A DNA stretch of 64,000 nucleotides from Nakazawaea peltata. Taxonomy: Eukaryota; Ascomycota; Pichiomycetes; Alaninales; Pachysolenaceae. Below the pieces are notes generated by a model that worked only from the letters and a program-made list of their open reading frames with translations, ran no database searches and was not told the DNA's origin. Made by a program: the position numbers and the translations under genes. The stretch spans positions 434,001 through 498,000 of the forward strand of contig BCGQ01000008.1 in NCBI GenBank assembly GCA_001599355.1. The letters run 5' to 3'. This document shows positions 1 to 64,000 of the stretch, in pieces. Numbering within the stretch: the first letter of the stretch is position 1; every line of letters begins with the position of its first letter.

Positions 1-2835
1 TTTGAAAATGGCGCTTCTAGCGACGATAGCGCCGATGAGGCTCTGGAAAATGGCTCTAATGACACCCTGCAACCACCGGAAGACTCAGAAGACGTTGTTT
101 TGTACGAAGATAAACAACATTATGCATCTCTCACTGAGGCGTTTGGCCCTGATGTCGAGACAATCGTCCTGACACAAGATGCTCAAGACATAAACGTGCC
201 ATTGGTGGCTCCTGCCGCTGATAGGACCGCCCACCAGTTACAAGAGCTTCCTGGTGACCTCCCACAAACAACATATTCAAAGCCTTATATGGTAGAGCTC
301 GCGAAGATCCCAGAAAGAGTACGTAACGTAGCCATAATTGGGGCCATGCATTCAGGAAAGACTTCTTTGATAGACGTCTTGATCCACTCGACTCATCCGG
401 GACTTGAGTCCACCTCCAGATACACAGATTGTCAAAAGTTAGCATATGATCGTGGAATATCCTTGAAACTGACCCTAATGACCCTCTTGGCAACCACCTC
501 CGATTACAATAAGTCCCGTTCCATCGTTGCTAATTTGATCGATACTCCAGGGCATTGTAATTTCATGGGGGAGGTACTGGCGGCACAGGCTGCTGCTGAT
601 GGTGTCGTAATATGTTTAGATGTGACAGATGGTATCACACCTACCGACAAGTTGCTCATCGAATCATGTATTCAACAGAATCTCCCATTAACGTTCGTCT
701 TAAATAAGATCGATCGTTTGATTTTGGAACTCAGGTTACCTCCACTGGATATGTATGCTAAATTAAGACATGTAGTCGATTCTATCAACTCTACTGTTCA
801 ACAATACATGACTCCAGAGTATAAGTATATCGAAAACTCGCATTTCAGCCCAGAATTGGACAATGTATGCTTCAGTTCTGCTCTTTATGAGTTCAATTTC
901 ACTATTTCAAGCTTCAACCACACTTTCTATGCGGACATGCCACTTAAAACATCCAAATTATGGGGAGATTATTATTACATTGGGGGTAAATTGACTAAGA
1001 AACTGGATTCTGCCTCAGTTGCTGACCGTTCTTTCGTAAAATTCATCTTAGAACCTCTTTATAAAATATTTACTAATACTTTGGTGAAGAATAGTGGAGA
1101 ATTACAACAATTTCTTGCCACAAACTTTGATTTCCACATCAAAGACAAAGAATTATTCAAATTGGACTCCCAAACCCTCTTGAAATATGTATTAAGTGGG
1201 ATTTTTACCCCTTCTCAAGGGTTTGTCGATCTCTTAGAGGGGTTACCTGCGCCAAATAGCAGTATAGTATCGTTACCTGATGGTTCTTCACCAGATCTCC
1301 TCGTCCATATCTCAAAATTAATCGACACCGTCGACAGTAAACGATTCTACGCCCAAATTAAAGTCATTAAAGGTGTATTAAAGGTAGGAGATTCAGTAAC
1401 AATCTTAGGACAAAACTATAAAGATGATGAAGATGAGAAAATTGACCAAGAATTAGTAAAGAAATTGTTCATAAATTGTGGTCGGTATAAAATTCCAGTC
1501 CAAGAATTATCTGCTGGCAGCGTTGGATTGATGATGAGTGATAATTTGGATCTGTTTTTGACTCATACTGGGACTATCATTGATTCTAAGTGTGACCCTC
1601 AAGAAGTCCACTCAGAATTGCTTCAAAGACCTCTTAAAATCGTAGTTGAACCAGTGTTCAAAGTAGCCATTGAACCCAAAAAACCTTCAGATCTCCATAA
1701 ATTACTTGAAGGTTTGCGTAAAGTGGCTCGTTCTTATATAGGATGTGAAGTTAAAGTTGAAGAAAGTGGTGAACATGTGGTTATAGGACCTGGCGAGTTG
1801 TTCATGGACTGTCTTCTTCATGATTTACGTAAATTATACACCGATATCGACATCAAAGTCAGCGATCCGATGACAAAATTTGCCGAGACTTGTGAAATCG
1901 AATCAACAGTTAGAGTACCTGTGAAATCTAGTAATGGGCTCAACGAAATAAGTATTGTAGTTGAGCCAATGGAGCCAGAATTGGTTAGAGATTGTCATGA
2001 CGGACTTCTTTCCGATCCAAATTTGTCTAATCCTCGTAAACTTCTGAAGGTTTTAAGAGAAGTTTACGGATGGGATTCATTACTGGCTCGTTCAGTATGG
2101 TCTTTTGCATCTGGAGACTCCGGATCCAAATATCCTAATATGCTTTTGGATGACACTCTTCCGGATGAAGTTGACAAATCTCGTTTACTTCAATTAAAAA
2201 GCTTTATTGTCCAGGGATTCCAATGGGCTACTAGAGAGGGACCTCTTTGTGGAGAACCTGTTACAAACGTGAAATTCAAGATCATGGATTGTAAATTACT
2301 GGTGGATAGTATTGACTGCAACGGTGGTCAGATTATCCCCATGGTCCGTAATGCCTGCTATCTGCTGATTCTTTTACTGCGTCCAAGAGTATTAGAACCA
2401 GTTTATACTTTGGATTTAGTAGTCAAAATGAGTAGTAGCGATGAAGAAGTGTTAGCTCGTGGTTTAGATGAGATGGTATCACGTAGAAGAGGTCATGTAG
2501 CAGCTCGTCCTTATTTAGTTCCTCTGACTCCATTATATAGATATGAACTGAAGATCCCAGTGTTAGATTCTGTCGGTTTAGAAACTGATATCAGATTGAA
2601 AACTCAAGGTCAACTGATGTGTTACATGTGGAATACTAAATCAGGATGGTGGCAGCTTCCTGGAGATCCATTGGACTCACAAGTACCATTACCTCCGTTG
2701 AGACCTGTTCCTTATAAATCTTTACTGAGAGATTGTGTTCTTAAGACAAGACGTCGTAAAGGTCTTCATGGAGAGCCTAGTTTGGAGAGATATGTATCAG
2801 CTGAGATTTATGAAGGGTTGAGAGATATAATTTGA
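1..2835 (+). CDS. SNU114: U5 snRNP GTPase Snu114 (EF-2-like), 5' end cut by window edge
   Basis: EF-2-like GTPase of the U5 snRNP that controls spliceosome activation and disassembly in the nucleus. The frame is open from base 1, so the start codon lies outside the window; 944 codons plus stop are present. G1 (GAMHSGKT) is at nt 340-363, G3 (DTPGH) at 541-555 and G4 (NKID) at 703-714. EF-2-type domains follow, including the KVEESGEHVVIGPGELFMDC stretch. The C-terminus carries the conserved KTRRRKG signature and YVSAE(I/L)Y, which match yeast and human orthologues. The visible N-terminus is acidic, as in the family. CTG codons in the C-terminal half (for example in DSL-x-ARS) fall at Ala positions of the orthologues. 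Family assignment is very secure; only the first residues are missing. Confidence 0.96.
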   Translation, partial: FENGASSDDSADEALENGSNDTLQPPEDSEDVVLYEDKQHYASLTEAFGPDVETIVLTQDAQDINVPLVAPAADRTAHQLQELPGDLPQTTYSKPYMVELAKIPERVRNVAIIGAMHSGKTSLIDVLIHSTHPGLESTSRYTDCQKLAYDRGISLKLTLMTLLATTSDYNKSRSIVANLIDTPGHCNFMGEVLAAQAAADGVVICLDVTDGITPTDKLLIESCIQQNLPLTFVLNKIDRLILELRLPPLDMYAKLRHVVDSINSTVQQYMTPEYKYIENSHFSPELDNVCFSSALYEFNFTISSFNHTFYADMPLKTSKLWGDYYYIGGKLTKKLDSASVADRSFVKFILEPLYKIFTNTLVKNSGELQQFLATNFDFHIKDKELFKLDSQTLLKYVLSGIFTPSQGFVDLLEGLPAPNSSIVSLPDGSSPDLLVHISKLIDTVDSKRFYAQIKVIKGVLKVGDSVTILGQNYKDDEDEKIDQELVKKLFINCGRYKIPVQELSAGSVGLMMSDNLDLFLTHTGTIIDSKCDPQEVHSELLQRPLKIVVEPVFKVAIEPKKPSDLHKLLEGLRKVARSYIGCEVKVEESGEHVVIGPGELFMDCLLHDLRKLYTDIDIKVSDPMTKFAETCEIESTVRVPVKSSNGLNEISIVVEPMEPELVRDCHDGLLSDPNLSNPRKLLKVLREVYGWDSLLARSVWSFASGDSGSKYPNMLLDDTLPDEVDKSRLLQLKSFIVQGFQWATREGPLCGEPVTNVKFKIMDCKLLVDSIDCNGGQIIPMVRNACYLLILLLRPRVLEPVYTLDLVVKMSSSDEEVLARGLDEMVSRRRGHVAARPYLVPLTPLYRYELKIPVLDSVGLETDIRLKTQGQLMCYMWNTKSGWWQLPGDPLDSQVPLPPLRPVPYKSLLRDCVLKTRRRKGLHGEPSLERYVSAEIYEGLRDII

Positions 2836-3162
2836 AGCAGTGACAATCAGTATATGTAATAAGATATATGTGTAATAGAATACCGCTAAGGTGATTTAAG
2901 TAAATGACGAGAAGGGGGTGATATAACGTAAGCTTTTGCATTAAAATAAAGGGGGTGATCTTACGTAAGCATTATCCCAATTCGGAAAGTAGTTGTACAC
3001 GACCTTTATGATCACCCCCAAAAGATCATCTACATGAGATCATTCAGTCAAAGAACAGGCTAAACGCTTCATCACTCAACACCTAGAGAATCCAGCATAC
3101 TCAAGCTACATACTGCCCCTACAAATTTATCAAAATTCACGATTAGAATATATATAAATGCA
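2836..3162. other. Convergent 3' intergenic region with G-rich repeats
   Basis: This 327-bp spacer lies between the 3' ends of SNU114 and EBP2 and has no gene. It holds two direct copies of a GGGGGTGAT-N4-CGTAAGC block (about 2914-2934 and 2951-2970). The inverse GATCACCCCC follows at about 3010-3019, so the second copy could pair with it as a 10-bp stem. CTTACGTAAG (about 2961-2970) is a palindrome resembling Yap-type bZIP sites. TACACGAC at 2996-3003 is one copy of the recurrent GTCGTGYA word. Confidence 0.5.
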
Positions 3163-4236
3163 CTAATTTCTTCTTCTCTTACTCTTTCCTGGACGACTCT
3201 TCTTAGCTCCATTACCCATCTTCATTCTCTTTGGATTGAAATCAGACACATCATTACTACTTTGCAGATCATTCTTACGCTTGAATCTCTTCATACCACC
3301 TTGTCCGTATTTGGAGTTCTTCAGTTGTCTCTTGGCATTTGGCTTTCTAGCAGCATCTCTGTCTCGCAGTTCTTCACGAGCCAGGGTAGCTTCCTCAATA
3401 GCGATGTTGAAATCGTCGGTAGAGATCTCGTTATCTTGTCTCTTCTTTTTCAAGGACTTAATTCTATCAAGAGTTTCTCTCTTCTCCTTTTGTCTCTTTT
3501 GTAAAGTCTCGTTTTGTACTTGCTTACCGAACTTCTTCAAGTTTCTCTGTTTCTTCAGATCTTCTCTCAGTTTCTTCTCACTCAGTTCCTTGACCAACTT
3601 TTGTTTCAACTTGTCCATGTGTTCATCGCTCTTTACCATCTCTGCGAAATAGTCCAATGGTCTAGAGAAAGCTACTTTCAACAGTAACAATTTGTTACGA
3701 CCTTGTACGGCCAGCTCAAGACCTTGCTTATAGAACAGTAATTCTCTTTCGGTGTCATCATAGATGTCTTTTACTTGAGGTTCGACAGCTTCTTCAGAAG
3801 TGACGGTTTGATGTTCTTGGAATGATTGTTTGGACCATGGCAACAGTATTCTAGATAAGGCGTTTTTCAATGCAGCTGTATTGTTGATGGTGAGTTTAGT
3901 GTGAGGGACGACATCGGCGTCGGAATCGATTTCTACATCGGAAAGAGGGATATCTTGGTCTTCTTCATCATCTTCTTCTTCCTCTTCATCATCTTCTTCC
4001 AGATCCTCCTCCTCTTCATCCTCATCCTCATCTTCACTCTCACTATCAGCATCTCTCTCCAATTTACCAAGATCCAACTCCTCCTCCTCCTCTTCTTCTT
4101 CCTCTTCCTCTTCCTCCTCATCCTTCTGCTTCTCTAAAATCTTCTTCAATCTTCTTTGCTCCTTCTTACTCAACACCTCACTTTCATATTCAACCTCAGC
4201 GTCCTTAGCGCTGCCTTTTCCTCTACCTTTAACCAT
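3163..4236 (-). CDS. EBP2: Ebp2, nucleolar rRNA-processing / 60S assembly factor
   Basis: Nucleolar protein needed for 27S pre-rRNA processing and 60S subunit assembly. The 357-aa protein has a long Glu/Asp-rich N-terminal half with coiled-coil character. The diagnostic EBP2 core follows: DVPLSD-like acidic motif, DIYDDTERELLFYKQ, RPLDYFAEMVKSDEHM, KKFGKQVQNETLQKRQ and YGQGGMKRFKRKND. The basic tail ends in SKRRRN. The first ATG (4234-4236) gives MVKGRGKGS; an extension to 4248 would need a TTG start. The gene is divergent from RPN7 over about 300 bp. An RRPE-like plus PAC-like pair upstream fits co-regulation with ribosome-biogenesis genes. A CTG in LE-x-AVQ aligns with a small residue in relatives. 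Confidence 0.95.
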   Translation of the reverse strand: MVKGRGKGSAKDAEVEYESEVLSKKEQRRLKKILEKQKDEEEEEEEEEEEEEELDLGKLERDADSESEDEDEDEEEEDLEEDDEEEEEDDEEDQDIPLSDVEIDSDADVVPHTKLTINNTAALKNALSRILLPWSKQSFQEHQTVTSEEAVEPQVKDIYDDTERELLFYKQGLELAVQGRNKLLLLKVAFSRPLDYFAEMVKSDEHMDKLKQKLVKELSEKKLREDLKKQRNLKKFGKQVQNETLQKRQKEKRETLDRIKSLKKKRQDNEISTDDFNIAIEEATLAREELRDRDAARKPNAKRQLKNSKYGQGGMKRFKRKNDLQSSNDVSDFNPKRMKMGNGAKKSRPGKSKRRRN

Positions 4237-4317
4237 CTTATCTCTCAATCAATCTCCTGCTCTTCTCTCCAACTGATCTCTTCTCACCTCTTCTCTTCCC
4301 TTAGAAAAATTTCTACT

Positions 4318-4334
4318 AAAAATTTTCAGATGAG
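4318..4334 (-). promoter_or_regulatory. RRPE-like and PAC-like pair upstream of EBP2
   Basis: AAAAATTTTCA (4318-4328) matches the rRNA-processing element TGAAAATTTTT read toward EBP2. The overlapping GATGAG (4329-4334) is the core of the PAC box. Both lie 80-100 bp upstream of the EBP2 start. In budding yeasts this pair marks ribosome-biogenesis genes through Stb3 and Tod6/Dot6. The match is by eye, and the PAC flanks are imperfect. Confidence 0.5.
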
Positions 4335-4537
4335 AAAAAAATTTCACCTTCCTAATTGGGCGGTAGTGCACGGTATCCCAACGTTCCATTTTAGGAAATT
4401 GTTTCGCTCAAAAATCGGGGGCAAAAAGTCAAATTAAACAGAGAAAACACGGCGGTTAAAGAGGTTCAAAGCAAGGAGTAGAACTGGATTGAAGGTGTAC
4501 TTGGAGTGATTTGTTACTGCTCAATTGATACTTTAAT

Positions 4538-5752
4538 ATGGTGGCCGAGAACGAAAACGAGATCAACCGTGTACCGGACTTTGAATTGTCCCAGAAACAC
4601 TTTGTTTTGAAGAGAGGCGATGGAGTCGGTCACGCTCTGATGTTACTGGAGCTCTTGGAGACCGTCAAAACCGAGAATTTGGGTCCTTATTACCATTTCC
4701 TTTATCACAATTTGAAAGTGCCGGGTATTGAGTGGGATCAGTCTTTGTATGACTCCATGGTAGCTGCTAATGAGAAACAGGTGTCCGAATTCAAGGATCA
4801 AATCAAGGCTAAAGAGGAGGAAGATGAAGGAGAACTTGAACTTTTGAGTACATGGACCCTGTTGGGAGAATATTACGCCAAGATTGGTGACCGTGCCAAT
4901 CTGGTGGAGCTGTTACGTAAGCTGCATGATTTACTGCCGAGCACTGGAACCAAGATCGATCTCATCTTGACTATTCTGAGAATCGGATTCTTTTACGATG
5001 ACTACGAGTTCATTAAGAAGACTTTAGATGAGCTGAATCTGTTGATTGAAAAGGGTGGAGATTGGGAACGTAAGAACCGTTATAAGACCTACTTGGGTAT
5101 ATATCTCATGTCGACTAGAAGCTTTACAGAGCTGTCCAAGTTACTTATTGACTCTTTACTGACCTTCACGTCTACTGAATTGACCTCCTACGAAAATGTT
5201 GCCAAGTACAGTTTGATCACAGGAGCTGTTCTGTTAAGTAGAGCTGATTTGAAGAAAAAATTGATCGATTCTCCAGAGATTTTGGCCATCCTTGGTGCTG
5301 GTCAAGGTGGATTACAACCTATTTATGACTTGATTTCCAGTGTATACTTCTCTGAGTATGGATCATTCTTCGAGCATTTGATCGCTACCAATGACTCCAT
5401 CCTCTTACAGGACAAATACTTGGCTCTGCATGCCTCTTTCTACTTACGTGAAATGAGAGTCAGACTGTACCTGCAATTATTGGAATCATACAAGTCATTG
5501 TCGTTGAAATCGATGCTGGAACAGTTCAAAGTCAGTGTTGCCTTTTTGGACGCCGATTTAGTCAAATTCATCCCAAATAAGAAGTTGAACTGTGTCATCG
5601 ACAAAGTAAATGGCATCATCGAGACCAATAGACCAGACAACAAGAACAACCAGTACCATCTCTTGATCAAGAACGGAGATAGCTTGTTGACCAAGTTGCA
5701 AAAATACGGTGCTGCTGTCAAGTTGAGTGGTGCTGAACAGGTTTCTGTATAG
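4538..5752 (+). CDS. RPN7: 26S proteasome regulatory subunit Rpn7
   Basis: Lid subunit of the 19S proteasome regulatory particle. The 404-aa protein has TPR-like helical repeats in its N-terminal two thirds (WTLLGEYYAKIGD, GGDWERKNRYKTYLGIY). A PCI domain follows at about residues 210-380, with the family strings LLESYKSLSLKSM, FIPNKKLNCVIDKVNGI and ETNRPDNKN. Length matches the family. CTG codons at 5465-5467 and 5471-5473 (VR-x-Y-x-QLLESY), and the one in KSM-x-EQF, align with Ala in human or S. cerevisiae Rpn7. Upstream, GGGGGCAAA (4417-4425) is one base off the Rpn4/PACE box GGTGGCAAA and could be a proteasome-gene control site (weak). Confidence 0.96.
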   Translation: MVAENENEINRVPDFELSQKHFVLKRGDGVGHALMLLELLETVKTENLGPYYHFLYHNLKVPGIEWDQSLYDSMVAANEKQVSEFKDQIKAKEEEDEGELELLSTWTLLGEYYAKIGDRANLVELLRKLHDLLPSTGTKIDLILTILRIGFFYDDYEFIKKTLDELNLLIEKGGDWERKNRYKTYLGIYLMSTRSFTELSKLLIDSLLTFTSTELTSYENVAKYSLITGAVLLSRADLKKKLIDSPEILAILGAGQGGLQPIYDLISSVYFSEYGSFFEHLIATNDSILLQDKYLALHASFYLREMRVRLYLQLLESYKSLSLKSMLEQFKVSVAFLDADLVKFIPNKKLNCVIDKVNGIIETNRPDNKNNQYHLLIKNGDSLLTKLQKYGAAVKLSGAEQVSV

Positions 5753-7123
5753 ATACGAATGAATTAAAAAAAATGTTAAACGATTAGTAGAATGTAGGAT
5801 TAAGTTATTGTTTTTCCGGTTTCGGCACTGGTCACGGATCTCTCCACATCATCAGAAGCTGTCTGTACATCCATTGCATGGTGTTTCGTGGGGTTGCTTG
5901 GGATTAGTCAATGGGGATCGGGATCCTGCTTCTTTTCGGAAGCTGCAGCTCTCGGAAAATCAAACCAATCACGGCAATTTCACTAAAACAATACCGGCTC
6001 GGGAAAATTTCTGGAGTCAAAAAAGGCACACGGATAAATTATGCACGAAGGAAAGCAAGGTGTTTTAGTGGGACTTTGCTGAGAGGCTTACAGAAGGTGG
6101 ACATAATATGTTTGGAGGAAATAAAAGATCCGGAACAGTAAATTCTAGTAATTCTAGGTGGTATTACTTTGGCTATTTAGTTGAACAAGCTCCACTCAAA
6201 CCATATATTCCAGTAAATCCGTATTTGACTATCTCAACCCCTAACGTTACAAACTAAATAAATAACTAGAAGTTTGGTCCTGCTTCAATAGACAGATTTC
6301 CAATCGCAACCCAGCGCTTGAAAACCCCCCAGATCTCCAAATTTCCTGCACTGGGCGACTACTAGGACACGTATTTCTCCATGGATATCTGCACTCCAGC
6401 CCTCTCCACTCCGAGCTTGCCCTCCTAATTTCTGGAGTCACATTATACATAAAAACTGGAGAACCGAGCATTTGTTTCATTGGTCAACTCCCCAGATCTG
6501 CATGCTCCCAACACAAAATTTCGGGTAAATTCATGGAAAAATATGCACCTCGCTCCTGTACGAGTTAGTGTGTGTACTTTTTTTCAGCGCAGTATTAAAT
6601 AAGGGGCAGAATATTATGGAAAGTAATGGAAAAGGGCACAAATGGGTAGACCTGGGACAGATTAGAGCAGGTGGACACGGAGGAAGTATGGAGAGACCGA
6701 AACGTAATGGAGACATGAATGGATAGCAAGATTTGTTTCCTTTGTTTCGACAACATTTTACCCCATACTCCTCTTTTGTTACCCCTTCGATCCCCCAGAT
6801 CTTCTCTTTGTTTTACCCTTCTCTACGTCCAATTCCCCCCCGCTCTACAAGATTCATCTGCAAGGTCACCACCCGATGCAACTCCTCTTTGAAGCAAAAA
6901 AAGACTCTTGTTTGCTTCGACTACGCGAATGAGCGCGCAGCGAACTGCGGAGGAAAAAAATTTTCCAGCGAGCCCAGCCCCAAGCTGGGAGGGGCCTGCC
7001 CAAAACATTCAACTGCAGCTAAAGGTGCAAGTTGACGAAACCCCAACTTTGTATAAATTCGATACTAATTCCACTTGATCTCCCCCACAGATCTCTGTTT
7101 GATAAAGATAAAATACAAGAAAA
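5753..7123. other. Long intergenic region / hexokinase promoter
   Basis: About 1.4 kb between RPN7 and the hexokinase gene. Open frames up to 100 codons occur on both strands, but none shows a recognisable domain or a coding-like composition. AATTTCTGGAGTCA occurs twice (about 6008 and 6427). A pyrimidine-rich stretch runs from about 6735 to 6850, and a TATA element lies close to the hexokinase start. The length suits a heavily regulated glycolytic promoter. Confidence 0.5.
7052..7057 (+). promoter_or_regulatory. TATA box of hexokinase gene
   Basis: TATAAA lies 67-72 bp upstream of the hexokinase ATG, a usual distance for a strongly expressed yeast gene. It is the last TATA-like string before the start codon. 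Confidence 0.5.
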
Positions 7124-8815
7124 ATGGTTCACTTAGGTCCAAAGAAACCACAGCACAGAAAGGTATGTTATCATTTTTATATAGGTACGGCGGAGCCCGA
7201 GGGCGCTATTGGTGAAGAGGTAGTTTGAAATATCGTATAGAGCCTCCAAGGTTTATTGCGATACGCTCAATGATTGAGCAATTTTCGTATATATCAATTA
7301 TCTGTGTGTGCCAGCTCAATGCCAATATTGGGTTCCATTGCACGACGGCCCCCGTTACCCCACAACTAATATTTGGTCCACGGACATTTACTAACTCCCA
7401 CCTTATAGGGCTCCATGGCCGATGTCCCAAGAGACTTGCTTAACCAAATCCATGCCATCGAGACTTTGTTCACCGTTACTCCTCACAAATTGAAGCAAAT
7501 TACCGAGCACTTCATTACCGAATTAGACAAGGGTTTGAGTGTTGGTGGAGGTAACATTCCTATGATTCCAGGTTGGGTTATGGACTTCCCAGACGGAACT
7601 GAGAAGGGTGATTACTTGGCCATTGACTTGGGAGGAACTAACTTGAGAGTTGTTTTGGTCAAATTGGGTGGTGACAGAACTTTCGACACCACTCAATCTA
7701 AGTACCTGTTGCCTCTGTCCATGAGAACCGGTACTGCCGACGATTTGTTCGACTTCATTGCCGAATGTTTGCTGAAGTTTGTTCACGAGGAATTCCCAGA
7801 AGGTGTCTCTGCCCCATTGCCATTGGGTTTCACTTTCTCTTACCCAGCTTCTCAAGACCTGATTAACGAAGGTTTCTTGCAAAGATGGACCAAGGGTTTC
7901 GACATTGACGGTGTTGAAGGTCACAACGTTGTCCCAATGTTGCAAGACGCCATTAAGAAGAAGGACATCCCAATTGAGATCGTTGCTTTGATTAACGATA
8001 CCACCGGTACCTTGGTTGCCTCTATGTACACTGATGAGAAGGCCTTGATGGGTTTGATCTTCGGTACTGGTGTCAACGGTGCCTACTACGACGTTGTTAA
8101 GGACGTTCCAAAGATCCAAGGTAAGTTGCCAGAGGATATCACCGGTGATATGCCAATGGCCATCAACTGTGAGTACGGATCTTATGACAACGAACATGCT
8201 ACCTTACCAAGAACCAAATACGATGTTCAAATTGACGAAGAGTCTCCAAGACCAGGTCAACAAACTTACGAGAAGATGATTGCTGGCTACTACTTGGGTG
8301 AGATCTTGAGATTGATTCTTTTGGACTTGCACAAGGACGGTTACGTCTTCGAAGGTCAAGATATCTCCAAGTTGCACGAGAGTTACGTCATGGACACCTC
8401 TTACCCAGCTAGAATTGAGGAGGACCCATTCGAAAACTTGAGTGAGGTTGAAGCTTTGTTCAAGGGTTTGGGTATCCAAACTACCGAAGCCGAGAGAAAG
8501 TTGATCAGAAGAGTCTGTGAGGTCATTGCTACCAGAGCTTCCAGATTGTCTATCTGTGGTGTTGCTGCCATCTGTAAGAAGAGAGGTTACACCGAAGGTC
8601 ACTGTGCTGCCGACGGTTCCGTCTTCAACAAGTACCCAGGTTTCCAAGAGAGAGCTCTGCAAGGTTTGAGAGATATCTTCGACTGGCCAGAGGACCAACC
8701 AGCTCCTATTACCTTGGTTCAAGCCGAGGATGGTAGTGGTGTTGGTGCTGCTGTTATTGCTGCTTTGACCGAGAAGAGATTGGCCAAGGGTCTTTCTGTT
8801 GGTATTAAGAAATAA
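7124..8815 (+). CDS. HXK2: Hexokinase (Hxk2-type), two exons
   Basis: Phosphorylates glucose and fructose with ATP, the first step of glycolysis; the Hxk2 type also acts in glucose repression. Exon 1 is 7124-7162 (13 codons) and exon 2 is 7409-8815, giving 481 aa. Visible motifs are DLGGTNLR (ATP phosphate site), GFTFSYPASQ and LQRWTKGF (sugar site), ALINDTTGTL, GTGVNGAYY, MDTSYPARIE and AEDGSGVGAA. The N-terminus MVHLGPKKPQHRKGSM is almost identical to S. cerevisiae Hxk2 and includes the decapeptide, with Ser15, implicated there in Mig1 binding and nuclear shuttling. The intron splits this decapeptide after K13. CTG at 8657-8659 aligns with an Ala of Hxk1. A start at Met 16 (7415) would remove the regulatory tail. 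Confidence 0.97.
7163..7408 (+). other. Intron of hexokinase gene
   Basis: 246-nt phase-0 intron with donor GTATGT (7163), branch site TACTAAC (7389-7395) and acceptor TAG (7406-7408). Joining at these sites restores the conserved Hxk2 N-terminus exactly. TGCACGAC at 7339-7346 inside it is a copy of the recurrent GTCGTGYA word. Confidence 0.93.
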
Positions 8816-9318
8816 GGAATAGATAGAAGTTTATGAATGAATTGATAGTATGAGTGATTGTAGATGATCGTAAAGGGGTGAGGACAGAATTGAGTAAGAA
8901 GGGACAAACAAAAATTGGGGGTGGAATTTTCTGATAAGAATCGTAAAGGGGTAATAATTTTCTAATTGAAAATCATAAAGGGAAATAGTGTTTTTTAATT
9001 GAGAATTGTAAAGGAAAAGATCAATTTTTAATTGAGAATCGTAAAGGGGTAATGTTATTCTAATTGAGAATTGAACAAGGGGGTATATGAGAATAGTGCT
9101 GATACGCTAAAAGGGTCAACAGATACAATGGATCATTGGTATCCGATTAATTCAATCTCAAAAGTTATTTAGTATCACAATACACTATACACACCATAGA
9201 CTGTCAACCGTACAATTATTAAGATGATAATCCCCAAGTATATAATCTACAACTACACAATCCCATCATAACCATAATCTAATTGATATAATTTTATTTA
9301 AATATATTTTTTCTCCCC
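8816..9318. repeat. Convergent 3' spacer with imperfect ~35-bp tandem repeat
   Basis: No gene lies between hexokinase and the methyltransferase; their 3' ends face each other. From about 8935 to 9085 there are four to five degenerate copies of a unit like GAGAATCGTAAAGGGGTAAT followed by TTCTAATT. Unit length drifts around 30-35 bp, and an isolated half unit lies at about 8868. The rest is AT-rich and featureless. Confidence 0.55.
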
Positions 9319-10041
9319 CTAAGGAACCCTCACTATAAGCATCCAAGTCATTCCAAAATTACCCCTTTTCTCTTCTTCAACTTCCAACCCCGCACTCACT
9401 ACCATACTAACGATATCCAAGTTCCAACGACAACCCCAAGTCTCTGTATGGTTTTGTGCCCCTTTATCTAAGTATCGATTGATCAATCCATAGAATGATC
9501 TTCCATGTTCAAGCATCACAATCTTACCACCAGGTCTCAACAGTTTCAGCATAGCTTTCAACAGGGCAATTGGTTCCTGATAAGAGCAGAGTCCAAATGT
9601 CTCGACAATAGTATCGAATTTGGTATCAGTCTCCAAGTCTTCCATCTTACCATTGAAGAAACTCACTTTAGGGACATCGGATCCAAATTTGAGGGCACAT
9701 TTCTCTTTTGCAAGTTTGATCATCTCAGATGATGGATCAAGAAATGTGATTGTATTCACTTTATCTAGATCAAGATATCTCATATTACGTCCTGTTCCAC
9801 ACAGAACTTCTAAAACGTCTCCTGAGACTTGATCCATAACCCATTGCCTTTTCCATCCTATAAGAGTGATTGTTTCTTCTAAGTCATTATTGGAATCGTA
9901 ATTTGCGGCTATTTTATTGTAAATGGAGATGAAATCGAGTTTTGAGGAACTCAGGGTCAGGATATCCAGGCTTGGGCTCAGACCCAAACTCCCCACCTTC
10001 ACACTGCTCAGATTCACTATCTCTTCACTATCACCTGCCAT
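9319..10041 (-). CDS. Class I SAM-dependent methyltransferase (UbiE/Oms1-like)
   Basis: Predicted methyltransferase of 240 aa; substrate unknown. SAM-binding motif I is VLEVLCGTGRN (about residues 75-87), and the acidic motif II is TFLDPSSEM. KFDTIVETFGLCSYQEP and LLRPGGKIVMLEHGRS follow. The C-terminal NRYLDKGAQNHTETWGCRWNLDI resembles fungal Oms1 and METTL7-type proteins. Oms1 itself is longer, with a mitochondrial presequence and membrane segment. Neither is obvious here, so this may be a soluble relative rather than the orthologue. The start ATG at 10039-10041 is the only reasonable one. The gene is divergent from ARP2 across 450 bp. Domain call is solid; precise identity is not. Confidence 0.85.
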   Translation of the reverse strand: MAGDSEEIVNLSSVKVGSLGLSPSLDILTLSSSKLDFISIYNKIAANYDSNNDLEETITLIGWKRQWVMDQVSGDVLEVLCGTGRNMRYLDLDKVNTITFLDPSSEMIKLAKEKCALKFGSDVPKVSFFNGKMEDLETDTKFDTIVETFGLCSYQEPIALLKAMLKLLRPGGKIVMLEHGRSFYGLINRYLDKGAQNHTETWGCRWNLDIVSMVVSAGLEVEEEKRGNFGMTWMLIVRVP

Positions 10042-10491
10042 TCTATCTCTATTAAATCCAATTGATTTCTCTTATCAACCGATATATCCAAACGAAATTG
10101 ACTCGTCTATTCCAATAAATCCACCAGTACTCCAATCAAGCTTAATCCACCTGCTCAATTCTACCTCTACTATCACTTCTCATCTCCTAAAAAGAACCAA
10201 CTCCGCCCCATCTCGTTTAGCTCCCCCCCACCCCCTCCCTTGCGTGCCCCTGCCCTCCCTTCTAAACTTCCTATCTGCCCCCTTCCCAAAAGTCGTGCAC
10301 TCCCCAAAAAAGGCGCGGACTCAATCGCAACAGCGGGAAAAAAAGACAAATACCCTTCAAATGGAGTGAAATAAGAAGAAGGTGAGGAGTTCAATACCGA
10401 TAGAATACTCGAATTCGGTGCTGGAGACTTATCATACACTACAATTAGACCGAATTGAACACATTGAACGGTTTTTTTTGATTGATTTATC
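10042..10491. other. Divergent promoter region, methyltransferase / ARP2
   Basis: 450 bp with no gene. It contains a C-rich tract at about 10220-10290 and one copy of the recurrent word, GTCGTGCA at 10292-10299, roughly 195 bp before the ARP2 start. A run of eight T precedes the ARP2 leader. Confidence 0.45.
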
Positions 10492-11749
10492 ATGTCTGAA
10501 CAGCCTATTGGTAAGTTTCTCTTAGGAGGCCTTTTAACCGCCGCCCCCAACCGCTGATCTACCCGATTCTCCACGATACTAACACTTTATAGTCCTCGAC
10601 CAGGGTACTGGATTCGTCAAAATTGGCCGTGGAGGTACCAACTTCCCGGATTACACTTTCCCCAGCATTGTTGGTAGACCAATTCTTAGAGCCGAAGAAC
10701 GGGCCGGCACTGTAGGCGACATTGAGATCAAAGATATCATGTGTGGAGACGAACTGAGTCTGGTCAGAACGCTGTTACAAGTATCTTATCCGATGGAGAA
10801 TGGTATTATCAAGAATTGGGAAGATATGGAACATTTATGGGACTATGCTTTCTATGAGAAGATGCAAATGAACACTCAAGGGCGTAAGGTGCTTTTAACC
10901 GAGCCTCCGATGAACCCGGTCAAGAACCGTGAACAAATGTGTGAGGTAATGTTTGAAAAATATCAATTCTCAGGTGTTTATGTACTGATTCAGCTGGTGT
11001 TACTGTTGTATCTGCAAGGTTTATCATCTGGTGTGGTTGTAGACTCGGGAGATGGTGTCACTCACATTGTTCCTGTTTATGAGAGTGTTGTATTGAACCA
11101 TTTAACTCGTCGTTTGGACGTTGCCGGTCGTGATGTGACTAGAAACTTGATCAAATTGCTTTTACGTCGTGGTTATCTGTTCAACAGAACCGCTGATTTC
11201 GAAACCATTCGTCAAATGAAGGAGAAATTGTGTTATGTTTCTTACGATTTGGATTTCGATTTGAAATTGAGTAATGAAACTACTACTTTGGTCAGAAATT
11301 ATGAATTACCAGATGGTAGAGTAGTTAAAGTGGGAAGTGAAAGATTCGAGCTGCTGGAATGTCTTTTCCAACCAAGTCTTGTCGATGTAGAACAACCAGG
11401 TGTAGGAGAGATGTTATTCAGCACTATTCAACTGCTGGATCTCGACATTAGATCCACTTTATTCAAACAAATTGTACTTTCAGGTGGTTCCTCGATGTAT
11501 CCAGGTTTACCATCCCGTTTAGAGAAAGAATTGAAACAGCAATGGTTCACCAAGGTACTTCACGGAGACAGTTCCAGATTGGACAAATTCAAGGTGAGGA
11601 TCGAAGACCCTCCTCGTAGAAGACATATGGTATTCATTGGAGGTGCCGTCTTGGCCAATATCATGGCCGATAAAGATCATATGTGGGTGACGAAACAAGA
11701 ATGGGAAGAATACGGAGCTGAACTGTTGAAGAAATTAGGACCTAGATAA
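10492..11749 (+). CDS. ARP2: Actin-related protein 2 (Arp2/3 complex), two exons
   Basis: ATP-binding subunit of the Arp2/3 complex that nucleates branched actin at cortical patches during endocytosis. Exon 1 is 10492-10510 and exon 2 is 10593-11749; spliced length is 391 aa, equal to my memory of S. cerevisiae Arp2. Motifs: [82 protein letters not shown] and [20 protein letters not shown]. The strongest code evidence in the window is here. CTG codons at 10985, 10994, 11003 and 11012 stand at the four Ala of GVYVAIQAVLALYAQGL. Further CTGs match Ala in GDEAS, GYAFN, RFEAPE and IQAAD. Read as Leu, this ultra-conserved protein would carry many unprecedented substitutions. Confidence 0.98.
10511..10592 (+). 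other. Intron of ARP2
   Basis: 82-nt phase-1 intron with donor GTAAGT (10511), branch TACTAAC (10577-10583) and acceptor TAG ending at 10592. Splicing makes the Val codon of [10 protein letters not shown]. Confidence 0.94.
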
Positions 11750-11832
11750 TTACAAAAATATGTAGATTTGTCAATGCAATTACGGGTCCAGTCTTAGCTG
11801 GCCCAGATTATTATTCTATTTTACATAAATCA

Positions 11833-13887
11833 TCAAATATTTAATTCGGCAATCTTTGCCCAAACTTCGTCAGTCAACACATTCAAACTATCATTGGAGA
11901 TCTCTCCATGTTTGATCCCGAAATGAATGGCATTCTGGACTAAGTCGTCGATAAACTCTTTAGAAACGGCTCTTGGGTGACAGAATTGGGATTCCAAGAG
12001 TTGTTCCAGAGTCCATCTTTCATTAGGATCCCTCAGTAAACACAGTTGCATTACTTCGATAGCACTACGAGGTACTTTGACCCCTCCGATACCTGTTTCT
12101 GGGTACTTAATCTTCACCTGAGGATTCATGATCAGAAGGAGTCGTTGGTTACCTGAATAAGAGGCATATGGAGGTTTAGAGTAGATCATTTGGTAAAGAA
12201 TACATCCGCATGACCAAATATCACTTGGCTGGCCTACTTTCCATGATGGAGTAGAGGTTGTTGCAGCGGTTTCTGCCCCTCCTGGTGTCTGCTCAAGTAA
12301 AGATTCAGGAGACATGTAATTGGGTGTCCCAATTTGACTCTCTCTATATACATTCATAGTATCTCCATCTAGCACATTGGATATTCCGAAGTCTATGATC
12401 TTTAAGATACCTCTTACAAATAAGAAATTCAGTGGTTTCAAGTCTGAGTGGACGATTCCAGCCCTATGAACTGCTTGAACACATCTGAGCATCTCTACCA
12501 TATGATATCTCACAAAAGAGATATCAAGAGGCATATTTTGACGATTGGAAAGTACGTGCAGAAGGTCTATATCACCACATTCCATCACAAGAAGAAGTGA
12601 AGCCGAGCCGAGTACACCTCCGTCTCTATCGAGACAATAATCTACAAGTTTAACTACTCTTTGCTCGTTGGAGAGTCGCTGAAGAAGATCAATTTCTCCT
12701 TTGAATCCACTGATTGCAGATTCGTCGAACTCATCTAAGGTGACCTTTTTAATTGCAAAGATCCTGCTGTTATTGGCTTTTGAATTGGGAATAGAGCGGA
12801 CTTTATATACTTTGGAGGAGCCACCTTTCCCTATTAACTCTAATTTTTCGTAACTGACATTATTGACGGTGATGGTACGTGAGTGAGGAAACTGCGGCAC
12901 AGATTGTAACTCAGCAGACCTTTTCTTCTGATTTTCAAACCGTTCTTGCTCAAAGTCTCTATTTGACACACTCAATACTTTCCTTTTCTGCAGAGGTTCT
13001 TTTATATCTACATTCTCTTTATCATGATCAGCATCGAAACGACGCATCTTCAGTAATTTCAGTTTAAGTTCCAGGTTCTTTTGGTGGATACGACGTTTTT
13101 CTTCTTCATACCATTCAAGAGATTGTGGGTCAAAAGAGTGAGATGGAACGGGCGGAGCCGGTAGGGCCGACAGGGCTGGCACAGATGACACCACAGGAAC
13201 ATCCAACACAGAAACCATATCATGACTAACCGAAGGAGAATACTGTTGTCTGTGTTGTACCTCTCGCACACCCTCTTCTATCGTCACTCTCTTTGGAGCT
13301 CCTAAACTACCCCTCGCAAATCTATTCAGGCTCTTAATAGAATCACTTAATCTTCCTAAACCATTAATTTCTGACCTGAAATCTACCCCGCTCGATCTAA
13401 TCCCCTTCTTCGATAAATCTGACCCCATAAATGCCGTGTATGGTGTCAGTGTCAGCGTCGGCATCTGCCGTGTCTGCAGAGTCTCCAGTGTAGCTTGCTG
13501 AGTTGGAGTATCTTGGCCATGTCTTTGAACCAGCAGAGTCATACCTGTCTTCTCATCACCTGGAAATGATAATCTCGATTGGAAATTGAACTTCCCTATT
13601 CCTCGTGTCCCTGTCGGGTCGTTAAGTACACTTTCTGGAGCTTCTCTAGGCAGAATATCGTGGTTATCTTCGGTTCCATTTTGGTTACCCCGTCCTTTAT
13701 TAAGCTCGCTTAAGAGAGACATGGCATACGAACTTAAAACCGGTGGCTCAAATGCCATATCATCATCATCTTCCTCATCAAATGCTACGGCGCTTCCCCC
13801 AAACGCCATTTTGCGATCCAGATCAAGGCCTAACTTGGGCACTTGACCCTCACGGCGCGCCTCTTTTTCCGTTAGATCACTCGCCAT
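11833..13887 (-). CDS. MPS1: Mps1 dual-specificity kinase
   Basis: Protein kinase for the spindle assembly checkpoint and spindle-pole duplication, acting at kinetochores. The 684-aa protein has a long, disordered, Ser/Pro-rich N-terminal half and a C-terminal kinase domain (about 345-660). It shows GKGGSSKVYKV, the lysine in FAIKKV (about K380), GFKGEIDLL, MECGDIDL, HSDLKP-x-NF, DFGIS and GTPNYMSPE. HSDLKP in place of HRDLKP, and GDIDL, are Mps1 hallmarks. CTG at 12430-12432 stands in HSDLKP-x-N, where Mps1 kinases have Ala. The first ATG is at 13885-13887; an extension to 13896 would need TTG. The 3' end is convergent with ARP2, 83 bp away. Confidence 0.96.
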   Translation of the reverse strand: MASDLTEKEARREGQVPKLGLDLDRKMAFGGSAVAFDEEDDDDMAFEPPVLSSYAMSLLSELNKGRGNQNGTEDNHDILPREAPESVLNDPTGTRGIGKFNFQSRLSFPGDEKTGMTLLVQRHGQDTPTQQATLETLQTRQMPTLTLTPYTAFMGSDLSKKGIRSSGVDFRSEINGLGRLSDSIKSLNRFARGSLGAPKRVTIEEGVREVQHRQQYSPSVSHDMVSVLDVPVVSSVPALSALPAPPVPSHSFDPQSLEWYEEEKRRIHQKNLELKLKLLKMRRFDADHDKENVDIKEPLQKRKVLSVSNRDFEQERFENQKKRSAELQSVPQFPHSRTITVNNVSYEKLELIGKGGSSKVYKVRSIPNSKANNSRIFAIKKVTLDEFDESAISGFKGEIDLLQRLSNEQRVVKLVDYCLDRDGGVLGSASLLLVMECGDIDLLHVLSNRQNMPLDISFVRYHMVEMLRCVQAVHRAGIVHSDLKPLNFLFVRGILKIIDFGISNVLDGDTMNVYRESQIGTPNYMSPESLLEQTPGGAETAATTSTPSWKVGQPSDIWSCGCILYQMIYSKPPYASYSGNQRLLLIMNPQVKIKYPETGIGGVKVPRSAIEVMQLCLLRDPNERWTLEQLLESQFCHPRAVSKEFIDDLVQNAIHFGIKHGEISNDSLNVLTDEVWAKIAELNI

Positions 13888-14229
13888 ATTCTCCAAAACG
13901 TCTAATTGGCAACTTAATTCGCGTTATAAGTCCACTCCGCTGTTGCTTCCACTCTTACCTTCCTGTACTGACTTCTTTCGCGGCTCTTCCCTTGTGAAAA
14001 TGTAAATAAACAAGCTTGGTGTAGTGATGTAATCAGCTTGGCGTAGTGATGTTTGAAGCGAAAAATTAAAGAAAAATCATAAAGACGTTTGGTGTTACGA
14101 TGTAAGAAAAAGGGGGCGTCAGCAGGCGATCGGGGGGTTCATGGTGGGACAGTCCTACCGTGGGACATTTCTACGGCGGAACAGCGCTACGGTGCTACAG
14201 TATCTCAATCATTATCATTAGCTATATCA
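13888..14229. repeat. Intergenic region with short direct repeats
   Basis: About 340 bp upstream of MPS1, which also holds the 3' end of the mannosyltransferase gene. CTTGG(T/C)GTAGTGATGT occurs twice (about 14013 and 14036), with a looser third copy (TTGGTGTTACGATGT) near 14089. At about 14145-14200 a short unit resembling CTACGGTGGGACA recurs four times (CTACCGTGGGACA, CTACGGCGGAACA, CTACGGTGCTACA). No gene seen. Confidence 0.5.
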
Positions 14230-16257
14230 TTAATGGGCATAGGATATCACAAGAGGATGTTCTAAAAGGAAATTGATATGTTTCATCATCGCATCACATT
14301 TGGGTTCTTCTAAGACGAGTCCCAGACTTCTCTTAAGACCTCTAACATTATTTGAAGCTTGCTCGGTGCTAGCTTTTGATTTGGAAATCAAAAACTCTTT
14401 CCATTGAACAGTGGTGCCCTTGGTGATCATTTTACGATCTGGATATTGCAGCAAACCACAGAAATAATCGTAAGTCCTAGTGAAGAATTCAAGCTCCATA
14501 TCGAATTTAGGATTCATCGTCACTACATAATGTGATCCCAAAACTCGCAGCCTCGATTTGACAAATTGATTATAGTACAAGTCTTCTTCTTCATGGACGA
14601 ATGGATCTAAAGTTTCTTCTAAATTGTGAAGGAACAGATTTATCGACCGATGACGAATTGGACCGGTCTTTTGGAAATATTCATCAAAGTCTTTACTATC
14701 ATATTTTTTAAGATGGTCTTCATCCAAATTGAACTCCGGTAATTTAACATTTTTGTACCACGTTGTGACTGCGAAATCAGAATTCAAGTCTAATTGCATA
14801 TAAAGAGTGGTCGAGTCACTCCTTGCAAATGAATTTTCTCTACCTTTGACTCCATAGAAAGGTGCTCCATGGACTGTAGCGCCAATCTTCATCAAATCAG
14901 ACAAGAATACGTTTCTCAGACTTGTATGGCTACTCTGCATTACTAGTGGTCCATACCATTCTTCATATGCAGCCAAATATAACAGTGTAATTACGGGTTT
15001 CAAATGACGAGCAGTGTCAATCACCAAATTATCCATCGTAGTATAAAGCTCCGAGATAGTTCCATCCAAATCATGGAATGGAACCTCTTTTTCGTCGGCT
15101 TTCTGAGCAGCACTCACTTTCTTAATGAATTCCGGATCCACCAAATCATCTTCACCAAGTCTGACTCTGTCTCCAATCTTGACTCCCATGATGTCATAGA
15201 AAGCAGGGTGGGTGACCCTGTCACCAGCTTCTTGTTTATGATTAGGCCATATTACGAGACCAGTTTCGTAAATAGGAGATCCAAAATATAAATGAGTTGC
15301 CGGGTTTATAAGCATAGCACTTCCGGCAGTGAGGAAAAGATTATGAGATGCACTGTTAGTCAATAATGATAACAATTGAATGATCTGTTTCTCATTGTGG
15401 CCATTTCCCATCAGTTTCATGTCTCTTGCAGTTACATAATCGTTCAAAGATCTACAAAATACCACGATGTTCTTCTGTTGTTCCTGTTTGATAGCCTCAC
15501 AAATACCAGGTTCCGTAGAATAGATATCGGTGTTCAACAAATAAAGATCAATGTTAGCCCTCAGTGATTTTAAAAGATCGGCATTGAGTTGCATCATTGG
15601 AACAGTTTTCTCGTCATAACTCATCACAACACCTCTGCCTCTGTAAAACCAATCTGGTTCAGTTCCCTCAAGCAATTTGTCAACCTGTGACATGAAAGTC
15701 TCATAAGACTGTTTGAGCAGTTGCAGGTACTCTTCAGGAACCTCAATATTTGAAGACAAACGGTCCTTCGTAAGTACTTGGCTGGACTCTTTGTTGAGAG
15801 AACGTAAAGAGTTTGGGAAATGCATTGGACTGACGAGTGGCTTGTTATGTTGAATTAATTGGACCAACAGAGATATGAAAGTTTTCAAATTGTCATCTCT
15901 AGTGGCCTGACCAATACCTAATGCTTTCAATTTCTCGAGGTCATCTGAGGCAGAAGCAGGTCTGGCACCTTTTCTTCTCGAGGATCTAGTAGCGTCTGGT
16001 CTTGTATACCACAGTTGCAATTCTGCAGCGCTGGTAGGCTCCGGATGAGACTCTAAATCCAGTGGTTTGACAAATGCCAGTTTCTGAGATATCAACTCAT
16101 CTATAGGAGTAAGAGCAGGGGCAGATAACTCGCTGAATTTCTCGATAACAGCTGAAGAGTGATGTCCGGAGAAGAATATACCAACGACAAGTAATATTAT
16201 ACCCCACAAATACCGTTTACGATCCAATCTCAAAAAGAGTTTTCGAGTGATAGTCAT
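14230..16257 (-). CDS. MNN1-family Golgi mannosyltransferase-like protein
   Basis: Type II membrane protein of 675 aa resembling the fungal MNN1/MNT alpha-mannosyltransferases that extend protein glycans in the Golgi. After a short basic cytosolic tail (RLDRKR) comes one membrane segment (about residues 18-34), then a stem and a lumenal domain. Family-like strings are WFYRGRGVVMSY, LFLTAGSAMLINP, YETGLVIWPN and HPAFYDIMGV. At the place where relatives carry the DxD metal site (L-D-[SA]-D-N), this protein reads L-T-A-G-S, so the usual catalytic aspartates are absent. It may be an atypical or inactive paralogue, or bind metal elsewhere. The first ATG is at 16255-16257; the frame extends only to a TTG. 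Family call moderate, activity unknown. Confidence 0.72.
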   Translation of the reverse strand: MTITRKLFLRLDRKRYLWGIILLVVGIFFSGHHSSAVIEKFSELSAPALTPIDELISQKLAFVKPLDLESHPEPTSAAELQLWYTRPDATRSSRRKGARPASASDDLEKLKALGIGQATRDDNLKTFISLLVQLIQHNKPLVSPMHFPNSLRSLNKESSQVLTKDRLSSNIEVPEEYLQLLKQSYETFMSQVDKLLEGTEPDWFYRGRGVVMSYDEKTVPMMQLNADLLKSLRANIDLYLLNTDIYSTEPGICEAIKQEQQKNIVVFCRSLNDYVTARDMKLMGNGHNEKQIIQLLSLLTNSASHNLFLTAGSAMLINPATHLYFGSPIYETGLVIWPNHKQEAGDRVTHPAFYDIMGVKIGDRVRLGEDDLVDPEFIKKVSAAQKADEKEVPFHDLDGTISELYTTMDNLVIDTARHLKPVITLLYLAAYEEWYGPLVMQSSHTSLRNVFLSDLMKIGATVHGAPFYGVKGRENSFARSDSTTLYMQLDLNSDFAVTTWYKNVKLPEFNLDEDHLKKYDSKDFDEYFQKTGPIRHRSINLFLHNLEETLDPFVHEEEDLYYNQFVKSRLRVLGSHYVVTMNPKFDMELEFFTRTYDYFCGLLQYPDRKMITKGTTVQWKEFLISKSKASTEQASNNVRGLKRSLGLVLEEPKCDAMMKHINFLLEHPLVISYAH

Positions 16258-18077
16258 AATGATCCTAGGCAAACTACAGAGTGTTTAAGTTTGAAACTAC
16301 GGAAGACCTTCAGGTATTATATACTTTGAGATGAACTTCCCCCCAATGTTTGCATGCGTGGTCACACTAGGTTTGCATATCTTGGACTGAAGTAAATGCA
16401 GAAGAGGCTTACCAATTTCCGGTTCATCAAGGCACCGCGATTTTAACTTACTAACAATAAAGTCAAACTCAGCTGCATTAAACCTCTATTAAGACCTATT
16501 GTTAAAGAATCAGACAGATAAGATGATTGACCTCTTGTTGGTATGCAAAGTTAATTCAAAATAAACTTCATGCACAAACTAGTCTAAATGAATTTGAAAG
16601 TAGTATTTCATTTCCCTTAGATAGGACATATACGAGACGATTGGTCTACAATTTAGCTTAAAGAGCTTTAAATTCGCCCAGCCTTTCGTTCACCGCTGTA
16701 ATATGAATCAAGTGCAACAGCTAATCTAGTTGGTAAAAGCGATTAACCGAGCAGCATCCAGGGCATATTACCTGATGTCACTGAGTTCCAGTACTTTTAA
16801 ATAGAGCAGCCAAGGGCAATATTATGTATATCAAAACTTTAATTATATGGGAAAGTCAGGGCAGGAGTCACAAAAAATCTATTCAGGTAATGATCGGCGG
16901 GGCATAAAAAATAAGCAAGGAATATTATTTAGGCTGCGCTTAAGCATTTCAGGTGAGGACTCGCGTCTGGTTCTAGAGGTTTGTTAAGCCACTGTTCACA
17001 AGTAATTATATCATTGAATGATACGTGACACGTGTGGGGTCCAAGGCAGGTTTCGGGCCAGGGTCCATTATGAGCCACTGATACCATGATCAATGAAACT
17101 CCCGAGAAACTGAACACTTGTTTCCAGGTAAATAATTTGTTGCGCTCTACATCGATCTTACCTTGCGTTGCTCGCCCTCTATCTCCTTTTTTTGATGTAT
17201 ATGTAGTGTGAGACCAGACAGACAAATTCCAGAGCGGATCGTAAAATCCCTTCAGATGAAAATCATTGATCGTCACCGAGAGATACATGCATAGAATATA
17301 TGTAAAATCTACTGGTCTGAGAATTAACAAGGGTTAAGCTTAAAGATGTCAACAGAGGGGTATGTCTGGATCACCGACGAGGCTCGGCTATTGACACAAG
17401 AAAGCGGGATATGTCTTTATATTTGAGCGATTTTTAGGATTTTCACTGGTGAGGTATCTTTACACAGGTACCAAAGGGGTGTAGAGGGTAGTAAAGTACA
17501 GTAATGTATGTAGAGTACGGTATCTCACAGAAAAGCACATTAGAGCAGGATACCGCACATGAAACGCAGTAAAGCATAACAAAAATAATAAACATAGTGG
17601 TCCAGTCGCGTTTTTACATAAACAACTCTAAAAAGTTCAATCCTTTTACAATTTCCATCTTCAATTCAATAGCCTCAAATCGTGAAGAGGTGAATTCATT
17701 TAATAAATTTCACTTAGCAGATTGCCTTATATAAGCTCGATAAAGTCGAACTGGTGTGTTGGTGCAAATACGATCTAGTAGTCACACATATTAACCTCCG
17801 ATCTTATGCTGACTCGCATTCTGTCAGGCCATATATGCCCATGTCCGCCAACGTAGATCAACTCCCTTCTAATCTTTACTCCCCTTTAGATCCCTGGACC
17901 AGTATTGTGATTAAACGTCGTGCACACACAACCAACTTTACCCACTTTGATATTCCGCTCACCATGTGAGGGGAAATGTGGGGATTTTGCGGGTGAGAAA
18001 AATAGCGCCATTTAAAGCTGATTTTAAGGCAATTGAGAGAAGAGGCGTCGAACTAAGAGGTTGAAAGACACGTTGAA
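16258..18077. other. Unusually long intergenic region (1.8 kb)
   Basis: Divergent spacer between the mannosyltransferase and complex I genes, long for this compact genome. I see no coding sequence I trust; a 133-codon frame at 16929-17330 on the minus strand has no family features. A perfect TACTAAC (16449-16455) has no convincing donor partner. Other elements are ACACGTGT (about 17030), an AGTA-rich stretch (about 17490-17520) and GTCGTGCA at 17917-17924, about 155 bp before NDUFV1. A non-coding RNA or a large regulatory region is possible. Confidence 0.4.
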
Positions 18078-19592
18078 ATGTTACAATTGAGAAGGAATCA
18101 GGTCCTGAGTAGCATCTTAAAAGGACTGGGAGGCCTGATTGGTCCGGATTTGACCCGTAGATGGTTACTGACCGCAGCCGCCGGGAACGCAGCAGCCGCC
18201 GACCCGCCTAAGCGGACCTCTTATGGGGGGTTGAAAGATCAGGACCGTATCTTCCAGAACTTGTACGAAAATTACGGACATGACTTAAAATCGGCCAAGA
18301 AATATGGTGATTGGTACAAGACCAAGGAAATCTTGTTGAAAGGTGATAAATGGATCATCGATCAAGGTAAAGCTTCTGGGCTTCGTGGTCGTGGAGGTGC
18401 CGGTTTCCCAAGTGGGTTGAAATGGTCATTCATGAACCCTCCTGGATGGGAGAAGAACCCTGGACCTCGTTACTTGGTCGTCAATGCCGATGAAGGTGAA
18501 CCAGGAACTTGTAAAGATCGTGAGATCATTCGTAAGACCCCACACAAACTTGTAGAAGGATGTCTTGTTGTGGGACGTGCTATGAACGCAACACTGGCTT
18601 ACATTTATATTCGTGGGGAGTTTTACAATGAGCTGGTCATTTTACAGACCCTGATCAATGAACTGTATCGTGATGGATTGATTGGTAAGAATGCCTGTGG
18701 TTCTGGATACGACTTTGACGTGTACATTCACCGTGGACTGGGTGCCTATGTTTGTGGAGAAGAGACTCTGTTGATCGAGTCTTTGGAGGGAAAGGCAGGT
18801 AAGCCTCGTTTAAAGCCACCTTTCCCAGCTGCTGTTGGATTATTTGGTCGTCCTTCTACTGTCACTAACGTTGAGACCGTTGCAGTTGCTCCAACGATCA
18901 TGAGACGTGGACCTGAATGGTTTGCTTCCTTTGGAAGAGAACGTAATTCCGGTACTAAATTGTTCTGTATCTCTGGACATGTCAATGAACCTTGTACTGT
19001 AGAGGAAGAGATGTCAATTCCATTGAGAGAATTGATCGAAAAGCACTGTGGTGGAGTTAAAGGTGGATGGGATAATTTATTAGGAATTATTCCTGGTGGA
19101 TCCTCAGTTCCAATCTTACCAAAGAAGATCTGTGATGATGTCTTGATGGACTACGATGCCTTGAAAGATGTAGGATCCGGTTTAGGTACTCTGGCAGTCA
19201 TTGTAATGAACAAGCAGACCGATGTTATCCGTGCTATTCAAAGATTGTCTCTGTTCTACAAACATGAATCTTGTGGTCAATGTACTCCATGTCGTGAAGG
19301 TACTACTTTTGTATCGAAAGTGATGGACAGATTTGTCACTGGTCAAGCCAAGCTGAAGGAGATCGATATGATCTGGGAATTGACCAAGGAGATCGAAGGT
19401 CATACCATCTGTGCTTTGGGAGATGCTGCTGCTTGGCCTGTTCAAGGATTAATTCGTCAATTTAGACCAGAATTGGAGCTGCGTATGGAACAATTCCAGA
19501 AAGAACATGCCAAATTACATCCTGGTGGATGGGTTGATGGTTCGAAGGTTATGGATGGTGTTGTCGATGGGTCACCAGTTCCACACCATTAA
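18078..19592 (+). CDS. NUO51: NADH:ubiquinone oxidoreductase 51-kDa subunit (NDUFV1, complex I)
   Basis: Flavoprotein subunit of mitochondrial complex I; it binds NADH, FMN and iron-sulfur cluster N3. The 504-aa protein starts with a basic presequence (residues 1-40). Motifs: [13 protein letters not shown] (NADH), [14 protein letters not shown] (FMN), GAYVCGEET, and [12 protein letters not shown] plus HTICALGD for the 4Fe-4S cysteines. Presence of complex I excludes Saccharomycetaceae. CTG codons at 18594, 18633, 18663, 18738, 18768 and 19191 align with Ala in human NDUFV1 (RAAYIYIR, YNEAS, REAYE, GAGAYICG, EETALIE, GTAAVIV). These six are independent evidence for CUG-Ala decoding. Confidence 0.98.
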
Positions 19593-20274
19593 ACCACTGA
19601 GATAGTAAAATTAGCTGTTCGAGCGTATCGGTTTGATTAATCTCACCATCCCAATGGTCTAAGATGACCCATACATCCTCACTGATAGTGATCTATTATT
19701 TATTTATTTATTATTTATTATTTATTTATCTATTTATCTATTTATTGTCTATTAAAGCATTAGTAGTGACATGAATAGCTGGTTGCTCTCAGTATCACCC
19801 TACTATGTGACTTGTTGTATCCCTATTATTGGCCCCATCGTATCCCTAGGATTGGCCCATCATTACTCTCTCATCACATTGTACACCTAACTTATTCGTA
19901 TTTAGCTCAAATCAGGCCTTTGTTTTAGTAGTAAATACACGACTACATACAACCCAAAAAAGTAATTTTCTGCTGATCTATAATTAGACCTAATTCGTAA
20001 TATGCTAAACAGTCTTCAATCCCAAATTCGTAATGTGCTCACCCGGTTTATGCGCTCAATCGAGCTCGAGACGACTTCTCAAAAGGTGGTGTGGGGACAG
20101 AGAGATAACACCAAAGCACTGAAATAGTGGTGTTTTAATCCATTGAAAAGGGAATTGGACAACTAAAGGCCATTGGACTCCATATATTCACTAAATTTGT
20201 CATTCCACCCACATTTATACCTATATTTCACCCTACTTATCGCCTTCAACCCTTGAAAAAAGAGATCAGAGATA
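19593..20274. other. NDUFV1 3' / SRB8 5' intergenic region with TTTA microsatellite
   Basis: 682 bp without a gene. About 19690-19747 is a (TATT)n/(TATC)n microsatellite. TACACGAC at 19936-19943 is a copy of the recurrent word, about 335 bp before SRB8. TTCGTAAT(A/G)TGCT occurs twice (about 19992 and 20028). Confidence 0.5.
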
Positions 20275-23200
20275 ATGAGCAGTGGGAGAGTGGGGCATTC
20301 GCGGACTATATCGTCGGAAGCACCACAAAAGGACTCATCTCAGTCATCCGGGACTGTGATAAGGTACAGTTTGACACCTCCGGCCGGAGTTTACCCCTTG
20401 AATGGCGAGGACCCAACTCTTAGACAAGGTGGAAGTTCAACTGAGCTGCAATTACGTCTGGGCCAATCACTGGCGGCTCAAGTTCCGGACCTGGGAACTT
20501 CACAAGGATCTATGCAACAACCCAGCAATACATCAGGACCCCAAAATCAATCCCTGCAGGCTCAGCAACAATCCTCACATCAAAGACTCCCTGTACAACT
20601 GCTGTCGATCCAAAATCTGACTGGAAATGTATCTAATGGGGTAAAATCTGCCCATTTCAAAGCTACAGGATCCACTGGGACTCACCCAGGTCATCTGGCA
20701 TCATCTAAAGAGTACATATACCCCGACTTTTATCGTTGGGAATACGATCCAGGCCAAGATAAGATCATGCAAACCTATCTCCAGAAAGGTTACTTTGATC
20801 CACCATCTGTAGGGAACGAATTATTGAGTGCCAAGCCAGCCATATCACTGCTTCTTCATAAACAAGACTCTGACGCTTCGGAAACTTCAAAAAAATTGGA
20901 GATTCTTAGCGATACAGCCGTCAAACTGATGCAATACCGTAGAAAATGTAACAGACTGTCGATGAAATACACCTATAAACCTCCTCCAAGAGTGACATTG
21001 ACCGAAATGAAGAAAGATCTTTGGCTCAAGAACCTTCTGGACCCCGATATCCCTTTGAATCGTCTCTCAAGGACGATTCCACATGGTATCAGGAACAAAG
21101 TCTTACTTGAACAATGTTGCACGAAGAAAATCCCCATCACTCGACTGCTTTGGTTCGTAAAATGTGTAGGAACTAACGAATTAAGAGGTCTTAGACGTAA
21201 AGGACCAACTTCTGCCTCTTCTGGAGCTTCCTCAGCTCCTTCTTCGACTTCAGCAACCTCCAAATCTTTGGAACTGAACTGGATTCGAGACTGGACCATC
21301 CAGGTGACCGAGTTTCTCCAGAAATTAGAACGTGATAGTTTCGTAGATCCAACTAGTACATGGAAAGGCCACCTTAACTACATGATAAAATTCTGTTCCC
21401 AACTATATTTCACCGATCTCATCAATAAAGAGGTGTTCTTAGGTTGGATAGTGGGATTTCTTAAACAGGCTTGCAGTGACGAAAGGCTTACCCAAGATTC
21501 ACCAACAAGTGAATTCAAAATAGTACCTATCCACTTACTTTTCGTCAAGTTATTCTGGTTTAAAATCATTAAAATGGATCATCTTGCCAAAGATATCGCA
21601 GAAACTTTACTATGGATCCATTATAAGGTCCAGGACGGTAAGACGATCAAGGCAGAATCCACTTCAATGACCCAAATGACTTCTAAAATTACGAAAACCG
21701 TCGAATTCTTAGTCTTACACTTATTTTATTACAATGCTTCGTCATTTATTATGTCGAATCGATGGGTTCTTTTGAAACCAGTACTTAAAAAGATCCTCGA
21801 TTTGGATGATGAGCTTGTATCTCTTCAATTTGACCTTATCACCTACCGTAATGAGTCGTTACTTGTCAATTCTGACTTTGACTTGTCTTCGCCAGAGCTT
21901 TCGCTCCTCCGTAAAGTGGACAGTTTCAGGTCTCTTGAGAATCTCGACGAATTAATGGCTCTTGTGTACGATAATTCAAGAGATAATGGTAGTAGATCTC
22001 GTTCCAAAGCAGATCTCCACTCTTGGAAGACCCATTTACTTACCATTTTGGAGTGGAGTTGCTCTCGTTACCGTAAGAACTCTTCCAGCCATATATATTT
22101 AGCATGCTCGGTAGCCAAAGGTGCTATGAATCGTAAAAGAAGTAAACAGAGCTCTAAGAAGCTCAAAATGGAGCTCGAGTCTTTAATTCTCGATTTCATT
22201 TACTCTTCCAATGACAAATTCACCAATGAAATCTACTCGGACTCCATTTCAGATCTCCCGATAGATCTTGACCTGTTTCTTCACCTTGTAAACGAACTAT
22301 ATAACCTGAAGCTTTTCACGGTAAGTTCTTATCTTCGTCGGTTGATTTCTTCGGGAGTTATTTACCTTCCGAATGCTCAATCCAAGACGATGCTTCATAT
22401 TTCGATTTTACAGAGCTTGCCGATTGTAAATAATCCCCAAAGTGTCTCGATTTTGAAATCTTTGAGTGGGGACTCAACTTTCCAACTCAAGACAGTACAA
22501 ATTTACGACCAAAGTAAGGAGAGTGTTGACCAGATTTTGGATTGGATAGTAGATCCTTCCTCCAGCTCTGGCAATCGTGTTTGCTCTGGTATCAACGGTC
22601 TAGCTGGACTTAGTCATGGGCTAGGGTACCTTTGTTCCGGATACTTTGTGGATGAGTTAAAAAAACGGCTCTCAAGTTCTCCTCAAATCACTTTTAACGG
22701 TGAGAAGCTTGCTGTATGCCATAAACTCTTCACCGTATTTAATTGTCAGTCAAAATTGTTCGTAGAAGTCTTGGAATTGGTTCTTTGCAATGAGAATCGA
22801 ATTGCCGATTCCCTGGCTTTAAAATTCGTATGTAATTTAGTCCAATGCCATTTTGAAACGATAATTCTGATCCCAAGAGATGATTTTGATACTTCTGGAG
22901 AAAATGTGACTCCTTCTACACCAGCAGGAGACTCAAATACAAGTTCAAATACCGCAAAATCCTCTTTATTTGCCCATTTACTCCAGAATATCATCTCTCA
23001 ACTGCATTCGATCTCCAAAACAGACCCGAACTATAGTCCAAACCTCTCGGAATTCTGGAAATTTGCCATGTCAAAGGTGTCTCCAGATGATATGGTCCTC
23101 CGTACCGAGTTGGAAATACTTTCCCGTCTGAAGGAGAATGATGGCAGCCAAGAAGTATCTTCAAATGAGTCTCAAGGCCCCGATTTGAGACCTGTTTTGG

Positions 23201-25329
23201 ACTCTGTAGGGCTCAGTTTAACCACTGAGCATTTCTCCGACCCCGACAGATCTCGAGCTAATGCTTTAAAAGTTCTTGAGAAGTTATTGGCAGTATATAA
23301 ACAGCAGAATCTGCAGAAACAACAAGGAGCCGGACAATCTCATATGGAATATGGAGAAATCGAGACCGAAATGGATTATGAAATGGAGGAATCCCCTCCA
23401 GAAACAGAAGCAGTTTCGGAATCCACAGATTCGACCGATGAACTCAAACTCATCTCTCTTCTTCGTCTCCTAAAACGGATGAGTCCTTCAGAGTTCCATG
23501 ACCATATCGTGGAATTTTGCAATCTCTCCATATTACCATCTTTATACCTTGATTTTGACCTTTATTTGAGATTCACGGTCAAAATTGTTGTCCTGGAACT
23601 TGTCACTGTTGGGTCTCTTGTAGATATCTTCAATAGAGCTTCTGATAGCATCACTGGAAACACTAACCACCGGTTGATCTGGCATTTGTTATTTGCCAAT
23701 GACTCTCTGGAGACATGTGATTCGGCATTAGAGGCTGCTCAGTTCGTTCTAGTCCGTGATACTTTCAAAAAGACTCACCCTGGAAAAGTATTAGAGCTTG
23801 TTCAACTGGGTATCGAAGATAGTTTGGCGTCTGTGATGGGAGCTAATCTGATGTCGACCTCGACGTCTCCTCAGACAGCTCTCGATTCTCAATTTGCCGT
23901 ACATCCCGTAGATGATCATCTTCCTACACCTGTATCGAGTAATGCTGGTATTCCAAGTGCTGGAATAGCAGGAGCAGCATTTAGTCCAGGAAGTCTTGGA
24001 AGCGAATTCGAGACAGAGTTGCTTCTGCTTTTCAACGAGATTCTGTTCGAAAATACCCGTTTGTTGGTGGACCAAGTTGGTTCCGAATCCTTAGCTAGTC
24101 CTAGTTATCGTTCCTTTGTCTTGGGTGTTCTCAATAAGTTATTGCTTAGAGATAAGACCCAAGAAGTATATAATCGTAGTGAACTGAACCGTTTGGTGGG
24201 GTCTGTGAATATGCTCAATCTCCAACTCTGCCAGCTTGTCATGAAAGTAGTATGGGAGTCTGGTGAAGGTATCTATGATGTAGGAGATGCTGTACAATTG
24301 TTATTTTCACAGCTTTCACAATGTTGCCTCGGTGAACGGGCCAGTTCAGACCAAATCACTCTCTGTTTCAAACAACTTTTCAATTTCCTCGATCTGCCTT
24401 TCAAACTGGATGTTCTCAATTGCTGTACTATCATGTTCTTGAGATCGGACAGTTTCCCACAGGTGTATTCGTTGGAGAATGATTCTGATGGAAGAAGAGT
24501 TTCTTTGGTACCTATTTTAGATGGTATTATTAGTAATTGTTCATCAGGATCATCCTCTGAGGGTTCCAATGTGCCAATGGATGACTCTATTATGTTTTCA
24601 TTGAGCTCTGCATTGGAGAAATTGGTGTATGAATGTGACAAATGGTCGGCTAAACAGAGACTGAGTCGGATGCAACAACAACAGCAACAGCAGCAGCAGC
24701 AGCAGCAACTCCTTCTCAAGCACCGTAACGAACTCTCATTATCCATAAATCTTGTTCTCCGCATCGTCCTCCTCCATAAACGGTCGTTGGTGGATTTGAT
24801 CCTCAAAAGATCAAACGAAGTCGCCCAAGACAGTTTTGTTCAAGGGTTGTCTCGTTTATTCAATACTGAGGTGATCAAGAGTGATAGTAAATTAAAGAAC
24901 TATTTCTACGATTCGTTATTATCGATAGAGCTTCTGTTTACTGAAGAGGTGAATTTGCAGCAACTACAGCAGCAGCAACAGCAACAGCAACGTCTGAGAC
25001 CTACTCTGGCTTTAACACCAGGTCATTCTGTTGCCCCAGCTACTGTTCTGTCTACTGCAACTACATCAAATATCTTTAGAATAGCTCCTTTGAATACTGA
25101 GAATGTGCTTGCTGGTCATCTTGCAAAGCTCAAATTCAGTGATGGGTTGGTGGAACCTACAAGGGATCTCCAGCTTTATTTAATGAATAAGAAAGAAGAG
25201 CTGTATGAGGAGTTCCATATGAGGGCTATTGATATGATTGAGGAGGCCAATCCTGTGATTCAGGTGAATAATACTTCGATTAGTTTACAGTTATTTGATG
25301 CTTCGGTGGAGCATAAGAATCCTCTGTGA
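20275..25329 (+). CDS. SRB8: Mediator kinase-module subunit Srb8 (Med12)
   Basis: Large subunit of the Cdk8 kinase module, which reversibly binds Mediator and mostly represses RNA polymerase II transcription. 1684 aa. The Ser/Gln-rich N-terminus leads into the MED12 core (about residues 150-230): YPDFYRWEYDPGQDKIMQTY, KGYFDPPSV and a lysine-rich linker. Next come LWLKNLLDPDIPLNRLSRTIPHG and the helical MED12-LCEWAV-like region (RDWTIQVTEFLQKLE, WKGHLNYMIKFCSQLYFTDL). Two glutamine tracts lie near the C-terminus (24673-24708, 12 Gln; 24958-24990). Length and architecture fit fungal Srb8. The CAG-rich tracts are probably length-variable. The start is the first ATG in frame. Confidence 0.93.
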   Translation: MSSGRVGHSRTISSEAPQKDSSQSSGTVIRYSLTPPAGVYPLNGEDPTLRQGGSSTELQLRLGQSLAAQVPDLGTSQGSMQQPSNTSGPQNQSLQAQQQSSHQRLPVQLLSIQNLTGNVSNGVKSAHFKATGSTGTHPGHLASSKEYIYPDFYRWEYDPGQDKIMQTYLQKGYFDPPSVGNELLSAKPAISLLLHKQDSDASETSKKLEILSDTAVKLMQYRRKCNRLSMKYTYKPPPRVTLTEMKKDLWLKNLLDPDIPLNRLSRTIPHGIRNKVLLEQCCTKKIPITRLLWFVKCVGTNELRGLRRKGPTSASSGASSAPSSTSATSKSLELNWIRDWTIQVTEFLQKLERDSFVDPTSTWKGHLNYMIKFCSQLYFTDLINKEVFLGWIVGFLKQACSDERLTQDSPTSEFKIVPIHLLFVKLFWFKIIKMDHLAKDIAETLLWIHYKVQDGKTIKAESTSMTQMTSKITKTVEFLVLHLFYYNASSFIMSNRWVLLKPVLKKILDLDDELVSLQFDLITYRNESLLVNSDFDLSSPELSLLRKVDSFRSLENLDELMALVYDNSRDNGSRSRSKADLHSWKTHLLTILEWSCSRYRKNSSSHIYLACSVAKGAMNRKRSKQSSKKLKMELESLILDFIYSSNDKFTNEIYSDSISDLPIDLDLFLHLVNELYNLKLFTVSSYLRRLISSGVIYLPNAQSKTMLHISILQSLPIVNNPQSVSILKSLSGDSTFQLKTVQIYDQSKESVDQILDWIVDPSSSSGNRVCSGINGLAGLSHGLGYLCSGYFVDELKKRLSSSPQITFNGEKLAVCHKLFTVFNCQSKLFVEVLELVLCNENRIADSLALKFVCNLVQCHFETIILIPRDDFDTSGENVTPSTPAGDSNTSSNTAKSSLFAHLLQNIISQLHSISKTDPNYSPNLSEFWKFAMSKVSPDDMVLRTELEILSRLKENDGSQEVSSNESQGPDLRPVLDSVGLSLTTEHFSDPDRSRANALKVLEKLLAVYKQQNLQKQQGAGQSHMEYGEIETEMDYEMEESPPETEAVSESTDSTDELKLISLLRLLKRMSPSEFHDHIVEFCNLSILPSLYLDFDLYLRFTVKIVVLELVTVGSLVDIFNRASDSITGNTNHRLIWHLLFANDSLETCDSALEAAQFVLVRDTFKKTHPGKVLELVQLGIEDSLASVMGANLMSTSTSPQTALDSQFAVHPVDDHLPTPVSSNAGIPSAGIAGAAFSPGSLGSEFETELLLLFNEILFENTRLLVDQVGSESLASPSYRSFVLGVLNKLLLRDKTQEVYNRSELNRLVGSVNMLNLQLCQLVMKVVWESGEGIYDVGDAVQLLFSQLSQCCLGERASSDQITLCFKQLFNFLDLPFKLDVLNCCTIMFLRSDSFPQVYSLENDSDGRRVSLVPILDGIISNCSSGSSSEGSNVPMDDSIMFSLSSALEKLVYECDKWSAKQRLSRMQQQQQQQQQQQQLLLKHRNELSLSINLVLRIVLLHKRSLVDLILKRSNEVAQDSFVQGLSRLFNTEVIKSDSKLKNYFYDSLLSIELLFTEEVNLQQLQQQQQQQQRLRPTLALTPGHSVAPATVLSTATTSNIFRIAPLNTENVLAGHLAKLKFSDGLVEPTRDLQLYLMNKKEELYEEFHMRAIDMIEEANPVIQVNNTSISLQLFDASVEHKNPL
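24673..24708 (+). repeat. CAA/CAG glutamine tract in SRB8
   Basis: Twelve consecutive Gln codons, the last two thirds nearly pure CAG. A second, interrupted tract is at 24958-24990. Confidence 0.9.
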
Positions 25330-25723
25330 TAGGATAGTTTGGTAGTATAATATGAATGGAGTAGATTATGAAATGAACATCAAGTAGAGTTGAGTGTCGT
25401 TGTGTAGATTAAGTCGTAGAGAAGTAGAGAGAAGAGATTCGATTCTCAGGGTATTGTAGGAGGAAGGGGCTAATTGAAAGGGATTTTTAGGGGTTACTTT
25501 TGGGGGTTACTTTGGGGGGTTAGTTGAGGGGGGTTAATTAGAGGGTGGTTAATTAGAGGGTGGTTAATTAGAGGGGGGTTAATTAGAGGGGTGTTAACTG
25601 AAGAGATCTCGTTAAAAAACCACTATTCCCATCTCTCATTTAGCTAAATCTAATCCAACTCATCTAACCTACACATTCTCTACCATAAATCACCACTCTA
25701 TTTCTATAAAATACCATATATAT
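25330..25723. repeat. Convergent 3' spacer with ~16-bp G-rich minisatellite
   Basis: Lies between the 3' ends of SRB8 and TES1. From about 25490 to 25605 there are G-rich direct repeats. The clearest part (25530-25605) is four to five copies of GGTTAATTAGAGGG(T/G)(G), preceded by looser GGGGTTACTTTT-type copies. Every repeat carries a G3-G6 run on the plus strand. No gene. Confidence 0.65.
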
Positions 25724-26719
25724 TCACAATTTGGCTTTTGGTAATTTGGTAAATCCACCATATGGCAACTTCTCATCAACAACAGCAATACCCTCCTGTA
25801 CCACACTAGCAACAAGTTGTCCATTCTCCTTGTACATCTCTCCCGTAACCAAAACACGAGTATTTCCTGACCATGGACTCTTAGTGACATACAGTAACCA
25901 ATCACTAAGCTGGAAATCATCAGTATGGAAATGGATTACATGGTCTAATGACACACTGAACAGATCCGAGTCATGTGGTCTCAAATGAGCTCTATTAACA
26001 CTGCCCAAAAGAAGGTGATCAGATGTATACACTATAGCAACGTATTTGAAACGAGGATCGAGTCTAAAATCGAGCTTTTTGGCCTTGTGTCTGAACCATG
26101 CATAAGTCGATCTCTCAGAATAAGGTGTAGCTTCATTAAGCGTTGCAGAAGGTACATCTCTGTCGATCAAATCTGGAGCAGCTTGCCATTCAGTAGGATC
26201 ATCTGATCTACTCCATAAACATTCACTGGCTGGACGAACATATGGCAGAACAGAAGGTTTACTAAGCCAAGTGGTCAACAAATCAATGATATCTGGACCT
26301 CCTGTTGGAGGTTTGACGAAATCTGGCATCTCAGGTTGATGCGATATTTGTCCCTTCATCTGAGAACTTCTACCATCCGAACGGGTGAAACTTATAGTGC
26401 AAATAAAACGTACGGTACCATCTTGAAGACATTCCACCTGTCTAGTGACGAAATTCTTACCATCTCTTGTTCTCTTGACATTCACATACAATGGCTTGGA
26501 AGTGGAAGCACCCTGCACAAAGTTCCCGTTGAAAGAAATAGGTATAAATGACTCGGAGGGCGTCGTCTGAATCAGCAGCCACATCGAGTAAGCAAGATAG
26601 TTACCACCGAACATGAATTGAGCTCTGCGGAGCGGGTTATTGAAGAACCGAGTCGAAGCGCTCACGAATTCATTATCTCCAAGTCGTTTAAGACGGATAA
26701 AATCGTATAATTCAGCCAT
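25724..26719 (-). CDS. TES1: Peroxisomal acyl-CoA thioesterase Tes1
   Basis: Hydrolyses acyl-CoA to free fatty acid and CoA in peroxisomes during fatty-acid oxidation. The 331-aa protein has two hotdog halves: about 25-120 (FGGNYLAYSMW, FNGNFVQGASTSKPLYVNVKRTRDGKNFVTRQVECLQDG) and about 190-320 (LDHVIHFH, WLLYVTKSPW, GEMYKENGQLVASVVQEG). The C-terminus is AKL, a PTS1 peroxisomal import signal. The tandem CTGs after MW, read as Ala, restore the small residues usual for this helix. The gene is single-exon with a clear ATG at 26717-26719. Its upstream region holds a G-rich run about 215-270 bp from the start. Confidence 0.92.
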   Translation of the reverse strand: MAELYDFIRLKRLGDNEFVSASTRFFNNPLRRAQFMFGGNYLAYSMWLLIQTTPSESFIPISFNGNFVQGASTSKPLYVNVKRTRDGKNFVTRQVECLQDGTVRFICTISFTRSDGRSSQMKGQISHQPEMPDFVKPPTGGPDIIDLLTTWLSKPSVLPYVRPASECLWSRSDDPTEWQAAPDLIDRDVPSATLNEATPYSERSTYAWFRHKAKKLDFRLDPRFKYVAIVYTSDHLLLGSVNRAHLRPHDSDLFSVSLDHVIHFHTDDFQLSDWLLYVTKSPWSGNTRVLVTGEMYKENGQLVASVVQEGIAVVDEKLPYGGFTKLPKAKL

Positions 26720-26930
26720 TTCAAATCCTGATAACCTGGCAAGATCTCTCTATTTTGTTCCACGATAAAGAATTTATATGAGAATAATTTAGCGAGCGAA
26801 AAAAATTATAGCCGAGGAAATAAAGGGTTGACATAGTAAGGGTCTGCGCATACTAAGAGGGGTAGAAATCATATGGGAGGAAAATGGAATTTTCAGTAGA
26901 GATCAAAGATCATATAGGAAAAATTAAAAA

Positions 26931-26985
26931 GGGGGTAAAATTGGGGGACTGTTAAGGGGACAAGTGGAGGGGGAGGGGTAGGGGG
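26931..26985 (+). other. Candidate G-quadruplex tract
   Basis: Runs of four to six G separated by 1-10 nt, starting at GGGGGTAAAA and ending in GGGGG. They lie about 215-265 bp upstream of the TES1 start. Seen directly; folding is inferred. Confidence 0.5.
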
Positions 26986-27288
26986 AATGAGCAAGACGGG
27001 GAGAGCAAAAGAGAGGATAAACATCGAGATACATTAGGATACGAGATCGCCTTAAAAAGATCACAATAAATGGGATATCAAATCGAGTCAAGTGTATCTT
27101 AGAGAGTATAGATTACATAACCTATAACAAATAGTACTATTAATAAGTCTCCCCAGGGGTAGGCATTCTCACCATCTAAATAACTATCAATTAAACACCC
27201 CTGACCCTTCTAATTTTTCTCAAGGAGTTTGCGCTCATATCCCTTTTCGTAATTATCATATAGGGAATTATTTGGGAGGAAAAAGGCC

Positions 27289-27340
27289 CACCTCTACCCC
27301 TCCACCTCTACCTGTCCACCTCTACCTGTCCACCTCTATC
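27289..27340 (+). repeat. 14-bp tandem repeat CCACCTCTACCTGT
   Basis: About four copies of CCACCTCTACC(TGT), the first shorter, the last ending CCACCTCTATC. Confidence 0.75.
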
Positions 27341-27360
27341 TACAACTACACCTACTACTA

Positions 27361-27440
27361 CACTTCATACTACACTTCATACTACTCTTCTATGCTACAG
27401 CACTTCATACTACACTTCATACTACTCTTCTATGCTACTA
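27361..27440 (+). repeat. 40-bp direct tandem duplication
   Basis: 27361-27400 and 27401-27440 agree at 38 of 40 positions. Each contains the smaller unit ACTTCATACT twice. Partial copies continue to about 27470. The array abuts the APE2 stop codon. Confidence 0.85.
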
Positions 27441-27487
27441 CACTTCTATGTTACTACACTTCCTCACTTCCATACTTCTCCTTTTAT

Positions 27488-30367
27488 TCACATATACTTC
27501 TTCTCATCTAACCAACTTTGAACAACACCACCATCTCTCTCAATCCATGTAATCTTAGATTGAACTCTATCCATAGCTTGAGCCAAACGCTTGTCGAATC
27601 CCTTAAGATCCTTATCCTTAAAGAAGGCCTCAACTGCCAGCTTCTGCTCTCTCTTAGTGAACGACGAAGTCAGAATAGAAACAACAGATCCCAACAATGA
27701 GAACAAAGGAGGTAACAACTTGCAAACATCTTCCCAGTTAGAAGTCAACCATCCATACAAATACTCAATACCCTCCTTATGAGCCGTCATACCTCCCATA
27801 GGAATGTAAGAGTCCTGGCTTCTAACAGTACCATCCATAACGTACTTCAAAGTTCTCTCCATCAATTCTGGGTTCTTAAATCTACCTAAAGATCTCAACA
27901 GCAGAAGTCTCTCGTCAACAGATGCTGAATCTTGGTAAATCTTGAACAACTGTTCGTAAGTCTCGACATCACCATTATCGGCATTCACATTGAAGACCGA
28001 GTTACGGATATTTGGGTGGATCAGACTCAGATCACCACCTACATAGCTCTTGAACAGCAGGAGAGAGTATTTAACCAACTCTTCATCTCCAGAGAGTGCT
28101 GCTGTACCGAATAACAATCCCTTCAATCTTTGTTGTAAGAAAGGTTCATCCTTATCGTCAAAGGAGTAACCTAATTCATGACTTTTCTCAGAGACCAAGG
28201 CGAGAGTGAACTTTCTTAACAGCAGCTTGACTTCCTCAGATTCGAAGATGAAGGCACGTTCAACTGCATTGATCAGAGTAGTCATTTGATCCCAAACGAC
28301 AAAGCTGTCCTCTTTCTTCCACAGCTCAATGAGGATAAGCAAGTTGGTAGTCGAAGAGTAACCGGAGGTAGCCAATGCAGCGGCATCGGAGACTAAACCA
28401 GCACGGTCCTCAACGGTCAACTTATCGACAGAAGCACCCAATTTAGCCCATCTCTCATCGGAATACGAGGTACGGTAGATACCAGCTTGGTCGGCATTAA
28501 GCTTGAAGAAATCATCAGCTGACTCGAGGTCCAAGGTGATCTCACGTTCACTGAGTTCGATATCAGAGATGCCTGAGCTAGTTCTCAATCCTAAGAATAC
28601 CGGGTACAATACGGTATCTTCCTCTGGCTTGACATCACCAGTGGTCAAGTAACGGTTCTGTTTGATAGTGACCTTTCCAGGAGCTGGCTCAGTGACAGTC
28701 AATACAGGGTAACCTACCTTCTTGGTCCAGATGTCCATGACACGGACAATATCTTTACCAGAAGCTTCAGAGAGGGCTTCCCACAAATCTACAGCCTTAG
28801 CATTACCCCAGGCGTGTTTTTTCAAGTAGTTGGAGACACCCTTGATGAATGTTTCCTCACCGATCCATGTAGCAATCATCTTAAGTACCGAAGAACCTTT
28901 ACAGTAGGAAATGGCATCGAAGATTTGGTTGATCTCATCAGCTTTGTTAATTGGGACATCAACAGGGTGAGATGAACGTAACAGATCCAAAAGTAAAGCA
29001 TGTTGTAAAGAGTCAGTCACATATTGTTCCCAAACATTCCATTCTGGGAAGAATTTGTTACAAGAGTACCAAGACATCCAAGTAGCAAAGGCCTCATTCA
29101 AGAATAAAGCATTCCACCAGTCCATAGTGACCAAGTTACCGAACCATTGATGAGCCAATTCGTGTTGGACAACTTCCAGCACACGTTGTTTAGTTGACAA
29201 AGTAGAAACCTTCTCGTCGAATAACAAATCGACAACTCTGTAGGTGACTAAACCGTAGTTTTCCATGGCACCAGCACTGAAGTCGTGAATGGCAACCATG
29301 TCCATTTTAGGTAATGGATATGGGATATCGAAAGCTTCATCGAAGAAGGCCAAGGTTTTCAGGGCCAAATCCAATGAGAAACGACCTTGCTCCTCTAAAC
29401 CAGGGGTAGTGTAGACTCTGACAGGAACACGATAGTCATTGGTCTCGATATAGGTCAAGTCACCAACTACAAAGGCTACTAAATAAGTCGACATAACAGG
29501 AGTTGGGTTGAATACAACCTTCTTCTTACCTGACGACAACTCTACAGTCTCCTTGACATCCATGTTAGACAAACAAGTCAATTCCTTGTCAGAAATCATC
29601 TTAATATCGAAGATCAGCTTAGCAGCTGGCTCATCATAACATGGGAACAGTCTACGACAATCGGTTGGCTCGAATTGAGTAGTAGCAAGGTACTTCTTCT
29701 CACCATTCTCCTCGTAAGTGGAACGGTAGAATCCCACCATCTTGTCATTCAATTCACCAGCATACTTGATGTACAATTGAACATTAGTCTTACCGGTCAA
29801 TGGTTGGGCAAACTTGAAGGTAGTGGTTTGAGTTGCTTCATCGTAGGTAGTCTCTTGAGGAAGTTCACCAGTTGAAAGCTTAGCAGTTTCAATCTCCAAA
29901 TCCAAAGTGTTCAAAGAGATGAAATCGGTATCTTTCTCAACGACATCGAAATCAATTGTAACTTCTCCATTGAATTTGAAAGTATCGAAGAATGGTTCCA
30001 AAGTCAAGTCGTACTTGGTTGGTTTAACGTTGGAGGGTAAGACCTCTCTTTTAATGCTGGGATAGTTAGTATCTCGATGCGCAGATGTTAATGAACCTCT
30101 CACTTACTTAGTCTCACTCATTGCCCCAGTATAATTGAAGATATGAGAATGAGTCGAATGATATCTAATGCGAGCGTAGTTTGAATTATTTAAATAAGAA
30201 ATTGAACGACGGTTTGCTGGAGTAGTCCATGGCTTTGCGCATACAATTGCGCTTGCAGACACGGCAGAGGCACCTACGCTACTCCTTGGGAGCGAAACCG
30301 AGCTCCTCCACCCAACCACGCGGCGCTGAGGGCGGAGGAGAACTTTTTGGGCCAATTTGAACGACAT
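27488..30367 (-). CDS. APE2: M1 zinc aminopeptidase Ape2/Aap1, two exons, possible dual targeting
   Basis: Neutral M1-family aminopeptidase. Exon 1 is 30108-30367 and exon 2 is 27488-30056 (complement), giving 942 aa. Motifs: GAMENYGLVTYR (exopeptidase), HELAHQWFGN with the downstream glutamate in NEAFATW (zinc ligands), WGNAKAVDLWEALSEASGKD and IYRTSYSDERWAKLG. The long N-terminus from 30367 is rich in Arg/Ser/Ala with almost no acidic residues for 80 residues, as in mitochondrial presequences. An internal ATG (30119-30121, MSETN) would give a cytosolic form of 860 aa. S. cerevisiae Ape2 has a comparable presequence; Aap1 lacks one. The final spliced order IKREVLPSNVKPTKYDL matches the family. 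Confidence 0.96.
30057..30107 (-). other. 51-nt intron of APE2
   Basis: Donor GTAAGT (complement of 30102-30107), branch TACTAAC (complement of 30065-30071), acceptor CAG at 30057-30059. At 51 nt it is the shortest intron here. Retention places a TAA directly after ...SETK. Confidence 0.9.
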
Positions 30368-30749
30368 CTCAAGGTTACGAAGTAGATCAAGAGAAGGAAC
30401 AATTGGGATAATATGGGTGTTCAGTATACTGCTGGGTGTGATCAGAGGTGATATGATACCATATGACTGTTCTAAGTGGCCTTAAATACGGGGTTTCTTT
30501 ACCTAAGAGAAGTCGACTGATTTCACTATGAAAAAATCAGAATTGGCGGAGGATTGGCAGAAGCCGGGCGGAGAACTGGCAGAGCACCGGCAGAGCACAC
30601 ACGGAGAACTGGCTCAGCGCAGGCGGAGAACTAAAGGGAAATCGTCCCGAGCCAGAATAATTTTTCGCTCACAAAATAAAAATCTCATCTCTTGTCAAAT
30701 TTACACCAGATCACCTTGATGACACCACCCCATCTGAACAAATAAACCA
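30368..30749. other. APE2/CWC2 divergent promoter with 63-codon upstream ORF
   Basis: 382 bp. A 63-codon ATG frame (30528-30719) ends 30 bp before CWC2. Its 5' half is an imperfect repeat built on CGGAGAACTGGC, encoding GELAE/GELAQ. It may be an upstream ORF or just repetitive leader. Nothing else recognised. Confidence 0.35.
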
Positions 30750-31793
30750 ATGACCGAGACTCAAAAGGTAGCGCTGAAACCAGCAAGGCTCCAGGTTGAC
30801 CCGGAATCCATCGATAGCGATGGAAAACCACCTCAAACCGGAACTATCTTCAATATTTGGTACTCGAAATGGGCCGGGGGCGACTCAAATGACCTGCGAA
30901 TGCAAACTCATGCCAAAACAAGGGTTAATATCAAGCGAGATTCAGGATACACTCGTCTGGACAAATATGGACCTCAAAAATCCGGCTCCGACCCGATCTT
31001 TTGTCTCTATTTTGCCAGAGGCTCCTGTTGTATGGGCAAGAAATGTGACTATCTTCACCGTCTCCCCTCCGATGACGACAGACTTCGGTCATCGACTCAA
31101 GATTGCTTCGGACGTGATAAGTTTGCCGATTACCGTGACGATATGGGTGGTGTGGGTAATTTCAACAAGATCAATAAGACTTTATACATTGGTCGGATTA
31201 ATAATATTCATGCTGAGGATATTGAGGTGCAAGTGATGAAGAATTTCAAGGAATTTGGCGATATAGAACATGTCAGGGTGGTGAGAGATAAGAATATACT
31301 GTTTGTACGGTATAAAAATGAGTTGAATGCCCAGTTTGCTAAGGAAGCTATGGCTCATCAGTCATTGGATAAGAATAATGAGAATGAGGTATTGAATATT
31401 CGATGGGCTAATGATGATCCAGATCCTGAACTGAGGAAGAGGAATAAGAGGAGACTTGAGGAGGAGACTATGGAGAGACTGAAGAAGTTACTTCTGAGTG
31501 TAGAGAGGAAGAGTATTGAGGGTACCGAGGGGGCTGAAGAGGAGGAGCTTGAAGAGACGCAAGAATCCCAGGAGACTAAACCTATCAATGGAACTGGTGT
31601 ATCAGAAGATGATGGCTCATCTTCTGGTCCCTCCAATGCTCCCTCCAATGCCCCTTCCCTCATAACTAACTCCTCCATAGGTGGATTGCATATTTTAAAA
31701 CAACTACAACAAGCTAAACAACTGCAACAAGATCAAAAACCATCTTTACTGCTGCTGATGGCCGGTTATGATTCCAGCAGTGACGAAGAATAG
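30750..31793 (+). CDS. CWC2: Pre-mRNA splicing factor Cwc2
   Basis: RNA-binding protein of the Prp19-associated complex that contacts U6 snRNA and the intron at the spliceosome core. The 347-aa protein has an N-terminal Torus region (IFNIWYSKWAGGD) and a CCCH zinc finger, CLYFARGSCCMGKKCDYLH (about residues 88-106). A linker GRDKFADYRDDMGGVGNF and an RRM follow (about 143-225; TLYIGRI as RNP2, NILFVRYKN as RNP1). The acidic, Ser/Gln-rich tail ends in AGYDSSSDEE, typical of fungal Cwc2. It is convergent with ESS1. Confidence 0.96.
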   Translation: MTETQKVALKPARLQVDPESIDSDGKPPQTGTIFNIWYSKWAGGDSNDLRMQTHAKTRVNIKRDSGYTRLDKYGPQKSGSDPIFCLYFARGSCCMGKKCDYLHRLPSDDDRLRSSTQDCFGRDKFADYRDDMGGVGNFNKINKTLYIGRINNIHAEDIEVQVMKNFKEFGDIEHVRVVRDKNILFVRYKNELNAQFAKEAMAHQSLDKNNENEVLNIRWANDDPDPELRKRNKRRLEEETMERLKKLLLSVERKSIEGTEGAEEEELEETQESQETKPINGTGVSEDDGSSSGPSNAPSNAPSLITNSSIGGLHILKQLQQAKQLQQDQKPSLLLLMAGYDSSSDEE

Positions 31794-31879
31794 ACTTGTA
31801 CTATATATTTACAGCATTATTAATCGATAAAATGTACTTTTACATTGATTTTATATCCTAATATTTTCAGTAGTTTCGA

Positions 31880-32504
31880 TCATTCGGTTCTTAAAATCAA
31901 ATGAACTCCACTATCAGTATCAACAATGTCACTAATCTCTCCAACTTGTAAGGCAAAAGCAGCATTCTCAAAAGCTGGCTGCATTTGTCCCCTACCAAAG
32001 AGACCTAAATCACCACCATTGGCATGAGAACTACAGTCACTCTCGGTTGAGGCCAATTCAGGTAAAGTTTTCTCACCAGAACGGATCAGCAGTTGATGAC
32101 CTTTCAAGATCTCGACCAGTTCATCTCTACTGATGGTGATATTCTCGTTCTTCCACGACCTTGGTCTTCTTGAACCAGCATGTTTAATAAGTAAATGGCT
32201 ACATCTGACCTTAGTAGGTTGGTGTAAGTTTGAGGTCAAATAATGTTTCAATTTCTCGGTATCTGTTCCATCTGGAGGACTCCATACACTTTCTCCGGTT
32301 TCATTGTTGTAGAAATATTCACGGTTATGAGTACGTGATACCTTGATGGTCCAAGGTGAGGGCAAACCAGACTGATTGAGTTAGTATGGGATAGGGGAGG
32401 GGCTAGGGGAGAGCAATAAAAGCATATCAAATCACAGTGCCACTGGATTCTCACTACTGAACTCTCAATAATGCTATTCCAGCCATCAACAAGTAACTTA
32501 CCAT
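31880..32504 (-). CDS. ESS1: Peptidyl-prolyl isomerase Ess1 (Pin1), first exon is only ATG
   Basis: Phospho-Ser/Thr-Pro isomerase acting on the RNA polymerase II C-terminal tail. Exon 1 is the single codon ATG (complement 32502-32504) and exon 2 is 31880-32371, giving 164 aa that begin MSGLPSPWTIKVSR. The WW domain occupies residues 4-40 (PWTIKV...REYFYNNETGESVWSPP). The parvulin domain follows, with RCSHLLIKHAGSRRP, DCSSHANGGDLGLFGRGQMQPAFENAAFAL and VGEISDIVDTDSGVHLI; the basic phosphate-binding Lys/Arg and catalytic Cys (SDCSS) are present. Without splicing no ATG precedes the WW domain, only TTG. The product fits S. cerevisiae TGLPTPWT, which supports the intron. Confidence 0.94.
32372..32501 (-). 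other. Intron of ESS1 (130 nt)
   Basis: Donor GTAAGT directly after the ATG (complement of 32496-32501), branch TACTAAC (complement of 32380-32386), acceptor CAG (complement of 32372-32374). Phase 0. Confidence 0.9.
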
Positions 32505-32565
32505 GATAAATAGGGTATTTATGGATCTATGGAAGATGAATAATTGATGAGAGGGTTTAAATAAA

Positions 32566-32660
32566 GTCGTGTATTTTACAAAGTCGCGTAGTTTTCGGTG
32601 GAAAATACACGACCATCTTGAAAAGAGAAATATTTCAGAAATTATTCAAATTTACACGAC
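32566..32660. promoter_or_regulatory. Cluster of GTCGTGYA motifs with 12-bp inverted pair
   Basis: Three exact copies: GTCGTGTA at 32566, and TACACGAC at 32606 and 32653. A one-off copy, GTCGCGTA, is at 32583. The first two share the extension GTCGTGTATTTT in opposite orientation (32566-32577 and 32602-32613), so they form a 12-bp inverted repeat. They sit in the divergent promoter between ESS1 and the small Cys-rich gene. Confidence 0.55.
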
Positions 32661-32766
32661 TGAAAAATATTCTTACTTAGTAAGGAGATACTTTTAAGAG
32701 AAGATCAAAATCATTGAGGATAAAATTAGTAGGATATAATTATCAGGATATACTTACTTGTTCATC

Positions 32767-33003
32767 ATGACTGTCCCTGAATCTACTTGCCAAGATAAAC
32801 ATTGCAAAGATACCAAATGTGGTGAACATATTCATAACTCGACTGCCAAAAATCCTCTCATACAAAAAGAGGCTCCAAAACAATCAGAAGACAATGTATT
32901 GTCTAAATATAGTTATGATTCAGATGAAGATTATGATGAAGAACTGGAACTTCATCAAGGAGGATGTGCTTGTTGCAGCAAATATGGAGAGATAGGAAAG
33001 TGA
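32767..33003 (+). CDS. Small Cys/His-rich acidic protein, unknown
   Basis: 78-aa reading frame with six cysteines: C-x4-C-x4-C followed by G-E-H-x-H near the N-terminus, and C-x-C-C near the C-terminus. The middle is an acidic, Asp/Glu/Tyr-rich segment. Cys clusters at both ends with His suggest metal binding (metallothionein-like or a zinc site), but I recognise no family. The ATG at 32767 is the first; the frame extends to TTG at 32758. It lies between the ESS1 and YOP1 promoters with GTCGTGYA copies on both sides. The small size means it could be a chance frame, though the motif arrangement argues against that. Confidence 0.6.
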   Translation: MTVPESTCQDKHCKDTKCGEHIHNSTAKNPLIQKEAPKQSEDNVLSKYSYDSDEDYDEELELHQGGCACCSKYGEIGK

Positions 33004-33213
33004 GGTGTCAGCTGAAGTCCACTACTCATCCCTTCCCTTCCCATTACTCTTACCTCATCTTGACTCTTCACTGAAAGTCGTGCATATCATCCCAATTTCC
33101 AAATCAGGATCACACAAATTTCTCTCAGCCTCCAAATTTCACCTCTCTTTCATTTTATTTTAGTACCAACTTATTAAGTTGCTTGAATTAATTAATTAAT
33201 CAATCAATCAATA

Positions 33214-33906
33214 ATGTCCGATTTAGCTTCTCAAGCCAAACAATTCTTAACCTCAGTTGACGGTGTAAGTAATAGAGTGGATATTTATGGTGAGCCGTTG
33301 GTGGACCTTTAGTGTCACCCTCGGTTTACTCAGGGCGTCACCCTCGGTGTACCTGGCGTCACCCCCGGAATACCCCCGGAATACCCAACCCATCCAATCA
33401 ATACTAACCCCCCAAAGCAATTCTCAGGTTACAAAGTCTTGGACCAATTCGAGGCTCAAACCAAATTACCAAGATCCTACGGTGTCTTAGGTGCCGGTGC
33501 CTTATACTTCATCTTGATCTTCTTGAACATTGGTGGTATCGGTCAATTGTTGTCCAACATTGCCGGTTTCCTGATCCCAGGTTACTTATCTTTACAAGCT
33601 TTGGAAACCTCCACCTCCAAAGATGACACTCAATTATTGACCTACTGGGTTGTCTTCTCCTTCTTGAACGTAATTGAGTTCTGGTCCAAACTGTTGTTGT
33701 ACTGGATCCCATTCTACTACTTGTTCAAGACCATCTTCTTATTATGGTTGTCCTTACCTCAATTCCAAGGTGCCACTTTCATCTACCAAAGCTTCATCAA
33801 ACCATTCGCTTCTAAGTATGTCTTGAAGGGTAATGGTAAGAAGATTGCCGATGACGTCATCAACAAGGTAGAATCAGCTGGAAAGTCTACTGGAGTTGAG
33901 TTCTAA
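33214..33906 (+). CDS. YOP1: Yop1 (REEP5/DP1), ER membrane-shaping protein, two exons
   Basis: Reticulon-like hairpin protein that curves ER tubules. Exon 1 is 33214-33264 (17 codons) and exon 2 is 33418-33906, giving 179 aa. TB2/DP1/HVA22 signatures: LPRSYGVLGAG, ILIFLNIGGIGQLLSNIAGF, PGYLSLQALET, DDTQLLTYWVVFSFLNVIEFWSK and IPFYYLFKTIFLLWLSLPQFQGA. Two long hydrophobic hairpins are visible. CTG at 33691-33693 in EFWSK-x-LLY aligns with Ala of S. cerevisiae EFWSKAILY. GTCGTGCA lies 137 bp upstream. Confidence 0.96.
33265..33417 (+). other. Intron of YOP1 with internal GTCACCC repeats
   Basis: 153-nt phase-0 intron with donor GTAAGT (33265), branch TACTAAC (33402-33408) and acceptor AAG ending at 33417, only 10 nt after the branch A. 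A unit like GTCACCCYCGG occurs three times (about 33311-33368). The downstream CAG at 33425-33427 would break the frame with this donor. Confidence 0.88.
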
Positions 33907-33946
33907 ATATATAGTAATATATTATTCCTTATCTTCTTATGAAAAT

Positions 33947-36409
33947 CTATAAAGTAGTTCCAAAGCCTGCGAAATCGAATTGTTCTTCGATTGGTGCTGG
34001 TGCAGAGTAGTTGAGCTTGATTCTTAATTTGATTTTAGCTCCTATCTTACCTGAGATGTGCAAACTTTGTTTGATCGAATCACCTGGATGAGATAATGAG
34101 TTGGAATTCGATGCTGAGATCTTCAATTTTTGGGTTTTTGGTACTGCAATTAACAAGGCAATGTTTGAGATTGGGGTAGAAGTTTTGGAGACGATGTAGG
34201 CCTCGATCAGCAGTTCACCATTACCGATTGACTTGGTGTGGAAACCAATTTTAATTGATGAGGATTCATGGGCGATTAATAAATCTGATGGGATAGTCAG
34301 GGTAGAAGAAATTGGCAGGGAAGGAAGGGAAACCAGAGCAGGCACAGAAGGCAGAGAAGTAGATCCAAATGATAAATCTAAAATAGACAGCAGTGGTTGA
34401 GCCACAGGTCCCGACCCAAATATATCAGATAATAAATCAACTGTAGCTTGAGGTGGTTCCAATGAATTTCCACTCGACTTCACAGGCAGATCATCTCCCA
34501 TCAAATCCAATAACAAATCTTCTGTTGTAGTAGCAGCACCACCAGAAGCAAACCTTTGTGATGGTTGTTGTTTCCCCTTAGTCAAAGAAACACTCTCCCT
34601 CTTCTTCAATGGAGGCAGTGGCATTTTCTCTAATAATCCACGTTTCAAAGTGTCAGGTTGATGGAAGATCTCTAAATACTCGATTGATCTGATCTGGATC
34701 TCCAAATTAGCATTATTATTCTGCTGGATCAACAATTGTCTTAATCTTTCGATATCAGAAGCCGACTGTAAACGAGTAGATAACTTCAAGGCCAGAGTCA
34801 ATGAATAAGCAAGCAATGTGTCGACATTGGATTGATCTTTATAAAAGGAAGTAGAGTCAATTAAAGTGACGAGCAAATCGGTGATTTGCAGCTCGGAGTA
34901 TTTCTCCTTCAATAACTCTCCAAACTCTCCAAGACACCATACTAAGACCAAATTGAAACCATACTCCTGTAATTGCAGAGCATTCTTACCCATAGATGCC
35001 TCAGTTAATTGTAAAACAAGATACTTAGTCAACTCCCGATCTTGTAATTGAATAATTAACAGTAAAATACTCGAGATAATATCGCTTGTGACATAATTTC
35101 CAGCCACTTGTAACATCTGGATTAAAGTATCGAAATGCCACTTAGGACTAGGGGAGAATTTGTCACACAGTAAAGCCAATTGAGTAGTGACGTAGCTCTT
35201 TAATTCGATGTCTGAATTCTCCAAGAAAGTAAGTAATTCCTTAGTGATGATACGGATATTTTGTTCATTCATTATTCCAAATGATAACTCCAACAGACGT
35301 CTACGAATGGAAATGTCAGCGTCTGAAAGACATCCCAAGATGGTTCCACGGTGTCTTTGAACCAGCTGTGGTTCATAGCTCATCACTGTAAGTAATGTGT
35401 TCAAAGCTACGTATCTAGTATTATTATCTTTCAGCAGTAAGAAATTACCCAAGATATTGACACCCAATACTTTTAAAGATGGGTCAGAATTGATATGGAA
35501 GATAGTCTTGACGACTTCATACAAGTTAGTGTTACCGGCACTTTTATCGGACTTGATTTTAGAGGCAGCACGAGTCAAAATATCATTGAACATTTCCAAT
35601 TGAGGACCATCTTCAACGGTCTCAAGCAAATTCCGAAGCGTCTGTAACAAAGCACAGAAAAAGAACGGATCTGGACAATTAGGCGAGTCATATTCAGGAG
35701 AATGTAAACTTCCTTGTAAGACTTCAACAACCAGACGTAACCGTTGGAATAATTTAGGAGCAACTTCATTTATAAGCATCTCATGAGCCGATTCATCTAC
35801 CTGATAAATGACATCTATGAGCTTCAAAGTACCAAGAAGAACACCACGATTCTTATCGGAAGCCAAAGACACCAATTTAGGACTGAAAATATCACTTAAA
35901 TCGGGGTCCTTGGCCACAAGACGAGCCGCACACATGGCCAGTTTCTTACGCAAATATGGACTTGGCATATCGATGATTCTCTCGATATCCGTGTACAAAT
36001 CACGTGCCAATTCCGGGGAGGCGATGTTTCCCAATGTGGTGACCAGTAATCCGACGACATACTGATTGGAATGGTTCATATCATTGTTCAATGAGTTGGT
36101 CAATAAAGTCAAAACCTCCTGATCTTCATCCAAGAGTAAACTCAGCAGCATATACCCGAGTCTCTTGTCGATGAACTTCTGTGACAGTAACAATTTGATG
36201 CATTCTACCTGGCCAAAGTGAGTAGGCTCTCCCAAGATGTATAAATACAACAATTTTGAGATCAAGATTCGGCGTGATAATTGGTCTAAATTCACGTCGC
36301 GGAAATGGGTTCTGATTTTGGCGGATTCTTTACGAATTGTGCTGCGTTCTTCCAGGATTGTTTTGGCCGATCTTACCGACCGGATGAATGATTTGAGGGA
36401 AGAGACCAT
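33947..36409 (-). CDS. APL4: AP-1 clathrin adaptor gamma subunit Apl4
   Basis: Large subunit of the AP-1 adaptor, which sorts cargo between trans-Golgi and endosomes. The 820-aa protein has an adaptin trunk (about residues 1-560) with FIRSVRSAKTILEERSTIRKESAKIR, EPTHFGQVECIKLL, DKRLGYM, LLTNSLNNDMNHSNQYVVGL and SPYLRKKLAMCAARLV. A Ser/Pro-rich hinge includes LLSDIFG-type motifs, and a gamma-ear domain follows (about 700-820). CTGs in KLL-x-SQKF (36185-36187) and GYM-xx-S align with Ala of human gamma-adaptin (KLIASQKF, GYLGAML). The start is the first ATG at 36407-36409. The gene is convergent with YOP1 across 40 bp. Confidence 0.95.
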   Translation of the reverse strand: MVSSLKSFIRSVRSAKTILEERSTIRKESAKIRTHFRDVNLDQLSRRILISKLLYLYILGEPTHFGQVECIKLLLSQKFIDKRLGYMLLSLLLDEDQEVLTLLTNSLNNDMNHSNQYVVGLLVTTLGNIASPELARDLYTDIERIIDMPSPYLRKKLAMCAARLVAKDPDLSDIFSPKLVSLASDKNRGVLLGTLKLIDVIYQVDESAHEMLINEVAPKLFQRLRLVVEVLQGSLHSPEYDSPNCPDPFFFCALLQTLRNLLETVEDGPQLEMFNDILTRAASKIKSDKSAGNTNLYEVVKTIFHINSDPSLKVLGVNILGNFLLLKDNNTRYVALNTLLTVMSYEPQLVQRHRGTILGCLSDADISIRRRLLELSFGIMNEQNIRIITKELLTFLENSDIELKSYVTTQLALLCDKFSPSPKWHFDTLIQMLQVAGNYVTSDIISSILLLIIQLQDRELTKYLVLQLTEASMGKNALQLQEYGFNLVLVWCLGEFGELLKEKYSELQITDLLVTLIDSTSFYKDQSNVDTLLAYSLTLALKLSTRLQSASDIERLRQLLIQQNNNANLEIQIRSIEYLEIFHQPDTLKRGLLEKMPLPPLKKRESVSLTKGKQQPSQRFASGGAATTTEDLLLDLMGDDLPVKSSGNSLEPPQATVDLLSDIFGSGPVAQPLLSILDLSFGSTSLPSVPALVSLPSLPISSTLTIPSDLLIAHESSSIKIGFHTKSIGNGELLIEAYIVSKTSTPISNIALLIAVPKTQKLKISASNSNSLSHPGDSIKQSLHISGKIGAKIKLRIKLNYSAPAPIEEQFDFAGFGTTL

Positions 36410-37520
36410 GGTTGGAGGTGGGTGATTGAGGGATGGTGGGTGGTTGGCGGTTAATGGTGGAGTTGTTTAGCGCTGATGGATAAGAATGTTTTGGACAGCG
36501 CAGGGGAGGATGATTACTTTTTAAGGAAATTCTGTATGGGGAAATAATTGGAATAATTGGAGAGGGGATATGGTTGAGCAAATAATTAAAGTATGAGTAC
36601 CTCCTAGGAGGAAGGTAGGAGAAAAAGTAGAAAAAATAGAGAAGAAAGGGAAGGGGAAAATAGGAGGAGTGGGAGAGTAGAGGGAGAGGGAGGGGAGGAG
36701 AGAAGAGGAGAGGAAAGGAGCAGAGGGGGGGTAAAGAGAGAAGAGTAGGAGAGAAGTAGGATAAGGAAGGAATGATGCATTGGAAACTAAGAGAAATTAC
36801 AACAAATAAGCAGAAGTATGTCCAATGACATGATTATCGAGTTAAGATATATGAAATATATTTTCTGATGTATAAATTATGTAGAGAGTTTAATCTGTGT
36901 ATCACTGCAGTAATCAAACTACTTATTTAGATTACCAGAATAAATATTTTAATTTTCGTTAAGTAAGAGCGAAATTTAAGTAGTTAACGAAAATTAAGTA
37001 GGGGACCTTTTACTGCGTTGACAGATTGATGTACAAAAAAGAGCGGGTGCAACGGTTGGTACGAAATAGGGGCAGAAAATGGACAGAATGGGCACAAAAG
37101 GGACTTAACATAACAAGAGGAGGGGGCAAGTTCAGAGGATGTAACTCACTCAACATACCAAAAACTCTTGACCATTTGATATCCAATAAGCTCAAGCCCA
37201 ATCTCAATCTCCAATAAGCTCCAATCAGCTCTCTACACTTTTCTCTCTTTCTACACTCTCCCCTCCTCCCCTCCCCTTACTACCCTCTACACTACTCTCC
37301 CTCTCTTTCTGCCCTCTTTCTGCTGTTTATGCCCTCTTTTCTGTCCCTTTTTTGCTCACGCGTTCACTGCGCACGCTCCCCTCGCTTGTCCACTCCCCTG
37401 AGCAAAATACAATTATGCACCCCATTAACCAAACTAATCCCCCAACCAGATCATTCACCATACACTTTTAAACCATCATACACTTCGCATCACCAAACAC
37501 CCACCAACCCATCACCTGTC
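36410..37520. other. Divergent intergenic region APL4/ECM21 with polypurine and polypyrimidine tracts
   Basis: About 1.1 kb. 36601-36745 is nearly pure purine on the plus strand. At 37225-37325 the composition flips to C/T-rich before the arrestin gene. An in-frame ATG at 37329 could lengthen ECM21 by 64 residues but lies in this pyrimidine-rich leader. No other gene seen. Confidence 0.5.
36601..36745 (+). repeat. Polypurine tract (~145 bp)
   Basis: Almost uninterrupted G/A with GGAGGGAGAG-like simple repeats and few pyrimidines. It is a candidate triplex-forming or nucleosome-refractory element. Confidence 0.7.
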
Positions 37521-40500
37521 ATGCCCTTCAATATCCTACCCACGGCAAATCAAAAACCCGACACAATATCTTCCTCCCCCAAAACTTCAAGGGGAAGAAC
37601 CGCCAGCGAATCTTCTGTCAGCAATAACGCCAAAGCGGTTGCTGGCGGGACTAGCGCCGATGGGTATTCTGCCTCCAGATCGTCCAGATTGGGCTCATTT
37701 TCATCCCTTAATCCTCGCTCAGGTATTAAAGAGATGCTCCAGAATTCCTTGGCCTCCACCATCACTATGACCAACTCCAATGGACAGGACTCTACCGCGC
37801 CAATAGCACCAAAAATCGTCATCAATGAGACCTCAGGTCGTGCTCGGTCCTCGTCATTGAGCCTTATCAAGAAGAAGCTCTCACTTAGCCCGGCCGCTCA
37901 AGCACTGAATCCGAGTCAAAACCTCCCATCAACCCTCCTCCCTGGCTCCTCCTCAGTACCCAGAAATTCTTCCTCTCCTACTCCTTCCCCATACACTCCA
38001 GCAGATGCCGCTACAGACGAGGGAAATTACCATTTCGCCTTCAGTCATGAGAGTTTGAATTCTGAATCGATGTCCCGTCACCGAGCCCTCTCCGTTGGCT
38101 CGCTTGCCCTCTCACCTTCCCCATCTAATATCTCATCTACTTACCCTGCCGATATGATGAGTATAACATCCGAGCCTCTGCCATCTCATTCAAATCAACC
38201 TCAACTGCTGAATGATAGTAGATTGGTGCATTATTTACAACAGCAGGGTCTTGCTGAGCCGTTCAAGGTGTCTCCCAGCACTAAGAAGTCCAAGACTAAA
38301 CATAATGATGTGTCTATATTCTTATCTCATAATAATAATATGGTGTTATTACCGTATGTTTCATCTAAGAAGATGAGCAGGACGGCTGCAGAGGATGAGG
38401 ATGAGGAGGATGTCGAAGAGACTCCAGAGTCATCGGCTCCTACTGATTCTACTCCTACAAACACATCTCCTACGACGTCTCCTGTTGGTCTGGGTGTTGG
38501 TCTGGGTGTTGGTCTGGGCCTGGGCCTGGGTCTGGTCAACCACACCTTCGCTGTCATCATCAACCTCTCCAAAACTCAAACCCTTAACCCACAAATCAAA
38601 CTGAGATTATCAGGTAAATGTAAAATCAACTGGTTGAGAGGTATTCCTGACCCTCAAAGTCCTCTGAAAACACTCAACCACGAGGAATATCGCATTGCCA
38701 AAGATTTAGTATGGACATTGTCACTCGACAAACCCGATTGTTTCATTCCGGAAGAAGGAGACGTTGAGACAGAGGCTGCTACCGAGGCTGCTACCGAGGC
38801 TGCTGCTGGAATCTCCAGATCAAAAAGATCCTCCTCCGTGATCAGTACAGATTTCTCTATTGATGACTTACAATTCATGGGTGATTCAGAACAAAGTAGC
38901 AATCAAGATAAACCAACTATAGTCATATCAGAGACTCCTTCCCAAACTATAAGAGAATTCGAATACTTAAGCCCACGTCAACGTGCTGAAATGGACTCTT
39001 CATTCGGAGAAAATCACCAAGATTATTCCCTCCCCCCAAGTAATATGGCTCCAGGTAAAGTATTCGAAGCTGGCTGTTATGTGTTCCTTCTTCCGGTGCT
39101 ATTCCCTCAGACTATGAGTGAAAGTATCTCCTCTCCATTAGGATCAGTTTCGTATGATCTTTCCATCAAAGTCCAACCAGTTCTCATGGCAGAACTTCGT
39201 CCTCCTCAACTGCTGTTGTTCTCGACTTCTCCATCTCATTTCCATCAACCATCTCAACTCTCATATTCCCATTCTCAATCTCACAAGAACAAGTTCCTCA
39301 AGAATCTCAAACAGGTCGGCACAGGTATCATTGATCATGTTAGTACGGAACAAGAACGTATTCTGAGAGCCGAGAAAGAAGAACAGTCCCAAGAATTCAA
39401 TTTACAATTACCAATAGTTCGTCAACCACCAGCAGACTCCATCTCTACAATCAACAAAAGTGTATATGTGAACAAAGTATGGAACGATTCATTGAATTAT
39501 GAGATTGTGTTCCCCAAGAAGTTCGTCACCATGTCCTCTATAGACGATGACCTCATCAATGTGTTTGACCTTAAGATCAAATTGATGCCGCTTGTAAAGA
39601 GAATCTACATGAAAAGAATCAGAGTCAATATCATCGAGAAGATCAACTATTGCTCTAGGGATTTGAAGTACGAGTATGATTATGGACGTGAATTCGCTAT
39701 GGACAGAGGGCAGAAGGAGAGGATTATCCATCTTTTCGAGATCAAGACCAAAGAGAAGTCTCATTCCAAAGCTTCACAACAGCAACTGTTAAGAACTGAG
39801 GTAGTACGTAATTGTCTCGATGATAATTTATTGACTTCGTGTTATGAGGATTATAAACCGACAAAGAGAAGACAAGTTCAGTCTACTGAGGAAGAGCATG
39901 TAGTCACCAATACGGTGAAGATCACTTGTCCGATCCTGTTTTATGTGAAAAATGATAGCTTAGTGAAGACGGTTAAATCAAGTATGAATCCCGATGCTCT
40001 ATCTGATGATGAATATGAGGATGATGTTCTGTCATTGACGTCTGTGGATTCTGGCCATAAAGCTGCAGGGTCTGCAGCAGCAGCAGCTACTTCTCCTCTG
40101 TCAAGTTTCTTCAACATGCTCTCTAAATCCCCACTTGGATCCACTACTTCTCTCAACAATACTGCTCAACCAGCGGCTAACAAACAATCGGTTCATAACA
40201 GCATTATCAAAGAGAAGTATGGACTTTACCCTAACGTTTCAGGTTTCGGAAATATCACCATCAAACATAAACTTCAGATTTGTTTCCGGATCTCGAAACT
40301 GGAGCTGGCTAAAAACGTCAAGCCTGGAGAAGATCCCGAGAAATTACACCATTATGAGGTCATAATCGATACTCCAATAGTATTGACAAGTCCATTCTCG
40401 ACCGACCAAACTCCTCCATCATATGAACTGCTGCTGCTGCTGCTGCTGTTCCAACATCTACGCGTAGATGAATCCCAAGAACCTCAATTCCACATCCGTC

Positions 40501-41117
40501 CTGTATTAGAGGATGACGATTATTATGATGAACCTCCTCCTCCACCATTTGGATTCGATGTCGGGTCTCCAATTCATTCGTCTATTCAGTTCGATGAGAC
40601 TGGTTCGAATGCTTATTCTCAGCTTCTGGACCAATATGGAATGACCCCATCTCAGGTGACTTATTTGAATTTACGGTCGGATTCTCTGCTTCCAACGAGA
40701 CATCTGAGTATCTCGTCGGCTGCTGGAGCTACTGGTGCTAGCGTGGGAGGTATTTCTACTATTGATGAGTTACTCAGAGCTGAACAGTCGGTAGAATCTG
40801 ATCGAAGAAGAAGTGTATCATCATCTGGACCTTCATCTCGTTATGCTTCCTCTCTGATTCCACTTCCTATCCCATCTACTCCTCAAGAGCCTCCACCAGA
40901 ATATACCAGATTTGAGACGAGTCTGCCGGTATCTGGCCAGTTGTCTAACCTGATACTGTCTAGTCCTGTAGTATCCAGCCCTGTTGCTTCTCAGCTCGGT
41001 TCAAGCCCAATTGATGCTCACGACTCTTCAATTAGAAGTAGAATCCAACTGCTGAAACTGGAAACTTCAAGACTTATGCTGGAGGTTGAGGATAATTTGA
41101 GTGAGTTTTCTTTCTGA
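37521..41117 (+). CDS. ECM21: Alpha-arrestin Ecm21/Csr2 (ART2/ART8-like)
   Basis: Arrestin-related trafficking adaptor that recruits the ubiquitin ligase Rsp5 to plasma-membrane transporters. 1198 aa from MPFNILP, resembling the MPFITSRP start of S. cerevisiae Ecm21; an ATG at 37329 would add 64 residues. The Ser-rich N-terminus is followed by a split arrestin fold (KHNDVSIFLSHNNNMVLLPY; KVFEAGCYVFLLPVLFPQTMSES, GSVSYDLSIKVQPV; MKRIRVNIIEKINYC; KHKLQICFRISKL). PY motifs PPSYE and PPPEY serve Rsp5. A GGT/CTG-GGT/GTT repeat (38487-38534) and seven CTG in a row (40428-40448) would be Gly-Ala and poly-Ala under this organism's code, not Gly-Leu and poly-Leu. Family sure, orthologue likely. Confidence 0.87.
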   Translation: MPFNILPTANQKPDTISSSPKTSRGRTASESSVSNNAKAVAGGTSADGYSASRSSRLGSFSSLNPRSGIKEMLQNSLASTITMTNSNGQDSTAPIAPKIVINETSGRARSSSLSLIKKKLSLSPAAQALNPSQNLPSTLLPGSSSVPRNSSSPTPSPYTPADAATDEGNYHFAFSHESLNSESMSRHRALSVGSLALSPSPSNISSTYPADMMSITSEPLPSHSNQPQLLNDSRLVHYLQQQGLAEPFKVSPSTKKSKTKHNDVSIFLSHNNNMVLLPYVSSKKMSRTAAEDEDEEDVEETPESSAPTDSTPTNTSPTTSPVGLGVGLGVGLGLGLGLVNHTFAVIINLSKTQTLNPQIKLRLSGKCKINWLRGIPDPQSPLKTLNHEEYRIAKDLVWTLSLDKPDCFIPEEGDVETEAATEAATEAAAGISRSKRSSSVISTDFSIDDLQFMGDSEQSSNQDKPTIVISETPSQTIREFEYLSPRQRAEMDSSFGENHQDYSLPPSNMAPGKVFEAGCYVFLLPVLFPQTMSESISSPLGSVSYDLSIKVQPVLMAELRPPQLLLFSTSPSHFHQPSQLSYSHSQSHKNKFLKNLKQVGTGIIDHVSTEQERILRAEKEEQSQEFNLQLPIVRQPPADSISTINKSVYVNKVWNDSLNYEIVFPKKFVTMSSIDDDLINVFDLKIKLMPLVKRIYMKRIRVNIIEKINYCSRDLKYEYDYGREFAMDRGQKERIIHLFEIKTKEKSHSKASQQQLLRTEVVRNCLDDNLLTSCYEDYKPTKRRQVQSTEEEHVVTNTVKITCPILFYVKNDSLVKTVKSSMNPDALSDDEYEDDVLSLTSVDSGHKAAGSAAAAATSPLSSFFNMLSKSPLGSTTSLNNTAQPAANKQSVHNSIIKEKYGLYPNVSGFGNITIKHKLQICFRISKLELAKNVKPGEDPEKLHHYEVIIDTPIVLTSPFSTDQTPPSYELLLLLLLFQHLRVDESQEPQFHIRPVLEDDDYYDEPPPPPFGFDVGSPIHSSIQFDETGSNAYSQLLDQYGMTPSQVTYLNLRSDSLLPTRHLSISSAAGATGASVGGISTIDELLRAEQSVESDRRRSVSSSGPSSRYASSLIPLPIPSTPQEPPPEYTRFETSLPVSGQLSNLILSSPVVSSPVASQLGSSPIDAHDSSIRSRIQLLKLETSRLMLEVEDNLSEFSF
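38487..38534 (+). repeat. GGT-CTG/GTT codon repeat in ECM21
   Basis: Sixteen codons alternating Gly with CTG or GTT, including six CTG. The expected product is a Gly-Ala/Val repeat under CUG-Ala. Confidence 0.85.
40428..40448 (+). repeat. (CTG)7 trinucleotide tract in ECM21
   Basis: Seven consecutive CTG codons directly after the PPSYE motif. Predicted as Ala7 here; a standard-code annotation would show Leu7. Confidence 0.95.
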
Positions 41118-41422
41118 TTACATACAATGCTATAATACGATATACATACGATATTTATTGCTCTATTAATCTAGCCAATATCATTGAGTATCCCCTTCTT
41201 GAGGGGTTAATGTCAAAGTTTCGTGCAGACACAATTACCCAATTGGGTTAATTAATTACATACAAAATTGAGTTGGTCGTGCACACCTAATATGTCCTAA
41301 TTAGTATGCTTACGTAATCGTCGGCTCAATCAACAGTAGACTGACGAGGTGAAGACTGATGTGGTTAGACTAATGAGGAGAATACAAGCAGATCACTTAG
41401 GATAATCATAAACATTCTCACC
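41118..41422. other. Convergent 3' spacer ECM21/PRP21
   Basis: 305 bp, no gene. It contains CAATTACCCAATTGGGTTAATTAATTA, an imperfect palindrome, at about 41232-41258. GTCGTGCA is at 41276-41283, TTCGTGCA (one off) at about 41220, and GCTTACGTAA near 41309. Confidence 0.45.
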
Positions 41423-42865
41423 TTAGTTAGGTCCAATCCGATTCTCCGCCTCAAATTGTCTTCTCTTCTGTTCCTCCCGATCCTTCTCACTAACATTCTT
41501 CTTCAGCTGTTCTACCATAAATTTGGCACTACTTTGATATCCATCCCATTGTACCTTATTCTTTTTCTTCTTCTCATCATCATCTTCTTGATCTTCCCTA
41601 CCTCTTTTACCTTTCAATACTCCACGAATATTCTCAAGAACATCATCTGTCGAAAGAGGTACATTTGTATTGCTAACCTTCAGTTCATAACGTCTCTTTT
41701 CTTCCAGGTACCTTGGATCTCTGAAAGCGATATCGATATGCTGTTTGAGTTTGGATTCAGGGATCATCTGGTTCGAAAATGGACTTCTAACTAACCTTTC
41801 AGTATTAGTTTTAGTGGTAGTTTCATTCTTCTTGCTAATAGATCTAATTTTCATACCTTTTGGAACAGGTCTCAGAGATCTAGCAGATGATTGAGGAACA
41901 GGGTCAGGTGTGGAATTAGAGTCTTCATCTTCATATCCAGGAATCTCTTCTTCGTATCCAGGCGTCTCATCCTCATACCCAGGCACCTCATCTCCCTTCT
42001 CATGTTGAGTCTTTTCTATAATTTCATCCGGAGCAGCTTCTTCAATGCTGAAAGAGCTCAGTTTCTTCTGGGCAATCGACCTATATTGTAATTCTGCAAG
42101 CGATAATGGTAATGGCAACTCCGACACCTTGTCCTGGTCATCAATTTCAATCGTCTCCACTACCGTAAAGTCCATCCAATCGATCATAGCATACTCTAAT
42201 TTCTTCTCCAGTTCTAACTTCCGTTGATCCCTCGCTTGTTGCTCTACACTGAAGTCATATTCCAGCCGCAGATACAGAGACCCAAGAATATCCTTAGGAT
42301 TCGAGAGATCTTCTTTAAGCTTATCTGTTTCACTTATTATCTTCCTGTATTGCCCAACATAATGCTTGAAAAATGGATGCAATGAATGAGACTCATTTAA
42401 AAAGTCTAAAGTATACTCCTCTTGAGGGAGCAGTTTGAGTTTTTCTATATATTCGGTATCGTTCTCGTCCTTAGTGTTCTGAGCAACCATTGACAGCGTC
42501 ATCTTGATGATATCATAGTCAAAAGCCGACATTGGCACTATATCTGAGTAATGAAATTGGAGTTCACGAGGTTTAGGAATAGATTTTGGGGCATCAGATG
42601 CGACTGCGCTATCAACTTGAGGGCCTATCTTCACACTGGACTCATTCTCCAACTTCTCTCCTCCTTTCAACTTCTCCAAAACATACACATAGTATCCATG
42701 ATAGGCATCATTCTCAAATAAGAACAGGAACTGACTGTTTTGAGCTTGACGCTCTTTCATTCGCCTCTCAAATGAGACTCCATTTCGAGCTATATACCCT
42801 GCCGTCTTGTCTATGACTTCACGGACCTCTCCAGGAGGTACTATTACGTCATCTGGGACCTCCAT
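41423..42865 (-). CDS. PRP21: SF3a subunit Prp21 (SF3A1)
   Basis: SF3a component of the U2 snRNP, needed for prespliceosome formation. The 480-aa protein opens with SURP1 (GYIARNGVSFERRMKERQ... FLFENDAYHGYYVY, about residues 25-65). SURP2 follows (about 150-190, DFLNESHSLHPFFKHYVGQYRKII), then the SF3A1 core with DILGSLYLRLEYD and YAMIDWMDFTVVETIE. An acidic PGYE(D/E)E triplet repeat (about 295-320) precedes the C-terminal homology region with RSPFSNQMIPESKLKQHIDIAFRDPRY. It lacks a ubiquitin-like tail, as in yeasts, and is longer than S. cerevisiae Prp21. Divergent from the next gene, with two GTCGTGYA-type sites between them. Confidence 0.95.
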   Translation of the reverse strand: MEVPDDVIVPPGEVREVIDKTAGYIARNGVSFERRMKERQAQNSQFLFLFENDAYHGYYVYVLEKLKGGEKLENESSVKIGPQVDSAVASDAPKSIPKPRELQFHYSDIVPMSAFDYDIIKMTLSMVAQNTKDENDTEYIEKLKLLPQEEYTLDFLNESHSLHPFFKHYVGQYRKIISETDKLKEDLSNPKDILGSLYLRLEYDFSVEQQARDQRKLELEKKLEYAMIDWMDFTVVETIEIDDQDKVSELPLPLSLAELQYRSIAQKKLSSFSIEEAAPDEIIEKTQHEKGDEVPGYEDETPGYEEEIPGYEDEDSNSTPDPVPQSSARSLRPVPKGMKIRSISKKNETTTKTNTERLVRSPFSNQMIPESKLKQHIDIAFRDPRYLEEKRRYELKVSNTNVPLSTDDVLENIRGVLKGKRGREDQEDDDEKKKKNKVQWDGYQSSAKFMVEQLKKNVSEKDREEQKRRQFEAENRIGPN

Positions 42866-43129
42866 ACCGTTTAATGGTTCACTTATTTGAAGCAGGTGAA
42901 GATTTGGCGTTGTGATATAAAATAGAGATGATTTGAGTCGTGTAAAAAACTCAAAAAGGAATTAAAGTCGTGCGTTGATATCTAAGTTCCTAATACAGTA
43001 ACTGAAGGGTCGACCCCACAAAAAATTGTAATTGGCTCATACCCCCGTTATAACCGGACAGAAATCCGGACATCCCCAACAAACAAAGTTATCTATTTAA
43101 TCGATTGGCAAGTGGTGGAGAGTTCAGGG

Positions 43130-44839
43130 ATGAAAGTGCTATATTCATCGTCTGCTGATCAGACATGTTACGAATGTGACGTGGAAATGCGTCCAGGAGA
43201 TATTTCTGGATGTCGTTTCCGTCGTGGGACCCCCGTCTTACAAGGTGATTCCTACGTACAAAAGATGCTTACATATAAGAGTGGTAATGGGGAGATGTTG
43301 GTATGGTGCTTTAGAAAATCGGGAGTTTTAGAGTTATTTAAAGAAGGCAATGCCGATATGAAGGAAGATGTGTCAAATTCAGACTCAATTTCTACTGGAA
43401 ATCCCCCAGTATCCCCTTCCAATGACACCCCTAACGCGTTATCTCCGGCTCAATACATCAAACTTTATCAACTCAATGGATGTAAGAATGATGTCAAGGA
43501 TTTTTGTATTCTGTTGGAACATTATCGTGGTATCGTGTACTGTTGTACCAATAAAGGCAAATTGACCGTCATTGATACCAATAATTATCAATTAGTGGGT
43601 TCGGATCAACCGGAGCTATGTATCGAATTACCCTACCATACTATGCAACTTTCTGAACCGTTATCATGTTTTGCTATTTGTCCATTTGATCAATGGTTGG
43701 TGGCTACAGGAGGCTACGGACGTCACTTACAAATCTATAAACTCACTACGCCTTTCAATAGTGGCATGATGACCAATAATGAACTCTTCAAGATCTTGAA
43801 TTATTCTCTGGTTCACAAGATTTTACCTATTTGGACCCTGAAAACCAACAGGAAACCCAAACGTGAATTAGAAGAATTCCCTTGGGTCACTGATATCGTG
43901 TTTTTGGACTCACAACGAGCAGAATCTCAGCAATATAACCGGGCCGCGCAAAGCCCGGTCTCGTCCCTTAGAAATCTCAGTCAGATGTTCCCTGACACCT
44001 CGTCTCCATCAGGAGAAGCAAGTCCTGATACGAGTAACATCACTGAAATCGATAATTCCATGACAGCAGTTGACGATGAAGTTGGAATCCAAGTATGTTG
44101 TGTCACTCAATTCGGTAAAATCAACTTCTATAATACTCTGGTGTCCCAATATTCGGTCTCTGAGATCACCATCTCCAACCATCGGATCCTGAAGTTGGAG
44201 AAACTTCAAACCGGAGATCTTTGTTTCATCGATACTTTTGGTTGTGTGGGGATAATCAGAGACGAGTCCATTCTTTACCATTATCGACTCCCCAATTTTG
44301 GCTCACTCAGTGGGGTCGATTTGTTAGAGATTGGATCTTTTTCCCTTGCAGGTCGTGCTAGACCAAGAACTGGCAGAACGAACTTTAACGATGCTAACGA
44401 TAACGATAATGATAACGATAACAAGATGCAATATTTCTCTAATGATTACTCTGATAATGACTCTGATGAAGATTTGTTGAAATTAGCCCTGAAACGACAA
44501 AGCCATGTGGTGCAGTACAAAATCAAACCTACCCGTTTAAATGATCTCTATATAATTTATACTACTATAATAGGTGAGTTGAAGATGGTGAAACTTCGGC
44601 AAAGAGATAACGATGTTGAGTCGATATGTTCGCTCAAGTTATCTGCTGCCGGTAATAAGATCTTCGGTGTGCCCTGTTTGAAATGCGTCATGACTCCATC
44701 TACAGACTTGGTGAAGAACCACCTTCAAAGTCGGTTTGAAAAGAGGGTCGAACTCAAGGGGAAGCATCTCAACACCAAGAAACCATCCTTCAAAACGTCG
44801 AAACCCAAGACAAGGCACCGGATGACTAGCTTCATCTAA
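43130..44839 (+). CDS. NSA1: Probable 60S biogenesis WD-repeat factor Nsa1
   Basis: 569-aa protein with a beta-propeller-like pattern and a basic C-terminal tail (RFEKRVELKGKHLNTKKPSFKTSKPKTRHR). The start MKVLYSSSADQTC resembles Nsa1 MRLLVSCVDSG. The middle has CFAICPFDQWLVATGGYGRHLQIYKL, a WD-like blade, then PIWTLKTN...PWVTDIVFLD and VCCVTQFGKINFYNTL. These match in order the VWP and AITR-x5-Y strings of Nsa1, a nucleolar pre-60S factor. An acidic Asn/Asp repeat (about 44385-44420) is codon-repetitive. I chose ATG 43130; upstream codons in frame are GTG only. Orthology rests on order and weak similarity, so it is tentative; a WD-repeat ribosome-biogenesis role is likely. Confidence 0.68.
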   Translation: MKVLYSSSADQTCYECDVEMRPGDISGCRFRRGTPVLQGDSYVQKMLTYKSGNGEMLVWCFRKSGVLELFKEGNADMKEDVSNSDSISTGNPPVSPSNDTPNALSPAQYIKLYQLNGCKNDVKDFCILLEHYRGIVYCCTNKGKLTVIDTNNYQLVGSDQPELCIELPYHTMQLSEPLSCFAICPFDQWLVATGGYGRHLQIYKLTTPFNSGMMTNNELFKILNYSLVHKILPIWTLKTNRKPKRELEEFPWVTDIVFLDSQRAESQQYNRAAQSPVSSLRNLSQMFPDTSSPSGEASPDTSNITEIDNSMTAVDDEVGIQVCCVTQFGKINFYNTLVSQYSVSEITISNHRILKLEKLQTGDLCFIDTFGCVGIIRDESILYHYRLPNFGSLSGVDLLEIGSFSLAGRARPRTGRTNFNDANDNDNDNDNKMQYFSNDYSDNDSDEDLLKLALKRQSHVVQYKIKPTRLNDLYIIYTTIIGELKMVKLRQRDNDVESICSLKLSAAGNKIFGVPCLKCVMTPSTDLVKNHLQSRFEKRVELKGKHLNTKKPSFKTSKPKTRHRMTSFI

Positions 44840-44960
44840 ATAAAAAACTACAACTACCAAATAGTACACTAATATATATATAGTATTATATTGTTTTGAT
44901 TTTATAGAACTCTTAAACAAAGTGAAAGCTCTTGCTTGGTGAGGGGGGATGGGAAGAAAA

Positions 44961-46103
44961 TTAAGCCTTCAAAGAAGAAGCTCTTCTAGCCTTCTTGGCC
45001 TCCTTTCTTTCGTGCAATCTAGCAGCCAATAATTGTTGGTATTCGGCAGCCTGTTCTCTTTGGGCTTGGGCATTTCTGACCTTCAAGGACTTCAAGTGAC
45101 GCTTTCTTTGCAAGACTTGTGGGGTGACCAATCTTTGGATCTTTGGAGCCTTGGTGTACTTCTTCTCACCCTTGACAACCTCACGTCTGATAACGTATTG
45201 TCTAACGTCATCCTCCTTGGTCAAACCGAAGAACTTTCTGATGTGGTTAGCTCTCTTTGGACCCAATCTCTTTGGAACTTGAGTGTCGGTGACACCCTCG
45301 ATCTCTTGTTCACCGGTCTTGGTGATAACCAAGGACAAGACAGCAAGATCTGGACCAACGATACAACCTCTGACGGACTTTCTCTTACGTTCACCAGTTC
45401 TTCTTGGTCTGTAACAAGAGTGACCCTTGGCCAACAACAATCTAACTCTGGTTGGGTGCAAGACACCTTGCTTCATTGGGAAACCTTGCTTGTCGTTACC
45501 ACCGGTAATCTTGAAGGTGTAACCCTTGAACTCGTCAGAGACCAAGTCACCCTCAACTTCTTGGCCCATTCTCTTCTCGTAGAATGGACGCAACTTGTGT
45601 TCGTCATCGATTTCGACGGTCTTTTGGGTACCGTTAGCTGGGTAAGCAATGTTCAACTGTAAAATAGTTAGTAAAAATTTTCTTAGACAAATCGTTAAAG
45701 CAGATTGAGGGATGTGTATGATGAGTGACTGGGATTTCTCTGAAGGTGGTCAAAGACGAGGAATATAATCATCTCAAGTCAAGATTGATCCAACTTTGTC
45801 CATACATTCCAGAAACTCCGAATATATTCATCTAAACTGATGGCTGTTATCCAGAGTCTCCAATCAAGTACGACAGATGAACCATATACTTCTTGACCAT
45901 ATTGCTTTGATCTCGTCACTCTATTACTGGATTTCATTTGCTTGTCTTTTGTATGTTTATTTCCCTATGATTGAACTATAATCGCCAATTTGAATTAAGC
46001 GCCGATGAAACCATCCCCAGTGTCACGACCTCACCTTCAGAGGACCGGATCTTCCATCATCGCCATCATTCTGCTTGTCTTATGTGCTGATACATACCTT
46101 CAT
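44961..46103 (-). CDS. RPS6: 40S ribosomal protein S6 (eS6), two exons
   Basis: Small-subunit ribosomal protein eS6, the S6-kinase/TOR target. Exon 1 is just ATGAAG (complement 46098-46103); exon 2 is complement 44961-45656. The product is 233 aa beginning [20 protein letters not shown]. It matches S. cerevisiae Rps6 through [77 protein letters not shown] and [13 protein letters not shown]. The tail ends RRASSLKA, which retains the phosphorylated serines. A six-nt first exon at this place is shared with S. cerevisiae RPS6A/B. Codon use is strongly biased; I saw no CTG in the coding strand. Confidence 0.97.
45657..46097 (-). other. Intron of RPS6 (441 nt)
   Basis: Donor GTATGT (complement of 46092-46097), branch TACTAAC (complement of 45667-45673), acceptor CAG (complement of 45657-45659). 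The longest intron of the window, as usual for yeast ribosomal protein genes. Confidence 0.93.
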
Positions 46104-46804
46104 TGTCGTATATTATATATCTACTCAACGATTCGAGGTAATACTTCTATAATATCAACTATATTTAAAATGAAAACTCTTCAAATATTTTCAAAGGGAG
46201 AAAAGAAAAAATTTCTCAGTTGAAAAAAGAGAATTTTGAAAAAAAATTTTTCTTTACTGGGAGGGGGAATTTGGGGGCTCGCTGGGGAGGGAAAAAGGGT
46301 GATAAGTGCGTGGTGGGGACGTGCACGACCTTTTGGAGGGTCTGGCGGAGAGGGAGGAGGAGTGGGTGGAGAGTCATTGGAGAGGCAGAGGAGGGTATTG
46401 GAGGGTTTGGAAGGGTTATGGAGTGGTATGGAAGAGAATTGGGTGGTTTTGGAGCTACAAATATATATAGAACTTATCTTTACTATCCCTTTGTATCTAT
46501 CACCCCCTCTTGTTATCTGTGTGATTAGTTACTACTAGCTAAATACTATTTTTCGTAAGAGTGATCTGGAGTTAGAAAGCCCTTAATTTGTGCTTATTCT
46601 TTGCGCAGCTAAACAACAGAAAAGTGACTATGCAAAAAAATATTTAGGGTTACATACTAGTGCCCTGAAGAAAGTCACGTGCGCAAAATACCAATTTTCT
46701 TGGTGTAATGATGCACCAGATGAGATGCATCAATAAGATGCAGGTTATACATTATCTACGTCAATTGAATCATAGCTATGCATATTTTAAAGGTATATAT
46801 ATGA
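46104..46804. other. RPS6 promoter / MADS gene 3' region
   Basis: About 700 bp. A run of A/T-rich AAAATTTTTC-like strings (46190-46255) and a G-rich stretch (46258-46460) lie upstream of RPS6. TGCACGAC at 46322-46329 is a copy of the recurrent word. AGTCACGTG (about 46673) is an E-box. Frames of about 100 codons in the G-rich part look like composition artefacts. Confidence 0.45.
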
Positions 46805-48700
46805 TCATCTCCTTCTCAGATGTGGAGCTCCTGATGATCCCGTGCTATTATTTGCCGCAGCACCACCATTAATACTATTAAAAACATTACCCATCATCTG
46901 CGATGGACTAGGGAGCATAATATTGGAGTTAGAGTCACGGATGATCGCACTTAGAGTTCCTCCACCAGTATTTGAACCTCCTGTCTGACCTGTAGATGCA
47001 TTAATTCCAAGCCCCGAAGGCCCAGGATTGTCCCCACTTGTATTACCATTTTGTACCATCCCATGACGATTCAGTACCGTTGGAGTTTGAGTGGATCCGA
47101 ACGGAATATTCCATTCATTCGAATAAAAGTTCGAAGGGGACAGGAACAACAAGTCATTATTCAAGTATTTAGAAGGTAACAGTGAAAGAGGAGTCTCTCC
47201 ATTGAATGCCACCTGCTGCTGCATATATTTTCCAACAGACGGATTGCTGGTATTTCCTTGAGAATTTTGATTCAGACCGGAGTTGAATGGGGAAGGGAAT
47301 ATTGTATGTGATCCCGAAGGGGACGGTTGAGGTTGTGGAAGGATGAATAATCCATTGGGCAGTGTCAGTGAAATCGGGGTCGATTTTGGCGAATTTGAGC
47401 CACCACTTTGAGGCAGTGGAGGTAAGGATTGTCCACCTAAACTGGTATTGATTCCAGGCAAGATCCTCTTGTTGCCTGGCCCATTCTTGAAAGAGCCGAA
47501 TTTTGAGACATTTCCAGCATTTGTGTTGTTGTTTCCGGCATTTTGGTCACTATTATTGTCCTGATCTCCATCATTCTTCGATGAGTCAATAGCAGATAAT
47601 GTCATCGCACTGTCCTTCAGTTGTAAACCCATTCCTGGGTGTAAGAGACCATCACCGCCCAGCTTTCCATGGTCGTCTTGATTAGTGGAGTTGTTATTAT
47701 TATTAGGATCATTGTTGGAGGTGGAATCATTGTTGGTATTAGGCTCTTCACTGGTAGCTGAAGGAATTTGAACTCGAAGAACTGGTCTATGAGATGAACT
47801 TCTGGTGGCAGGAGCTGGTCCTGGGCCAGCACCGGTTCCCGCATGCCCACTATTACTACTTGTCGATGAATACAGTGGACTGGCAGCGTATGGGGTCCCC
47901 AGCTGATGAGGTGGCTGCTGCATATGCGTGGATCCGGGTCTATATGTCTGATAAGCATAATATTGTTGAGGCAGTTGCTGAGGTTGTGGGTTCTGTGGAT
48001 GTTGTTGTGGATAAAAGTATTTAGTCGATGGTGAGAATGTCGATACTGGAGGTAATGGGCTCCCCTGTTGTTGTTGCATCATGGCCCTCTGGTGTTGGAA
48101 ACTGGATTGAACCATTGACTGATGGTCTTTTTTGGATCCCGGACCTGATTTGCGCTTTTTACCGGGTTTTGAAGGAGTGTCTTGGTCAGGGTGTTCTCTT
48201 TTCAGTTTTCTTCTTGGATCTTCGTCTTCGTCTTCTTCTTCTTCGTCATCATCATCTACTTCTTCTTCATCGTCTTCAGCATCGTCTTCATCATCATCTT
48301 CATCGTCCTCTTCTTGCTTGATCATACGTCTAGTAAGGCTGATCCTGGGACCCGAATCGCCCCCGACCCGAGATCCCCGCAGAACAGCCCCATTTCCTTT
48401 ACGTTTCCGTGGATTCTCAGCAATACGCGATTCCTTGGCATAGTCTCCATAATCAGATGGTTGTTTGATCTCTTGAATCTTGGGCAGTTCATTGTATTTT
48501 TGCATCAACTCCCCGGTGTCAACAGAACTATACTCATAGACCTTATGGTTGTGACCTACAATGATCACCAGAACATCCACTTGACACAATATACTCAACT
48601 CATGTGCCTTTTTAAAGAGTCCCGCCTTTCTCTTAACAAACGTCACGGTTCTGTTTCTTTCGTCGGTGATCGGCTCGATCTCGATCTTTCTTCTTCCCAT
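46805..48700 (-). CDS. RLM1: MADS-box transcription factor, Rlm1/Smp1 (MEF2-type)
   Basis: 631-aa transcription factor. The MADS domain (residues 1-58) starts [43 protein letters not shown], with the MEF2-type VYEYSSVDT following. It fits Rlm1/Smp1, which act below the cell-wall-integrity MAP kinase. An acidic run of Asp/Glu (about 130-165) and a Gln/Pro/Asn/Ser-rich activation region follow. The short [12 protein letters not shown]-type and Ser/Pro segments could be MAPK docking or target sites (inference). CTG at 48569-48571 in CQVDV-x-VII aligns with Ala of Rlm1 (CQVDIAVII). I cannot separate Rlm1 from Smp1; one ancestral gene is usual outside Saccharomycetaceae. Confidence 0.88.
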
Positions 48701-49116
48701 GTTTTTCTACTCTACTAAGTACTTCAAATAAACCTTTACTTGACTCTGTCTATATATCACTAATGTTTACAAATTCTTTCCTTCAGTAATTTCGTTTAGA
48801 ATGAGCTGTTGCTAAAAATAAACATTTTCCCTCGCAGTCTAAGGGGAGAATGGTGGAGGTGCGCGGGAGATGGGGCAGGGAGATGGGCGGGCACCCTTAA
48901 GAGGAGGGAAGATGAGACGGCTCAGAGTCCAAGGTATGGGGGAATTGGTGGGATATGCAAGATCGAGGGTCTGATATGCTGCTCCTCCCCTTTTCAAAAC
49001 AATAGATGTTCCTTCTCTCTTACAGACAAAAGTCATCAAACTTCCTTCGTTGCAGCTCTTCTGTTTACTTTCCCTACATACGTCATACCTTAAATTGATT
49101 ACATATACTTCTATTT
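48701..49116. other. Spacer between MADS gene start and AhpD-like gene end
   Basis: 416 bp upstream of the MADS gene. Short overlapping frames exist on both strands, but none looks coding. A G/A-rich block is at 48838-48960. No other signal found. Confidence 0.4.
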
Positions 49117-49914
49117 TTATAACCGATAAGGGGTAGATGAAAGAGAAATCCCGCACCAATCTGAGATTTGAAGCAGCAAATCACGGGCATCATTCGTGGT
49201 TTCTTTTGTGTTCCCCATATTAAGAGCTCCTTTCATATGTCCTTTCAATTGAGGATTTACATCGTAAGGGACTAACAGCCCCACTATCAGGAGACTCGAT
49301 TCCAGCGAACTGAGGATTTCATCATATACAAGTAATTCACCGTAGCAATTCTTCAAAATAAACGTCTGAAGGTCCGGATACAGCGTGTCAAGATTCGTTA
49401 GCACTCGCTGGGTAACTTTGCCGTATACTTTGGCAAAATAATCGGATCCTGCAGCCAATGTTGTCTGTTCAGAGTGTTTTTGAGGCAATGATCCCCGCTC
49501 TTGAATCGTTTTATGTAGATATGCATATCGCCGAGAAGTTATTCCCCCCTCATCAGGAATTTTCTCCGAGCTATTCGCGTCATCATCCATTCTCAGCAAC
49601 AGTGAAAGCGAATTGATCAGTCTGGGCACTCCTGTTATCACCATCAGCTTTAAAATCAGTTCTTGTAATTGCAGTCTTAACCTAAGTGCTGCCATCTCAT
49701 GGTTATTAGTGTTTATTTGAATGTTTGACCCTCCGAATGACTCCTCTTTCACTGCTCCTTCTCCCATCTGCTGTGATAACAGCGCTCTATAAACATTAGG
49801 GATCTCCTCCGCCATATTGCATGCAGTAAGCAGCGAACATGCAACAATAGGCCAACTCTTCTTCAAGTGGCTGTACTTCGAGCTCATCGCAGCTATCCTT
49901 GCAGGCCCTAACAT
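49117..49914 (-). CDS. AhpD/carboxymuconolactone-decarboxylase-like protein
   Basis: 265-aa protein resembling fungal proteins with an AhpD/CMD-like helical fold. The recognisable part is C-terminal: YFAKVYGKVTQRVLTNLDTLYPDLQTFILKNCYGELLVYDEILSSLESSLLIVG, then VPYDVNPQLKGHMKGALNMGNTKET. CTG in IVG-x-LVPYD, read as Ala, gives the GALVP-like turn of relatives. No CxxC pair typical of active AhpD is visible, so peroxidase activity is doubtful. The first ATG is at 49912-49914 (MLGPARIAA); a second at residue 10 is equally possible, and an upstream extension needs TTG. Function unknown; it may be peroxisomal or mitochondrial in other fungi. Confidence 0.65.
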   Translation of the reverse strand: MLGPARIAAMSSKYSHLKKSWPIVACSLLTACNMAEEIPNVYRALLSQQMGEGAVKEESFGGSNIQINTNNHEMAALRLRLQLQELILKLMVITGVPRLINSLSLLLRMDDDANSSEKIPDEGGITSRRYAYLHKTIQERGSLPQKHSEQTTLAAGSDYFAKVYGKVTQRVLTNLDTLYPDLQTFILKNCYGELLVYDEILSSLESSLLIVGLLVPYDVNPQLKGHMKGALNMGNTKETTNDARDLLLQISDWCGISLSSTPYRL

Positions 49915-50058
49915 AGTTCCTTGCTGCCTTGTCTGACCCTCTTCTCCTCCTGTTTCTAATCTCCTTTTCAATCAGCCTATTTTTGCTGTGATTTAATCAA
50001 TTTTATAAACGACTATACGACGTAAAGGGGTAATTAAAAGATGAGATATGCAATTAGT

Positions 50059-50925
50059 CTATACATTTGCCAGTGCAAGCATCTTGGCAGTGAGAGAGGT
50101 CACGATCTCCAACAGAAGTGTGGAGCAATCCATAATTGAGAGCAGATCGATCGATAATCCACCAGCTTTAGAAATTTGGATGATCTCTCTATTTTTGTTC
50201 AAAGTTAAGGTGAGAGATCCTGAACGGAGTTGTTCTTCCACCAGAGTCAGGTCGATCACTACCAACTCATTGTTCAACTGGCCTTTAATATTTTCGGCAA
50301 GATGCGATGATGGGTTGTAGAATGAAAATGTTACACAAACTGGTATATGAAGGATTGATAACGGTACAGGGTTACGCTCTTCAAATGGATGCAAAATGAT
50401 AGTCTCTCCACCATCTTCTATTGTAACGTCTCGTTTCTTATAGTGAAGCAACAGAGTCATCACCAGAAGACACGATGCGTCGATAAAGTTTCCGTCAAAA
50501 TTAAGGAATTTAACGTCACAGCGCACACTCCAACATTTACGGCCGGCAACAATACAAAGGGACTCCAAATCCAACGCATTGGACCGCCTCACCAGCTTTT
50601 CGATCAATCTGGAAATCATAACCTCATCCTCTCCTTGTCTGTTGTTCTCAAAGGCTGGAGACAGCATCGAGGTGATCTCGGTGTTGATTTGGAAAATACC
50701 TTCAAATGGACGGTCTTCATATGGCTCGACAACTTCACCTGATACACGAGCAACACATCTTGTATTTCCCAACTGTACATCGACGTAACCAAATTCGTCC
50801 TTTGAAGCCTCGATCTTCACCTCTCTCATAGCTGTTAACTGACGTCCATCTAATCTTTCTCCAGATTTCAAGAGCTCTAAAACGAACTCTTCGTTGTTTT
50901 TACTCACTTCTGCTGGTCTTGACAT
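50059..50925 (-). CDS. RRP45: RNA exosome ring subunit Rrp45
   Basis: RNase PH-like subunit of the exosome ring (PM/Scl-75 in human), working in nuclear and cytoplasmic RNA decay and processing. 288 aa. Signatures: LKSGERLDGR, FGYVDVQLGNTRCVARVSGEV, PYEDRPFEGIFQINTEITSMLSPAFEN, EDEVMISRLIEKLVRRSNALDLESLCIVAGRKCWSVR, DGNFIDASCL, RNPVPLSILHIPVCVTFSFYN and VTLNKNREIIQISKAGG. As in the family, the catalytic residues of bacterial RNase PH are not kept. Start ATG 50923-50925; length near yeast Rrp45 (about 305). Confidence 0.96.
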   Translation of the reverse strand: MSRPAEVSKNNEEFVLELLKSGERLDGRQLTAMREVKIEASKDEFGYVDVQLGNTRCVARVSGEVVEPYEDRPFEGIFQINTEITSMLSPAFENNRQGEDEVMISRLIEKLVRRSNALDLESLCIVAGRKCWSVRCDVKFLNFDGNFIDASCLLVMTLLLHYKKRDVTIEDGGETIILHPFEERNPVPLSILHIPVCVTFSFYNPSSHLAENIKGQLNNELVVIDLTLVEEQLRSGSLTLTLNKNREIIQISKAGGLSIDLLSIMDCSTLLLEIVTSLTAKMLALANV

Positions 50926-51479
50926 TTTTATGTATAATGAATGAAAAGTTCTTAGCTAGTCGTTCCTCCCTAGTGTCTCTTAGCTAGTGGCTCTTCTTAA
51001 TGCAAGTGAAATATTTATGGAGCTAATAATACAGTGATGAAAATAGTTTTGTACAAGAAAATTGATTTTTTTCTTGCTGAATCTACTTATTAGGATCTCT
51101 CAAATCTATAACCAATCCAAATCCCTCGATTTTGAACCTTAATTGTACTATAACCAACAGCCTCCAACTCCTCTCTATATAAAGCTCTTCTATTAAGGGC
51201 GCAAATTTTTATTTTCCTCCTAAAAATCTTCTCCAGGCTCCTCTTCTTTTCCTTCTCTATTCAGATGCAAATTCGTATTTTGCTATACAATGCCAAACTT
51301 CTCCAAAACTCCTCCGAAACTTCTCCAAAACGTCTCCAAACATTTTTCTCCTCAGTTCGCCTTCTCGAGATTTTCTTCATCCCGCTCAGCTTGCGTTTTT
51401 TCGCCTTCCTAAAGACCCCTTTTAAAAAGGAGACAGTGTTCAATTTGCCATCGTTGTGTAAAAAATTCAACTCCTCATT
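50926..51479. other. Divergent promoter RRP45 / stomatin-like gene
   Basis: 554 bp, A/T- and pyrimidine-rich, no gene. CTCCAAAACTTCTCC-like repeats (about 51300-51345) occur before the mitochondrial gene: four copies of a CTCC(A/G)AAAC unit. Confidence 0.45.
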
Positions 51480-52577
51480 ATGATCAGATCATCTCAAAGA
51501 ATCGCACCGGCTGTGATTATGGCCGGTCGCAATCAGTTGGCTCGTCGTGCCACTCTTGGTGCCACCGCCATTGGCGCCCGTTTCTACAACTCTGGTAACA
51601 ACCAGTTCATACCAGGAGGTAACGGAGGTGCCGATGCCAACTCTTTAAACTTCTTTCAACGTGAAAGACTCCCTCTGAACACTATTGTCAAGTTTGTTCC
51701 ACAACAAGAGCTGTGGATCGTGGAAAGAATGGGTAAATTCCACCGTATTTTAGAGCCAGGTTTACTGATTTTGATGCCTGTTTTGGATAAGATTCAATAT
51801 GTTCAATCTTTGAAGGAGAGTGCCGTCGAAGTACCTTCTCAAAGTGCTATTACTTCGGATAATGTCACTTTGGAATTGGATGGTGTTCTTTACATAAAGG
51901 TAATTGACCCTTACAAGCTGAGTTATGGTGTTGAGGATCTGGAATACCTGATTTCACAATTGCTGCAAACCACAATGCGTTCTGAAATTGGTCAATTGAC
52001 TTTGGATCATTGTTTAAGAGAACGTCAAACTCTTAACACCAACATTACTACTGTTTTGAATGAGCTGCTGCTGGAATGGGGTATCAAATGTCTTCGTTAT
52101 GAGATCCGTGATATTCATCCTCCATCCAATGTTTTGGAACTGATGCACCGTCAAGTCTCTGCTGAACGTTCCAAGAGAGCTGAGATTTTGGACTCCGAAG
52201 GTCGTCGTCAATCTCAAATTAACATTGCTGAAGGTGAGAAAACTTCCAAGATTTTGGAGTCCGAGGCTGCTAAACGTGAAAAGATCAACTTAGCTGTTGG
52301 TGAAGCCGAGCTGATTTTAGCTAAGGCTAAGGCTACTCTGGAAGGTATCAAGTTGGTTGCTCAAGCTATCGATAGTACTCCTAATGGTACTGGACGTGAT
52401 GCTGTCTCATTACAAGTAGCAGAGCAATACGTTGGCCTGTTTGAAAAATTGGCCAAGGAATCAACCACCGTGGTTCTCCCAGCTGCTTTGAATGATATGG
52501 GAAGTTGGATGGCTTCCGGAATGTCCATCTACGATAAGCTCTCCAAACAACCTAAATTACAACAAGAAAAGAAATAA
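51480..52577 (+). CDS. Stomatin-like mitochondrial protein (STOML2/SLP-2)
   Basis: SPFH/prohibitin-domain protein of the inner mitochondrial membrane, linked in other organisms to cardiolipin domains and protease assembly. The 365-aa protein has a basic presequence (MIRSSQRIAPAVIMAGRNQLARRATLG) and the SPFH domain (LNTIVKFVPQQELWIVERMGKFHRILEPG ... LRYEIRDIHPPSNVLE). A coiled-coil region (RAEILDSEGRRQSQINIAEGEK) and a C-terminal VAEQYVGLFEKLAKESTTVVLP follow. It is absent from S. cerevisiae. CTGs at 52065, 52068, 52140, 52311 and 52338 match Ala in relatives (NQAA-x2-WG, VEAMHRQV, GEAxAxLAKAKAxAE). Directly supports CUG-Ala. Confidence 0.93.
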   Translation: MIRSSQRIAPAVIMAGRNQLARRATLGATAIGARFYNSGNNQFIPGGNGGADANSLNFFQRERLPLNTIVKFVPQQELWIVERMGKFHRILEPGLLILMPVLDKIQYVQSLKESAVEVPSQSAITSDNVTLELDGVLYIKVIDPYKLSYGVEDLEYLISQLLQTTMRSEIGQLTLDHCLRERQTLNTNITTVLNELLLEWGIKCLRYEIRDIHPPSNVLELMHRQVSAERSKRAEILDSEGRRQSQINIAEGEKTSKILESEAAKREKINLAVGEAELILAKAKATLEGIKLVAQAIDSTPNGTGRDAVSLQVAEQYVGLFEKLAKESTTVVLPAALNDMGSWMASGMSIYDKLSKQPKLQQEKK

Positions 52578-52618
52578 TAATGTATATAGCTTCATCTAAA
52601 AGATCACATATGTAGTAT

Positions 52619-53677
52619 TCATCCTCTTTTGAAGAACCCGTCCAAAGCACCTTTTCCAATAGCAACTTTGGGAACGACTTTTTTGGCGGGTTTCTTCTTG
52701 GGCAGCAGCAGTGGCAGAGCTCCACCGGCCATACGCTTCTTCTCGACTTGAAGATTCAGATTCAACAGCATCAAATTATCCTGGGCAAGTTGTTCTTTCA
52801 CAGCTGACCGTTGAAGTTTCTTTTTGTAATCTTTCAATTTCTCCAATTCTGACAGATATTCATTCTCTGCTTGTAAAGTTGAAGAGAGAAGTGGGGAAAT
52901 GTAGGAGCTTACTAAATTGAGCAGATGCGCCACCTTCAGCAGATGCAATATGTCAGTTGGGATTTCGGGGCTGGCTGCCTTAGTATCTCCTTCTTCAAGA
53001 GCTGGGGTCAACTTTTCAACTATAAGTTTCCTGTAAATCGAAGATGGGAAATGTTCCACTATATTATTCACCTTAAGCTTAAGCCATCTCAAGATCCTCT
53101 TCAGATCCAACCGATAGTAGATTTCATCGTTTTCTTCGATTTTCTCAAAGACACTGTCAAGCAGCGTGATCAAATACTTGTTTCCTGCTTGGAAAAACTC
53201 GCGGGGAAGCAGCCCTAAAATCATTTGGTCATTCTCCATAAATTCCAACAAATCGTCAAGCAGTAACAATCTCATACGGTGATTCTTGGCATCTGTCAAC
53301 ATTTGCTCCAAAGTACGCTCATAGAATGAGATCAATGTGTATACAAAGTTGTATTTTGTGGCTACTAAGACTTCTGGAGATTCTAATACCAATCCATTGT
53401 TTGAGTCGGTGAAAATCAAGCTTCTGACTACTTTCCCATCTCTTAACTTTACCACAGTACTACCATTAACTCTATGTGGGCTTCCATTGAATTTAAAACT
53501 CTTTAGCTCGTAAATCTGATCGTTGGTCCCCGATACAAGACACTTCACTGGACCAAGAGTACGGGGGTTAGGTAATTCTACCACCTTAAACTCTGTGGAG
53601 TTCGATTCCAAGCCGCTTTCAAGAGGAAAAATCACAACTTTGATATCCTCAGCCTTTTGAAATTGTTCAACTGTCAT
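52619..53677 (-). CDS. RNH202: RNase H2 subunit B (Rnh202)
   Basis: Non-catalytic subunit of RNase H2, which removes ribonucleotides from DNA and RNA:DNA hybrids. The 352-aa protein is close to S. cerevisiae Rnh202 (350). Features: a beta-rich N-terminal triple-barrel part (KCLVSGTNDQIYELKSFKF, GLVLESPEVLVATKYNFVYTLISFYER), a helical domain (LLLDDLLEFMEND) and LDLKRILRWLKLKVNNIVEHFPSSIYR. A basic C-terminal tail with GKGALDGFFKRG is a PIP box for PCNA. First ATG 53675-53677 (MTVEQ, like MTVSN of S. cerevisiae); an extension to 53698 needs TTG. Two GTCACGTGAC palindromes lie about 100-145 bp upstream. Confidence 0.92.
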   Translation of the reverse strand: MTVEQFQKAEDIKVVIFPLESGLESNSTEFKVVELPNPRTLGPVKCLVSGTNDQIYELKSFKFNGSPHRVNGSTVVKLRDGKVVRSLIFTDSNNGLVLESPEVLVATKYNFVYTLISFYERTLEQMLTDAKNHRMRLLLLDDLLEFMENDQMILGLLPREFFQAGNKYLITLLDSVFEKIEENDEIYYRLDLKRILRWLKLKVNNIVEHFPSSIYRKLIVEKLTPALEEGDTKAASPEIPTDILHLLKVAHLLNLVSSYISPLLSSTLQAENEYLSELEKLKDYKKKLQRSAVKEQLAQDNLMLLNLNLQVEKKRMAGGALPLLLPKKKPAKKVVPKVAIGKGALDGFFKRG

Positions 53678-53778
53678 ATTATCCTTCACTAATTCCAATG
53701 ACGCTGTCCTTGATCACTGTACTTTCTTCCCCATCGGATTTGGCGTCTTTTCAAATTCACTTTTTTACTACGCGTCTG

Positions 53779-53823
53779 GTCACGTGACTTGAACACTATT
53801 TTTTAAGATTTGGGTCACGTGAC
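53779..53823. promoter_or_regulatory. Paired GTCACGTGAC palindromes (Cbf1-type E-boxes)
   Basis: Identical 10-bp palindromes at 53779-53788 and 53814-53823, centres 35 bp apart (about 3.3 helical turns), separated by AT-rich DNA. RTCACGTG is the Cbf1/CDEI consensus. They lie upstream of RNH202 and just beyond the 3' end of the DHA1 transporter gene. Confidence 0.75.
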
Positions 53824-53880
53824 TACACTTTCCTACTTGAGTTCATGCTCACGTTATTAGATTAAATTATATAGTTCCCT

Positions 53881-55707
53881 TCAAGCAGAAGATGACAGAC
53901 TACTAGAAGTCTTCTCCCCTGGTTTCTCTATAGCAGGAGTGGAAGTGGTTTCAGGTGAAAATGCATACTTACTTCTCTTTCTAATTCTGGCCCCAAAGAA
54001 GAAGAACAAATATGGGATTGCACAGCATGCCAAAGAGATGAACAGCATAAGAGATGAAGCCCATTCGAATCCTAATCTGTTATACATTTGAACGGTAAAT
54101 AATACCACACAAGCACCCCATATAGATCTAATACATGTCTTACTAGCTAACAGAGACAGGGCATAATGTTGGTATGAGTCGACAATGTAATTGTTAGCTG
54201 GGTTGTATAATAATAAGAATCCGATACCACATGGGAATCCCGAGATACAAGGGCCCCAGTAGGATACATCAGGGTATGAAGTCCAGGCAAAACAGAATAA
54301 ACCAATTGGGACTAACCAGCAGGCACACATCATTGGAATTAATCTTAACTCGGCTGGGGGTAACTCTCCTCTGTCGAAATATTTCTTTGCTCTTCTATTG
54401 TAGTCACGGTTAATGAAAGGCAGAATCATAGTTCCTACAACGACACCTACAGCAATTGGAATGAACATTAATCCAATTTGGGAATCAGACCAACCTTTAC
54501 CAACACCGTAAACCATTGGATAAGCAAAGAAGAACATATAAAGCAATCCGTAAATTACTGACATGTAAAGAGTAACAAGGAAGACAATCAACTCAGTTAA
54601 GAGAATGAAAGGTCTAGAAACTGTTTCCTTCATGACTTCACCAACATTACGAACCTTTAATTCCAGGACAGCCCTGTAAGACTCATCTCCTGTGATTTTT
54701 CTCAACTTCAGAGCTCTTCTCTTCAACAAAGTAGCATGATGAGTTTCAGGTAAAGTTAAGAAAGCAGTGATGTATACGGCACCACTGAAGATCATCAAAA
54801 TCCAATAGATCCATCTCCATGGTTCTTTTGCTGGGAAGTAGTCGGCAATGAATCCTCCAATCAAAGGACCCATACATGGACCCATGAATGGAGCCAGGGA
54901 GAAGAACAGCATCAGAGTTCCACGTTCTTCATTACGCCACATATCAGACAAAGAACCCCCAATAAGTGTCATTGGGGCACTTAACAGGATACCTCCGAGA
55001 AGTCTGAATACTAACAAAGTACCAATGTTTTGCAGTAATGCACAAGGCAAGATGAAAATGACACCGACAAACAATGTGGTGAAGTAGATCCAATTTCTAC
55101 CAACTTCCTCTGACAATGGAGAAAATAACATTGGACCAACACCAAACCCTAAGACCAACAAAGTAACGGTCAAGATAACAACCTCTTCGCTTACTCCAAA
55201 AGTTTCCATAGGTCCACTAATATCACCAGTGACCATAGCAGAAACTAACAGTACTTCGAAACAAATTATACCTAACAAAACAGTTAAATACCATTTCTTC
55301 AGTTTGCTCCAGTTACGAGGATCAGCTTTATCTCCTTCAACGAAAGTGACCAATCTCAAATCGGTCTCCAGGTCAATAGGATATTTCCACTCGTCGGCTT
55401 CGTGGTAAGTTGTTCCAACGGCTGGATGAGTTTCTCTTCTCTCCAAATCAATCGGTTCTTCCAATGGACCCAACAGTCCTGCATCGGCTTCCAAATTGGA
55501 GACCATGCGTGACACACCCTCATTTTCTGCCACGATCTCCTCGGCTTCTTGGTTTGTCAAGCTCTTGTAGATTTTGGTCTTCGTCGACACCCTACTTAAG
55601 TCAGCAGCTGCATCTCCCGATGGAGTCTCCAATTCTGTTGGAAGGTATGCACCAACACTCAAATTATCTTTCAACGAGTCTACACTTTCAGTATCGGAAT
55701 TTGTCAT
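53881..55707 (-). CDS. MFS drug/polyamine:H+ antiporter, DHA1 family (Tpo/Flu1-like)
   Basis: 608-aa, 12-helix plasma-membrane transporter of the DHA1 family, which exports polyamines or drugs such as azoles in yeasts. The acidic cytosolic N-terminus (about 135 residues) is followed by [11 protein letters not shown] and helices 1-6 with LSEEVGRN (MFS motif A) and LGFGVGPM (motif C-like). [22 protein letters not shown] and a central loop follow, then helices 7-12 with [12 protein letters not shown] and IRSIWGA. Tandem CTGs in HYA-x-S-x-LASKT, read as Ala, restore the HYAASALAAKT string of relatives. The substrate cannot be told from sequence. Confidence 0.9.
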
Positions 55708-56190
55708 TCTGGCTGTTTTTTACCACTCAAAATGGATACCAGACCTATCTAGGGCGACCCTCAATTATTTATATCTTTCCTGCATTGAAAGGGGATCTCG
55801 GCAGATGAGAATTTTTTTCAACTTTATGCGCGCGTTAGGGGTTAGTTAAGAGCCGACTCTTAGTAAGAAAATGCCGATCCTTGGTACCGATGTATAAACA
55901 AAAGCCTCAGATGTGAAAATGAATTTCGAAGAATATTTTACTCAGTCGGTAAATTCCCGTTTGGTTTCTCTCGCTTATTGTTCTGCGGCTTGGGATTCTC
56001 TCAAGGTTATATCTCTCCCCATCTTAGCACCTATCAAAGCTCTGTCGGTTCTTAACAGACCTTGCGCGATCTTTTTAGCCGACTAGGGATGAGATATTTT
56101 TCTGGAACGGATAAAAAATTTCGGTGCAGGGACCAGAATTTTTTACTAGTTAAAGTTTCATTTGATATGGAGGGGTAGCTTATAGTGGGG
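55708..56190. other. Transporter promoter region
   Basis: 483 bp upstream of the DHA1 gene, and 3' of the next gene. It includes CTTTATGCGCGCGTTAGGGG and CCGACTCTTAGTAAGAAAATGCCGATCC. No gene or strong known site recognised. Confidence 0.4.
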
Positions 56191-56805
56191 TTATGTTACA
56201 TTGAAATCTCTAATCCTGACTAATCTACTCAAAGGAAGAACACCCCACACATCTTCTGACTCTTCTGATTCTTCTAAAATGAGAAGTTGGACAATCTCTC
56301 CAAACCTCGCTAGAGTTCTGTAAAGAAGAGCGAGTGTTTTGTCTAGAGAAGAATTAGCCGACAGGTCATCATAATACCAAAAGGTGTTATGGTCTTCCAT
56401 CAACTCTATGACTGGAATGATTCCAAATTTGGAATGGCATATGATGTATAATTGTAGCTGTCTAACGGGATTGGTTCCACTTTTTTCATCTACTCTATCG
56501 TGATATACTTCCATAATTACCGGAATAATATCAGTGAATTGGTCGATCAAACAATCTTTAGTATTAATCCGAAGATGTTTTACCTGTTTTTTGATTAAAT
56601 GGGAGTTGATCAGTGCTCGAGGATTCAGGAAAAGAGTTGATCCTCCGTAACAATACAGTTTAATTGTTTTTCTGTAAATATCTCTTCCCTCCATGAATTC
56701 TGAAAGTTTAACATTATTGAATCCGTGAACTTTCTCTTCCTTCTCATGTTTGGTAAGGTACCAATCTTCAATACTAAAAAAACCTTCTTCAAATTCATAT
56801 TTCAT
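56191..56805 (-). CDS. Hypothetical protein, 204 aa
   Basis: Single-exon frame with no family I recognise. It is soluble-looking, has no signal or membrane segment, and is rich in Leu/Ile/Val and charged residues. The N-terminus MKYEFEEGFFSIEDWYLTKHEKEEK is acidic. Later strings LYIICHSKFGIIPVIELMEDHNTFWYY and VWGVLPLSRLVRIRDF suggest a folded domain. The ATG at 56803-56805 is the first. A GTCGTGTA site (56958) lies in the divergent spacer shared with the next gene. Likely real, given length and composition, but perhaps lineage-specific. Confidence 0.7.
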   Translation of the reverse strand: MKYEFEEGFFSIEDWYLTKHEKEEKVHGFNNVKLSEFMEGRDIYRKTIKLYCYGGSTLFLNPRALINSHLIKKQVKHLRINTKDCLIDQFTDIIPVIMEVYHDRVDEKSGTNPVRQLQLYIICHSKFGIIPVIELMEDHNTFWYYDDLSANSSLDKTLALLYRTLARFGEIVQLLILEESEESEDVWGVLPLSRLVRIRDFNVT

Positions 56806-57101
56806 TGTGTAATGGTTAGATATTAAGAGATATCAACTCACTACTACTCATTTTATTATAAATAACATTCCAGCAGATCACCAAATATATCCTGTTCTAC
56901 CCTTCTCACCCCCTTCTAATGTATGGTCTGTAATAACCCCCTAAAAAAATGAAAATAGTCGTGTATAAATTCCCATTTTTATCACCTCAACACACCTTAC
57001 AAAAAATACAAGGAGCTCATCAAAAGGAGCTAGGCACCATCTTAGTCGGTATCAGATACACGTGTTAGATACACAAATCAACCGATTTCATATTCTCTGA
57101 A

Positions 57102-57470
57102 ATGTCTAAAGTGGTGAGGCTTCGCATTGCGTCGTCTAAGTTGAAGAATTTTGAAGACAGTGATGAAAAATCAAAGCTTTATCTGCCAAAGCCGATTGTG
57201 AAAACGACCCCTGGATCGACGCCTTCAGCGGCTGTAGAAGCCGCTGCTCTTGCCCTTGGAATACCTACAAGCAGCTCATCATTGAACAATAGAACGGAAA
57301 CACCGTTGTCTGGTGCAGGCACACCAGTTCAAAACGGAAAACCAGGCCGTTCTAATGGTACCCTTGATAAATCTGGAGCCCCAGTCACGAAATGGACAAA
57401 ACAAACACGGTCATTTGAGTCATTCACCGGCTACGGAATCGAGTTAAAAATGTATAAACAGAACAAATAG
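57102..57470 (+). CDS. IES4: Probable INO80 chromatin-remodelling subunit Ies4
   Basis: 122-aa basic, Ser/Thr/Pro-rich protein. Fungal Ies4 proteins have a short N-terminal VV-x-L-x(I)-x-SS-x-L string, a disordered middle and a C-terminal KW-x-R-x6-SFTGY/V motif. Here these appear as VVRLRIASSKLKNF, a low-complexity middle (SSSSLNNRTETPLSGAG) and KWTKQTRSFESFTGYGIELKMY. The role would be in INO80 nucleosome remodelling and checkpoint response. Call rests on these two short blocks. The start ATG follows an in-frame stop region. It shares a promoter region with the 204-aa orphan and is convergent with the membrane-protein gene. Confidence 0.6.
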   Translation: MSKVVRLRIASSKLKNFEDSDEKSKLYLPKPIVKTTPGSTPSAAVEAAALALGIPTSSSSLNNRTETPLSGAGTPVQNGKPGRSNGTLDKSGAPVTKWTKQTRSFESFTGYGIELKMYKQNK

Positions 57471-57492
57471 TTAAATATACTCATATATATGC

Positions 57493-57858
57493 TTACAAAT
57501 ACTTCTTCTCCAACTCCAGGTCTTCCTTCAAAAACATCACAGTGTTCAAGAAACGAACAAACTTGAAACTAAGACTGGCGTTGGCGAAAAGTCCTAAAAT
57601 TCCAATGAAAACAAACTCCAAAAAGCTTCCATACTTCCTGTAATACGCCTTATCAATCACCACCGATACATGGTAGAAGAACAACACGATCAACCCCAAT
57701 ACTATCGCCGTAATAATGATCAGCTTGATCATTCTCTGCAAAGAGAACTCATCTTCCTCAGCAGTACGGGATAAACGCGATGGTTTCTTAATAGGTCTAG
57801 TCTTCAGTGGTGGTATATCCGTTTTACCACCTCTCAGTCTCAATCCATCCTCACTCAT
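57493..57858 (-). CDS. Small two-transmembrane protein, unknown
   Basis: 121-aa protein starting MSEDGLRLRGG. After a basic cytosolic segment (KTRPIKKPSRLSR) come two hydrophobic helices (about residues 47-66 and 80-97) and a tail ending KEDLELEKKYL. One CTG in MIK-x-IIIT lies in helix 1 (Ala under this code). No family recognised; topology suggests an ER or organelle membrane protein. The frame runs further 5' but only to a TTG at 57963, so I chose the ATG at 57856-57858. Confidence 0.65.
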   Translation of the reverse strand: MSEDGLRLRGGKTDIPPLKTRPIKKPSRLSRTAEEDEFSLQRMIKLIIITAIVLGLIVLFFYHVSVVIDKAYYRKYGSFLEFVFIGILGLFANASLSFKFVRFLNTVMFLKEDLELEKKYL

Positions 57859-58028
57859 ACTGGTCACTATCGTCTCTTTGCCTCTCACGGATCTGATCCA
57901 AAAGACGTCCCCTAGAAGAAATTTTAAGCGAAGGATTCGAATGTTGATAAATTGCTCAGTCAAATCAAATTGGGGGTGATTTACGCTGGGAGGGGTAGTT
58001 GAAGTAAAGTGTATATTTCTATATAATA

Positions 58029-60095
58029 TTAGACAAAGTTTCTAGGAATTGTGTTGTTCCACTTCTTCTCATGGATTTTAGTTTCGCCTTCAAAGGCTTC
58101 AATTTTGTTGTATAAATAAAAGTTATCATGGTCTGCTTTCATGGAAGAGGTGGTGAGCAATTTAATTTGCCAGTCTCCCCTTCCTACGACTAATTCCCAG
58201 TCACATTGGTTATAAGCGGACAAAGGATCGTTTTCCTTGATACGCCATAAGTTTTTGTTCCATGAACCCATTTCGATACCGTTAGCTGATCCGATGTTTG
58301 GAAGTCTTCTTGCACCTTCGTCGGAGAAATCATCGATGGTCCAAACATTGTTAATAACGTCATAGACGTAGTTTCTGGTTCTTCTTTCTTGTCTCAAGAT
58401 ATCTCTATCACATGGAGCTAAAGAGGCTGGTGTTGGGAATTTCGGAGCTTCAAATACAGTTTCGCTTTTCAAAAGAGGCAAGTTCAAAGCACCCTTGTGT
58501 AAAGTTAAAGTAGGTGTCTCCAGAGATGGCCAAGATTGAGGCCAGTCGGTTGGAGATAACGATAATCTCAACTTGTGTCCCTTCTCTAATTTAATACCTA
58601 AAACATCAAGTTTGACCTCTATGTCATATTTCTTTCCAACCTCTAAGAACTCAGGGAACTCATGGGAGTTTCTGTGGCTCAAATTCAACATACCCCAAGA
58701 GATTAAGATCGACTCTCCATTTGGATAAATATCAGTTAATCTAGCAGATAAATTGGCAAGTTTCTTATCTGACGAAACAGTCACCTTCAAAGTTGGTTCA
58801 CCCAATAACTCGAAGTCTTCCTCGATAACGGCACTTTCAAAGGAACAGCATTTGGCATCCTCGATTCTTTGGTCGGCCGGGAAATCACCATCCTGTCCAA
58901 ATGGACACCAGACTCCTCTGAACAATCCATGTTCTTGAGAGCCAGAGAAAGAGATATGTAATTCATCTTGTTTCTCACTGGACGAGGACAAAGTCTTGTC
59001 TTGACCTAAGTGATAAGTCAAGATAGGTTTGGTATCGAAGTTGGTGGAAATCCATTTACCTGGTCTGTAATTATATGAGTCTTGAATCGAGCAAGGATCT
59101 TGGATATAAGCAGTCATCTTAGGCAACTCCAATTTCTCTCCTCTCAGAGGATCCAAGTGAGTGGCCCACCAAGAACAACTGATCTCTCCATAACCGATTC
59201 CTGGTGATGGAGTGGCTACTTCTGGGAATTCGTGTACCCAAGGTCCTACAATACAAGCACTTTTCTCATTTGGCAAGTTGTCACACATGCGGAAAACTGG
59301 AGAAGTGTATCCATCTCTCCAACCTCCGATAGCCAAAACAGGAATATCAACCTTCGAATAGTCCTCACAGACAGATCCGTGTTTCCAGTACAGGTCTCTG
59401 GTCTGATGAGATACCCACTCAATAGCATTAGGATCCAATTCCAATCTCTTCAACCAAGTGTCTCTCCAGTTGTCTTTTCCTACGATCTGTGGGTCCTGTG
59501 GTCTAGCATTGTATGCGAACATAGTAGAAGCCCACCACAACATGTCTGAAGCCAAAAGACACCCACCTCTGTAGTGAACATCGTCCGAGTATCTGTCATC
59601 GGTAGACATCAAAGTGATGATCAGCTTCAACAGAGGATGCTGTCTGTACGCCAACTGTAATCCATTGAAACCACCCCAAGACTTACCAAACATTCCAATA
59701 TTTCCATTGGACCAGTCTTGTTTGATAATCCAATCGAAACACTCAAGACAATCATCTTGCTCTTGTTTCAAGTACTCATCGAGCAATACCCCTTCAGAGT
59801 CACCACAACCTCTCATGTCGATTCTCATAGACAGGAATCCGTTTCCAGCATAATAAGGATGACGAATACTGTCTCTAATGGCAGTGAAATCGTTCTTTCT
59901 ATATGGCAAGTACTCAATAATAGTACCTATCTTCATTCCCTTGGTCAACAGATCCTCCGGAATCCAAATATGAGCATAAAGCTTGCACCCATCTTTCATA
60001 GGGATCACGACATCCTCCAATTTACGCACTTTATAAGGCAAGGAGGCAGGATCAATAGTTCTTCTCTCGTCAGAGTCAGCAATGTTGAAAACCAT
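58029..60095 (-). CDS. CocE/NonD-type alpha/beta hydrolase, probable bacterial transfer
   Basis: 688-aa peptidase-S15-type hydrolase (CocE, X-Pro dipeptidyl peptidase superfamily). N-terminal alpha/beta-hydrolase domain: VVIPMKDGCKLYAHIWIPE, IIEYLPYRKNDFTAIRD, MRGCGDSEG and the nucleophile in GKSWGG (Ser139). TDDRYSDDVHYRGGC, GGWRDGY (Asp261) and GPWVHEFPE (His288) complete the triad. A C-terminal jelly-roll (about 430-580) is typical. As I recall them, proteobacterial CocE/NonD hydrolases share long identical strings with this protein, more than usual for a yeast-to-bacterium comparison, which suggests horizontal gain. CTGs at 59631 and 59622 (P-x-LK-x-IIT) fall on the Ala of bacterial PALKAIIT, so the gene now follows the host's code. 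Substrate unknown; intronless. Confidence 0.85.
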   Translation of the reverse strand: MVFNIADSDERRTIDPASLPYKVRKLEDVVIPMKDGCKLYAHIWIPEDLLTKGMKIGTIIEYLPYRKNDFTAIRDSIRHPYYAGNGFLSMRIDMRGCGDSEGVLLDEYLKQEQDDCLECFDWIIKQDWSNGNIGMFGKSWGGFNGLQLAYRQHPLLKLIITLMSTDDRYSDDVHYRGGCLLASDMLWWASTMFAYNARPQDPQIVGKDNWRDTWLKRLELDPNAIEWVSHQTRDLYWKHGSVCEDYSKVDIPVLAIGGWRDGYTSPVFRMCDNLPNEKSACIVGPWVHEFPEVATPSPGIGYGEISCSWWATHLDPLRGEKLELPKMTAYIQDPCSIQDSYNYRPGKWISTNFDTKPILTYHLGQDKTLSSSSEKQDELHISFSGSQEHGLFRGVWCPFGQDGDFPADQRIEDAKCCSFESAVIEEDFELLGEPTLKVTVSSDKKLANLSARLTDIYPNGESILISWGMLNLSHRNSHEFPEFLEVGKKYDIEVKLDVLGIKLEKGHKLRLSLSPTDWPQSWPSLETPTLTLHKGALNLPLLKSETVFEAPKFPTPASLAPCDRDILRQERRTRNYVYDVINNVWTIDDFSDEGARRLPNIGSANGIEMGSWNKNLWRIKENDPLSAYNQCDWELVVGRGDWQIKLLTTSSMKADHDNFYLYNKIEAFEGETKIHEKKWNNTIPRNFV

Positions 60096-60367
60096 ATTTT
60101 ACTGATACCCTCCCCCGAGCCAAATCATCCCATGCACCTCTCTCTACTTTTATACTCTTCCCCTTCTACAGGCCTCAGCGCTCTGCGTGAAAATTTCCCC
60201 ATTAGGCGGAGGTTGATCGGAAATTTGTTAGCGAGATCCTACGCAGGAAAATGTTAATTATTACCGGATTTGGAAATGATTGTATTATAATACTTTAAAG
60301 TGCATAAATCGTTAAAGGCGATGGGGTGCGGGGGGTTATCGTAAGCGAGGGGTTTCGATAAGCTTTT

Positions 60368-61774
60368 TTACAGTCTACCCAAGGCTCTGTTGTAAAGGGC
60401 TTTCAGGACCCCCTTTAATAATGGCCAACCGTTGTCAGATCTGACGGCATCTCCGTTCTCTTCTAATCTTCTATGCATGTATTCTTTAGTTTCTTTCGGA
60501 GGACCCCATGGGACATATTTGATCAAGTTCTGAACGTTTTGATTTTGAATCAAATCAAAAGTAACATCATCGGCCATTCCTAACAATTGGGCCAATACGA
60601 CATTGGCTTTTGAGCTGTTACCTTCGGCGGCTTGTAACATTTTGGTGGCCTTGTATTGAGAGTCTGCATTATGGGAAGCAACAACTAAATGACCAATGAC
60701 GCTGTCGTTGGATCCATTTTCACTACCCAAGATATCAGAAATGGAAGAAGCAATACCGTTATCGTAGTTGATGTCGGTATCTTTCTTGGTATCGTGGATG
60801 ACAGAAGCTCTGTTTGGCTCAGAATGAATGTAAGCACCTCTAACCAACTTCAAACCTAATCTGTAACCTTCCTGTTGAGCGATCTCTTTTTCAAGTTGTA
60901 ACAATGGACCAGACTCTTTTAAGTACATTTGAATAGTTCCAATGACAGATACTGGCCTGTTCAATGGGTTGAATTGTTTGTACAATCTTCTTTGTAACTC
61001 ATAAACACCTTGTTGCAAAGGATGAGCTTCAGCATCAACAGTGGCAATGACGAAAGGAGCAACTCTCTCAGGGTATTGAGACAGCAACTCATGGTTCTTG
61101 TCATAGATAGCCTGACAAATTTCAGAACTGTTAGCTACCAAAGTCTCGAACAGAGCAGCGTATTTTGGATCCTTGTAGTTTTTCAAAACCATAGCAGCAT
61201 CGTCAACTAAACCGGTTGGCTTCAAAGCAACATAACCTGGAGGAACATCATTGATGGATCCCTTCTCTTGAGCAATCATCTTCAAAGTATGAGGGAACAA
61301 AATGTCTTCCACAGATCTTTTAGTTTCCTCAACAATATAACCAATATCAATACCTTCGTTCAGCTCACAGGCTTCAATGGACAAACTAATCATCATGTTC
61401 TTAATTCCTCTTTCACTTAATTTCTCACCAGTTTGCATTACCTCTTCTATAGTCTCACCACCGCAATAGATGTTGGAAACAAATCTCTTCACCAAAAACA
61501 TTGGCGTGTAAGGGAACAGTTTAATCACGAGATCCAATATTGGTTTATTCAATGTGCAAAATCCAATAGCACCATAAGAGATCAATTGGTCTGTCTTCAA
61601 AGTCTGTAAGTACAGCAATTTATCAGGAGACGGACTCGGTGTTGCACCAGTACCGCTGATGCTGACAGTGGTATTGTGAAGGGTAGGAGGCTTTGTAGTA
61701 ATGTGTCTCATGAACCCAGTTTGTATAGCACCCCTTCTGGTAACAGAGGTGGAAACTCTAGCAAGAGTAGTCAT
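60368..61774 (-). CDS. PUT1: Proline dehydrogenase (proline oxidase) Put1
   Basis: Mitochondrial FAD enzyme that oxidises proline to pyrroline-5-carboxylate, the first step in using proline as nitrogen source. The 468-aa protein has a Thr/Arg-rich presequence (MTTLARVSTSVTRRGAIQTGFMRHITT), and the PRODH barrel follows. Motifs: GYVALKPTGLVDD, FVIATVDAEAHPLQQG, LGLKLVRGAYIHSEPNRA with DTDINYDNGI, GHLVVASHNADS, LAQLLGMADDVTFDL, KYVPWGPPKETKEYMHRRLEENGDAVRSDNGWPLLKG. These are the flavin- and substrate-binding segments of the family. Start ATG 61772-61774. Confidence 0.96.
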   Translation of the reverse strand: MTTLARVSTSVTRRGAIQTGFMRHITTKPPTLHNTTVSISGTGATPSPSPDKLLYLQTLKTDQLISYGAIGFCTLNKPILDLVIKLFPYTPMFLVKRFVSNIYCGGETIEEVMQTGEKLSERGIKNMMISLSIEACELNEGIDIGYIVEETKRSVEDILFPHTLKMIAQEKGSINDVPPGYVALKPTGLVDDAAMVLKNYKDPKYAALFETLVANSSEICQAIYDKNHELLSQYPERVAPFVIATVDAEAHPLQQGVYELQRRLYKQFNPLNRPVSVIGTIQMYLKESGPLLQLEKEIAQQEGYRLGLKLVRGAYIHSEPNRASVIHDTKKDTDINYDNGIASSISDILGSENGSNDSVIGHLVVASHNADSQYKATKMLQAAEGNSSKANVVLAQLLGMADDVTFDLIQNQNVQNLIKYVPWGPPKETKEYMHRRLEENGDAVRSDNGWPLLKGVLKALYNRALGRL

Positions 61775-62262
61775 CGGTATAAGTAATTAATTAGCTTTAT
61801 AAAATGGTTTGTTTATTATTATAAGTAGAGAAACTATCAGCAGTATTTATATTTTGTAAAGAAAAACAATTTTACACAAGTCATTCCACACCTCGATAAC
61901 ATTTGCCATTTTCGAACCCAAAATGCCGGTCATGGCACATCCTCTCGCCAAAGGCATCTCATCGTATGTACGCAGAAGGGGGGCATCGCAGATAAGCCAT
62001 AGAAAAAATTGTTTTTGTGTATTTTCAAGCGCGACAGTCGTAAGCGAAGTGTAATCAGGGAAAACCGAAGCGAGTTTTCTGTAATTTTTTGATGCGCAAA
62101 GTGAACTCACAGCGAGGGTCTGATCAGACAGAGCCGGCCGCTCGGTAAAGGATTCCATTTACAGTAGGAAAATCTCGGGGGGTTTTAGCATCCCCAAGTA
62201 TGGGGTAAGGGGGGGACTGATATAGTTACACAAATACTTTATTTCGGCTAAATAATATTCCT
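61775..62262. other. PUT1 promoter / glucanase 3' region
   Basis: 488 bp with no gene I trust. A 103-codon frame (61847-62158, minus) has no recognisable features. GCCGGCCGCTCGG (about 62133) is a GC-rich, CGG-bearing string of the kind used by Zn2Cys6 regulators such as Put3, but it does not match the known Put3 spacing clearly. Confidence 0.4.
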
Positions 62263-64000
62263 TTAAGCTCCTCCAACTCCTGCAGTATACAGTAAGCTCC
62301 ATGTTAAAGACATCCCATTGTCAAGATACTTGGAAGAGAAGCTTGATCCGCTGAAAAATTGATAAGAAGCTTTAGGATCGTAGAGGGCCATATTCAACAT
62401 GAGAATTCCTTTCCAACCATCATTGACATTGCCACTTATATTGGCTAACTTTTGCTCCCATTCTTGTTTCACAAATGTAGGTGATCTAATAAATGAAGAA
62501 ATGGGAGTTATTGGAAGCATGTGAATTCCTTGAATATACTCGATATTCGCACCGAACCATGTAGTGTGATGGATTTTATTTTGGAATTTGATTCCTGATA
62601 CCTTATTTCCAATGAATTGAGCTGGCTCTACCTTGTTATCATCTTTGTAGAGCATGGTATCATTCATGGAGGTATTAAGAACACCTAATATCAAGTTGGC
62701 TCTCAGCTCCATATTTGAGTCACCGATAACTTTAGCCCATATTTTCATCCCGTAAGCAAAATTGTAATCCTCAGAAGAGCTTTCTTCATCCTTCCCATCG
62801 GCACTCGCTAAGATCCCATGAGCCCATGAATGACCATTAAACCAGTCAAAATTTCTCCAAACAGGGAAATAAGTATCATCTGTGGAAGGATTGGCCACAT
62901 CTCTTATCAATGTATTAACCCATTCCTTATTGTCATTTAACCATGTACCTCCCAAGTCCAAATCGACCTTAGCACAAATTGCCGCGGCATGAATGTGGTA
63001 TCCGTAGTGGAAATGATGATCATTGTAATAAGTGTTACCGTAATCTAAGGAGGAATCACCAGCCATTCCTGCGGATGAGACAATGCCTCTCCAAGTGGTG
63101 TCGTAATCCAAGGGATATGTCTGCTTATTTTTTGAGAATCTTTCAATTGCAGTTTTCAATTTGGAAAGTAATGCTGAAGTCATAGTGGAATCTTTAACTA
63201 TGGCATGTAATGTATACAATACGTAGGCATATTTATCAAGAATTTTACCAGAAGTGTACATCGAGTCCACATTGGAGTAATTAGCTACATCATCATTGTA
63301 TTCTGATGATGCAGCTTTTTTGATAGCTGCAATCGCAGCATCTGTATAGGTGGATGTGGCTCCTCCTATTGTTGTGTAAGGGTCAAAAGACACATCAGAA
63401 GGGATTTTGACACTCATTTCGAGGTAATTGGATAAGCATCCTGTCATAGTTCCGCTTACCAAAGAGTCGATAGTCAAGCTAGTTGTGCGTCCATTCATTG
63501 AACTGGCAAATGAGTTTACTTGATGATGAAGGGCATGCACCAATATGGACCCGCTATTTGAACTTCCGGAGGTAGAGTAAGTCAATTTATATGTACCAGT
63601 ATTACCATTTGTTGAACCTGAAAGTGCACATGATGTAGGATAGCATCCGGCCAGACTATCATATACATCACTGTCACCGAAACATAATTGGATAACGCAG
63701 CCTGAAACTGAATTGGAAGCGATTATATCATTATTCCCTTTTTTTGCAAAAGCAATAGACTGACCATTAGGTACTGTTACGTACATCAACCAAGTATATC
63801 CGTTAGTTAATTGTATTTTGTACTTTTGTATTCCTGACCTCGGTGATACAGCTCCCTTCACGGAATTGATTCCAACAGCAGTCGAGATTTTAGGAATCAA
63901 ATTATAATATATCCCAGTAATAAATCCCATTCCTTGTAATATTGGCATCAACAAATATTCAGAATCCGAGTTTCTAAGATTGATATTGGCAGAGAAATTG
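62263..64000 (-). CDS. ENG1: Endo-1,3-beta-glucanase, GH81 family, 5' end cut by window edge
   Basis: Glycoside hydrolase family 81 enzyme that cuts cell-wall 1,3-beta-glucan, for instance at the septum during daughter-cell separation. The frame is open to the right edge, so the N-terminus (and any signal peptide or Ser/Thr-rich domain) is outside; about 578 codons are present. GH81 signatures: GMGFITGIYYNLIP, DTTWRGIVSSAGM, DYGNTYYNDHHFHYGYHIHAAA, WFNGHSWAHGI, GKDEESSSEDYNFAYGMKIWAKV and IQGIHMLPITP. The catalytic acidic cluster (DEESSSED) is intact. ENG1 (secreted) and ENG2/ACF2 (intracellular) cannot be separated without the N-terminus. Confidence 0.9.
   Translation of the reverse strand, partial: NFSANINLRNSDSEYLLMPILQGMGFITGIYYNLIPKISTAVGINSVKGAVSPRSGIQKYKIQLTNGYTWLMYVTVPNGQSIAFAKKGNNDIIASNSVSGCVIQLCFGDSDVYDSLAGCYPTSCALSGSTNGNTGTYKLTYSTSGSSNSGSILVHALHHQVNSFASSMNGRTTSLTIDSLVSGTMTGCLSNYLEMSVKIPSDVSFDPYTTIGGATSTYTDAAIAAIKKAASSEYNDDVANYSNVDSMYTSGKILDKYAYVLYTLHAIVKDSTMTSALLSKLKTAIERFSKNKQTYPLDYDTTWRGIVSSAGMAGDSSLDYGNTYYNDHHFHYGYHIHAAAICAKVDLDLGGTWLNDNKEWVNTLIRDVANPSTDDTYFPVWRNFDWFNGHSWAHGILASADGKDEESSSEDYNFAYGMKIWAKVIGDSNMELRANLILGVLNTSMNDTMLYKDDNKVEPAQFIGNKVSGIKFQNKIHHTTWFGANIEYIQGIHMLPITPISSFIRSPTFVKQEWEQKLANISGNVNDGWKGILMLNMALYDPKASYQFFSGSSFSSKYLDNGMSLTWSLLYTAGVGGA

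Follow-up and report, generated by a model that had tools for sequence, protein, structure and literature searches.

How is the codon CUG read in this DNA? The window analysed here, that is, the whole stretch of 64 kb (GC 41.6%), carries yeast-type genes, and an earlier note had proposed from one of them, the gene for ARP2, that CUG is decoded as alanine and that the standard code mistranslates CTG. Judged from the sequence, the source of the window is almost certainly a budding yeast in which CUG stands for alanine in the nuclear code (NCBI table 26). This change of the code, though rare, is already known, from the CUG-Ala clade in the order Alaninales; NCBI places Nakazawaea in this order, in the family Pachysolenaceae, and from the code alone we infer membership of the clade of Pachysolen, Nakazawaea and Peterozyma. 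More unusual than the code is how heavily CUG is used at conserved alanines, which the earlier note missed.

CTG codons of the ARP2 gene

The gene is laid out below with four of its CTG codons; residues facing a CTG are given in the order 6w17/1k8k (PDB), with CTG masked in the alignment.

10492..10510, + strand: ARP2 exon 1, start ATG at 10492, read by eye as ATG TCT GAA CAG CCT ATT G, then GTAAGT
10511..10592, + strand: ARP2 intron, 82 bases, GTAAGT ... TATAG, read by eye
10593..11749, + strand: ARP2 exon 2, frame from 10595, 13 CTG codons, boundaries set by eye
10985..10987, + strand: CTG in GVYVxIQ, facing A/A
10994..10996, + strand: CTG in IQxVL, facing A/A
11003..11005, + strand: CTG in VLxLY, facing S/T
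11012..11014, + strand: CTG in LYxQGL, facing A/A

The predicted splice gives back GTC CTC GAC CAG GGT (VLDQGTGF). With CTG masked, exon 2 matched 6w17, which we take to be ARP2 of S. pombe, at 637.7 bits; the second homologue, 1k8k, is presumably bovine ARP2. Against Pfam Actin, exon 2 scored 313.8, 328.7 and 331.4 bits with CTG as Leu, Ser and Ala, respectively.

In the reading frame from 10595, the CTGs at 10985, 10994, 11003 and 11012 are all in frame, as had been claimed. The further claim that they occupy four invariant alanines of ARP2 holds for 10985, 10994 and 11012 and fails at 11003, and was thus slightly overstated, an exception that the earlier note had itself half-conceded. Alanine had also been read into CTGs of four other motifs. 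Both homologues agree with this at GDEAS (10754), GYAFN (11177) and IQAAD (11432 and 11435), each position being A/A, while the CTG at 11351 in RFEAPE faces C/A and so matches the proposed alanine in 1k8k only. The second CTG in the RFEAPE motif (11354) is opposite Pro in 6w17 and 1k8k. Altogether, the exon-2 CTGs face Ala at 9 of 13 sites in 6w17, at 8 of 13 in 1k8k and at 7 of 13 in both. Chance as the source of these matches was ruled out by the window-wide count, in which Ala lies opposite 49 of 92 CTG sites, while random draws gave no more than 17. Against the alanine reading, a CTG at another ARP2 site (10772) is opposite L/M, placing Ala where the homologues have a large hydrophobic residue; this codon possibly arose via a TTG-to-CTG change.

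Decoding of CTG across the window

For the window-wide count, each CTG was written as X in eight proteins (ARP2, NDUFV1, RPN7, SNU114, RRP45, AP-1 gamma, CWC2 and hexokinase), these were matched to PDB sequences, and the resulting alignments were read out one codon at a time. Besides ARP2, the following genes and ORFs are used here, with Ala counts referring to the best homologue.

289..2835, + strand: SNU114-like GTPase, 15 CTG, 7 of 14 aligned facing Ala
4538..5752, + strand: RPN7 proteasome subunit, 17 CTG, 8 of 17 facing Ala
7415..8815, + strand: hexokinase, just 5 CTG against 32 GCN, 1 of 5 facing Ala
18078..19592, + strand: NDUFV1 (complex I 51 kDa), 14 CTG, 7 of 11 aligned facing Ala
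30750..31793, + strand: CWC2 splicing factor, 11 CTG, 3 of 7 aligned facing Ala
33947..36409, - strand: AP-1 gamma adaptin, 26 CTG, 9 of 17 aligned facing Ala
44961..45569, - strand: ribosomal protein S6 ORF, main exon, which we take to be RPS6, 0 CTG, 14 GCN
49117..49914, - strand: carboxymuconolactone-decarboxylase-like ORF, 13 CTG
50059..50925, - strand: RRP45 exosome subunit, 9 CTG, 5 of 8 aligned facing Ala

At the 92 CTG sites aligned to a best homologue, the opposing residue was A at 49, S at 9, K, N and R at 4 each, L, T, V and G at 3 each, and others at 10. Random draws of 92 sites gave a mean of 6.2 Ala and a maximum of 17 in 10,000 draws. Where a second homologue was read, it had Ala at 24 of 40 CTG sites. 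The proposal that CUG means alanine was thus borne out, with Ala kept at CTG sites in seven of the eight proteins with solved homologues. Like the ARP2 site at 10772, a CTG at CWC2 residue 244 counts against this reading, facing I/V in two homologues.

Decoding as alanine could be mixed with a small fraction of Leu or Ser, through mischarging or a second tRNA. CTG and GCN columns were alike for Ala (opposite CTG at 49/92 sites, opposite GCN at 78/165, p 0.37), for Leu (3/92 versus 6/165, p 1.0) and for Ser (9/92 versus 14/165, p 0.82). In the six of eight genes with two homologues (RRP45 and AP-1 gamma had one each), the 103 positions with Ala in both homologues used CTG 24 times, GCC 24, GCT 23, GCA 4, GCG once and non-Ala codons 27 times. 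Within the same six genes, CTG stood at none of the 160 positions with Leu in both, where about one-fifth would be expected under a leucine meaning (in the eight genes, 20% of all codons for Leu would then be CTG); the 64 Ser/Ser positions held 4 CTG and 4 GCN. Taken together, the likeness of CTG to GCN columns, the 0 of 160 at Leu/Leu positions and the equal counts at Ser/Ser positions leave CTG with no visible Leu or Ser meaning.

Misincorporation of a few per cent is below what such site statistics can detect, and there are precedents in other clades: mischarging of about 3% in Ser1, and the presence of both tRNA genes in the majority of Ser2 species, as described in passages of a 2018 paper (PMC5951914). 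A mixture is nevertheless unlikely here. The columns for CTG cannot be told from those for GCN, and CTG is about as frequent at Ala/Ala as at non-Ala sites, which would be improbable if it inserted a harmful mixture. Minor ambiguity in any case overlaps with the alanine reading, and the two are compatible.

We then scored all residues for each codon with a BLOSUM62 likelihood (the probability of the homologue residue given the codon residue). At the 92 CTG sites, Ala was the best of 20 residues, ahead of Ser by 56.5 bits, of Thr by 84.6 and of Leu by 122.3. Among codons with at least 5 sites, 58 of 59 returned their standard residue, CTG being the sole exception; CGC (n = 4) was also standard, and CTA had a single site (Pro). 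Taken one by one, seven of the eight proteins gave Ala; hexokinase, with K, K, R, D and A opposite its CTGs, gave Lys. A first likelihood, which included a residue background, had returned a non-standard residue for 8 of 61 sense codons (CTA, CTG, CAA, ATT, ATC, ATA, ATG and ACG), because it favoured common residues, and once this had emerged the likelihood given above took its place; Ala came out on top for CTG with either.

The profile test proposed in the earlier note, which asks whether Leu or Ser scores best, was run against Pfam with CTG as Leu (table 1), Ser (table 12) or Ala (table 26). Of 28 gene models, 21 were scored, and the 19 with a domain under all three codes entered the sums, which came to 4383.7 bits for Leu, 4508.7 for Ser and 4620.8 for Ala; Ala thus led Ser by 112 bits and Leu by 237. 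The best code was Ala for 16 of the 19 proteins, Ser for 3 and Leu for none. The rise from Leu through Ser to Ala is seen in RPN7 (176.2, 187.9 and 197.2 bits against Pfam RPN7), NDUFV1 (143.9, 148.1 and 156 against Complex1_51K), AP-1 gamma (389.4, 403.8 and 418.7 against Adaptin_N) and RRP45 (78.8, 90.8 and 96.4 against RNase_PH). Among single domains, GTP_EFTU, Hexokinase_1, Mannosyl_trans3, RNase_H2-Ydr279 and Abhydrolase_1 scored best as Ser, Ydr279_N, 4HBT_3C and MMR_HSR1 best as Leu, and in PepX_C Ala was the lowest of the three; where Ala was not best, the margins were 0.2–1.2 bits. Domains that scored equally under the codes were few and had no informative CTGs. Left out of the sums were overlapping domains and domains missing under some code (SLBB, MMR_HSR1, EFG_C, Cnd1, HEAT_2, TOR1L1_N, three TPR models, PK_Tyr_Ser-Thr, Kdo, 4HBT_3C, five further methyltransferase models, Abhydrolase_1 and Hydrolase_4).

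These scores make it very improbable that CUG is read as serine. In the pooled test Ser comes second, which its likeness to Ala would lead one to expect, and it is best for three Pfam proteins (hexokinase, a mannosyltransferase and an RNase H2 subunit) by at most 0.4 bits. The CUG-Ser code (table 12) was rejected on its deficit of 56.5 bits to Ala over the 92 CTG sites; it also trails by the 112 bits of the Pfam sums, and Ser is no commoner at CTG than at GCN (9/92 versus 14/165). That CUG is read as leucine, with the Ala matches due to chance or fast evolution, is almost inconceivable: Leu is found in some homologue at 5 of 93 aligned CTG sites, and likewise at 7 of 170 GCN sites, whereas the standard code (table 1) is refuted at the sequence level by the absence of CTG from all 160 Leu/Leu positions, Leu lies 122.3 bits below Ala and none of the 19 Pfam proteins scores best with it.

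With alanine as the preferred reading, CUG would be decoded by an alanine tRNA with anticodon CAG. Alanyl-tRNA synthetase could charge such a tRNA because the enzyme recognises the acceptor stem, not the anticodon; its identity element in that stem is G3:U70. Standard tRNA-search runs found no tRNA gene within the 64-kb window, and a relaxed ARAGORN run with 182 candidates was set aside, the number being implausible. In its passages on the Ala clade, the 2018 paper describes a novel CUG-reading tRNA with anticodon CAG, derived from a pre-existing tRNA-Ala gene, and states that neither alanyl- nor seryl-tRNA synthetase depends on specific bases in the anticodon (PMC5951914).

CTG usage and conserved alanines

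Over the 28 ORF-based gene models (15,465 codons including stops), CTG was the highest single Ala codon, just ahead of GCT: 24.5 per 1000 codons, compared with 23.8 for GCT, 14.6 for GCC, 8.9 for GCA and 2.5 for GCG. CTG accounted for 379 of 1149 Ala codons (33%). The error claimed for standard translations thus concerns 379 codons in these models, the standard code giving Leu for about 2.5% of window codons that should be alanine. The correct code matters for annotation: in the ORF at 49117-49914, the sole Pfam domain (CMD) was detected only with CTG as Ala and is otherwise lost. For ORF 37329-41117, no Pfam family was found under any of the three codes. A MED12-like Mediator subunit gene (20275-25329; Pfam Med12) has long glutamine runs, and an ORF nested in it on the opposite strand (24273-24764) carries a cysteine run.

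CTG was as prominent at conserved alanines as elsewhere. Its share of Ala-coded codons was 24/76 at sites with Ala in both homologues, 20/43 with Ala in one and 22/70 with Ala in neither; locally conserved stretches gave 68/179 and the rest 25/84 (p 0.21). By density, the aligned parts of the eight genes had less CTG (25.2 per 1000 codons, 93 of 3697) than the unaligned parts (46.7 per 1000, 17 of 364), in some agreement with what the 2018 paper would predict from its discussion (PMC5951914); the gap narrows when CTG is taken relative to all Ala codons (0.425 unaligned and 0.354 aligned).

Across the 28 genes, CTG use did not correlate significantly with a codon-bias proxy for expression (Spearman -0.34, p 0.073). 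A low CTG share of Ala codons was seen in RPS6 (0/14), hexokinase (5/37) and a GH81-like ORF (3/44), examples chosen post hoc and with uncorrected p values. The RPS6-like ORF (44961-45569) has strongly biased Leu codons (TTG 16/18), and its codon choice suggests that CTG is shunned in very highly expressed genes. The GH81-like ORF (62263-63948), so named on our assumption of its identity, has 3 CTG against 41 GCN despite low codon bias. CUG here behaves as an ordinary, heavily used Ala codon, although a few genes, RPS6 and hexokinase among them, use it little.

These counts raise the possibility, which we regard as evenly balanced, that the reassigned CUG has recovered in this lineage to become one of the leading Ala codons, entering conserved sites as readily as variable ones. 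Since no single synonymous base change joins GCN and CTG, switches at conserved alanines would imply frequent double or rapidly compensated substitutions. CTA is very scarce window-wide (1.9 per 1000 codons), as is GCG (2.5), so that the TTR and CTY codon groups of leucine are nearly disconnected as well.

Comparison with known systems

Like the CUG-Ala clade (Pachysolen, Nakazawaea and Peterozyma; table 26), the window has CUG as alanine, the gene content of a budding yeast and a complex I subunit. The published picture of a reassigned CUG, rare and kept off conserved sites, matches the window poorly. In its discussion, the 2018 paper describes CUG as relatively rare and off well-conserved sites in the clades that changed their code (PMC5951914), whereas CUG in the window is abundant and common at conserved alanines. 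A passage in a 2021 paper likewise states that an earlier analysis points to the codon being rare (PMC8084343). Five CUG-Ala genomes were omitted from a 2019 survey, according to its excerpts (PMC6701816), and a 2024 codon-usage survey handled Alaninales, with CTG avoidance given in its excerpts for Serinales and Ascoideales only (PMC11540330). No genome-wide figure for CUG use in the Ala clade was found in the literature searched, though one may exist. The high CTG use, which rests on 28 genes and not on a genome, departs from the general statements and is thus a lead rather than a proven novelty. If it extends genome-wide, the CUG-Ala clade has at least one lineage in which the new meaning is fully consolidated, and offers a natural test of codon switching between disjoint synonymous sets at conserved residues.

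The CUG-Ser clades share with the window the reassignment of the same codon and, as stated in part of the 2018 paper, a synthetase without need for particular anticodon bases (PMC5951914); they differ in the residue, serine there and alanine here. Serinales and Ascoideales shun their reassigned CTG, by the excerpts of the 2024 survey (PMC11540330), and the window does not.

A further likeness is to serine itself, whose TCN and AGY codons form two synonymous sets with no single synonymous base change between them, and which the abstract of a 2019 paper names as the only amino acid with such split codon sets (PMC6872785). In the window, the split sets are instead those of alanine, GCN and CTG. 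If CUG has indeed recovered as proposed, alanine would join serine in having two disjoint codon sets, and could be used to measure such switches.
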